38,761 bases of DNA from Kiloniellaceae bacterium (GTDB lineage: Bacteria; Pseudomonadota; Alphaproteobacteria; Kiloniellales; J153), in assembly GCA_021776095.1 (NCBI GenBank), contig JAJFGO010000062.1, positions 1-38,761 of the forward strand, in the 5' to 3' direction. Position 1 is the first letter of the stretch; each line of letters begins with the position of its first letter. A program made the position numbers and the translations under genes. This document shows positions 1 through 38,761 of this stretch, piece by piece. The notes beneath the pieces are model-generated. The model searched no databases and had not been told where the DNA came from. It saw nothing but the letters and a program-made list of their open reading frames with translations.

Positions 1-349
1 GCCCGGCCGTCGCGGCGAACGAGTCGACCAGACCGATCCGCACCGACGGTAAAATCGCCGCCGCCGCCTCGCGGACGGCGACCTGCGCCAGTTCGCTTTC
101 GGTCAGCAGCCGCCGGCCGCGCCGCGCCAGTTCCTCGCCGGCGGCGGTCAACCGCGCGCCCCGCGCCTCGCGGGTCAGCAGTTCCACGCCGAGGCGCTTT
201 TCGAGACGCGCCACGGTTTGCGAAACCGCCGGCTGGCTTATGCCCAAGCACCGCGCCGCCACGGTCATGCTCGGCGTCTCGGCGACGACGATAAATACCG
301 AAAGGCTCTTCAGATCGAAGGCCAGGGAGCTACCGGAAAATTGATCCAT
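1..349 (-). CDS. LysR-type transcriptional regulator, N-terminal part (cut by window edge)
   Basis: The reverse strand is open from an ATG at 349 to the window edge, giving 116 residues of a LysR-family regulator. It starts MDQFSGSSLAFDLKSL, followed by a winged helix-turn-helix at about residues 12-70 with the typical ISQPAVSQTVARLEKRLG recognition-helix segment and the LTAAGEEL that ends the domain. The effector-binding domain begins near residue 102 (VRIGLVDSF) and is cut off. The gene is divergent from the sarcosine oxidase operon, the usual arrangement for a LysR activator and its target, so control of soxBDAG is a reasonable inference. The inducer cannot be read from this part. The family is certain; the target is inferred. 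Confidence 0.88.
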   Translation of the reverse strand, partial: MDQFSGSSLAFDLKSLSVFIVVAETPSMTVAARCLGISQPAVSQTVARLEKRLGVELLTREARGARLTAAGEELARRGRRLLTESELAQVAVREAAAAILPSVRIGLVDSFAATAG

Positions 350-352
350 GAC

Positions 353-377
353 TTAATATAATCGCTTCTTATATAAA
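353..377. promoter_or_regulatory. Candidate LysR operator (T-N11-A dyad) between the regulator and soxB
   Basis: The AT-rich intergenic region holds a dyad with arms at 353-360 and 370-377 around a 9-base centre; 7 of 8 arm pairs match. T359 and A371 are exactly 11 bases apart, which is the LysR-type T-N11-A box. It lies 4 bases upstream of the LysR start codon and about 90 bases upstream of soxB, so it could serve autoregulation and divergent activation. The sequence is very AT-rich, so a chance match is possible. Confidence 0.5.
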
Positions 378-466
378 ATATTGTTTTTTCTTATTACATC
401 GCATCGCGTCGCCGCCACGGTTAAAATTTCCAGCGTCGATACAGGAGTCGGCGGAAAGATTTATAC

Positions 467-1723
467 ATGTCGCATTATTCCATCTTCAGCCTCGCCCGAA
501 ACGCCCTCAGCCGGCACGAGAACTGGTCCGAAGCTTGGCGCAACCCGGAACCGCGCGCCGAGTATGACGTAATCATCATCGGCGCCGGCGGTCATGGCCT
601 GGGCGCCGCCTATTATCTGGCCAAGGAACACGGCATCACGAATGTCGCGGTGCTTGAAAAAGGCTATCTGGGTGGCGGCAACACCGGGCGGAACACCACC
701 ATCGTCCGCTCCAACTACCTGCTCGAAGGCAACGCGCATTTTTATGAACATTCGATGAAACTGTGGGAAGGCCTGAGCCGGGATATTAACTACAACGTCA
801 TGTTCTCGCAGCGCGGCGTCCTCAATCTGGCCCACACGGACGCCCAGATCGATGCCTTCCAGCGACGCGGCAACGCCATGCGATTGAACGGCATCGACGC
901 CGAATTCCTTTCCGTCGAGGAGATCGCCGCGCGGGTGCCATTGCTCGATTGTTCGCCGCAAACCCGTTTCCCGATCCGCGGCGGGCTGTTGCAGCCGCGC
1001 GGCGGCACGGCCCGGCACGACGCCGTCGCCTGGGGCTACGCACGGGCCGCCGACACGCGCGGCGTCGACATCATCCAGAACTGCGAGGTCACCGGCATCG
1101 ACGTCAACGGCGGCCGCGTCAACGGCGTTCAGACCACAAGGGGCGCGATCCGCGCCGCCAAAATCGGCATCGCCGTCGCCGGCCACAGCAGCCAAGTCGC
1201 GGCGATGGCCGGGCTACGGCTGCCGATCGAATCGCACGTTCTGCAAGCAATGGTCTCGGAGCCGTTGAAGCCGTGTCTGGATACGGTGGTCACGTCCGGC
1301 GCGGCGCACCTCTACGTCAGCCAGTCGGACAAGGGCGAGTTGGTCTATGGCGGCGACTTGGATTTCTACAATTCCTACGCCCAGCGCGGCAACATGCCGC
1401 GCGTCGAGGAAGTCGCGGCGGCGCTGCTGTCGTTGTTCCCGGCGTTCAGCCGGGTACGCATGATGCGGACCTGGGGCGGCGTCATGGACATGACCATGGA
1501 CGGCAGCCCGATCATCGGCAAGACGCCGATCGACGGCCTCTATCTAAACGGCGGCTGGTGCTACGGCGGCTTCAAGGCGACGCCGGCCTCCGGTTTCTGT
1601 TACGCGCATCTGATCGCCAAGGACGAGCCGCATCCGACTGCCACCGAATATCGCCTCGACCGTTTCCTGCGCGGCGCCATGATCGACGAAAAGGGCATGG
1701 GCGCCCAGCCGAACCTGCATTAG
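467..1723 (+). CDS. soxB: Heterotetrameric sarcosine oxidase, beta subunit
   Basis: SoxB is the catalytic amine-oxidising subunit of heterotetrameric sarcosine oxidase, which demethylates sarcosine to glycine and passes the methyl carbon to tetrahydrofolate with production of H2O2. The 418-residue protein is of normal family length. It has an FAD-binding dinucleotide fold near the N-terminus (DVIIIGAGGHGLGAAYYLA, about residues 34-52), the segment GGLLQPRGGTARHDAVAWG whose H184 is the likely covalent FMN histidine, and the C-terminal GGWCYGGFKATPASG flavin-site signature of DadA/SoxB proteins. The ATG at 467 has a purine-rich GGAAAG about 8 bases upstream. It is the first gene of a soxBDAG operon; soxD starts 12 bases after its stop. 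The whole family also includes enzymes for other N-methyl amines, so the substrate is inferred from the complete operon. Confidence 0.93.
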   Translation: MSHYSIFSLARNALSRHENWSEAWRNPEPRAEYDVIIIGAGGHGLGAAYYLAKEHGITNVAVLEKGYLGGGNTGRNTTIVRSNYLLEGNAHFYEHSMKLWEGLSRDINYNVMFSQRGVLNLAHTDAQIDAFQRRGNAMRLNGIDAEFLSVEEIAARVPLLDCSPQTRFPIRGGLLQPRGGTARHDAVAWGYARAADTRGVDIIQNCEVTGIDVNGGRVNGVQTTRGAIRAAKIGIAVAGHSSQVAAMAGLRLPIESHVLQAMVSEPLKPCLDTVVTSGAAHLYVSQSDKGELVYGGDLDFYNSYAQRGNMPRVEEVAAALLSLFPAFSRVRMMRTWGGVMDMTMDGSPIIGKTPIDGLYLNGGWCYGGFKATPASGFCYAHLIAKDEPHPTATEYRLDRFLRGAMIDEKGMGAQPNLH

Positions 1724-1735
1724 AGAGACGACCAG

Positions 1736-2023
1736 GTGATCATCAATCATCCCCTTCTTGGCCCGCGCGATGCCGCCGAATTCACATATCTGGGCGACGC
1801 AACCTTGATAAACCGGCCCGACTGGCAGGCCGAGGACGCGGCCGGGAAGTTCCACGAGTACCTTTATCTGCGCGACAATCCGGCGGGCGAACATCGCGAG
1901 CTATGGTTTCACGAGCAAGGCGACCGATCATGGCTGGTCGTCACCCGCAACACCTTGACCCACGAAATCACCAAGGTTGAGTTGGCCCGCGATGTGGCCT
2001 TGGCAGCGGGGCGCGACAAATGA
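1736..2023 (+). CDS. soxD: Sarcosine oxidase, delta subunit with degenerate zinc site
   Basis: SoxD is the small structural subunit of heterotetrameric sarcosine oxidase. This one has 95 residues, starts at a GTG, sits between soxB and soxA, and its TGA overlaps the soxA ATG by 4 bases. The family pattern is visible (GPR at 9-11, LYLRDNPAGEHRELWFHEQG in the middle, VTRNT after it). The known SoxD proteins bind a zinc ion through three Cys and one His. Here the N-terminal CPxCG becomes HPLLG (H5, L8) and the later GC becomes GD (D63); only H59 is kept. The protein contains no cysteine at all, so a normal zinc site cannot form. The identity rests on position, size and the remaining motif. Confidence 0.85.
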   Translation: MIINHPLLGPRDAAEFTYLGDATLINRPDWQAEDAAGKFHEYLYLRDNPAGEHRELWFHEQGDRSWLVVTRNTLTHEITKVELARDVALAAGRDK

Positions 2024-4968
2024 GCGAAAGCAGCCGCGTTGCCGGCGGTCTCGTCGACCGAACGAAGCCACTTTCCTTCACCTTCAACGCACAGCAGCTC
2101 ACCGGCTATGCCGGCGATACCCTGGCCTCGGCGCTTATCGCCAATGGCCGGCGACTGGTCGCCCGGTCCTTCAAATACCACCGCCCGCGCGGTATTTTCA
2201 CTGCGGGCTCAGAAGAGCCCAATGCGCTCGTCCAGCTGAGACGTGGCGCGTACCAGGAGCCCAACACGCGGGCCACCGTCACCGAGCTTTTCGACGGATT
2301 GGAAGTCACCAGCCAGAACCATCGCGGTTCGCTCGACTTCGATCTCATGGCGGCGAACGACTTTATCGCGCCGTTCCTGTCGGCGGGGTTCTATTACAAG
2401 ACATTCATGTGGCCGAAGGCCTTCTGGGAGAAGGTCTACGAACCGATCATCCGCGCCTCGGCCGGCCTTGGCCGGCTTTCCGGGGCGCCGGATCCTGACA
2501 GTTACGACAAGGGTTTCTTGCACTGCGATCTCTTGATTATCGGGGCCGGCCCGGCCGGGTTGTCGGCCGCACTCGCCGCGGGGCAGGCGGGCACGCGAGT
2601 CATCCTGGCGGACGAAGATTTCCTCCTGGGTGGCCGGTTGAATGCCGAGACCCACGAGGTCGATGGCAAGCTGGGGTCCCATTGGGCCGCGGAGACCGCC
2701 GCCGAGCTCGCCGCCTTGGACAATGTCCGCACCATGCCGCGCACCACCGTCTACGGGGCCTACGATCACGGCATCTACGGTGCGCTGGAGCGCAAGACCG
2801 ATCACCTGGCCACCAGTGGGGACAAACCGCGGCAAGTCCTATGGCGGATTTATGCCAAGCGCGCGGTCCTGTGCGCTGGAGCGACCGAGCGGCCGATCGC
2901 CTTTGGCAACAACGACCGCCCCGGCATCATGTTGGCGGGCGCGGTGCGGGCCTACGCCAATCGCTGGGCCGCCGCGCCGGGCAAGCGCGTCGCAGTGTTC
3001 ACGAATAACGACGATGGCTGGCGCAGCGCGGTCGATCTGGCCGCGCGCGGCATCGAGATTGCCGCCATGGTCGATACCCGAGACATCGCGCCCTTGGCAG
3101 GTCTCCCCGGCGCCCTCATCGCCATGGGCGCGCGTGTGCAAGACACCAGCGGGCGCGGGGGCCTGCGATCGTTTACGCTTTCCGGGGGCCAGAAAATTTC
3201 CGCCGACTGTTTAGCGGTTTCTGGCGGCTGGAACCCCAATATCCACTTGACCTGCCACCAGCGGGGCCGACCGGTCTGGCGCGACGACCTGGCGGCCTTT
3301 GTCCCCGGTGCCGACCTCCCAGTGGGCATGCGGGTCGCCGGCGCGGCGAACGGCGCGCTGACTCTCGGCGCCAGCCTGTCGGAAGGCTGGACCGCCGCCA
3401 ATGAGGCGCTTGACGACCTCGGCGTCGCGCCGGCCGGTGCGGCAAAGCCCAAGGCGGACGATGAGCCGGCGGCGATCTCGGCCTTCTGGCACGTCAAGGA
3501 AAGCAGCGCCCGAGCCTGGCTCGATCTGCAGAACGATGTAACCGTCAAGGATGTCAAGCTCGCCCATCAGGAAGGCTTCCGCGCGGTCGAACACTTGAAG
3601 CGCTACACCACCCTCGGCATGGCCACGGACCAGGGCAAGACGGCGAACGTCGCCGCCTTGGCCATCATGGCCGAATGCACCGGAAAGTTGATCCCTGAGA
3701 CCGGCACGACGATTTTCAGGCCGCCTTTTACGCCGGTGCCGATCGGCGCCCTCGCCGGGCGGGCGCGCGGCAAGGATTTCCGGCCCTACCGCCTGACACC
3801 CAGCCACAAATGGGCGGCGGATCAGGGCGCGGTATTCGTGGAAACCGGCATGTGGCTGCGCGCCCAGTGGTTCCCGCGTGACGGGGAAACCCATTGGCGC
3901 CAGAGCGTCGACCGCGAGGTTTCGCAGACCCGTGCCTCGGTCGGCATCTGCGATGTGACCACCCTCGGCAAGATCGACATTCAGGGTCGCGACGCGGCGG
4001 ATTTCCTCAACAAGGTTTATTGCAACGGCTTCGCCAAACTGCCGGTCGGCAAGGTCCGCTATGGCTTGATGCTGCGCGAAGACGGCATCGTCATGGACGA
4101 CGGCACGACGGCGCGGCTCGGCGAAAGCCATTTCGTGATGACCACGACGACCGCCAATGCGGTGGGGGTTTTCCGGCACATGGAGTTCTGCCGCCAGTGT
4201 TTGTGGCCCGGCATGGATGTGCATCTGATTTCTGCGACCGAACAATGGGCCCAATTCGCGGTCGCCGGCCCCAATTCGCGACAACTGCTGCAGAAGATCG
4301 TCGATCCGGACCACGACATCTCGAACGAGGCCTTCCCCTTCATGGCCTGCAGCGAAATCACCGTCTGCGGCGGAACGCCGGCACGCCTGTTCCGCATTTC
4401 GTTCTCCGGCGAATTGGCTTACGAAATCGCGGTCCCGACACGCTATGGCGAGTCCTTGATGCAAGCTCTTCTATCCGTGGGCGCAGAGTTCGATGCTGTC
4501 GCGTATGGCACCGAGGCGTTGGGCGTGATGCGGGTCGAGAAAGGCCACGCGGCAGGCAATGAGCTGACCGGTCAAACCTCCGCCCGCAATCTCGGCATGG
4601 GCCGCCTGGTTTCCAAGAAGAAAGATTGTATCGGCAACGTTCTCTCGGAACGTGCGGCGCTTAATCGCGAGAACGGCCTGAGCCTGATGGGTTTCCGGCC
4701 GGTAAATCGTTCGGACGCCTTGTCGGCGGGCGCCCATTTCATCGCGCGTGCGCGGAACGCGGCGATGGAAAACGACGAAGGCTGGATGACCTCGGTCGCC
4801 TTCTCGCCGTCGCTCGGCCATTCCATCGGACTGGGCTTTATCGAGCGCGGCCACGAGCGCAAGGGCGAAGTCGTCCGGGCGGTCGATCTGGTCCGTGGGA
4901 AGGACATTGAGGTGGAGATCGTCTCCGCCCATTTCGTCGATCCGGAAGGGGCGCGTCTGCGTGTCTAA
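2020..4968 (+). CDS. soxA: Sarcosine oxidase, alpha subunit
   Basis: SoxA binds NAD+ and tetrahydrofolate in the sarcosine oxidase complex and forms 5,10-methylene-THF from the iminium product. The 982-residue protein has full family length. An N-terminal ferredoxin-fold domain without cluster cysteines (about 15-90, with the FKYHRPRGIF segment) is followed by a pyridine-nucleotide-disulphide-oxidoreductase domain with LLIIGAGPAGLSAA near residue 170. The C-terminal part from about residue 600 is a GcvT-like aminomethyltransferase domain containing VGICDVTTLGKIDIQGRDA and KGHAAGNELTGQTSARNLG. The start ATG overlaps the soxD stop (ATGA), which indicates translational coupling. The large open frames antisense to it are shadows of its codon bias. 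Confidence 0.95.
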   Translation: MSESSRVAGGLVDRTKPLSFTFNAQQLTGYAGDTLASALIANGRRLVARSFKYHRPRGIFTAGSEEPNALVQLRRGAYQEPNTRATVTELFDGLEVTSQNHRGSLDFDLMAANDFIAPFLSAGFYYKTFMWPKAFWEKVYEPIIRASAGLGRLSGAPDPDSYDKGFLHCDLLIIGAGPAGLSAALAAGQAGTRVILADEDFLLGGRLNAETHEVDGKLGSHWAAETAAELAALDNVRTMPRTTVYGAYDHGIYGALERKTDHLATSGDKPRQVLWRIYAKRAVLCAGATERPIAFGNNDRPGIMLAGAVRAYANRWAAAPGKRVAVFTNNDDGWRSAVDLAARGIEIAAMVDTRDIAPLAGLPGALIAMGARVQDTSGRGGLRSFTLSGGQKISADCLAVSGGWNPNIHLTCHQRGRPVWRDDLAAFVPGADLPVGMRVAGAANGALTLGASLSEGWTAANEALDDLGVAPAGAAKPKADDEPAAISAFWHVKESSARAWLDLQNDVTVKDVKLAHQEGFRAVEHLKRYTTLGMATDQGKTANVAALAIMAECTGKLIPETGTTIFRPPFTPVPIGALAGRARGKDFRPYRLTPSHKWAADQGAVFVETGMWLRAQWFPRDGETHWRQSVDREVSQTRASVGICDVTTLGKIDIQGRDAADFLNKVYCNGFAKLPVGKVRYGLMLREDGIVMDDGTTARLGESHFVMTTTTANAVGVFRHMEFCRQCLWPGMDVHLISATEQWAQFAVAGPNSRQLLQKIVDPDHDISNEAFPFMACSEITVCGGTPARLFRISFSGELAYEIAVPTRYGESLMQALLSVGAEFDAVAYGTEALGVMRVEKGHAAGNELTGQTSARNLGMGRLVSKKKDCIGNVLSERAALNRENGLSLMGFRPVNRSDALSAGAHFIARARNAAMENDEGWMTSVAFSPSLGHSIGLGFIERGHERKGEVVRAVDLVRGKDIEVEIVSAHFVDPEGARLRV

Positions 4969-5533
4969 TCTATCACTCACCGCGCAATCGGCGCTCGGCG
5001 GCATTCGCCGCGATTTCGAGGGCGTTTCCTTGGCCGAGGTCGGCGGCCATGCCCTGGTTTCCGTCGCGACGCCGCTCGGTGGCGGGGAACGCCTAGCGAA
5101 AGCGATCGCATCGAGTTACGGCGCGAAGCTCCCCACGGTCGGATATTCGAGCCTTTCGGACAATGGCAGGGCCCGGTTCCTCGGCCTTCAACCCGATCAA
5201 ATGTTCCTCTTGTTCGAACATGAGGACGACGAGGCCTTGGCGGCGGTTACCGGTCAACTCGGCGATGCGGGATACTACACCGATCAATCGGATAGCTGGG
5301 CGATGCTGAGGATTTCAGGCCCGGCCGGCCGAACCGCGCTTGAACGTATCTGCATGCTCGACCTGCACCCGGACTCATTCGATATCGATGCCGTGGCACG
5401 CACAACCATGGAGCACCTTGGTGTCATCATCTTGCGCGAAGCTGCGGACTCATTCCTGCTCATGTCGCCGCGGTCGTCCGCCACCTCATTTCTTCATGCG
5501 ATCGAAACCTCGATCATCAACGTGACCGAGTAA
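4961..5533 (+). CDS. soxG: Sarcosine oxidase, gamma subunit
   Basis: SoxG is the fourth subunit of heterotetrameric sarcosine oxidase and has a GcvT-like fold. A GTG at 4961 overlaps the last 8 bases of soxA and gives a 190-residue protein, the usual SoxG size; an in-frame ATG at 4895 would add 22 residues read inside soxA and is less likely. Recognisable features are the N-terminal LTAQSALGG segment, GLQPDQMFLLFEHEDD in the middle, and LGDAGYYTDQSDSWAMLRISGP followed by LERICMLDLHPDSF, typical for SoxG. It is the last gene of the operon; a hairpin follows 28 bases after the stop. Confidence 0.92.
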   Translation: MSNLSLTAQSALGGIRRDFEGVSLAEVGGHALVSVATPLGGGERLAKAIASSYGAKLPTVGYSSLSDNGRARFLGLQPDQMFLLFEHEDDEALAAVTGQLGDAGYYTDQSDSWAMLRISGPAGRTALERICMLDLHPDSFDIDAVARTTMEHLGVIILREAADSFLLMSPRSSATSFLHAIETSIINVTE

Positions 5534-5561
5534 CCCAAAAAAAAGACATTTGGACTGAAAA

Positions 5562-5594
5562 CGGCGGAACCTAGGGGTTAGCCACGTTCCGCCG
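5562..5594 (-). terminator. Rho-independent terminator between soxG and livF
   Basis: A 9-bp perfect stem (5562-5570 with 5586-5594) encloses a 15-base loop in the convergent gap between soxG and livF. Read on the minus strand, the stem is directly followed by four U residues and a further run of eight U about 17 bases on, so it best serves the liv operon; on the plus strand there is no U-tract, although the stem may still slow soxG transcripts. Confidence 0.65.
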
Positions 5595-5649
5595 CGGCCA
5601 AGTCATTGCGCCACGTCGGCCGGCATGGCATGTGCGGTTGCCACGCCAA

Positions 5650-6351
5650 TCAGATGCCAAGATAGGCCTTCTTGACCTGTTCGTCGTTCAGGAGGTGGTT
5701 CGCGGGCCCGCTCAGAGCTACCTGGCCTGTCTCGAGGACGTAGCCTCGATCGGCGATCGACAAGGCGGCATAGGCGTTCTGCTCCACGAGCAAGATCGTC
5801 ATACCCTGCTTTTTGAGCGTCGCGACGGCATCCAGGATCTGGTCGACCAGAACCGGGGCTAAACCCATGCTCGGCTCGTCCAGAAGCAAAAGCCGCGGCC
5901 GCGCCATGAGGGCCCGGCACAGGGCCAGCATCTGTTGTTGCCCGCCCGAGAGCGATCCGGCGGGCAGGTATCGCTTCTTGCTAAGGATATCGAACATCGC
6001 GAACATGCGGTCCATGTCGTCTTGGATGTCCTTGTCGCGCCGCAGATAGGCACCCAGCCGCAGGTTGTCTTGCACCGAGAGATGGCCGAACACTTGGCGG
6101 CCCTCCGGCACTTGGGCGATCCCCAGGCGGACCCGTTTATGCGGTGCTTGGCGGGTGATCTCAGTATCGTCGAAATAGACTTTTCCGCCACTGGCCGGCT
6201 GCACCCCGGACAGCGTGCGCAGCAGCGTCGTCTTACCGGCACCGTTGCCGCCGACCAGGGCGACCAATTCGCCGGCGCCGACCTCAAGGTCGACGCCTTT
6301 CAGGGCTTGGACCCGGGCGTAGTGGCTGGTCAATCCTTCAACCCTGAGCAC
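5650..6351 (-). CDS. livF: LIV-type ABC transporter ATP-binding protein LivF (importer 1)
   Basis: This 233-residue protein is one of two ATPases of a branched-chain-amino-acid-type (HAAT) importer. It shows Walker A GGNGAGKTTLL, the signature LSGGQQQMLALCRALM, Walker B LLLLDEPSMGLAP and the switch histidine region LLVEQN, the LivF form. The start is a GTG at 6351 that overlaps the end of livG by 14 bases, with AAGGGAA about 8 bases before it. It is the last gene of livKHMGF. LIV-type systems in aromatic degraders often carry aromatic acids or amino acids; the position downstream of the arylacetate operon makes this plausible, but the substrate is not shown by sequence. Confidence 0.93.
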   Translation of the reverse strand: MLRVEGLTSHYARVQALKGVDLEVGAGELVALVGGNGAGKTTLLRTLSGVQPASGGKVYFDDTEITRQAPHKRVRLGIAQVPEGRQVFGHLSVQDNLRLGAYLRRDKDIQDDMDRMFAMFDILSKKRYLPAGSLSGGQQQMLALCRALMARPRLLLLDEPSMGLAPVLVDQILDAVATLKKQGMTILLVEQNAYAALSIADRGYVLETGQVALSGPANHLLNDEQVKKAYLGI

Positions 6352-7126
6352 GGGCCAATTCCCTTTGCCCCTGGGCGCCCAGGTAGGCGGCGATCACCGC
6401 CGGGTTGGCGCGCACCTCGGCGGCGGAGCCCTCGGCCAGCTTGCGCCCGGCATCCAGCACCAAAATATGGGTCGAGACGTTCATCACCAGGCGCATGTCA
6501 TGTTCGACCAGGACCACGGTCACGCCGGTCTTGGCGATCTGCTGGATCAGGTGGTCAATCTCCTGGGTTTCAACCGGATTGCACCCGGCCGCCGGCTCGT
6601 CGAGCAGAAGCATCTTGGGCTCGACCGCCAGGGCCCGCGCGATCTCCAGCCGTTTCAGCGCGCCATAAGGCATTGCGCCGGCCGCCACGTCCGCGTCGTC
6701 GGCCAGGCCGACGAAGTCGAGCAACTCGCGCGCCTTGGCACTGGTCCGCTGGTTCTGGCGAACCACTGCCGGCAGGCGGAGGAGGTGCGCCAGCACGTTT
6801 CTCGACTCGTGCAGATGCCGGCCCACCATGACGTTCTCTATCGCCGTCATGCGGAAGAAGATCTGCAGGTTCTGGAATGTCCGCGACAGGCCAAGGCGCG
6901 CCAGCCGGTGTGGCGGCTGACCGCCGATGTCCCGGTCCTCGAACATGATACGGCCGCGCGAGGCGCGATAAAGCCCGGTGATCAAGTTGAACAGCGTGGT
7001 CTTGCCGGCGCCGTTCGGTCCGATAATGGAATGGATCGCGCCAGGCTCGATCACGAAGGACAGATCCTCGATGGCGTGCACGCCGCCGAACTCGATCGAC
7101 ATTTCCTCGACTCGTAACAGGGTCAC
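6338..7126 (-). CDS. livG: LIV-type ABC transporter ATP-binding protein LivG (importer 1)
   Basis: The partner ATPase of LivF, 262 residues. Walker A is GPNGAGKTTLFNLITG, Walker B is MLLLDEPAAGCNP and the switch region is VVLVEHDMRLVM, as in LivG. The ABC signature reads MPYGALKRLEIARAL; LivG proteins normally have L-S-Y-G-Q there, so the Ser is replaced by Pro and the Gln by Ala. The GTG at 7126 overlaps the livM stop (GTGA) and fits the family N-terminus (LLRVEEMSIEFGG); an ATG eight codons further in is the alternative. The open frame continues upstream inside livM, but that part is a shadow. Confidence 0.92.
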   Translation of the reverse strand: MTLLRVEEMSIEFGGVHAIEDLSFVIEPGAIHSIIGPNGAGKTTLFNLITGLYRASRGRIMFEDRDIGGQPPHRLARLGLSRTFQNLQIFFRMTAIENVMVGRHLHESRNVLAHLLRLPAVVRQNQRTSAKARELLDFVGLADDADVAAGAMPYGALKRLEIARALAVEPKMLLLDEPAAGCNPVETQEIDHLIQQIAKTGVTVVLVEHDMRLVMNVSTHILVLDAGRKLAEGSAAEVRANPAVIAAYLGAQGQRELARAQG

Positions 7127-8076
7127 GACCGCCGCCAATGCAAGCGCTGGCGCAGGCTGGGCAGCAGCCCGTCGCGCAGATAAATCATGCAGACCATCAT
7201 GATCAGCCCAAGTGCCGCGTGCTCGTACTCGTGAAAAACCGTTAGGAACTGCGGCAAGGCGGTGAGAACCGCGGCGCCGACGATGCCACCGAACGTCGAG
7301 CCCATGCCGCCGAGCACGACCATGGTCACCAGCTCGATCGAATGCAGGAAGCCGGCCGAGTTGGGGGTGATGAATCCCGAATAGTGCGCGCTGAGCGAGC
7401 CGGCCAGGCTGGCGAAAACGGCCGAGATGACGAAGACCGTGAGCTTGTGGCGGACCACATCGACGCCGTTGACCTGAGCCGCGATTTCGCTGTCGTGAAG
7501 GGCCCGCAAGGCCCGCCCTGTCGGGCTGTCGATTAGGTTGAGGGCAAGCCAAGTGCCGGTCAACAGGGCACCTCCGACGATCCAGTACCAGGTATGGACC
7601 CCATGCAGCTTGTAGCCGAGGATCGTCAGGCGCTGCACCGCCATGCCGTCCGGTCCCCCGGTCAGGTCCTGCTCGTTGCTCAGCAGCATGAAGATCAGCA
7701 AACCCATTCCTAAGGTGGCGACCGCCAAGTAATGGCCCTTTAAGCGCAGGATCGGCCGGCCGATCACAACAGCAAGCAAGCCGACACCAATCGCGCCAAG
7801 CACCAGGGCGGCTAAGGGCGGGATGTCGAAGCGTGCCGGCAAGACGGCTGAGGCATAGGCGCCAAGGCCGAAGAACCCGGCGTGGCCCAGGCTGATCTGC
7901 CCGGCGTAGCCAATCAAAAGATTGAGGCCGACGACGACCAGCGCGTTGATGCCGACCAGGATGACCACGTCGAAGTAGTACGCGTTCGGCAACAGGAAGG
8001 GCAGAACCGCAATGATGGCGGCCAGGACCAGAAGGCCCCCGGTGCGCGGCTGTCGCAGGGCAGCCATGGGGCTCAC
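7123..8076 (-). CDS. livM: LIV-type ABC transporter permease LivM (importer 1)
   Basis: LivM is one half of the membrane channel of the importer. The 317-residue protein is strongly hydrophobic throughout and carries the family signature LNLLIGYAGQISLGHAGFFGLGAYASA (its central part at about residues 55-75), GHYLAVATLGMG, and the EAA-like NSAGFLHSIELVTMVVLGGMGSTFGGIVGA loop that contacts the ATPases. The GTG start at 8076 overlaps the livH stop by 4 bases; an ATG three codons later is possible. It is translated as part of livKHMGF. Confidence 0.93.
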   Translation of the reverse strand: MSPMAALRQPRTGGLLVLAAIIAVLPFLLPNAYYFDVVILVGINALVVVGLNLLIGYAGQISLGHAGFFGLGAYASAVLPARFDIPPLAALVLGAIGVGLLAVVIGRPILRLKGHYLAVATLGMGLLIFMLLSNEQDLTGGPDGMAVQRLTILGYKLHGVHTWYWIVGGALLTGTWLALNLIDSPTGRALRALHDSEIAAQVNGVDVVRHKLTVFVISAVFASLAGSLSAHYSGFITPNSAGFLHSIELVTMVVLGGMGSTFGGIVGAAVLTALPQFLTVFHEYEHAALGLIMMVCMIYLRDGLLPSLRQRLHWRRS

Positions 8077-8945
8077 ACGCGCTCTCTGATCCGGGCGCCG
8101 AGCAGGCCCTGGGGCAGGAATGACAAGACTGCCAGGATAATCAGAAACGCGGCGGCGTCCTTATAGTCCGAGCTGATATACCCGGCGCCCATCGCTTCGG
8201 CGACGCCCACCAGCAGGCCGCCGACGATCGCGCCGACCGGGTTGCCCATGCCGCCGAGCATGGCCGCGGCGAAGCCCTTGAGGGCCAGCATGGTGCCGAC
8301 GTCGTAACTGGTCAGGGTGATGGGCGTGACCAGTATGCCGGCCAGGGCGCCGATCGCCGCCGACAGGGCGAAGCTGGACAGCATGACCAGATTGATATTG
8401 ATGCCCACCAGGCGGGCCGCCTGGCGGTTCTGCGCTGCGGCGAGTATCGCCTTGCCGAACAGGGTACGGCGGAAAAAGCGATGGAGCGCTATTACAATGA
8501 CGCCTGCCCCACCCAAAACCCACAGGCTTTGCGGCAAAAGCGTTGCGCCACCGATCAGAATCGGCTGTTCCCCTGAAAACGCCGGCAGGCGGTGGAGCTG
8601 TTTGTCAAACACCACCTGGGCTATGCCCCGCAGGAACACGGATGCGCCGATGGTGATGATGATTAGGGCGACGACCGAGGCGCCACGCGCTTGCTCGATC
8701 GCCAACTTGCAGAGGGCCGCGCCGACCCCCGCCGTGATGACGATGGCGAGCAGCGCGGCGATCGGCAGCGGGACGCCGGCCGCTGCCAAAAACACCGTGC
8801 ACATGCCGCCCAACATGACGAACTCGCCCTGGGCGAAATTGATCACGTCCGAGGCGCTGTAGATGATGGTAAAGCCGAGCGCGACCATCGCGTAAACGGC
8901 GCCTATGGTGATGCCCGAGAAAAGAAATTGCAGAAACTCGCTCAT
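8073..8945 (-). CDS. livH: LIV-type ABC transporter permease LivH (importer 1)
   Basis: LivH pairs with LivM in the inner membrane. The protein has 290 residues with about eight hydrophobic segments. The family motifs are SGITIGAVYAMVALGFTIIY at the N-terminus, INFAQGEFVMLGG after the first membrane segment, and LKGFAAAMLGGMGNPVGAIVGG near residue 220, the ATPase-contact loop. The ATG at 8945 lies 77 bases after the livK stop, beyond a strong hairpin, and its ribosome binding site is weak (CGGAACG). Confidence 0.93.
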   Translation of the reverse strand: MSEFLQFLFSGITIGAVYAMVALGFTIIYSASDVINFAQGEFVMLGGMCTVFLAAAGVPLPIAALLAIVITAGVGAALCKLAIEQARGASVVALIIITIGASVFLRGIAQVVFDKQLHRLPAFSGEQPILIGGATLLPQSLWVLGGAGVIVIALHRFFRRTLFGKAILAAAQNRQAARLVGININLVMLSSFALSAAIGALAGILVTPITLTSYDVGTMLALKGFAAAMLGGMGNPVGAIVGGLLVGVAEAMGAGYISSDYKDAAAFLIILAVLSFLPQGLLGARIRERV

Positions 8946-8974
8946 CGCCGTTCCGTGTTGTCAGACAGAAAGAT

Positions 8975-9015
8975 GGGTGCGAGCGGGCAGATCTGACCGA
9001 TCCGCCCGCCCACCC
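8975..9015 (-). promoter_or_regulatory. Strong intergenic hairpin between livK and livH (importer 1), likely attenuator or mRNA stabiliser
   Basis: Within the 77-base livK-livH gap, the minus-strand RNA can fold into a hairpin: GGGTG/CACCC at the base, a 1x3 internal loop, then GCGGGC/GCCCGC continuing through a G-U pair and GATC/GATC to a 5-base loop. The strand after it is pyrimidine-rich with a short U run. Such a hairpin after a binding-protein gene usually reduces read-through into the permease genes and protects the binding-protein message, giving excess LivK. Confidence 0.6.
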
Positions 9016-9022
9016 ACGAAAG

Positions 9023-10183
9023 TTACTTAACGAGCGTCCACTCGCCCTTGGCGATTTCCAGCATGCGGAACGCCGTAAGGTCGAGGCCGAGGTGGTCGCT
9101 GGCCGACATGTTGACCAAGCCGGCGGTGCCCATGAAGCCTTTGGTGTTCTCGATCTCGTCGCGGATCTTGCCAGGCTCCAGGCTGTTTGCGCGTTTGATC
9201 GCCTCGGCCAGGATGAACAAGCCATCGTAGGCATGGCCGCCGAAGGTCGAGACCGGCTCATTCCACTTGGCCTCGTAGGCCTTCTTGTAGTTGACGACGA
9301 TAGATTTCTGCGGGTCGTCGTCGGGAAGATTCTCTGCCACCAGCAAGGCCGAGGCGGGCAGGCGCACACCCTCGGAGGCGTCGCCGGCCAGTTCGATGTA
9401 CTTGCGCGACGCGACGCCATGGCTCTGATAGAGCGGCACATCGATGCTAAGTTGCTTGAAATTGGCGGTGACGATCGCCGGGCCCTGACCGAATCCCGGG
9501 TTCAAGACGGCCTGGACCCCCGCCGTGTTGCGGATATTGGTCAACTGCGGCGTCATATCGTTGTCCTTAGGCCCATAGGTTTCGTCAGCGAGGACTTCGA
9601 TGCCGTTTGCCTTGGCGGCGCTCAAGCATTGCTTCCGCATGGATTTCCCGAAACCTCCAGAGCCCGAGATTAGGCCGATTTTGGAGATTCCGCGTGCCGT
9701 CATGTCGCCGTAAATTTTCTGGCACGCCATGCGATCTGTGTGTGGGGTTTTGAAGGTGTATGGCTTGACCGGCTCGATGATGACGATGCCGCCGGCCAGG
9801 GAAATAAAGGGTATCTTCGCCTCCTCGAACAATGGGATCATGGCCATTGTCTCGCCCGTGCTCGAGCCGCCGACCATGGCGATGATGCCATCTTCTTCGA
9901 TCAGGCGAGTCGCGAAGGTTCGCGCCTTTGCGGCATCACCCGCCGAGTCGTATACGACTAACTCGATCTTTTGGCCGAGCAGGCCGCCCGCGGCGTTGAT
10001 CCGCTCGACGTACATCCTGAGCGTCTTATCCTCTGGATCGCCAAGGAACGATGCGCGACCGGTGACCGCGAGCACCGAGCCGATCTTGATATCGGCGGCG
10101 GCCTCGACCGCCCAACTCACTGTGGCCGCGATCAGCGCAGCCCCGGCGATAACGGACCTAAGTCCCATGAACGAACGTGTCAT
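9023..10183 (-). CDS. livK: LIV-type periplasmic substrate-binding protein (importer 1)
   Basis: This 386-residue protein is the periplasmic binding protein of the first LIV-type importer. A Sec signal peptide (hydrophobic core IAGAALIAATVSWAV, likely cleavage after EAAA near residue 30) precedes a type I periplasmic-binding fold starting IKIGSVLAVTGRASFLG and containing GAGG-type elements such as RINAAGGLLGQKIELVVYD (about residues 58-76), the family hallmark. The ATG at 10183 has GGGAGG 7 bases upstream. It heads livKHMGF, 149 bases downstream of the arylacetate-CoA ligase. The ligand is unknown; phenylacetate, phenylalanine or another aromatic acid is only suggested by the neighbours. Confidence 0.93.
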   Translation of the reverse strand: MTRSFMGLRSVIAGAALIAATVSWAVEAAADIKIGSVLAVTGRASFLGDPEDKTLRMYVERINAAGGLLGQKIELVVYDSAGDAAKARTFATRLIEEDGIIAMVGGSSTGETMAMIPLFEEAKIPFISLAGGIVIIEPVKPYTFKTPHTDRMACQKIYGDMTARGISKIGLISGSGGFGKSMRKQCLSAAKANGIEVLADETYGPKDNDMTPQLTNIRNTAGVQAVLNPGFGQGPAIVTANFKQLSIDVPLYQSHGVASRKYIELAGDASEGVRLPASALLVAENLPDDDPQKSIVVNYKKAYEAKWNEPVSTFGGHAYDGLFILAEAIKRANSLEPGKIRDEIENTKGFMGTAGLVNMSASDHLGLDLTAFRMLEIAKGEWTLVK

Positions 10184-10332
10184 AATGCGCCTCCCTCTAT
10201 GATACCTATCTGCTAAATCTGGATTTCACTGACGGTGCTTGCCCCGCCGGCTAGGCCGATCGGTTGCCCGCTCTTGCAGTCTCCTCTTTCCCTAACGCAA
10301 ATAAGTTTGCTTTCGCGATTGTCATGACGCCG

Positions 10333-11664
10333 TTATGCCTTGCCGCGCAGATCGCGGACCCGTACCGCCTTGCCCTGCGATCGAGGAACGTCCCCGGGAG
10401 GTAACACGATCACCCGGCAGGTTAGCCCGAGGCGTCCCTTTATGTGGCTCTGAATATCAGCACTAATCTTGTCGTGGCCGCCGGCCGCGACTTCGCCCTT
10501 GGTCTCAACTTCGATGGTCAAGGTGTCCATGGTGCCCTCGTGCTGCACCACCAACTGGTAGTGCGGCGCGATGTTGGGCCGTTCCAGCAGAACTGCCTCT
10601 ATCTGCGAGGGATAAAGGTTTACGCCGCGGATGATCAGCATGTCGTCGTTGCGCCCGGTTATGCGCATGATCCGCAGGTGGCTGCGGCCGCAGCGGCATG
10701 GCTCCGGATTGAGGCGCGTGATATCGCGGGTGCGATAGCGGATGACCGGTTGCGCCCACTTGGCCAAGGTGGTGATGACCAGCTCGCCCGCTTCGCCCAA
10801 AGGCAAGGGTTGACCCGACTCCGGGTCGATGACCTCGAACAGAAAGCAATCTTCCCAGCCGTGCAGACCGTCGCGCGCCTCGATGCATTCGCTGGCGACG
10901 CCCGGTCCGAGAATCTCAGACAGGCCATAGATGTCGACCGCCCGAATGCCCAGGCGCTCGTCCAGTTCTCTGCGCAAGGATTCGCTCCAGGGCTCGGCGC
11001 CAAAAATACCCACCGAAAGCGCGCCACCGCGGAGGTCGACGCCCTCTTGCTCGGCGACCTCCGCGATATTCAGGGCATAGGACGGGGTGGCCAAGAGAAC
11101 CCGCGCGCCGAAGTCTTTCAACAAAACGATCTGGCGCTCGGTAAAGCCGCCTGAGACCGGGGTCACGGTGCAGCCCAGGCGTTCCCCACCGTAGTGCGCG
11201 CCGAGCCCGCCGGTGAACAGGCCATAACCGTAAGCATTGTGTACGATGTCGCCTGGCCGTGCTCCGGCGCAGGCCAAGGAGCGGGCCATGAGACCGGACC
11301 AGACCTCCAGATCTTCGCGGGTGTAGCCGACCACGGTCGGCTTGCCGGTCGTGCCGGAGGAGGCGTGCAGCCGGATGACCTCTTCGCGCGGCACCGCGAA
11401 CATGCCGAAGGGATAGCCCTCGCGCAGGTCATTCTTGACCGTAAAGGGGAAGCGGACCAGATCCTCCAGGCTCTCTAACTGATCCGGCGTCACACCGGCG
11501 GCCGCGAAGCTGCGCTTGTAGTGATCGACGTTGGCATGGGCATGGTGCACGATACGTTTGAGCTTGTCGAGTTGTAGCGCGGCGATTTTGTCGCGCGACA
11601 GGACCTCAAGCTCGGGTTCGAACATGTAAGCGTCTCGTGTCATGGTGCACCCAGGCTTCCACAC
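10333..11664 (-). CDS. paaK: Phenylacetate-CoA ligase (PaaK/PadJ-type)
   Basis: An AMP-forming ligase of the PaaK family, expected to convert phenylacetate or a related arylacetate to its CoA thioester with ATP. The 443-residue protein has family length. The phosphate-binding loop is ASSGTTGKPTVVGYT (about 101-115), followed by the PaaK-specific AYGYGLFTGGLGAHYG, IYGLSEILGPGVASEC and the C-terminal GRNDDMLIIRGVNLYPSQIE segment. The GTG at 11664 lies 8 bases after GGGAGG and 14 bases after the iorB stop; an ATG at 11643 is the alternative but lacks a clear binding site. It is the last gene of the pad/ior operon, which argues for the anaerobic PadJ role instead of the aerobic Paa epoxide pathway: no paaABCDE is present. 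Confidence 0.9.
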   Translation of the reverse strand: MWKPGCTMTRDAYMFEPELEVLSRDKIAALQLDKLKRIVHHAHANVDHYKRSFAAAGVTPDQLESLEDLVRFPFTVKNDLREGYPFGMFAVPREEVIRLHASSGTTGKPTVVGYTREDLEVWSGLMARSLACAGARPGDIVHNAYGYGLFTGGLGAHYGGERLGCTVTPVSGGFTERQIVLLKDFGARVLLATPSYALNIAEVAEQEGVDLRGGALSVGIFGAEPWSESLRRELDERLGIRAVDIYGLSEILGPGVASECIEARDGLHGWEDCFLFEVIDPESGQPLPLGEAGELVITTLAKWAQPVIRYRTRDITRLNPEPCRCGRSHLRIMRITGRNDDMLIIRGVNLYPSQIEAVLLERPNIAPHYQLVVQHEGTMDTLTIEVETKGEVAAGGHDKISADIQSHIKGRLGLTCRVIVLPPGDVPRSQGKAVRVRDLRGKA

Positions 11665-11678
11665 ATATCTTGCCTCCC

Positions 11679-13127
11679 TTACGCCTCCGCCAGGCGATCG
11701 CCGTCCGGATCGTGCCGCGCCCGCTGGAGGAGCATGTCGACGTCACGCCGCAGATCGATGGGGTCGTCGCGCAGGCGCTCCGGCACCTTGGCGGTGAATG
11801 CCTCCAACTGCTCCAGTCCGCGGGCGCGCACCCGGCCATAGCCGCGCGCGAGCACGGCGAGTTCGGCCACGCGCTGGGCCAATTCCGGATCCTGCGCCGC
11901 ACACTGGCACACTGCCGCCAACCAGGCTTCGATCGCCGCCTCTTCGCGGGCATAGCGATAGGTACGCCGGCGCCAAGGCTTGAGCGAGGCCATGAGCTTG
12001 AGGGCCGCATAGCCCCAGGCGGAGGTGGTCGGAATACGCAGGCGCAGCCCGCCGACCGGGCCGGCCGTCGCGCCGGCCATGAGGCGGCGCCCAAGTGCCG
12101 GCGGCAACAGACTGGCCAGTTCCTCGCGCCCCGGCTTTAAGAAGTCCTTCACATGGAGCAGGCCGTCATGGCCCAGGGACAACTCCGCGCGAATTCGCGC
12201 CAAGCGGCCTGGGCGAGTCTTGAGCTGGGCGACGCGGATGACGTCCTCGAAACTCATCCAAGCGGCCAGACGCCGGGCGGTTTCGCCGACGAGCACCTTG
12301 CCGAGGCTGTGATCGGCCTCGTTTAGCGGCCCAAGACGACGCAGATAGGCGGCCGCGTAGTCGTGGTCCTGATAGTCGACCAGGCGGGCCAGGGCGTGAC
12401 CAAGGAGTGGGCGCAAGGCCGCAGGGTATGAGGCAAGGCCGTCATCGAAGCCGTCCGGTGCCGGCGCCAACTGGTCGGTCGCCTCCTCGGCCGGCATGCT
12501 GTGGGCGGCTTGCCCGTTGGCGTGCAGGCCAGCCTTGAAGTTGGCCAAGCTGGCGGCCACCGCCACGCCCTTTGTCTCGATTGCACCCCGGCACACCGCT
12601 TCATCCAAGGGCAGAATGCCGCTGCCGACGATCGCGCCCAACATGATCGCGTTGCCCGGTACACCCGGCCGCCCGGTCAGGGCGTCGACGTCGAGGCGGA
12701 CGACCTTGGCGGCCGCGCGTTCCAAGGGCGCGATCAAAGCTGGGAGGCCCAGGGCGCCATTGCCGGCGACGACCTTTTCAGCGGTGCTGAAAATCCGGTT
12801 GAGTGTGGTAATCACCGTTGTGCGCTCTGTGATTAAGCCTCGTTCCAGGGCGCGTCCGGCTTCGAGCGGCTCCATCGCCACCATCAGGTCGAGCCCGTCC
12901 TCATCGGGGAACAGGCTGAAAACCGGGCTGGGTGCGCCGTTCTTTTCGGGCAGGATCTCGAGGTAGTAGGTCGTCGCGCCGGTTCGCTGCGCCACGCCGG
13001 GTATCGAGGTGACCTGCGCCGGATAGCCGGCCTGATGTGCCGCCTCGGCCAGCCACTCGGCGAGCAAGCCGCCGCCCTGGCCGCCTAGGGCGGCGATCTG
13101 GACGCAGATCGGCTCGGCCCTGGTCAT
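11679..13127 (-). CDS. iorB: Indolepyruvate (2-oxoacid) oxidoreductase, beta subunit
   Basis: The small subunit of the TPP-dependent 2-oxoacid oxidoreductase, oxidising arylpyruvates (indolepyruvate, phenylpyruvate) to arylacetyl-CoA. The N-terminal 200 residues form the gamma-type domain of the pyruvate:ferredoxin oxidoreductase family (IAALGGQGGGLLAEWLAEAA, then SIPGVAQRTGATTYYLEI). The remaining 280 or so residues are the long C-terminal extension (DUF6537-like) seen in bacterial IorB; it makes the protein 482 residues, more than twice an archaeal IorB. The ATG at 13127 overlaps the iorA stop (ATGA). The open frame extends further upstream inside iorA, but that is a shadow. Confidence 0.87.
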   Translation of the reverse strand: MTRAEPICVQIAALGGQGGGLLAEWLAEAAHQAGYPAQVTSIPGVAQRTGATTYYLEILPEKNGAPSPVFSLFPDEDGLDLMVAMEPLEAGRALERGLITERTTVITTLNRIFSTAEKVVAGNGALGLPALIAPLERAAAKVVRLDVDALTGRPGVPGNAIMLGAIVGSGILPLDEAVCRGAIETKGVAVAASLANFKAGLHANGQAAHSMPAEEATDQLAPAPDGFDDGLASYPAALRPLLGHALARLVDYQDHDYAAAYLRRLGPLNEADHSLGKVLVGETARRLAAWMSFEDVIRVAQLKTRPGRLARIRAELSLGHDGLLHVKDFLKPGREELASLLPPALGRRLMAGATAGPVGGLRLRIPTTSAWGYAALKLMASLKPWRRRTYRYAREEAAIEAWLAAVCQCAAQDPELAQRVAELAVLARGYGRVRARGLEQLEAFTAKVPERLRDDPIDLRRDVDMLLQRARHDPDGDRLAEA

Positions 13128-15268
13128 GATGCGCCCATCCAGACCAGTAACCGGTCGTTCAATCGTGCCGCTAGGCGCCGGACCGGGCCCGGGTTGACCA
13201 GTCCTTCGGCCTTGTAGAAGGACGGACAAAGTTGCGCGGCCTGGGCGACCTCACCACACAGATCGCAGGCCGCGCAGGAATTGTCGACATGCGCTGTCGG
13301 ACCGTCTTTCAAGGGATCCTGCGTCGGCTTTAGGGTCAGCGACGGGCACCCGTTCAGGCGAATACAGGAATGATCGCCGGTGCAAACCTCCGCGTCGACG
13401 CCGTAGCGCTCCCGGCGTTCGGGCGCAGCGGCCTTCGGCGCGGCCAGGCGCTCCCGCCGTTTCTTGGCCAACATGCATTCGTTACCGGAAATGACCACAC
13501 GCAAGTTCGGCCCGCGCTGGTCCAGCGCCGCACGCAGCCCCGCCATGGTCTCCGTCAGGTCGTAGGAATCGACGCGGCGGATCCAGCTCACACCGATGCC
13601 GCGCAGGGTCTTCTCTATAGAAACCTGGCTCGGCTGACCGATTGGCGAGGCGCCCGTCGAGGGCACGTGTTGTTGCCCCGTTGCCGAAGCGTAACCGTTT
13701 TCCAGCACGATCAGGACCGCGTCCATGCCCTGCCACTGCGCGTTGACCGCGCCGCTAGTCAGACCATTGTGCCAGAAGGCGCCATCGCCCATGACGGCGA
13801 TCGTCGGCTGGTTCAGGGCGGCCGCGATCGGGCCGCCGCTGGCAAGGCTCAGACCGTAACCGACGACTGTGTTGCCGACATTCAGCGGCGCCAGGGCGGC
13901 GAAGGTTGAGCAGCCGATGTCGAGGGAGATGTGCAAGTGCCCGCGTTCGCGCATTATCAATTTTAGGGCTGTGAAGATTGGCCGTTCCGGACAACCCGTG
14001 CAGAAGCTCGGCGGCCGGGGCGGCAATGGTTGCGCCGCGGCGCGGGCCCGGGCCGCTTGCACATTTCCGGCGATGGCTGCGTTGCGCGCCAGGGCTGGCG
14101 CAACGATGTCCTTTGGCGCCGCGGCCGCAAGATAGGCGGCCAGGCCGGCGCGCACGACCCCGGCTATGTATTCGCCCGTGGTTGGGATTGTGTCCTTGCC
14201 GTACACGCGGCAGGACAGGCCCGCTTCCTGGGCGAAAGCGCGGACTTGGTTCTCGATCAAGGCCGGATGGCCCTCCTCGACCACCAGCACGCTGTCCTTG
14301 CCGGCAAGAAAATCCGTGATTTCCTCGGGCACTAAGGGATGGATGACGTTGAGCACCAGCAGCGGCACCTCACAGGCGCCAAAGCCATCCGCCAGGCCGA
14401 GCCGCGCCAGCGCGCGCATGACTACGCCGTATGTGCCGCCCTGCAGGATGACCCCGAAGCGGTGACCGGCACCAGCCATATGCTCGTTCATGCCGCGCTC
14501 TCGGATAAAGCGGCGCACCGCCGGCAGGCGTTGCTCGATCTTGGCCTGCTCGTCCGTAAAGCTGGTCGGCGGCAAGGGAATGCTTCGCCTGTCCGGCCCC
14601 GCCAACAGGGGTGCGTTACGGGTCTTCGTCGCCGACGGCCGGTTCTCCTTGCAGACAAAACTGCCGGTCATGTGACAGGCGCGGATGCGCAACGACATGA
14701 AAACCGGCAGGTTTCCGGCCTCGGACATTTCGAAAGCTTGCTCGGTCAGATCGACGATCTTCTGCATGTCATAGCGCGGGTCGATCAGCGGTATGGACGA
14801 CTTCATCGCCATTGAATGCGTGCGTTCCTGGATCACGCTGGCGCCTTCGCCGTAGTCCTCGCCGACTAGGACCAAGGCACCGCCGACCACGCCGCAGGAC
14901 GCGACGTTGGACAAGGCATCGGACGCCACGTTAGTGCCGACGATAGATTTCCATGTCACCGCGCCACGCAAAGGATAGCTGATCGAGGTCGCGAGCAGTG
15001 CCGCCGCCCCAGCCTCCGAGGCGGACTGCTCAAAATAGATGTCATAGGGCTTCAGTACTGTATCCCGCGCATCCGCGAGCACGTCCATCAGATGCGATAC
15101 CGGCGCCCCCGGATAGCCACCGACATAGGACACACCGGATTGCAACAGGGCCTTGGTTACGGCCAGGATCGTTTCGCCGTGAAAGACCTCGCCGTTGCCT
15201 AGCAGCAACTTCTCGGCATCGTGCACGAATGAGCGCTCGCGTGAGATCGCTTTGGCGCCAACGCTCAT
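13124..15268 (-). CDS. iorA: Indolepyruvate (2-oxoacid) oxidoreductase, alpha subunit
   Basis: The 714-residue large subunit carries the TPP site and Fe-S clusters. In order: the PorA-like pyrimidine-binding domain (GGYPGAPVSHLMDVL near residue 54), the TPP pyrophosphate domain with GDGAFWHNGLTSGAVNAQWQ and LENGYASATGQQ (GDG...N motif), a cysteine pair in FCTGCPERP, and a C-terminal ferredoxin domain with Cys at about 629, 635, 641, 665, 668, 671 and 681. The first cluster segment CTGDHSCIRLNGCP is the form typical for bacterial IorA. The ATG overlaps the upstream stop by 4 bases. It would produce phenylacetyl-CoA from phenylpyruvate; whether it can also take phenylglyoxylate is open. Confidence 0.92.
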   Translation of the reverse strand: MSVGAKAISRERSFVHDAEKLLLGNGEVFHGETILAVTKALLQSGVSYVGGYPGAPVSHLMDVLADARDTVLKPYDIYFEQSASEAGAAALLATSISYPLRGAVTWKSIVGTNVASDALSNVASCGVVGGALVLVGEDYGEGASVIQERTHSMAMKSSIPLIDPRYDMQKIVDLTEQAFEMSEAGNLPVFMSLRIRACHMTGSFVCKENRPSATKTRNAPLLAGPDRRSIPLPPTSFTDEQAKIEQRLPAVRRFIRERGMNEHMAGAGHRFGVILQGGTYGVVMRALARLGLADGFGACEVPLLVLNVIHPLVPEEITDFLAGKDSVLVVEEGHPALIENQVRAFAQEAGLSCRVYGKDTIPTTGEYIAGVVRAGLAAYLAAAAPKDIVAPALARNAAIAGNVQAARARAAAQPLPPRPPSFCTGCPERPIFTALKLIMRERGHLHISLDIGCSTFAALAPLNVGNTVVGYGLSLASGGPIAAALNQPTIAVMGDGAFWHNGLTSGAVNAQWQGMDAVLIVLENGYASATGQQHVPSTGASPIGQPSQVSIEKTLRGIGVSWIRRVDSYDLTETMAGLRAALDQRGPNLRVVISGNECMLAKKRRERLAAPKAAAPERRERYGVDAEVCTGDHSCIRLNGCPSLTLKPTQDPLKDGPTAHVDNSCAACDLCGEVAQAAQLCPSFYKAEGLVNPGPVRRLAARLNDRLLVWMGAS

Positions 15269-16872
15269 GGGACGACACTCCAGCCCGGCTTGGCGCCTAG
15301 TCCGCCACCGCCGACGCCTCGCTCCGGCGAATGGGCGATGGCGAATCCCTGGTTGTAAGATGCCCGGATGACCACGACGAATTTCAAGGCCCAGCCAGCC
15401 ATGGCTGCCAACAGCCCAGCGGTGGCAGCGGCCACCGTTGCGAAATCAGGCACCGCAAGCGCGCCAAGCAGCAGCAGTGCGGGCACGATATGGCCGACTC
15501 CCAGGAAACCAGGGTGCAGGCGTGCGATCTCGGCGAGCGTCCCGCTCGGCGCCGACCCGGACAAAGCCTGCCGATAGCGCCACCAGGCCCAAGCCCGCAA
15601 GCCGAGTCCTGCGAGTAGGAGGACGGCGGAGAGTGTCGTTGCCGTGGGCGCTGGCGTGGTCAGGATCGCGAGTACCACCAGGAACAGGCCCAAGCCTTCG
15701 CTCAATCCGGTGGCTACGATCAAAGGTACGATTTCGGCAACGCGCCAGGCCGGTATGCCGGCCAGTGCACGCAAAATGCGCGCCTGACAATACAGAAACC
15801 CCAAGCCGGCCAAGGCGGCGAGAAGCATCAGGGGCGCCGAGTCGAACCATGCGCCGGCAAGCGCCAAGGGGAAGAGGACCAGGCCGATGATGGATTCGCG
15901 GCTCATCCATGAGGTTTGCGGGTGGAACAACACATTGAGCGGTGCGCGGAACGGACGGCCGGTCTCGAACCAGACGCAGGTGAGACCGGCGCCGACAAGA
16001 GCGATCCCGAGCAACCCGAACGGCATGAGCGGCAATTCGAAGCCAACGGCGATGATTGTTGCCAGTAACAGCCCGGTCCCGGACCCGCCGCCGATGAAGT
16101 TGCCGGCGGCGCGCCAGTCCCAATGCCGCTGCTGCCAGGGTGCGACGCCACCAATGGCGCCGGTGCCGGTCGAGACGGCGTTGTGCGACGGACTGCTCGG
16201 TGTCGGTCCCCGCCCGGCCTCGGCCGCCGCCGCCCAGATGTAGTGAATGTTTGGACTGGTGCCGAGCTCTTCGTGCATGCCGAAGGTCTCGTTGTCGCGG
16301 ATCATCTGCGAGACATTGCTGTCTGGATTATCCAGGTCGCCAAAGTGCAGGGCATCGGCGATGCAGGAATTGACGCACGCGGGCGTTGCCGCCGGATCGA
16401 CGCCTGGGGTCAAGCCCTGCGCCAGGCCGTCGTCGATGCGCTCGATACAGAAGGTGCACTTCTGCGCGACACCGACTCGGGCCGGATCGCTGCGTTGCGC
16501 CTCGTTACGCGTCTTGCCCTCGCCGCCATAGGCATATCCGGGATCATCGACCTTGAAGCGTGCCTGATAGGGACAGGCCAGGGCGCAGCTTGCGCAGCCG
16601 ATGCACAGATCGTAGTCCATGGTGACCAGCCCGTCCTCGCGCTTCCGGGTCGCCGTCGAAGGACAGACCGGCACGCAGGGTGGATCGTCGCAGTGCATGC
16701 AGCCGACAGGCACGAAAACTCGGCTCACGTCCGGGAAAGCCCCCAGCTCGACGTCCAGGACACTGCGCCATTGCACGCCCTTCGACGTGGCGTTGCTGTG
16801 CTTGCAGGCGGCGGTGCAGGTTTGGCAGCCAACACATCGGCGTAGATCCGCGATCATGGCCCAGCGGGTCAT
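15265..16872 (-). CDS. Fused Fe-S and membrane-anchor subunit of a Pad-type molybdoenzyme (PadC-PadD-like)
   Basis: A 535-residue fusion. Residues 1-180 are a four-cluster ferredoxin of the DmsB/PadC type with 16 cysteines in four groups (13/16/19/23, 58/61/66/70, 90/93/96/100, 139/142/166/170). After a linker, residues 240-530 form about eight membrane segments of the DmsC/NrfD type. In phenylacetyl-CoA:acceptor oxidoreductase these functions are normally two proteins, PadC (electron transfer) and PadD (quinone-side anchor). The ATG overlaps the padB-like stop (ATGA) and its own stop overlaps the iorA start. Electrons from the molybdenum subunit would pass through the clusters to the quinone pool. 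Other quinone-linked molybdoenzymes share this architecture, so the Pad assignment rests on the neighbouring genes. Confidence 0.8.
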   Translation of the reverse strand: MTRWAMIADLRRCVGCQTCTAACKHSNATSKGVQWRSVLDVELGAFPDVSRVFVPVGCMHCDDPPCVPVCPSTATRKREDGLVTMDYDLCIGCASCALACPYQARFKVDDPGYAYGGEGKTRNEAQRSDPARVGVAQKCTFCIERIDDGLAQGLTPGVDPAATPACVNSCIADALHFGDLDNPDSNVSQMIRDNETFGMHEELGTSPNIHYIWAAAAEAGRGPTPSSPSHNAVSTGTGAIGGVAPWQQRHWDWRAAGNFIGGGSGTGLLLATIIAVGFELPLMPFGLLGIALVGAGLTCVWFETGRPFRAPLNVLFHPQTSWMSRESIIGLVLFPLALAGAWFDSAPLMLLAALAGLGFLYCQARILRALAGIPAWRVAEIVPLIVATGLSEGLGLFLVVLAILTTPAPTATTLSAVLLLAGLGLRAWAWWRYRQALSGSAPSGTLAEIARLHPGFLGVGHIVPALLLLGALAVPDFATVAAATAGLLAAMAGWALKFVVVIRASYNQGFAIAHSPERGVGGGGLGAKPGWSVVP

Positions 16873-19607
16873 GCCCGCCTCTCGATCAGCTTGACCGAGG
16901 CCTTGACCAGATCGGCGCTCGACCCGGTCGCGTCGGTCAGGTCGAGCAGCATCGGCATCAGCTTGTTCATGGACGGTACTTGGAAGGTCTTGGCCAGCGG
17001 CGTCACCCAGTGATCGAACTGGCCGATCATGACCAAGGTATCGGGCCGCACGCCTTGGCGCAGGACGACGTGGCCGCGGGTGGCGCTGAGCGGCGAGGCG
17101 ATTTCGACCAAATCACCCTCGTGGATGCCGAGCTCGGCGGCCCGGCCACCGTTCATGATCACGCCGCTGTGGCCGGCCACGTTGCCGGCGACCTCCTTGA
17201 TCATCTGAATATCGACGTTGCCGCCCCAGGCGTACTGCATGGATCGGGAGGTGACGAGCCAGAATGGATAGTCGGCGATGTCGACGTCGAAGTTGTCCGT
17301 TAGCGCCTTTTCCCACAGGCTCGGCAGATCGTGCCAGCGCGGCAGCGCCGCGTACTCGCTCAACTGCGTGTCCCACCAGGTGATGCCCTTCTCGTGCAGT
17401 CGGTTGGCTAATTCCTGACCGATCCGGAACAGGCGCTCCTGATAGGGCATCTCGAAGCGTAAGCTCTGGTCGATGATTTCCGGATAGAGGTACCAGTCGA
17501 GGCGCGGGAACGGCGCGACCCGGTAGCCGTGTTCACGGTAGTACTCCAAGCCTTGGTTGTCGGCGCCACCGCTCAGTTCCGCGCTGGCAGCGCGACAGGC
17601 GGCATCCCAGATTTCCTCGACGCTGTGTTCCTTGGCCGGGTCGAGGGCGACATCGTATGCCGCCGTTTTCAAGCTGACGCCGGCGGCGCCCTTGTTGATG
17701 GCGCCGTTGTAGGCTTCCAGCAGCCCGGTCCGCTTGGCCAATTGGGTGGCAATCCAGGTGAAGTCGCGCGCTCCGCTGGCCGCTTCGACTGCCGGTTGGC
17801 GCAAGGCGAAACCCTGGTAGTCCCAGTACTGTTCGACGTACTTGGTGCCGCCGATACGGATCAATTGCAGGCTTTCCAGGTCTGTGCACTCGGGCAACAG
17901 CACATCGGCTGCGTGGTTGGTCTCGTCTGGCGTGTAGGCGAAGCACACGGTGAAGGGGAAACGGTCGATCGCCGCACCCACGGCCTCGGTGTCCCAAAAC
18001 GAAATTGCCGGGTTGGTGCGGTAAACGAACCAGACGTCCGGGGGCGTCGGCGTCGGCAAGTGTTCGTTGCCCTCGGCCTGCATCATCCAGGCCATGTGAG
18101 TTGGGCCGAGCGCCTGGCTCCATGGCGAGTTGCCGACCAAGGGTATCAGTGTGGAATGGGCGCTGCGCGTGGTGGGACGCGACCGCCAATTTTCTTTGTC
18201 GGTCGGATTCATCGGGTAGTCCATGAACCCGTCGCGCATGGAGCGCACACTGGCTTGGCGCGAGCTGGCCGGGCGATTGATCCGAACCGTCGTGCCCAGC
18301 AATCCGCCGGGCACCTCCAGGGCGCCGACCAGACAGGCCAGCATGGTGCGCGCCCAACAGCAATCGTAACCGCCCCAGCCATTGTTGACCGTTTTACCCA
18401 GGGTGATCGCGACCGGCCGGAAGGGCAGGGTGCGGCCTTCGATTTCGATGGTTTCGCCGACCCGGGCGTGGTCCAGGTACTCGCCGGCGATCCGGCCGAT
18501 GGTTTCGGCGGGGACATCGCAAACCTGCGCGGCCCAAGCCGGCGTCGTGTCCTTGAAATGCTCGACCATGGTGGCGAAAGCGGAGCGGCACGGGATGTCC
18601 GTGTGTTGCCAGATTTTGCCGTCCGGGCCTTCCTCGACGCCGTCGGCGCGGAACGCACCGTCCAATGCCGGATCGGCCCCCGCGGTATCGAAAGCCACGG
18701 CGCGATCCGACACGCTGTCCCAGATCAGCGGCTTGCGGCTCTCAGCATCGCGCAGGTAAAAGCCGTGGGTGCCGAGCAGATACGGTGACGATGTGTGCTG
18801 TTTCAGGAATTGCAGATCCAGCGCCTCGCGCGGTCTCTGGTGCAGCGCCACGTGGATCATGGCCATCATGAAGGCGGCATCGGTCTTGGGCTTGATCGGC
18901 ACCCATTCGGCCGAGCAGGCGCCGGTGATCGATAGGTGCGGTTCGACCTGAACTCGCTTCATGCCGCGCACGCGCGCGTCGGCGTGACGCTTGACCCCGC
19001 AAACGCCGCCCGAGGCTTCGACGTTGCTGCCGAAAGAGATGTTGTATTCGCACAGCGGCGTGTCCGGCGCGACCGTGAAAGCGCGATGCCAGAACTCGCC
19101 GTAAAGGTGTTCGGAGTGATAGCACTTGACGCCCTGGCCGCTGCCGAAGCTGAAGTCGACCGGGCCCCAGGCGCTTAGGAAAGCCGGGAAGGTGCCCATG
19201 TAGGCGGTCGGTGTGCCACCACCGCCGAAGCTTGCGGCGACCCGCGGGAACCCAGAGCCGTCGGTCAGTCCTTGGTCCCGCGCGGCTTGCAGTTTCGCAG
19301 CAATTATGTCGAGCGCCTCATCCCAACTGATCGCAACAAAACCGGGATCCTCATGGCGGCCCTTGCGCGGGTTGGTCCGCTTCATGGGGTTGGAAATGCG
19401 GTGCGGGTTATAGGTCTTCTGGACTAGGCCGAACGCCTTGACGCAGACCCGCCCGGCGGCCGGATGGACCGATGCCGCGGCGAAATTCGGCTCGACCTCT
19501 GTGGCGACGCCGTCCTCCACCCGGACAGTCAGGAAGTCCGGACCCGCGACGCACTGATAACAGTAGGTCGGGACCTTGCGGTCGCGTTGTGCCGTGCCTC
19601 TGCTCAT
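16869..19607 (-). CDS. padB: Molybdopterin oxidoreductase, probable phenylacetyl-CoA:acceptor oxidoreductase catalytic subunit (PadB-like)
   Basis: The 912-residue protein is a DMSO-reductase-family catalytic subunit. It has an N-terminal Fe-S segment (C16, C19, C55), the RISNPMKRTNPRKGR and ISWDEALDIIAAKL segments of the family, the cofactor-binding NISFGSNVEASGG, and a C-terminal molybdopterin dinucleotide domain (LVTSRSMQYAWGGNVD ... LGIHEGDLVEIASPL). There is no Tat or Sec signal, so the active site is cytoplasmic, as expected for a CoA-ester substrate and as known for PadB of Thauera/Aromatoleum, which oxidises phenylacetyl-CoA to phenylglyoxylate. The operon with arylacetate-CoA ligase and a 2-oxoacid oxidoreductase supports this over other molybdoenzymes. 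The third cluster Cys seems absent (D24 lies nearby). Confidence 0.75.
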   Translation of the reverse strand: MSRGTAQRDRKVPTYCYQCVAGPDFLTVRVEDGVATEVEPNFAAASVHPAAGRVCVKAFGLVQKTYNPHRISNPMKRTNPRKGRHEDPGFVAISWDEALDIIAAKLQAARDQGLTDGSGFPRVAASFGGGGTPTAYMGTFPAFLSAWGPVDFSFGSGQGVKCYHSEHLYGEFWHRAFTVAPDTPLCEYNISFGSNVEASGGVCGVKRHADARVRGMKRVQVEPHLSITGACSAEWVPIKPKTDAAFMMAMIHVALHQRPREALDLQFLKQHTSSPYLLGTHGFYLRDAESRKPLIWDSVSDRAVAFDTAGADPALDGAFRADGVEEGPDGKIWQHTDIPCRSAFATMVEHFKDTTPAWAAQVCDVPAETIGRIAGEYLDHARVGETIEIEGRTLPFRPVAITLGKTVNNGWGGYDCCWARTMLACLVGALEVPGGLLGTTVRINRPASSRQASVRSMRDGFMDYPMNPTDKENWRSRPTTRSAHSTLIPLVGNSPWSQALGPTHMAWMMQAEGNEHLPTPTPPDVWFVYRTNPAISFWDTEAVGAAIDRFPFTVCFAYTPDETNHAADVLLPECTDLESLQLIRIGGTKYVEQYWDYQGFALRQPAVEAASGARDFTWIATQLAKRTGLLEAYNGAINKGAAGVSLKTAAYDVALDPAKEHSVEEIWDAACRAASAELSGGADNQGLEYYREHGYRVAPFPRLDWYLYPEIIDQSLRFEMPYQERLFRIGQELANRLHEKGITWWDTQLSEYAALPRWHDLPSLWEKALTDNFDVDIADYPFWLVTSRSMQYAWGGNVDIQMIKEVAGNVAGHSGVIMNGGRAAELGIHEGDLVEIASPLSATRGHVVLRQGVRPDTLVMIGQFDHWVTPLAKTFQVPSMNKLMPMLLDLTDATGSSADLVKASVKLIERRA

Positions 19608-19630
19608 GCCTGGGTCACCCTTGGTGCCGG

Positions 19631-20035
19631 CTAAGACCTTAGCTTTTCCGCCTTCACTTCCAATCGTTTCTGCAACTGAGCGGTTCCAACGACAAAGCGT
19701 TTGTGGATGCCTTTGGCGACCGGCTCGATATCGTCCTTCGCACTGACCTCGAACGTGACCTGACGTCCATCGACGGCGACAACGCGCGCCGTGATTTCGA
19801 CATTCATGCCCAACAAGGTAGCACCGGTGTGATCGATCTCGACACGAGTGCCGACCGAATCCTCGCTAGGATCCACGTGTTCAAGCAGCAGGTCGCGGCA
19901 GGTGTGCTCAATGTCGCGGATCAGTTCCGGGGTCGCATAGACACGTAAGGCTTCACCCATGAAATCAATCGTGCGGGGCTTGTCGACGACGAGCGGCCGG
20001 TTGGTCACCAGCCCAGGCGTAAGGGTGTCCTTCAT
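19631..20035 (-). CDS. FlK-type hot-dog thioesterase
   Basis: A 134-residue hot-dog-fold thioesterase at the head of the pad/ior operon. The residues T35, E43 and H69 have exactly the spacing (8 and 26) of the Thr/Glu/His catalytic set known from fluoroacetyl-CoA thioesterase FlK, and SVGTRVEIDHTGATLLGM is the family core. The ATG at 20035 has GGGAGGA 8 bases upstream, which rules out the longer in-frame reading from 20131. It lies 23 bases before padB. In this setting it probably hydrolyses aryl-CoA or dead-end CoA esters to recover CoA; the real substrate is not shown. Confidence 0.85.
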   Translation of the reverse strand: MKDTLTPGLVTNRPLVVDKPRTIDFMGEALRVYATPELIRDIEHTCRDLLLEHVDPSEDSVGTRVEIDHTGATLLGMNVEITARVVAVDGRQVTFEVSAKDDIEPVAKGIHKRFVVGTAQLQKRLEVKAEKLRS

Positions 20036-20119
20036 CGTGCGTCCTCCCAGGCGAACCTCTTGTTTTGACGTCGAACGTGTCTTGTCGACCTTGAAAATGA
20101 CCGGGCTCGTCGATTCGGC

Positions 20120-20151
20120 ACTGTAAAACAAGTAAACACGTACCTCAATAC
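20120..20151 (-). promoter_or_regulatory. Candidate promoter of the thioesterase-pad-ior operon with overlapping operator motif
   Basis: On the minus strand, TTGAGG (20148-20143) and TACAGT (20125-20120) are 17 bases apart, about 80 bases before the thioesterase start. The -35 element sits inside CGTACCTCAATAC (20139-20151, plus strand), which matches 12 of 13 bases of CGTACCTAAATAC at 34282-34294 before the two-domain GNAT gene. The rest of the 20036-20239 gap is AT-rich near 20150-20160 (CCAAATTATTGG dyad) and holds a 6-bp hairpin at 20177-20195. Confidence 0.4.
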
Positions 20152-20239
20152 CAAATTATTGGCCCCAAGTGAGTTTGATGGTGCGGCGAACCATCCTAAT
20201 CGGCGCGCTGCAGGGACGCGAACCTGCCCGGATAGCGAT

Positions 20240-20644
20240 TCAATTCGGTACGACGGCGGTCGCTTCCAGCTCGACCTTGGCTTCGGCATCAACCAGATCG
20301 GCGACGAAGACCAGGCTCATGGCCGGGTAATGACATCCCATGTGGCGCCGCCAAATCACGCCGAGTTGCGGTCGCGCCGCCAGGTACGCGGCCCTGTCCT
20401 TGCAATAGGCCGTGATCCGGCAAATGTGGTGTGGCTCGCCGCCAGCCTGGCCAAGAACCGTCAAGACATTGCACAGGGCCTGTTCGAACTGCGGCGCTAA
20501 ATCGGCGCTGTGGAACCGGCCTTCGGCATCCCAGCCCACCTGCCCGGCGATGAAGACGGTGCGGCCGCCGGCGGCCGCGATTCCGTTGGCGTAGCCGACC
20601 GGCCCAATCCAGTCTGGCGGCTGCAGAACTTGATGATCGATCAC
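20240..20644 (-). CDS. RidA/YjgF/YER057c-family protein lacking the catalytic arginine
   Basis: A 134-residue RidA-fold protein (GYANGIAAAGGRTVFIAGQVGWDAEG at about 17-42 in pieces, then APQFEQALCNVLTVLGQAGG and a final VELEATAV). Canonical RidA proteins deaminate reactive enamines with an Arg in the P-A-R-(S/T) segment; here the segment reads YPAMSLV, so the Arg is Met and classical deaminase activity is unlikely, as in several Rid subfamilies found in catabolic operons. A GTG at 20644 with AAAGG 7 bases upstream gives normal length; GTG at 20665 and TTG at 20716 (overlapping the upstream stop) are alternatives. The function in this cluster is unknown. Confidence 0.82.
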   Translation of the reverse strand: MIDHQVLQPPDWIGPVGYANGIAAAGGRTVFIAGQVGWDAEGRFHSADLAPQFEQALCNVLTVLGQAGGEPHHICRITAYCKDRAAYLAARPQLGVIWRRHMGCHYPAMSLVFVADLVDAEAKVELEATAVVPN

Positions 20645-20712
20645 GGCTGGGCCTTTCTCACTCACTCGCTTGCGGCGGGCCGCCGATGACTGCGGCGATC
20701 TCGTGGGTCGGC

Positions 20713-21186
20713 TCAAGTCCCGGGTGTCGGATCCGGTCCGGTCGGCGCGTCGGCCGACGGCCTGGCGGCCGGACGCGCGGCGACGTCGCGGTCCACGATC
20801 TTCAGCAAGGTCGACAGCGTGATCGACGCCAGAGTGGCGGCGGCGATTTCGTTGATCTCGTTCATGACCCGGGCAAGGGCTTGGCCGATTTCCGTGTCAT
20901 CGCCCGGGTCGGGCCGACTGGTGCTGCCGGCGGTATCCTCGAACAAGCTGATCACCTCATAGAGAGTGACGCGCTTGGCGTTGCCGCAAAACCGATAGCC
21001 GCCACCGGCGCCACGCACCGACTCGACTAGGCCGGCGCGTGTCAGGTCGCGCAGTACCTTGGCCAGATGATTGGCGGATATCCCATATCTTTCCGCGATC
21101 TGCGCGGCCGAGATTTGCTGTGCCGGGTACCGGACCAGTTCGAGCAGCGCGAAGAGGGCGCCGCGAGTTGCCTTCTGTAACTTCAC
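20713..21186 (-). CDS. Rrf2-family transcriptional regulator (possible BadM-type repressor)
   Basis: A 157-residue Rrf2 regulator. The winged helix-turn-helix occupies residues 1-75: VKLQKATRGALFALLELV, then AAQIAERYGISANHLAKVLR and VRGAGGGYRF, the Rrf2 wing. Downstream, the region that carries three Cys in Fe-S Rrf2 sensors (IscR, NsrR) has none, and a single Cys remains in the wing, so it is not a cluster sensor. The GTG at 21186 gives the typical N-terminus and lies 7 bases after the GNAT stop. In Rhodopseudomonas palustris the Rrf2 protein BadM represses the benzoyl-CoA reductase operon; the same family here, next to box and bcr genes, suggests a comparable role, probably sensing an aryl-CoA. 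Confidence 0.85.
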   Translation of the reverse strand: MKLQKATRGALFALLELVRYPAQQISAAQIAERYGISANHLAKVLRDLTRAGLVESVRGAGGGYRFCGNAKRVTLYEVISLFEDTAGSTSRPDPGDDTEIGQALARVMNEINEIAAATLASITLSTLLKIVDRDVAARPAARPSADAPTGPDPTPGT

Positions 21187-21193
21187 TGTCGGG

Positions 21194-21712
21194 TCATCCC
21201 GTCGAATCCGCTTCCGTCCCGCGGCCACGCTTGGCGGCTACGGGCATTTCCAGCTGTATGAACGGCCCTCCCATCATTCCCTGCGATCGGAAGAATGCCA
21301 TATTCAGACCATCGTCACGGGCCAACATGGTGCGTACAGTATCGACGCCGGATTCGGCCAGGCAATCGCACATGGCGGCGAAGAGCCGGCTCCCTATTTT
21401 CCGCAGACGGCAATCGGGATCGACGCCGAGAGCGAAAATCCAACCACTGGGGGGGGAGCCAAATTCCCAGGCGCGCACTTCTCCGAGGATGAAGCCAAGC
21501 AGACAATCGCCGCAGTCGTCGGCGACCAGGAAGTATCTATTGGACCGCTTACCATAGCGTTCGAACATGTCCTCCCAATAGGCCAGTTTCGCGATGCCGG
21601 TGATGCGGGCGTCGAGATCGGCAACCGCCCCGACGTCGGATCCCTTGGCGGTACGGACCGCAAGAGTTGCCGTATCGGCCGAGTTGCGCTGCGCCGGTGC
21701 TGTCTTCGCCAT
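21194..21712 (-). CDS. GNAT-family N-acetyltransferase
   Basis: A 172-residue single-domain GNAT enzyme. The acetyl-CoA motif A region is FALGVDPDCRLRKIGSRLFAA in the middle of the protein, preceded by LGFILGEVRAWEFG and followed by the C-terminal AFFRSQGM beta strand region. It diverges from boxC and shares the small operon with the Rrf2 gene. R. palustris BadL, an acetyltransferase from the benzoate cluster, acetylates aminobenzoates that would otherwise poison the pathway; a similar job is possible. The N-terminal LDARITG motif is also found in both halves of the GNAT protein at 34339. Confidence 0.87.
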   Translation of the reverse strand: MAKTAPAQRNSADTATLAVRTAKGSDVGAVADLDARITGIAKLAYWEDMFERYGKRSNRYFLVADDCGDCLLGFILGEVRAWEFGSPPSGWIFALGVDPDCRLRKIGSRLFAAMCDCLAESGVDTVRTMLARDDGLNMAFFRSQGMMGGPFIQLEMPVAAKRGRGTEADSTG

Positions 21713-21760
21713 ACCCGCCTCGTCCCGTCTAAAGATTTAGATTCGCCACGCCTTACATTC

Positions 21761-21789
21761 TTGACAGAATGGAACCGTTGCCGCTTAAT
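21761..21789 (+). promoter_or_regulatory. Candidate sigma-70 promoter for boxC
   Basis: A perfect TTGACA (21761-21766) is followed after 17 bases by CTTAAT (21784-21789). It lies in the 181-base AT-rich divergent region and would give a leader of about 95 bases for boxC. A direct repeat of CTTTGGCC (21820-21827 and 21831-21838, 11-base period) lies in the leader. Confidence 0.5.
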
Positions 21790-21790
21790 G

Positions 21791-21816
21791 TAAATAAGCA
21801 ATTGAGTACCGATTTA
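21791..21816. promoter_or_regulatory. Candidate operator directly downstream of the boxC -10 element
   Basis: The 26-base element has inverted ends TAAAT (21791-21795) and ATTTA (21812-21816). It shares TAAATA-N-GCA-N5-GTACC with identical spacing with the element at 34268-34287 in the other divergent region. Its place at about +1 to +20 fits a repressor site. Confidence 0.45.
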
Positions 21817-21893
21817 GCTCTTTGGCCGATCTTTGGCCCAAAAGGACGGGTGAGAAACTGGATTAACCTATTGAAAAAACGTAAAAAATACTG

Positions 21894-23543
21894 ATGATTG
21901 AGTTTTCCACTCAGCCGGAGAGCTACCGCCATTGGCGCCTGCGAACCGAGGGATCGGTCGCCTACCTGAGCCTGAACGTCCAGGAGGATGCGGGGCTGTT
22001 TCCGGGCTACAAGTTGAAATTGAACTCCTACGACCTGGGGGTCGATATCGAGCTCAACGACGTGGTCCAGCGCCTCCGCTTCGAACACCCTGAGGTCCGG
22101 GCGGTAGTGCTCACCTCGGATAGGGAGGGCGTGTTTTGTGCCGGGGCCAATATTCAGATGCTTGGGCAGTCGAGCCATGCTCACAAGGTGAATTTCTGCA
22201 AGTTCACCAACGAGACCCGCAACGCCATTGAAGACGCTAGCCAGAATTCAGGCCAGACATATATTTGCGCCATAAACGGCACGGCGGCCGGCGGCGGCTA
22301 TGAGATGGCGCTTGCGGCCGAGCACATCATTCTGGTCGACGATGGCGCCAGTTCGGTTTCTTTGCCGGAAGTGCCGCTTCTGGCCGTTCTGCCTGGGACC
22401 GGCGGCCTGACCCGTGTGGTCGACAAGCGTCATGTCCGGCGCGATCATGCGGACGTTTTCTGCACCCTGACCGAAGGAATTAAAGGCAAGCGCGCCGTCG
22501 ATTGGCATTTGGTCGACGAAGTCGTGCCGCGCTCGCGCCTGGATCAGGTCGTGCGGGATCGCGCCGAGGCCCTGGTGGCGACATCGGATCGCCCGGGCGA
22601 CGCCAAAGGCGTCGATCTGCCGCCGCTCCGTCGCGACCTTGCGGAAGACAGCATGGCCTACGACAATTTGAGCGTGGCGATCGATCGACCGGGGCGGGTG
22701 GCGCGTATCACAGTCAATGCCCCGAACGCCGACCAACCGCGCGATCTTGCCGGGATCCATGCTGCCGGCGCTGCTTTCTGGCCACTGGCTCTGGCGCGGG
22801 ACCTGGATGACGCGATTCTGCATTTGCGTTTCAACGAGCCGGACATTGGCACCTGGGTTCTGATGACCGGCGGCGACGCGGCGCGGGTCATGGCGGCCGA
22901 CGCATCCCTGCAAGAGCACGCGGGCGATTGGTTGGTGCGCGAGATCACGTTGTACCTCAAGCGCGTGTTCAAGCGTCTGGACGTTACCTCCCGCAGCCTG
23001 GTCGCGGTCATCGAACCGGGCAGCTGTTTCGCGGGGTTCCTGGTCGAATTGATCCTGGCCGCCGACCGTAGCTACATGTTGGACGGTTCGATCGAGGGCG
23101 ACAACCGCCCGCCTGCTTGCCTGCGTCTCTCGGCCATGAGCTTCGGGCCCTTGCCGATGTGCAACGGCCTAACGCGTTTGGAGACCCGATTTCTAGACGA
23201 CGCAGCACGGGTGACTGCGATTCGTGGCAAGATCGACCATGACCTTGATGCGGCCGCGGCGGATGACTTGGGCTTGGTTACGTTCACGCCGGATGATCTC
23301 GATTGGGAAGACGAGGTTCGCCTGGCCCTGGAGGAACGTGCCAGCTTCTCGCCCGATTCCTTGACCGGCATGGAAGCCAGCCTGCGCTTCGCCGGGCCGG
23401 AAACCCTGGAGACAAAAATCTTCGGCCGGCTCAGTGCTTGGCAAAACTGGATTTTCCAGCGGTCGAATGCCGTCGGCGAACAAGGTGCGCTGAAGCGTTT
23501 TGGCAGCGGCATTCAACCCAAGTTCGATAACGGACGAGTCTAA
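21894..23543 (+). CDS. boxC: 2,3-epoxybenzoyl-CoA dihydrolase (benzoyl-CoA-dihydrodiol lyase)
   Basis: BoxC opens the ring of 2,3-epoxybenzoyl-CoA with two waters, giving 3,4-dehydroadipyl-CoA semialdehyde and formate, in the aerobic box pathway. The 549-residue protein is a tandem of two crotonase-like domains and has family length. The N-terminus YRHWRLRTEGSVAYLSLNVQ with GYKLKLNSYDLGVDIELND is diagnostic; the first crotonase site shows GVFCAGANIQMLG and INGTAAGGGYEMALA, the oxyanion-hole segments. The ATG at 21894 fits the family start although no clear Shine-Dalgarno sequence precedes it. It is the first gene of the boxC-boxB-ligase-CoA-transferase unit. Confidence 0.95.
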   Translation: MIEFSTQPESYRHWRLRTEGSVAYLSLNVQEDAGLFPGYKLKLNSYDLGVDIELNDVVQRLRFEHPEVRAVVLTSDREGVFCAGANIQMLGQSSHAHKVNFCKFTNETRNAIEDASQNSGQTYICAINGTAAGGGYEMALAAEHIILVDDGASSVSLPEVPLLAVLPGTGGLTRVVDKRHVRRDHADVFCTLTEGIKGKRAVDWHLVDEVVPRSRLDQVVRDRAEALVATSDRPGDAKGVDLPPLRRDLAEDSMAYDNLSVAIDRPGRVARITVNAPNADQPRDLAGIHAAGAAFWPLALARDLDDAILHLRFNEPDIGTWVLMTGGDAARVMAADASLQEHAGDWLVREITLYLKRVFKRLDVTSRSLVAVIEPGSCFAGFLVELILAADRSYMLDGSIEGDNRPPACLRLSAMSFGPLPMCNGLTRLETRFLDDAARVTAIRGKIDHDLDAAAADDLGLVTFTPDDLDWEDEVRLALEERASFSPDSLTGMEASLRFAGPETLETKIFGRLSAWQNWIFQRSNAVGEQGALKRFGSGIQPKFDNGRV

Positions 23544-23577
23544 TCCTCTACAATCGCAAACAGAAGTAAGTCGCCAC

Positions 23578-24993
23578 ATGAGCATCGACCACTTAAGCAA
23601 GATTCCGAACAACGTTCAGCTAGCCGACGATCGACGACTGCAACGAGCGCTGGAGAAATGGCAACCAGGATATGAGAGCTGGTGGCGCGATCTTGGCCCG
23701 GAGGCAAGCCAGAACATGGATGTCTATCTGCGCACCGCGATCAGCGTCGATCCGGGCGGTTGGGCGAACTACGGCTATGTGCGTATGCCGGAATATCGTT
23801 GGGGCATATTCCTGGCGCCGCAGGACGAGGGGCGCCTGGTTAACTTCGGCATGCACAAGGGCGACCTTGCCTGGCAAGAGGTGCCTGGCGAGTATCGCAC
23901 CGATCTGCGCCGCTTAATCGTGGTCCAGGGCGATACCGAGCCCGCATCGGTCGAGCAGCAACGTCATCTGGGCGCGACCTGTCCGTCGCTCTACGATCTC
24001 CGCAACTTGTTCCAGGTCAATGTTGAGGAGGGACGGCACCTTTGGGCCATGGTCTATCTGCTGCACGCGCACTTTGGCCGTGACGGCCGTGAGGAGGCGG
24101 AAGGCATGCTGGAGCGCCACTCCGGGGATTCCGACAAGCCGCGGATCCTGGGCGCCTTCAACGAGAGAACGCCGGACTGGCTGTCGTTCTACATGTTCAC
24201 GTTCTTCACCGATCGCGATGGCAAATATCAACTGGCCTCGTTGGCGGAGTCGGCCTTCGATCCGTTATCGCGGACCTGCCGCTTCATGCTGACCGAAGAA
24301 GCCCATCACATGTTTGTCGGCGAGACCGGGGTCGGCCGGATCGTACAGCGCGCCTGCGAGATCATGCGCGAGCACAAGACCGACGATGTGCGGAAATGGG
24401 GCGGCATCGATCTGCCTACGCTCCAGAAATACGTCAATTTCCATTTCAGTGTGTCCCTGGATCTGTTCGGTCAGGAGTTGTCGACCAACGCGGGGAACTA
24501 TTTCAGCATGGGCCTCAAGGGCCGCTTCCACGAAACCAAAATCAAGGACGATCACCTCTTGACCGACGCGGCCTACAAGGTGCCGGAGGTCAAAGGCGAC
24601 CAAATCGCCATGACCGATGCCAGCGCCTTGCTCGCGGTCAACGAGCGCTTGCGCGACGACTACGTGGTCGACTGTCAGCGCGGCGTCGATAAGTGGAACC
24701 GGGTGATCGAAAATGCCGGAATCGACTTCAAGCTGACGTTGCCCAACCGGGCCTTCCACCGCCGGATCGGTGTCTTCAGCGAGGTTGAGGTCACGCCGGA
24801 CGGCCGGATCGTGACCTGGGCCGATTGGGACCGCGATCACTCCCGTTGGCTACCGACCGATGAGGATCGGGTTTATGTCGGTTCGCTGATGCAGGCGGTT
24901 ACCGAACCGGGGAAGATTGCCAACTGGATCGCGCCGCCGGCCAAGGGGATCAATGGCCAGCCGCTAGAGTTCGAGTACGTACGTTTTAACTAA
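23578..24993 (+). CDS. boxB: Benzoyl-CoA 2,3-epoxidase, oxygenase subunit
   Basis: BoxB is the diiron epoxidase of the box pathway; it forms 2,3-epoxybenzoyl-CoA with O2 and electrons from BoxA. The 471-residue protein has family length. The two E-x-x-H diiron pairs are visible in NVEEGRHLWAMVYLLHAHFG (E151/H154) and LTEEAHHMFVGETG (E240/H243 or E241/H244), with further conserved TPDWLSFYMFTFFTDRDG between them. The ATG at 23578 follows GAAGTAAG and comes 34 bases after boxC; the open frame extending back into boxC is a shadow. The reductase gene boxA is not adjacent and not in this window. Confidence 0.95.
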   Translation: MSIDHLSKIPNNVQLADDRRLQRALEKWQPGYESWWRDLGPEASQNMDVYLRTAISVDPGGWANYGYVRMPEYRWGIFLAPQDEGRLVNFGMHKGDLAWQEVPGEYRTDLRRLIVVQGDTEPASVEQQRHLGATCPSLYDLRNLFQVNVEEGRHLWAMVYLLHAHFGRDGREEAEGMLERHSGDSDKPRILGAFNERTPDWLSFYMFTFFTDRDGKYQLASLAESAFDPLSRTCRFMLTEEAHHMFVGETGVGRIVQRACEIMREHKTDDVRKWGGIDLPTLQKYVNFHFSVSLDLFGQELSTNAGNYFSMGLKGRFHETKIKDDHLLTDAAYKVPEVKGDQIAMTDASALLAVNERLRDDYVVDCQRGVDKWNRVIENAGIDFKLTLPNRAFHRRIGVFSEVEVTPDGRIVTWADWDRDHSRWLPTDEDRVYVGSLMQAVTEPGKIANWIAPPAKGINGQPLEFEYVRFN

Positions 24994-25128
24994 CGGTAAA
25001 TTGTGCGATTTGGGCGACCGGTCGGACTTGCCGCAATACCGGTCATGGGCAAGACTCGGGACGGGAAGGGACAAGAAGCCGGGCTACGAAACCGGCAGGG
25101 CACTATCTGGGAGCCGGGAGGAAGGTAC

Positions 25129-26706
25129 ATGCGTGACCACAGCGTCTCGATCGATCGTTCGACGACGCCCGCTGGGCTGGCCTTCGCGCCGACGTTCAAT
25201 GTCGCGGTATCGTTCATCGACCGCCACTTGGCTGAGGGTAGGGGCGACAAGGTCGTAATCCAGGCCGCCGACGGCGGCACAGTCACGTATGCGGCGCTGG
25301 CGGAGAACGTCAATCGGACCGGCAACGTGCTCACCGGACTAGGGATCGGGCGCGGCGACCGGGTCCTGTTGATCGTCAAGGACTGTCCGGAGTTCTATTA
25401 CCTGTTCTGGGGCGCGATTAAGGCCGGCATCGTTCCAGTCCCGCTCAACACGCTGCTGCGGGCCCGGGACTATTGCTCGATGATCGAGGATTCGGGCTGT
25501 GCTGGACTCGTTTATTCTCCCGAGTACGCAGGCGAGGTTGAAGCCGCCCTGACGCAGGCGGATCATCAGCCGAAAGCAACCCTGCGGATCGACGGCGAGG
25601 GTGAGAGCCTGCGCGCCCGGCTGCCGCAGGTTTCGGCCGATCTGGCGCCCGCCCCGGCCAAGGCCGAGGACGACTGCTTCTGGCTCTATTCCTCCGGCAC
25701 GACGGGTGCGCCCAAGGGCGCCGTGCATGCCCATCGCGACATGGTCGTCATCAGCGAGTACTACGGCCGTAGCACCCTTGGAATCCGTGAAAGCGACGTG
25801 AGTTTTTCGGCTGCCAAGCTGTTCTTTGCCTATGGCCTGGGAAATGCCATGGTCCTGCCCTTGTGGGTCGGCGCCAGCACGGTGCTGTTGGCGGGGCCGC
25901 CGAATCCGCAAAGCACCTTCGACGTTATCGAACGCTACAAACCGACCTTGTTTTTTGGCGTGCCGACGCTTTACGCGGCGCAGCTCCGCGCCCTGGATCA
26001 GGAGTCGCGCGATCTGTCCTCGCTGCGGGCCTGCGTTTCGGCCGGTGAGGCCCTGCCGGGAGACATCCTTCGGCGCTGGAAGGCGCAAACCGGGCGCTTG
26101 ATCTTCGATGGCATCGGATCCACCGAGGCCCTGCACATTTTTATCTCGAACCGGGCCGATGACTATCGGCCGGGCTGCAGCGGCCGCCCGGTCGCCGGCT
26201 ACGATGCGGTGATCCTTGACGATGCCGGCAAGGAAGTGCCGGTTGGCGACAGTGGCCACCTGATGATTCGCGGCGCCTCGACCGCCAAGTACTATTGGAA
26301 CAAGCCGGACAAGACCGCGGAAACGATGGTCGACGGCTGGCTGAATACGGGCGACACATATTATCGGGACAAGGACGGCTATTTCTACTACTGCGGGCGC
26401 AATGACGATATGCTCAAGGTCGGCGGCATCTGGTGCTCGCCGTTCGAGATCGAGGCCAAGCTGATCGAGCACCCCAAGGTTCTGGAGGCTGCGGTGGTCG
26501 GCCGGGTCGACGACGACGACTTGGTCAAACCGGCCGCCTTCGTTGTCCCCATCGATCCCAAGGACTCCGCCGACGCCATGTCGGACGAGTTACGCCAGCA
26601 TTGCAAAAGCGGCCTGGCCAAATACAAATACCCGCGCTGGTTCACCTTCGTCGAGCAACTGCCGAAGACCGCGACCGGCAAAATTCAGCGATATAAGCTG
26701 CGCTAG
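25129..26706 (+). CDS. Benzoate-CoA ligase
   Basis: An AMP-forming aryl-CoA ligase of the BadA/BclA type, activating benzoate to benzoyl-CoA. The 525-residue protein has the P-loop YSSGTTGAPKGAVHAHRDM from about residue 186, the benzoate-ligase segment SAAKLFFAYGLGNAMVLPLW, FDGIGSTEALHIFISN, the hinge-region GRNDDMLKVGGIWCSPFEIE and the C-terminal catalytic lysine (K518 in PKTATGKIQ). The ATG at 25129 has a strong GGGAGGAAGG; 135 bases separate it from boxB, and an in-frame extension back to 25003 is not supported. It is the only benzoate ligase in the window and would feed both the oxygenolytic and the reductive route. Confidence 0.92.
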   Translation: MRDHSVSIDRSTTPAGLAFAPTFNVAVSFIDRHLAEGRGDKVVIQAADGGTVTYAALAENVNRTGNVLTGLGIGRGDRVLLIVKDCPEFYYLFWGAIKAGIVPVPLNTLLRARDYCSMIEDSGCAGLVYSPEYAGEVEAALTQADHQPKATLRIDGEGESLRARLPQVSADLAPAPAKAEDDCFWLYSSGTTGAPKGAVHAHRDMVVISEYYGRSTLGIRESDVSFSAAKLFFAYGLGNAMVLPLWVGASTVLLAGPPNPQSTFDVIERYKPTLFFGVPTLYAAQLRALDQESRDLSSLRACVSAGEALPGDILRRWKAQTGRLIFDGIGSTEALHIFISNRADDYRPGCSGRPVAGYDAVILDDAGKEVPVGDSGHLMIRGASTAKYYWNKPDKTAETMVDGWLNTGDTYYRDKDGYFYYCGRNDDMLKVGGIWCSPFEIEAKLIEHPKVLEAAVVGRVDDDDLVKPAAFVVPIDPKDSADAMSDELRQHCKSGLAKYKYPRWFTFVEQLPKTATGKIQRYKLR

Positions 26707-26744
26707 GGCGAGGTGAGATCGGTGCGAGAGATTGTGACTCGGCG

Positions 26745-27668
26745 ATGAAGGACCGGCTGATCCCACTGGGCGAGGCGATCGCGGAGCATGTCCGTCACGG
26801 CGATAGTCTGGTTATGGGCGCCAGCCTGGAGCCGGATATTCCCTTCGCTGCGACCCACGAGATCATTCGGCAGGCGAAGCGCGACCTCGACATCGTCGCG
26901 CCGATTTCAGATGCTTCGAGCGACATGATGATCGGTGCCGGGTGCGTCGCGCAGATCACCGGCGCCTGGTGCGGCAACGTCTCCGGCGGGCTGGGGCACA
27001 ATTACCGGCGCGCCTTCGAGCATGGCATGCCGCGCTCCATCAAGGTCAACGACCATTCCAATTTCTCCCTGGGCATGGCCTTGATGGCGGGGGCCCACGG
27101 CATGCCCTACGCGGCGATGCGCTCGATCCTGGGCTCCGACATCCTGCGCTCGAATCCGGCCTTCCGGATCACCGAGAATCCCTTTTCGGCCGAGGCCGAG
27201 CCGATCGTTCTGGTGCCGCCGCTGATCCCCGATGTCGCGATTCTGTCAGTGCAGCGTGCCGACCGTTACGGTAACAGCCACCACTGGGGAAATTGCGGTC
27301 TCATGCAAGAGGCGGCCCTGGCGGCGCAACGCGTAATTCTGCTTGCCGACGAGATTGTGGATGCTGCGGTCATCGCATCCGATCCTGGCCGGGTGCTGTT
27401 CCCAGGCTATCTGGTGACTGCGGTTTGCCACGTTCCGGCCGCTTGCCACCCGTCGCCGATGACTGGATGTTGGCGGCGGGACAACGCGTTTTTCCACGAC
27501 TACCACCGCCAGTCTCGTGGTCGCGAAGACTTTCTGGCCTGGCTCGACGAGTGGGTGTTGGGCGTGCCGGACCATGCCGCCTATCGGGCCAAGCTGGGCC
27601 AACAGCTGGATGACCTGCGAATTATGGGCGACGCACCCTCGGTAGCGGCAAACTATGCGGCGGAATGA
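26745..27668 (+). CDS. Family I CoA-transferase, alpha subunit (GctA-like)
   Basis: A 307-residue protein of the glutaconate/3-oxoacid CoA-transferase alpha fold. Family features are the N-terminal LGEAIAEHVRHGDSLVMGAS, IGAGCVAQITGAWCGNVSGG in the first third, and VAILSVQRADRYGNSHHWG, a conserved strand of the family. It follows the benzoate ligase by 38 bases and is paired with the beta subunit 7 bases downstream. The sequence family includes GctAB transferases and IpdAB ring-opening hydrolases. Its place in a box operon is not explained by the textbook pathway; it could exchange CoA between acyl intermediates such as adipyl/oxoadipyl or succinyl esters. Confidence 0.8.
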   Translation: MKDRLIPLGEAIAEHVRHGDSLVMGASLEPDIPFAATHEIIRQAKRDLDIVAPISDASSDMMIGAGCVAQITGAWCGNVSGGLGHNYRRAFEHGMPRSIKVNDHSNFSLGMALMAGAHGMPYAAMRSILGSDILRSNPAFRITENPFSAEAEPIVLVPPLIPDVAILSVQRADRYGNSHHWGNCGLMQEAALAAQRVILLADEIVDAAVIASDPGRVLFPGYLVTAVCHVPAACHPSPMTGCWRRDNAFFHDYHRQSRGREDFLAWLDEWVLGVPDHAAYRAKLGQQLDDLRIMGDAPSVAANYAAE

Positions 27669-27675
27669 GAAGCCG

Positions 27676-28428
27676 ATGCCCTTTTCAACCCAGGAACTGA
27701 TGATCGTCGCCGCGGCGCGCGAGATTCGGGACGAGGAGATCGTCTTCGTCGGCATGCGTCTGCCGATCACGGCCTATGGCGTGGCCCGTCTAACCCACGC
27801 CCCGAATGCGGTCGGCCTGTTCGAATGCGGCATCGCGCGCTATGTGCCGGCCGAGGGCATGCTCTATACCATGGCCGATCCGCCGAATCAGCTTGGCGCC
27901 GCCTGGACCACCGGCCTGATCCAGATCATGGGCCAGTTGCAACGCGGACGGGTCGATGCCGGTTTCATTGGCGGCGCCGAGATCGACCGCCTCGGCAATA
28001 TCAACACGTCCTACATCGGCGGATTTGCCGATCCACGGGTCAAGCTGCCCGGTTCGGGCGGCGCCGCCGACATTGCGGCCATGGCCAAGCGGCTGATCGC
28101 TATCATGAACCACGAGCGGCACCGCCTGGTCGAAAAGGTCGACTATGTGACCTCACCCGGATATCTCGATGGCGGCACGTCACGCCGCGATGCGGGCCTG
28201 AGCGGCGGCCCTGCCGCGGTGGTCACGGATCGGGCGATTCTGCGCCCACACGGCCCGGACAACGAACTGTATCTTGCTTCGGTGCACCCGGGCCACAGCA
28301 TAGATGAAATTCGCGAGCACACCGGCTGGGACCTCAAGCTGATGCCCGATATCGGTGAGACGCCCCCGCCTACAACGCGGGAGTTGGCCGCGCTGCATAT
28401 CATCGATAAGGATGGATTTTGGCGATGA
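27676..28428 (+). CDS. Family I CoA-transferase, beta subunit (GctB-like)
   Basis: The 250-residue partner of the preceding alpha subunit. The family core is seen in GAEIDRLGNINTSYIGG, VKLPGSGGAADIAA and VDYVTSPGYLDGG. E50 in LFECGIARYV lies where family I transferases carry the catalytic glutamate (E-x-G), whereas the steroid-ring hydrolase subunit IpdB has lost it; this favours real CoA-transferase activity. An ATG at 27655 overlapping the alpha gene would add seven residues; the ATG at 27676 gives the usual family N-terminus. The natural acyl group is unknown. Confidence 0.8.
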   Translation: MPFSTQELMIVAAAREIRDEEIVFVGMRLPITAYGVARLTHAPNAVGLFECGIARYVPAEGMLYTMADPPNQLGAAWTTGLIQIMGQLQRGRVDAGFIGGAEIDRLGNINTSYIGGFADPRVKLPGSGGAADIAAMAKRLIAIMNHERHRLVEKVDYVTSPGYLDGGTSRRDAGLSGGPAAVVTDRAILRPHGPDNELYLASVHPGHSIDEIREHTGWDLKLMPDIGETPPPTTRELAALHIIDKDGFWR

Positions 28429-28537
28429 ACCTGGATCGGGATGTGATAATAGGACAACGATGCGGAACTAGGTGATTTGGCCACAAGCACCGAGCGCCAA
28501 CCTTGGCATTCGGCAACATGCGATAGGGAGGAACATC

Positions 28538-29755
28538 ATGCCCAAGAAACAGAATTCAACCACGACCCGCCGCCGTTTCCTCGTTGGTACGGCCGCGACC
28601 ACCGGCCTTGCGGTGGCTGGCGGCGTACTGCCGACGCGTTTTGCTATTGGTGCCATGGCGCCCATCAAGATCGGTATTCTGCTACCTTATTCGGGCACCT
28701 ATGCCGCGCTCGGCAACGCGATCACCGACGCGCTGAAACTGCGCATCGAACAGGCAGGCGGCAAGTTGGGTGGCCGCGATGTCGAGTACGTCGCTATCAA
28801 CAGCGAGATGTCGGTGCCCAAGGCACCGACCAATACCGAGAAGCTGATCAAGAAGGACGAGGTCGACTTCTTGGTCGGGCCGGTCCATTCCGGTATCGCC
28901 GCGGTCATGGCCAAGATTGTCGGCAAGCGTACGGCGCCGATTATGATCGTGCCTAACGCCGGTTCGAACGCGGTGACCGGACCGCTGTGCGGCAAGAATA
29001 TTTTCCGCACCTCCTTTAGCAATTGGCAGCCGGCTTATCCGGGGGGTGAGCTGATGGCCAAAGAAGGGCATAAGACCGCGGTTACCATTTCCTGGAAGTA
29101 CGGCGCGGGCATCCAGATGATGGGAGCCGGCAAGGAAGCCTTCGAAAAGAACGGTGGCAAGGTCGTTCAGGAAATTCTGATCCCCTTCCCGCAGGTCGAG
29201 TTCCAGGCCCACCTCGCGGAAATCGCGGCGCTGAAACCCGACGCCGTCTTCGCCTTCTATTCCGGCGGCGGGGCGACCAAATTCTTGCAGGATTACGCGG
29301 CTGCCGGTCTAAAGGACAATATCCCGCTTTATGGGCCGGGTTTCCTGACCGAAGGCGTCACCAAGGCGGCCGGCGCGGCGGCGGAAGGTATCAAGACGAC
29401 CTTGCACTATGCCGATACTCTGGATACCGACGCGAACCGGAATTTCCGGTCTGCTTACCAGGCGGTGGCGGGGCGCGGTGCCGATGTCTTCGCGGTTCAA
29501 GGTTACGATACCGGAAGCCTTCTGCTGCAGGCCGCCGCCGCGGTCGGTGGCGACGTCTCGGCCTCCGCGGATGTCATCAAGGCCATGGAGCAGGCGACCT
29601 TCCCGGACAGCCCGCGCGGCGACTGGCACATGTCCAAGGCGCACAATCCGATTCAGGACATCTACTTGCGCCAGGTCGTCAATGGCGAGCAGAAGCTGCT
29701 CGGCGTGGCGGCCAAGCAGCTCGAGGATCCGGCGACCGGCTGCAAACTAGTCTGA
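28538..29755 (+). CDS. livK: LIV-type substrate-binding protein with Tat signal (importer 2)
   Basis: The 405-residue binding protein of the second LIV-type importer. It begins with a twin-arginine signal: TTRRRFLVGTAATTGLAVAGG within the first 31 residues, so the protein is exported folded. The periplasmic-binding domain starts IKIGILLPYSGTYAALGNAI and has LRIEQAGGKLGGRDVEYV. The ATG at 28538 is preceded by GGGAGGA; the frame further upstream is not coding. Its position after boxCB and the benzoate ligase suggests benzoate or another aromatic acid as ligand, which is an inference. Confidence 0.92.
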   Translation: MPKKQNSTTTRRRFLVGTAATTGLAVAGGVLPTRFAIGAMAPIKIGILLPYSGTYAALGNAITDALKLRIEQAGGKLGGRDVEYVAINSEMSVPKAPTNTEKLIKKDEVDFLVGPVHSGIAAVMAKIVGKRTAPIMIVPNAGSNAVTGPLCGKNIFRTSFSNWQPAYPGGELMAKEGHKTAVTISWKYGAGIQMMGAGKEAFEKNGGKVVQEILIPFPQVEFQAHLAEIAALKPDAVFAFYSGGGATKFLQDYAAAGLKDNIPLYGPGFLTEGVTKAAGAAAEGIKTTLHYADTLDTDANRNFRSAYQAVAGRGADVFAVQGYDTGSLLLQAAAAVGGDVSASADVIKAMEQATFPDSPRGDWHMSKAHNPIQDIYLRQVVNGEQKLLGVAAKQLEDPATGCKLV

Positions 29756-29780
29756 TCGGATCGGACGATCGTTTCCCTCT

Positions 29781-29830
29781 TCGACGCCGCGGCGGAAGTG
29801 AGCTAGTTATGCACTGCCGCCCGGCGTCGA
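29781..29830 (+). promoter_or_regulatory. Long intergenic hairpin between livK and livH (importer 2)
   Basis: A 9-bp outer stem (29781-29789 with 29822-29830) continues, after one bulged C, into a 10-bp inner stem with a single mismatch (29791-29800 with 29812-29821) and an 11-base loop. No U-tract follows. It ends 14 bases before the livH ATG, so it may protect the binding-protein message, reduce read-through and also hinder ribosome access to livH. The first liv operon has a hairpin at the same place. Confidence 0.65.
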
Positions 29831-29844
29831 ATTGAGCTGGCAAA

Positions 29845-30714
29845 ATGGATCTCGCAACCTTTCTGATCCAGGTGCTGAACGGGGTTCAGTACGGCTTTAT
29901 GCTGTTTCTGGTGGCCAGTGGCCTGACGCTTATCTTTGGCGTCATGGGGATCATCAACATCGCCCATGGCGCCTTTTATATGATCGGGGCGTATCTGGCT
30001 TTCTGGTTGACCGGGGTCGTCGGCAACCTGTTCCTGGCCATCGTGTTGGGCATTCCCTTGATGGTCGCGATTGGCTACGCGGTCGAGCGTTTGGCGATCA
30101 CGCACCTCTATCACCGCGATCACCTCTATCAGGTCCTGCTGACTTATGGCCTGATCCTGATCTTCAACGAGGCGCAAAAGCTGCTATGGGGCACCGGGTT
30201 TCATGGTGTCCGGGTGCCTGCCATCCTATCCGGAGCGGTGCCGCTAACCGATACTCTGGTCTATCCGCATTATCGTTTGTTCATTTCCGTGGTCTGCCTC
30301 GGCGTGGCGGCCGGCATGTACGTGGCGATCAATCGGACTAAGCTGGGCATGATGATCCGGGCCGGCGCCAGCAACCGGGAGATGGTTGAGGCCCTGGGCA
30401 TCGACATCGGCAAAGTTTTTGCCATTGTTTTTAGCCTGGGCGCGGCATTGGCCGGGTTTTCCGGCATGATCGGGGCCCCAATCAGTTCGGTCTATCCCGG
30501 TATGGGCGACCAAATCCTGATCATTTCCTTCGTCGTGGTGGTGATCGGTGGGATCGGCTCGATCAAGGGAGCCTTCGTCGGCGCCATGCTGATCGGATTG
30601 GCCGACACCTTTGGTCAGGTGCTGCTGCCGGAGTTGTCGTCCATGGTGGTTTACGCGCTCATGGCGATCATCCTGTTCTGGTGGCCGCAGGGCCTATTTG
30701 GGCGACGGGTATGA
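29845..30714 (+). CDS. livH: LIV-type ABC transporter permease LivH (importer 2)
   Basis: A 289-residue inner-membrane permease with about eight hydrophobic segments. It carries QVLNGVQYGFMLFLVASGLTL at the start, the LivH hallmark INIAHGAFYMIGAYLAF, and the ATPase-contact region VVVIGGIGSIKGAFVGAM. The ATG lies just beyond the intergenic hairpin with only a weak ribosome binding site (GAGCTGG). Its stop overlaps the livM start by 4 bases. It pairs with LivM to form the channel. Confidence 0.92.
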   Translation: MDLATFLIQVLNGVQYGFMLFLVASGLTLIFGVMGIINIAHGAFYMIGAYLAFWLTGVVGNLFLAIVLGIPLMVAIGYAVERLAITHLYHRDHLYQVLLTYGLILIFNEAQKLLWGTGFHGVRVPAILSGAVPLTDTLVYPHYRLFISVVCLGVAAGMYVAINRTKLGMMIRAGASNREMVEALGIDIGKVFAIVFSLGAALAGFSGMIGAPISSVYPGMGDQILIISFVVVVIGGIGSIKGAFVGAMLIGLADTFGQVLLPELSSMVVYALMAIILFWWPQGLFGRRV

Positions 30715-31751
30715 AGATGTCGCGCGCCCTGGCCGGTTTCTTGTGTGCGGCGGTGCTAGGCCTCGCCGTCACGCCCTGGCTTGCCGGCGAGTTCTATATG
30801 GACTTGATGATCCGGATCATGATCCTGGGTATCTTTGCGATGAGCCTGGATCTCCTGGTCGGCTACACCGGGTTGATCAGTTTTGGCCACGCCGCCTTCT
30901 TCGGCCTGTCCGGCTATATTCTAGCGATCGTCACGCCGGAAAGCGGCCCGATCACGTTGTGGTACGCTCTGTTCATGTGCCTGGCCGGCTCAGCGATTGC
31001 CGCGGCTGCGATTGGCTGGGTATCGGTTCGCACCTCCGGCGTCTACTTCATCATGATCACGCTCGCGTTCTCGCAGATGTTTTTCTATTACTTCAACGGA
31101 AGCGTCGAGCTCGGCAGCTCCGATGGGATTTTTATTTTTTTCCGGCCGGACGTGACCTTGGGCGGGTTTGCCCTGATCGACCTTGGCGACGAGTACACTT
31201 TCTACTATTTCGTCCTGGCCAGCTTGGTCGGCTCGTATCTTTTTCTCACTATGGTGCTGCGCTCGCCCTTCGGCAAAGTCATCCAGGGCGTTCGCGCCAA
31301 CGAGGCGCGCACCCGGGCGCTCGGATTCGCGACCCAGCGCTACAAGCTGGTCAGTTTTATCATCGCGGGCACTCTGGCCGGTTTCGCCGGCTTCCTGGAG
31401 GCGACACACACTGGCTTCGTCAGCCCGGCCCACCTGGGCTGGCACGAATCCGGCATGATCCTGATTATTGTAATCCTGGGTGGTATCGGCACGCTCTATG
31501 GGCCGGTTATGGGGGCCTTTGTCCTGGTCTTCTTGCAGGACAAGTTCCAGGAAATCTCGGATCTTTGGCTCTTGCTGATGGGCTTTTTCGTCATCGCCGT
31601 GGTGCTGTTCCTGCCACACGGGATCGCCGGCCTGTTCGCGAGGCTGACCGGTGCGCGGCCGGCCGACGGCACGGAGGTGGGCGATAAAGGACTGGCGCCG
31701 ACAGTGCCGGCGAAATCGCGCGAGGGCGCGGACGGCGGGGGCACGGCATGA
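30711..31751 (+). CDS. livM: LIV-type ABC transporter permease LivM (importer 2)
   Basis: The second channel subunit, 346 residues from the ATG at 30711 that overlaps the livH TGA. The hallmarks are LDLLVGYTGLISFGHAAFFG near residue 45 and the late VILGGIGTLYGPVMGAF loop. The C-terminus has a hydrophilic tail of about 40 residues (ADGTEVGDKGLAPTVPAKS) after the last membrane segment, longer than in the first importer's LivM. The stop overlaps the livG ATG. Confidence 0.92.
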   Translation: MKMSRALAGFLCAAVLGLAVTPWLAGEFYMDLMIRIMILGIFAMSLDLLVGYTGLISFGHAAFFGLSGYILAIVTPESGPITLWYALFMCLAGSAIAAAAIGWVSVRTSGVYFIMITLAFSQMFFYYFNGSVELGSSDGIFIFFRPDVTLGGFALIDLGDEYTFYYFVLASLVGSYLFLTMVLRSPFGKVIQGVRANEARTRALGFATQRYKLVSFIIAGTLAGFAGFLEATHTGFVSPAHLGWHESGMILIIVILGGIGTLYGPVMGAFVLVFLQDKFQEISDLWLLLMGFFVIAVVLFLPHGIAGLFARLTGARPADGTEVGDKGLAPTVPAKSREGADGGGTA

Positions 31752-32503
31752 CCGAGCCGATCCTGCGGACCGATCATCTATGCAAGAACTTCGGCGCCAT
31801 CTTCGCAGTGAATTCCGTCAGTATCGGATTTGCCGCGGGCCAGGTACATGCCATCATTGGCCCGAACGGCGCCGGCAAGACGACCCTGATCGACCTTCTG
31901 TCCGGTGACACTCAGCCGACTAGCGGCGGCATCTACTTCAAAGGCCGCGACGTTACCCGGGCGCCTGTCGACCGCGTATCGCGCCTAGGGGTTGGCCGCA
32001 GCTATCAAAAGACCAACATCTTCCCGCGCTTCACTTGCGAGCAGAACTGCTGGCTGGGCGCGCAGTCGCGCCTGCCGAACTCGATGCGCTTTCTGCGCCC
32101 GGCGTCGAGCTATAGCCAGGTGCGCGAGCGCACGCAGCGCGCACTCGAACTCTGCCGCCTTGATCATCGCGGCCAGGCGATTGCCGGGACCCTCAGCTAT
32201 GGCGAGCAGCGCCAACTCGAGATCGGCATGATGCTGGCGACCGGGCCGGAGCTTTTGCTGCTCGACGAACCCCTGGCCGGCATGGGCAATGAAGAGGCGG
32301 CCGACGTGATCGAACTGCTCAAGGAGCTGGCCAAGGATCATACGCTGATTTTGATCGAGCATGACATGGACGCCGTCTTCGCCGTCGCCGAGGCCATGAC
32401 TGTGATGGTCAGCGGCCAAGTTCTGGCGAGCGGGACGCCCGAAGTCATTCGCAACAATGCGGAGGTTCAGGACGCCTATTTGGGAACTGGGGAGGATCAT
32501 TGA
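31748..32503 (+). CDS. livG: LIV-type ABC transporter ATP-binding protein LivG (importer 2)
   Basis: A 251-residue ATPase. Walker A is GPNGAGKTTLIDLLSG, the signature LSYGEQRQLEIGMML has the Y-G-(E/Q)-Q form typical for LivG, Walker B is LLLLDEPLAGMG, and the switch is ILIEHDMDAVF. Start and stop both overlap neighbouring genes by 4 bases (ATGA), so livM, livG and livF are translationally coupled. Confidence 0.94.
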   Translation: MTEPILRTDHLCKNFGAIFAVNSVSIGFAAGQVHAIIGPNGAGKTTLIDLLSGDTQPTSGGIYFKGRDVTRAPVDRVSRLGVGRSYQKTNIFPRFTCEQNCWLGAQSRLPNSMRFLRPASSYSQVRERTQRALELCRLDHRGQAIAGTLSYGEQRQLEIGMMLATGPELLLLDEPLAGMGNEEAADVIELLKELAKDHTLILIEHDMDAVFAVAEAMTVMVSGQVLASGTPEVIRNNAEVQDAYLGTGEDH

Positions 32504-33219
32504 TGACCGATACCCCGATCCTGGAAGTCGTCGATCTGCACACCTACTACGGCGCCAGTCACGTTCTGCACGGCATCGGCTTTTCGATCCGCCGCGGCGA
32601 GACGGTCAGCCTGATGGGCCGCAACGGCATGGGCAAGACCACGACGATCCGCAGCATCTTCGGCTTGACCCCGCCGCGCCGGGGCGAGATCAGGATCGAC
32701 GGGCGCACCGTCACCGGCCAAAAGGCAAATCGAATCGCTCGTGCCGGCCTCGCCCTTGTGCCCGAGGGGCGGGGCATCTTTCCCAACCTTTCGGTCGAGG
32801 AGAATCTCGTGATGGCCGCCCGCCCGGGGCACGATGGCCGCGCCGACTGGCCCTTGGCGCGGGTCTACGAGACCTTTTCCGCGCTGTTCGAGCGGCGCGG
32901 CAACATGGGCAATCAATTGTCCGGCGGCGAGCAGCAGATGCTGGCGATCGGGCGCGCTCTGATGACCAACCCCGATCTCCTGGTGCTCGACGAAGCGACC
33001 GAGGGTCTGGCCCCGCTGATCCGACGAGAGATCTGGCGCGTGGTTCGGCAGATCAAAGACACCGGCATTGCCACCTTGATCGTCGACAAGGATATCAAAG
33101 CGCTGCTGGCGGTATGCGACCGCTGTCTAATCCTAGCCAAGGGCGAGCTGGTCTATGCCGGCACAGCTGCCGAGCTGGCGCGAGACCCGGAAGTTCACAT
33201 TCGTTATCTGGGCGTTTAA
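32500..33219 (+). CDS. livF: LIV-type ABC transporter ATP-binding protein LivF (importer 2)
   Basis: A 239-residue ATPase with Walker A GRNGMGKTTTIRSIFG, signature LSGGEQQMLAIGRALM, Walker B LLVLDEATEGLAP and the LivF-type VPEGRGIFPNLSVEENL. The switch histidine region reads LIVDKD where most family members have (V/I)-E-Q or E-H, so the switch position holds K-D. It is the last gene of the second importer; its TAA overlaps the stop of the convergent cupin gene. Confidence 0.93.
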   Translation: MMTDTPILEVVDLHTYYGASHVLHGIGFSIRRGETVSLMGRNGMGKTTTIRSIFGLTPPRRGEIRIDGRTVTGQKANRIARAGLALVPEGRGIFPNLSVEENLVMAARPGHDGRADWPLARVYETFSALFERRGNMGNQLSGGEQQMLAIGRALMTNPDLLVLDEATEGLAPLIRREIWRVVRQIKDTGIATLIVDKDIKALLAVCDRCLILAKGELVYAGTAAELARDPEVHIRYLGV

Positions 33220-33689
33220 GAAGGTGGCCGGGTGAAATCGATCTTTCCTTCCGGCAGCAGATAAAGAACCAGGGCCTCGCCGTCGGTAACCGTCGGTTGA
33301 TGCGCGGAACCGGGTTCGTAGACGCACCACCCGGCGCCCTTGCCGTCGAATTTGGCCGTCGGCGTGACCGGCATGGTCAGGCAGATCTCGCCGTTTGGAT
33401 GGGAATGGTGCGGCCCGACAACGTCCTTGAGCTGCACCACATCGACGCTCAGATCGTCGGTCTCCAGCGTGGGCTCGACGATCCGGCCAAAGCGGCGGCC
33501 CTCGGCGCCCTGGCTACACATCCAGCCAGCGGAAATGGCGCTATGGCAGGCTGCTTCGATCGCCTTAAAGGCGTCGCCGTCAGGCGGAAAGCGATGGTTC
33601 AGGTCATCGGCCAAGGATTGGTCGATCCGCTGCCCGGCGATGGCTTGCATGACTGGCTTCATTAAACCGGTGAATTCCTGCTGGTTCAT
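33216..33689 (-). CDS. Cupin-fold protein of the DUF4863 / 4-hydroxylaminobenzoate lyase type
   Basis: A 157-residue protein. The second half is a small cupin: HHSHPNGEICLTMP gives metal ligands H95, H97 and E101, and EPGSAHQPT adds H130, which fits the two cupin motifs. The N-terminal half (MNQQEFTGLMKPVMQAIAG) is helical and typical of the DUF4863 group, whose characterised member PnbB converts 4-hydroxylaminobenzoate to protocatechuate and ammonia. The ATG at 33689 follows AAGGAGAAG; the frame upstream to 33863 is a shadow of the thioesterase gene. It shares an operon with the thioesterase (37-base gap). Whether it is a lyase here or only a related cupin cannot be decided. Confidence 0.75.
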   Translation of the reverse strand: MNQQEFTGLMKPVMQAIAGQRIDQSLADDLNHRFPPDGDAFKAIEAACHSAISAGWMCSQGAEGRRFGRIVEPTLETDDLSVDVVQLKDVVGPHHSHPNGEICLTMPVTPTAKFDGKGAGWCVYEPGSAHQPTVTDGEALVLYLLPEGKIDFTRPPS

Positions 33690-33726
33690 GTTTCTTCTCC
33701 TTCTTCGGTAATCGGCGTTTAGTGCC

Positions 33727-34200
33727 TCAAGCGTCGCCGCACGCCGTTTGATAGTCGAGGATACGTCCGCGAATCGGTTCCGGGATCGTCGCCGCCTTGA
33801 AGGCTGGCCGGGCGATGAAACAGGCCACCAAAGTTGCCCGGTAGTAGGCCATTCCGTCGTCACCGCAGCCGGTCAACTCATAGGTTACCGAACTGCGCCC
33901 GAGTTTCTTGACCCTGAGCGTGGTGACCACTTCCTGATCCGGTGCGGGGGCCGCCAGGAAATCGATTTCCGCGCGAACGGTCGGGGCCCCCATATGCAAT
34001 TCCTGGTTCAGTTTGAGCCAGGAGATGTCGAGGACATCGCGGTACCAGGCCTCCAAAGTTTCCATGGCGAAGTCCAGGACCCGTGGCGTATAGATGATTC
34101 CCGCTGGGTCGCAGTCCCCCCACTTGACGGCCTGCGTCATCGAATAAGGCCGCACCTTGGAATACTTGGCGTCCAATTTACGGTCGGGTTGATCGTTCAC
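33727..34200 (-). CDS. 4-hydroxybenzoyl-CoA-thioesterase-family (4HBT) thioesterase
   Basis: A 157-residue hot-dog thioesterase. The segment VKWGDCDPAGIIYTPRVLDF contains the D-x-D-P-A-G motif; D31 corresponds to the catalytic Asp17 of Pseudomonas 4-hydroxybenzoyl-CoA thioesterase. The start is a GTG at 34200 with AAGGGG 8 bases before it. Thioesterases of this type occur in box and bcr clusters, where they release CoA from benzoyl-CoA or dead-end aryl-CoA esters. It diverges from the two-domain GNAT gene, sharing a control region with it. Confidence 0.88.
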   Translation of the reverse strand: MNDQPDRKLDAKYSKVRPYSMTQAVKWGDCDPAGIIYTPRVLDFAMETLEAWYRDVLDISWLKLNQELHMGAPTVRAEIDFLAAPAPDQEVVTTLRVKKLGRSSVTYELTGCGDDGMAYYRATLVACFIARPAFKAATIPEPIRGRILDYQTACGDA

Positions 34201-34255
34201 CTGCTATCCCCTTCGTGACTGCCCTAGTGCACCGCACGCGATGCTCGCCAAAGCC

Positions 34256-34294
34256 TTGACGGACATATAAATACGCATTATCGTACCTAAATAC
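34256..34294 (+). promoter_or_regulatory. Candidate promoter and operator for the two-domain GNAT gene
   Basis: TTGACG (34256-34261) and TATCGT (34279-34284) are 17 bases apart. Overlapping them is a direct repeat of TAAATAC (34268-34274 and 34288-34294, 20-base period). TAAATA-N-GCA-N5-GTACC matches the boxC element with the same spacing, and CGTACCTAAATAC matches the pad-operon element in 12 of 13 bases. Confidence 0.45.
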
Positions 34295-34338
34295 ATCTTT
34301 TGCCAAGAGCCCAAATGACATTTTCGAGGATTAGGCTG

Positions 34339-35373
34339 ATGAGCCACTCCCCGCAAGGCGCGACGCGACAACTAACGCCGGAGGATCTTGAACGGGTCAT
34401 CGAAATCGACCGCCAGATTACCGGTCGGTCGCGGGCCGCCTTCTTCAAAAAGCGCCTTCAGGCGGCCCTGGCGGACGTCAGGCATTTTATCGCGATGGCA
34501 GTCGAGACGGACGGCAAGCTGACCGGCTTCGCGATTGCCCGGCTACAGGACGGCGAATTCGGCGATGCGCGCCGGGTGGCGACCCTAGACGTGGTCGGGG
34601 TTGATCCGGATTGCCGGAACAGGGGCCAGGGCAGTCAGCTGCTGCGACAAATCACCGACGTCATGGGAAAGCTCGACGTGCACGAGCTTCACACTCAGGT
34701 CGGATGGCACGAAACAGGCCTGACACGGTTTTTCGCGGCCAGTGGCTTCTCCTTGGCGCCACGGGTGATCTTGGAACGCTCAACGGCGCGCAGGGCTTGG
34801 GACCGCAACGAGGCGCAGGGCGCCGATACCGCAGATCAAGAGGCGGGATTCGACGACGGCGCGGCGCGGCTCGATGCCGGCGTACCAGATTACAGCTACC
34901 CTCCCGGAAGTGGGATCGCCGACTTGGCGGCCGACAAGGTGTTGGTCCGCTCACTCGCGGCTGACGATCTTGCCGCTGTTACCCGGATCGACCGCAAGCT
35001 GGTCGGTCGCGATCGCGCCGCATTTTTCGACGCCAAGCTGAATGAAGTTCTAAATGAATCGGGCATCCGGGTCTCGTTGACTGCCGAGTCCGATAGCCGG
35101 CCGGTCGGCTTCATTATGGCGCGCGTCGACTACGGCGAGTATGGCAGGACTGAAACGGCCGCGGTCCTCGATGTGATTGGGGTCGAGCCGGATTTTGGGC
35201 ACCAAGGCGTCGGCCGCGCGCTCCTATCCCAGCTTGTGATGAACCTGAGCACACTGCGTGTCGAGACGCTGCGTACCGCCGCGCGCTGGAACAACTTCGG
35301 TCTGCTGGGCTTTCTGGATCGGGCCGGATTCACACCCTCGCAGCAATTATTCTTGAGTAAAGCGATCGACTAG
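34339..35373 (+). CDS. Protein of two tandem GNAT acetyltransferase domains
   Basis: A 344-residue protein with two GNAT domains (about 10-148 and 199-344) joined by a 50-residue acidic, probably flexible linker. Both halves repeat the same plan: IDRQITGRSRAAFF (23-36) and IDRKLVGRDRAAFF (217-230), then GFAIARLQDGEFG versus GFIMARVDYGEYG, then motif A VVGVDPDCRNRGQGSQLL versus VIGVEPDFGHQGVGRALL. Motif A fits the R/Q-x-x-G-x-G/A acetyl-CoA loop in the second half (Q289) and, more loosely, in the first. The ATG at 34339 is preceded by GAGGA; an ATG at 34300 would add 13 residues. The gene probably arose by duplication of a gene like the GNAT at 21194. Substrate unknown; acetylation of aromatic amines or of a pathway enzyme is conceivable. 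Confidence 0.85.
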   Translation: MSHSPQGATRQLTPEDLERVIEIDRQITGRSRAAFFKKRLQAALADVRHFIAMAVETDGKLTGFAIARLQDGEFGDARRVATLDVVGVDPDCRNRGQGSQLLRQITDVMGKLDVHELHTQVGWHETGLTRFFAASGFSLAPRVILERSTARRAWDRNEAQGADTADQEAGFDDGAARLDAGVPDYSYPPGSGIADLAADKVLVRSLAADDLAAVTRIDRKLVGRDRAAFFDAKLNEVLNESGIRVSLTAESDSRPVGFIMARVDYGEYGRTETAAVLDVIGVEPDFGHQGVGRALLSQLVMNLSTLRVETLRTAARWNNFGLLGFLDRAGFTPSQQLFLSKAID

Positions 35374-35404
35374 ACCGGCGAGCCGGCTGCTATGGTCGCC
35401 GGTC
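35373..35404. terminator. Hairpin between the convergent GNAT and ferredoxin genes
   Basis: A perfect 9-bp stem (35373-35381 with 35396-35404) with a 14-base loop starts at the last base of the GNAT stop codon and fills the 61-base convergent gap. There is no U-tract on either strand, so intrinsic termination is uncertain. Confidence 0.4.
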
Positions 35405-35434
35405 GTCGTGCCTACAGCGAGGCCCAAACCGAAC

Positions 35435-35680
35435 TCAGTCGTGCAGGGATTCGTATTTGGCCTGCAGCTCTTCTGGTGATTCCACGAAATCGGGATTGAG
35501 GACGATGCAGTCGGCCGGACAGACCAGCTTGCACTGGGGCTCGTCCTCGGCTCCAACGCACTCTGTGCAGCGTAACGCGTCAATAACGTAGATGGGGTCG
35601 CCGAACGTGATGGCGTCGTTGGGGCAGGGCTCGACGCACGCGTCGCAACCGGTGCATTCTTCGTTGATCAATAGGGCCAT
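35435..35680 (-). CDS. 2[4Fe-4S] ferredoxin of the benzoyl-CoA reductase operon (BadB-type)
   Basis: An 81-residue low-potential ferredoxin. The first cluster motif is CTGCDACVEPCP; the second is CTECVGAEDEPQCKLVCP, with an eight-residue insertion between the second and third Cys, the form seen in ferredoxins of the aromatic-degradation type. A C-terminal helix (SPEELQAKYESL) follows. The ATG has GGAGG in front and lies 18 bases after bcrD. Class I benzoyl-CoA reductase takes electrons from such a ferredoxin, and in R. palustris badB belongs to the reductase operon, so the role as electron donor is well supported. Confidence 0.9.
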   Translation of the reverse strand: MALLINEECTGCDACVEPCPNDAITFGDPIYVIDALRCTECVGAEDEPQCKLVCPADCIVLNPDFVESPEELQAKYESLHD

Positions 35681-35698
35681 GCCGCGTTCCTCCGTATC

Positions 35699-36541
35699 TC
35701 AGGATGCCAGGGACAATTGTCCGAGGCGCGCCAGTTTTTCGTGCCGGAAAGCGCCCCAGATGGCCGCCCCCATTGCGCCTGCGTAGATCGAATCCGGATG
35801 GTTCTTCGCGGTGACCTTCATGTTCTGACCGGAAATGGTGGCTTCGATGGCAAGCAGCAAACCTTCGTCGCTTGCCAAGCCTCCGGTTAGTAGCACCAAA
35901 CCCTCTGTCACCTTAGTCGCGCGGAGCAACTTGACCAGGCGGTCCGCCATGGATTCGTGGATGCCGCGAAGGATATTGGCGGCCGAGATCTGGCGCGATA
36001 CCATGTTGATGACGTCGGTTTCGGCCAGGACGGCACAGATGCCGCTAACCTTTTCCGGATTGTCCGCCGTCTTCGACAGGGGGCCGATCTCGTCCTGCGA
36101 TATGCCCAGGTAGCGGGCGATATTCTCAAGGAACTGACCGGACCCAGACGCGCACTGACTGGTCATCTTATAGCCGAGCACCTTGCCCCGCTCGTCGATA
36201 TTGACGGCGCGGCCGTGCAAGGCGCCAATGTCGAGGATCGAACGCGCTTCCGGCTGCAGGAAGATGCCGCCGCGGGCATGGGTCGTCATGGAGTAAAAGT
36301 GGCCGGTGGTGAAGCTCAAGGTCTCCGCCTCGCCGGTACTTGCGACATAGGCCAGATCGCCGCGCTCCAGTCCAGCTTCGCCCAGAAGCCCATCGAAGGT
36401 CTCCTCGGCCAGCTTGAAGGGGTCGCGCTGGCGAATCCGCTCGGTCCGCTTGCCAAGGCACTTGGTATCGTCGCCCTGCACGTCGAAGATCACGATCTTG
36501 ACGCTGCCGGTGCCGACATCGAGTCCTGCGGTTAATGTCAT
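35699..36541 (-). CDS. bcrD: Benzoyl-CoA reductase, ATPase/electron activase subunit D (BcrD/BadG)
   Basis: One of the two ATP-hydrolysing activase subunits of class I benzoyl-CoA reductase. These subunits form the ASKHA-type electron activator that drives the ring reduction with ATP. The 280-residue protein matches the roughly 30-kDa delta subunit. It has the phosphate-1 loop DVGTGSVKIVIFD (8-20), the cluster ligands C130 (in SQCASGSGQFLE) and C169 (GICAVLAETDVIN) that bridge a [4Fe-4S] cluster at the subunit interface, and the adenosine motif LLTGGLASDEGL. GGAGAG stands 7 bases before the ATG. It follows bcrA by 12 bases. Confidence 0.93.
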   Translation of the reverse strand: MTLTAGLDVGTGSVKIVIFDVQGDDTKCLGKRTERIRQRDPFKLAEETFDGLLGEAGLERGDLAYVASTGEAETLSFTTGHFYSMTTHARGGIFLQPEARSILDIGALHGRAVNIDERGKVLGYKMTSQCASGSGQFLENIARYLGISQDEIGPLSKTADNPEKVSGICAVLAETDVINMVSRQISAANILRGIHESMADRLVKLLRATKVTEGLVLLTGGLASDEGLLLAIEATISGQNMKVTAKNHPDSIYAGAMGAAIWGAFRHEKLARLGQLSLAS

Positions 36542-36553
36542 GATCTCTCTCCT

Positions 36554-37867
36554 TCAGGCCGCGACCGCACGCCGTGCAAATGTGGCGGCCCCGAGCGCGC
36601 CGGTGTAAATCGAGGCTGGGTCGATGTTGATAGTGACGTCGCCATAATTTTCCTTCACCAGTTTCCGCAACTCTCGGACCGCAGCTTCGTTGTTGGCGAC
36701 GCCCCCGGTGAAGGTGAATTCGTTGGAAATGCCGCCGGAGCGTGAGATGATCGACATGGCGCGCAGGACGATGGCGCGGTGCAGGCCGGCCAGAATGTCC
36801 TCGCGTTCCTCACCGAGTGCCAGGCGGTCGCGGAGTTCGGCGCCGGCGAAAACGGTGCAGGTGGAGTTGATCCTCACCGACTTGGTCGATTTCATGGCCA
36901 GCGGCCCCAACTCGTGCAGGCCCATATTCATCTCGTCGGCGATGTAGCCCAGATACCGGCCGCATCCGGCGGCGCAGCGGTCGTTCATCTGGAAGTTCGC
37001 GACGATTCCGTCGGCGTCGACCTGGATGCCCTTGGTGTCCTGACCGCCGATGTCGAGCACGGTGCGCGTACCGGGGTACATGACGTGGGCGCCCAAGCCG
37101 TGGCACAAAATCTCGGAGCGAATATGCTCCTTCGGGAAGGGCAAGGTGACGCGCCCGTAGCCGGTACCGACCACATAGGTCTCCTCCATCTCGACCGCCA
37201 GCGTTTCGTCCAGGTGCCGGCGCAGAGTGTCGCGCTGCGGTTCCAGTTCCGGTATGTCCTTGATGACCCGGCCCAGGGCGCGGCCGAATTTCTCGGTCAT
37301 ACCGCCGCTCGGCGGCCGGTTCTCGACCTCGATGATCGCCTTGTCGTAGATGTTGAGCAGACGGTCGAAGGGCAGGCCGGTGGCCTTAGCGACCTCCTCG
37401 CCGATCTTCATGAAGCGTGACCCGGCGATGTCGCGAAAGAAGTCGGACTTGCGGCTGCCACCGGGGGCGTACATATCTGGCGCGTCGGCGCGGATTCGGT
37501 CGAAGACCGCAGTCAAGGCTTCGAGAATTTCTTTTTTCATGTCCGTCAGCCGGGCCGAATCGATTAGTCCGACGCACGTCTCGCGCAGGTCCTCCAATTG
37601 CTCGACAAACTGTTCCAGCCGGAAGTAGAGCTTGATTCGGTCGAGGAAGACTTCATCCACCGCCAGATCCAAGCCGTGCGCCGTCAGCGCGCGGCGGAAT
37701 AGCGTCAGGCGTGCCGAAATGACCGCCTCCTGCTGGGCCACCGCCGTCGCTGTCGTGTAGTTGGAGCGGGAATTGGTGATTCCCTGGCCCAGGGGCTCGC
37801 AATTTTCGTCCAGCAACATGGCCTTGGTGGTTGTCGACCCGAGGTCGATACCGATAAAGGTGCGCAT
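36554..37867 (-). CDS. bcrA: Benzoyl-CoA reductase, ATPase/electron activase subunit A (BcrA/BadF)
   Basis: The larger activase subunit, 437 residues, matching the 48-kDa alpha subunit. It has an ASKHA phosphate-1 loop [15 protein letters not shown], an inserted helical region of about 200 residues (70-260) that distinguishes BcrA from BcrD, the phosphate-2 motif [12 protein letters not shown], the cluster cysteines C298 ([12 protein letters not shown]) and C337 (STCTVFAG), and the adenosine loop [12 protein letters not shown]. Together with BcrD it would hold one [4Fe-4S] cluster. The gene begins 15 bases after the upstream reductase subunit gene. Confidence 0.93.
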
Positions 37868-37882
37868 TGCCCGCTTCCCAAT

Positions 37883-38761
37883 CTATGCCGCGGCCGGCGC
37901 TGGAGCGCCCGCGCCGCGTTTCTGCTCGACCATCTGAAAATAGCTTTCCAGCCGGTTCTTGATGTTCGAGGCGGAGAAGTACCGCGGGTCTACCAAATCG
38001 GATTCGACGAACGCCGCCGGCTTTCCCGTGCGGCGCTCGACCTCGCGCATGATCAGCAATTGGCCGGCCGAGAAGCTGTTGCAGCTCTTGATCGAATTGA
38101 TCAGAAAGCCATCCGCCTGATACTCGTCCATGTAAGATTCGATCATCTCAACCCGCTGCGGCAGGTTGCGGTTGGTGTAGCAACCGAGGCAATAGTCCGC
38201 CAAGCTCTCCAGCGGGTTATCCGGATCGTGGCGGAACCCGAAGTCGTAGACACCACCGACCTTGGTATAGGTGCTGGCGACCACGACCGCGCCGTCCTCG
38301 TAGAACATCTTCCAGAAGTCGCGGAAGCTGGTCCAGTTCGGCGGTCCCTCGACCACCAGGCGGAAACGTTCTTCGGTCATCTCGCCCTCAGGCGTGATCG
38401 GTCCCTTGCCGGCGGCCAGGCGCTGTTCGATCTCCTTGCGCAGCAGTTTATAGTACTCGACTGCATCCGTTGTGCCGCGGAAGGCGGTGAATATCGGACC
38501 GATGTAGTACACACCGCCGAAATAGGCGTCGATCGGCGACGGCTTGTTCTTGGCGCTTTGCAGAACCCAGACCAGGTCATCTTCGGCCTTAGCCGAATTG
38601 CGCAGATACTCCCGCAGGCGATCGATATCGAATTTGACGCCGCTGACCCGCTCAAGTGCGGGGATGACTTCTTGCTTGAGCTGCTTGACGACGTAGTCGC
38701 GCATGTTTTTGGTGATTTTTCCGTCGCCCTCATAGGGGACTTGCAGCATCACCGTCTCGCA
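37883..38761 (-). CDS. bcrB: Benzoyl-CoA reductase, substrate-reducing subunit B (BcrB/BadE), C-terminal part
   Basis: The frame is open to the window edge and gives the last 292 residues of an HgdB-like protein. The text fits a substrate-binding subunit of class I benzoyl-CoA reductase: YFGGVYYIGPIFTAFRGTTD, LVVEGPPNWTSFRDFWKMF, YCLGCYTNRNLPQRVEM and a late NSIKSCNSFSAGQLLI, where Cys residues are candidate [4Fe-4S] ligands. Normal length is about 430-440 residues, so roughly a third is missing upstream. Gene order B-A-D agrees with bcrCBAD and badDEFG; BcrC/BadD should lie just beyond the edge. A short alanine/proline-rich tail ends the protein. Confidence 0.88.
   Translation of the reverse strand, partial: CETVMLQVPYEGDGKITKNMRDYVVKQLKQEVIPALERVSGVKFDIDRLREYLRNSAKAEDDLVWVLQSAKNKPSPIDAYFGGVYYIGPIFTAFRGTTDAVEYYKLLRKEIEQRLAAGKGPITPEGEMTEERFRLVVEGPPNWTSFRDFWKMFYEDGAVVVASTYTKVGGVYDFGFRHDPDNPLESLADYCLGCYTNRNLPQRVEMIESYMDEYQADGFLINSIKSCNSFSAGQLLIMREVERRTGKPAAFVESDLVDPRYFSASNIKNRLESYFQMVEQKRGAGAPAPAAA

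Follow-up and report, generated by a model that had tools for sequence, protein, structure and literature searches.

The pad operon in the window analysed here, a stretch of 38,761 nucleotides that constitutes one whole contig of a Kiloniellaceae genome (G000; 4.98 Mb, 122 contigs, 95.41% complete), carries the genes iorA and iorB in the place that padEFGHI holds in Thauera and Aromatoleum. Judged from sequence, the IorAB proteins of this slot probably constitute a ferredoxin-dependent phenylglyoxylate oxidoreductase forming benzoyl-CoA. In the proposed pathway the ligase would convert phenylacetate to phenylacetyl-CoA, PadBCD would oxidize the alpha-carbon of phenylacetyl-CoA to yield phenylglyoxylyl-CoA, and hydrolysis by PadBCD itself or by a FlK-like thioesterase, which could be regarded as the candidate phenylglyoxylyl-CoA hydrolase, would release phenylglyoxylate. 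The TPP-dependent IorAB would then catalyze the oxidative decarboxylation of phenylglyoxylate with CoA to benzoyl-CoA, CO2, and reduced ferredoxin. It would stand in for PadEFGHI, an NAD-dependent enzyme of five subunits, and could supply low-potential electrons to the class I benzoyl-CoA reductase whose genes lie close by. The whole operon would thus lead from phenylacetate to benzoyl-CoA.

The genes of the operon and its surroundings are listed in Table 1. According to the original prediction iorA and iorB lie between padCD and the ligase gene with 4-base overlaps, which is correct for their placement and for the padCD/iorA and iorA/iorB junctions (a further 4-base overlap joins padB and padCD), but iorB and the ligase gene do not overlap and are separated by a 14-base gap when the ligase GTG start at 11664 is used. 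The start of iorB was best placed at 13127, where an ATGA overlap with the iorA stop codon is formed and where the gene caller also set it; the longest frame begins at 13229. The Pad naming of the window genes is sound, because over residues 1-908 PadB shares 69% identity with its counterpart from Thauera aminoaromatica; using tblastn the two parts of padCD matched the separate padC (70%) and padD (47%) of Thauera, and the ligase is 53% identical to the Thauera ligase in the equivalent position. The operon is flanked by genes of both the oxygen-dependent (box) and the reductive (bcr) benzoyl-CoA routes, of which bcrB is truncated by the contig end.

Table 1. Genes of the pad operon and of neighboring aromatic degradation routes in the window.
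Feature	Positions	Strand	Remarks
livKHMGF-type ABC importer	5650..10183	-	after the ligase gene; Pfam; close to padB in many of the best 80 loci
PaaK/PadJ-type phenylacetate-CoA ligase	10333..11664	-	best model TIGR02155, 588.5 bits, under the cut-off of 646.3
iorB, gamma-type domain and all-helical DUF6537 domain, slot clade	11679..13127	-	PF01558, PF20169
iorA, TPP- and iron-sulfur subunit of 2-oxoacid:ferredoxin oxidoreductase, slot clade	13124..15268	-	PF02775
padCD, iron-sulfur and membrane-anchor subunits	15265..16872	-	single 535-aa frame; 4Fe-4S domains
padB, molybdopterin subunit of phenylacetyl-CoA:acceptor oxidoreductase	16869..19607	-	
FlK-like (fluoroacetyl-CoA thioesterase family) gene	19631..20131	-	first in the operon; PF22636 FlK, 109.8 bits; start 20035 or 20131
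boxC, boxB, benzoate-CoA ligase family (oxygen-dependent benzoyl-CoA route)	21894..26706	+	divergent; TIGR03222, TIGR03225, TIGR02262 over cut-offs
ferredoxin, class I benzoyl-CoA reductase bcrD, bcrA, bcrB (reductive benzoyl-CoA route)	35435..38752	-	NF033683, TIGR02261, TIGR02259, TIGR02260 over cut-offs

One genome per species (84,980 species) was scanned with a PadB profile, which confirmed at least 550 relatives, and the best 80 of these make up the named loci, whose neighboring genes were mapped with tblastn and with a gene caller based on codon usage. Most of the named padB genomes are MAGs, and the gene caller yielded little or nothing on L043, L044, L092, L110, L330, and L337. Among these best 80 of at least 550 loci, tblastn placed padE after padCD in 11, including those of T. 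aminoaromatica, T. phenylacetica, and Aromatoleum diolicum, and iorA directly after padCD in six (L093, L097, L101, L110, L121, L122); 15 more have less than 5 kb after padB and neither padE nor iorA there. The position of iorA after padCD is not a chance arrangement, since it recurs in 6 of the 80 named loci. Whole iorAB pairs are present in L093 (Rhodobacterales), in L110 (a Chloroflexota MAG, genome G812), and in L122 (Rhodocyclales, genome G814), the last with an IorA of the general clade described below, and the contig ends within iorB in L097 (Sneathiellales, genome G424) and within iorA in L101 (Hyphomicrobiales) and L121 (a Chloroflexota MAG). L093 is the only one of the six with the full window order FlK-padB-padCD-iorA-iorB-ligase.

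Downstream of iorB and on its strand, L110 encodes a PaaX regulator and frames whose best models are below cut-off: 6-oxocyclohexenoyl-CoA hydratase (oah; 199.4 vs 464.45 bits) and benzoyl-CoA reductase C (259.1 vs 421.15 bits) and B (209.7 vs 486.55 bits). In L093 the ligase gene is followed by a 4-hydroxybenzoyl-CoA reductase gamma-like frame (195.5 bits vs a cut-off of 257.8) that is cut by the contig end, and homogentisate-type genes (a weak hmgA match, FAA hydrolase and GST domains) lie upstream. The surroundings of both loci are consistent with a benzoyl-CoA-type product.

Several other features recurred in the maps. Of the 75 loci with room for it (from the best 80 of at least 550), 52 have a FlK-like gene immediately upstream of padB, and using tblastn it was not seen there in L105 and L119 (Thauera) or L157 (Aromatoleum). 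A GNAT acetyltransferase, encoded either as a double-domain protein or by two genes, recurs close to bcr genes (window 34300-35373; L034, L035, L041, L042, L044), and a PnbB-like (4-hydroxylaminobenzoate lyase) gene is found close to pad and aromatic genes in the window (33216-33689) and in L093 (7327-7794). In L034 (8614-9900), L036, L037, and L038, padD is followed by the gene of a conserved ~370-430-aa protein, beside a hemerythrin-like gene; the one scanned had no Pfam match at E<=1e-5.

The window IorAB belongs to the 2-oxoacid:ferredoxin oxidoreductase superfamily and is of the DUF6537 type (NF006179). IorB exceeds the NF006179 cut-off (452.5 vs 348 bits) with its POR (PF01558) and DUF6537 (PF20169) domains, and the best model for IorA is TIGR03336 (IOR_alpha), whose equivalog cut-off of 650.9 bits is not reached at 313 bits; the canonical IorA proteins of Thauera and Aromatoleum also fall slightly under it (634 bits). 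Within the TPP-binding domain (PF02775) of IorA the residues G494, D495, and N524 are kept in at least 90% of the alignment, as are the C-terminal cysteines C629, C635, C641, C665, C668, and C671, which are predicted from sequence to bind 4Fe-4S clusters. The AF2 model of IorA is of modest quality (mean pLDDT 74.6, with most of the iron-sulfur part 619-691 under 50) and matched the OFOR fold of 9bt4_A (Z 33.1, 346 aligned, rmsd 3.9). The single IorA sequence had no match to solved structures at E<=0.001, and OFOR chains were among the matches of the alignment profile. Residues 4-209 of the IorB model matched the gamma subunit 3on3_B (Z 19.4, 169 aligned, rmsd 2.4). The DUF6537 part of IorB (residues ~220-479) is predicted with good confidence to be almost wholly helical; the structure matches listed for it were designed helical proteins at Z<=9.8, and no fold relation is claimed.

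The IorA tree comprised 58 proteins, 13 rows (eight duplicates, four fragments, and a fused enzyme) having been dropped beforehand, and placed IorA of the window, L093, L097, L101, L110, and L121 in one clade (support 98/95), separate from 40 other DUF6537-partnered rows and from L122. A clade of exactly the same six persisted when 30 extra IorA rows from other padB genomes were added (FastTree 0.94). The slot IorB clade (100/100) also took in G811 and G813, whose loci are split, by the second part of each locus. Beyond the window, slot-clade loci come from five genomes of three Alphaproteobacteria orders and Chloroflexota. Eighteen IorA positions distinguish the slot clade, where the 4-6 slot rows with coverage all carry one residue that general-clade rows seldom have; position 53 in a Y-P-x-x-P motif is P in 6/6 slot-clade rows and Q in 41/41 and 30/30 other rows. 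With P53 this motif aligns to the Y-P-I-T-P of 2-oxoacid oxidoreductases, and it presumably lines the substrate pocket.

The PadB proteins of the slot loci are scattered, their common ancestor spanning 33 leaves that include padEFGHI, POR-linked, and unlinked loci (FastTree; some inner forks are weak, 0.38 to 0.72), and a group of six leaves (0.97) holds the window and L093 but none of the other slot loci. Since slot IorA and IorB each form one clade while the PadBs scatter, iorA and iorB seem to travel together as a cassette that keeps the pad slot. The comparison of padB-linked and unlinked IorA proposed in the original prediction separated slot-linked from unlinked proteins, with the exception of L122, a slot locus whose IorA belongs to the general clade and groups with its counterparts in L169 and in the PadG-containing genomes G804 and G806. 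The notion that every iorA beside padB is one thing was dropped in view of the general-clade IorA of L122 and L169 and the canonical IorA of L057 and L100.

That no padEFGHI is visible, as had been stated for the window, was borne out for the whole genome in searches that covered PadG and PadI: the best matches, 268.6 bits for PadG and 197 bits for PadI against cut-offs of 700, both fall on a POR cluster on contig C75. As a positive control, PadG was over the cut-off in all 11 genomes with padE after padCD and in G814, where it lies on another contig than L122. PadG thus exceeded the cut-off in 0/6 slot-clade genomes vs 12/12 other genomes of the same search; in G424 and G811 no PadG-model match was found at E<=1e-30, and G000 and G810 carry an additional POR of putative function. 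A class-wide PadI search (0/385) scored at most four candidates per genome, was run without a positive control, and is not used as proof.

A PorABC clade, termed POR380, is linked to padB in L092, L107, L108, L116, L139, L141, and L162, and lies directly upstream of FlK-padB in L108 and L116. In a POR alpha tree of 61 rows the POR380 clade (20 rows, 100/99) holds all seven padB-linked PORs and stands apart from both PadG and the C75 type. POR380 may represent a third phenylglyoxylate oxidoreductase, and it was not found in the six slot-clade genomes.

For a set of 68 padB genomes the occurrence of these enzymes was compared. The set includes 50 further padB genomes (11 of 61 were left out), among which PadG was over the cut-off in 5, DUF6537-type IorA was present in 40, and any IorA match in 43, three of them canonical only. 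All 14 of the 68 genomes without DUF6537-type IorA have PadG or POR380, and 31 of the 54 with it have neither. This complementarity had a chance probability of 5e-5 when unstratified and was reached in 6 of 20,000 shuffles stratified by taxon label, a device that handles shared descent roughly. G830 was counted as having PadG by a fragment at a contig end, and P is 6e-4 if this fragment is counted as absent; P is 0.0076 if any PadG-model match at E<=1e-30 counts instead, 0.11 with PadG alone, and 0.01 with POR380 alone, a class defined post hoc after its padB linkage had been noticed. The generic C75-type POR, used as a control, gave no pattern (10/14 vs 10.5 expected), and a variant in which 390-aa sister PORs were added to the C75 type gave 8/14 vs 9.9 expected (P 0.18).

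Two readings had been offered originally, in which IorAB either makes phenylacetyl-CoA from phenylpyruvate upstream of Pad or has taken over the phenylglyoxylate step. As far as sequence comparison reaches, the takeover appears better, if only partly, supported: the slot, the slot-only clade, the absence of PadG and POR380, and the complementarity argue for it, and the general-clade iorAB of L169 and L122 and the additional POR of G000 and G810 argue against it. We regard as rather unlikely the main rival, in which IorAB converts phenylpyruvate derived from phenylalanine to phenylacetyl-CoA as a second entry to the Pad route while another enzyme handles phenylglyoxylate. This very reaction is assigned to IorAB of Aromatoleum aromaticum EbN1 (PMC9765128), and the predicted IorA3B3 of Desulfococcus multivorans was formed with phenylpyruvate and at a lower level with phenylacetate (PMC5109826). 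Membership in a pad cluster does not by itself make phenylglyoxylate the substrate of an iorAB pair, because L169 has general-clade iorAB after a complete padBCDEFGHI, and the general-clade IorA of L122 occurs in a genome having PadG elsewhere. Also compatible with a phenylpyruvate substrate are the L110 locus, within whose 22.7 kb no CoA ligase was seen, and its genome G812, in which no second IOR of the canonical or fused types was found (TIGR03336). The link between padB and IorA at class level (17/18 padB genomes vs 42/367 others, the 42 including one that has just the 32% type) would follow from this role as well; these searches scored at most two candidates per genome, and G415, with padB and no IorA listed, may be a miss. 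However, a phenylpyruvate role does not predict the complementarity with PadG and POR380, no aminotransferase family was found among the scanned operon genes, and the only IorA found with the window query in Thauera and Aromatoleum is the canonical one, 32-33% identical. Furthermore, the slot pair need not serve arylpyruvates in the slot-clade genomes because five of these six show other IORs, canonical or fused (TIGR03336), namely G000 (C122), G424, G810, G811, and, in pieces, G813.

It is very unlikely that the unlinked POR cluster on C75 oxidizes phenylglyoxylate and that IorAB does something else. The cluster consists of PorC-PorA-PorB and a FAD/NAD(P)-binding/PorD subunit, and hence has PadEFGHI-like subunit kinds besides its 268.6 bits to PadG; another POR clade is padB-linked elsewhere, and the four genes Rfer_2184-87 of Rhodoferax ferrireducens are assigned to the phenylglyoxylate step in an earlier genome paper (PMC2755013). 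Yet the pyruvate synthase models PorA, PorB, and PorC give the proteins of the C75 cluster higher scores, the cluster lies among 2-aminoethylphosphonate genes in the window genome, and a C75-type match is missing from two genomes with slot-clade iorAB, G424 and G811. The assignment is disfavored because C75-type PORs form their own clade, with none among the seven padB-linked PORs, coexist with true PadG in G804, G806, G807, G809, G831, and G865, and showed the null pattern of the control. We would give hardly any credence to a conversion of phenylglyoxylate by benzoylformate decarboxylase and benzaldehyde dehydrogenase, or by a CoA-transferase, for which the pair at 26745-28428 would be a candidate. 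This pair, the part of the reading that the comparison covered, adjoins the box genes, and a role of AtoAD has been suggested for Desulfobacula toluolica, as told in PMC5109826, but it is oriented divergently to the operon, and tblastn mapping of the padB loci (best 80 of at least 550) showed no relative of it.

If phenylglyoxylate is indeed the substrate of the slot pair, this role would be new for the IorAB enzyme family and the annotation 'indolepyruvate oxidoreductase' would be misleading for the slot clade. A literature search, with subscription papers mostly outside its reach, found no assignment of IorAB to phenylglyoxylate. Class I benzoyl-CoA reductase needs low-potential electrons, and the use of ferredoxin instead of NAD would therefore alter the energetics of phenylacetate and phenylalanine degradation without oxygen. 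More tentatively, DUF6537-type IorAB at large, beyond the slot clade, might be a widespread ferredoxin-dependent phenylglyoxylate oxidoreductase of padB bacteria; the last Pad step would then be modular, with at least three types (PadEFGHI, POR380, IorAB), the ferredoxin version being coupled to benzoyl-CoA reduction. Two DUF6537-type iorA copies occur close together in L174/L187 (G805), L176/L186 (G815), and L325 (G844), which hints at two substrates.

Compared with known systems, slot IorAB shares with POR380 the superfamily and the linkage of an oxidoreductase to padB, but POR380, itself of putative function, has PorA, PorB, and PorC subunits of a different family. General DUF6537-type IorAB (NF006179) has an equal subunit plan and 49-54% IorA identity, but its rows lie outside the slot clade, have Q53 throughout, and occupy the pad slot only in L122 among the best 80 of at least 550 loci. 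Of 20 general-clade iorAB loci retrieved, 9 have TRAP importers beside the pair (protein clusters, four members scanned; 2 of the 20 without usable gene calls), which hints at imported 2-oxo acids. With canonical IorAB (TIGR03336) the slot pair has in common the domain order of IorA, the TPP motif, and the C-terminal cysteines; it differs in an identity of 26-29% over the alignment, in a window-type IorA that is ~75-110 residues longer, in the DUF6537 domain of IorB, and in a Y-P-G-A-P where the canonical enzyme has Y-P-G-T-P. The phenylglyoxylate:NAD+ oxidoreductase PadEFGHI of Thauera, Aromatoleum, and Azoarcus evansii is likewise encoded between padD and padJ/ligase, belongs to the same TPP-dependent 2-oxoacid oxidoreductase superfamily, and yields the product proposed for slot IorAB, benzoyl-CoA; unlike this five-subunit enzyme, slot IorAB has two subunits, carries DUF6537 on IorB, and is encoded in an operon without an NAD/FAD subunit gene.
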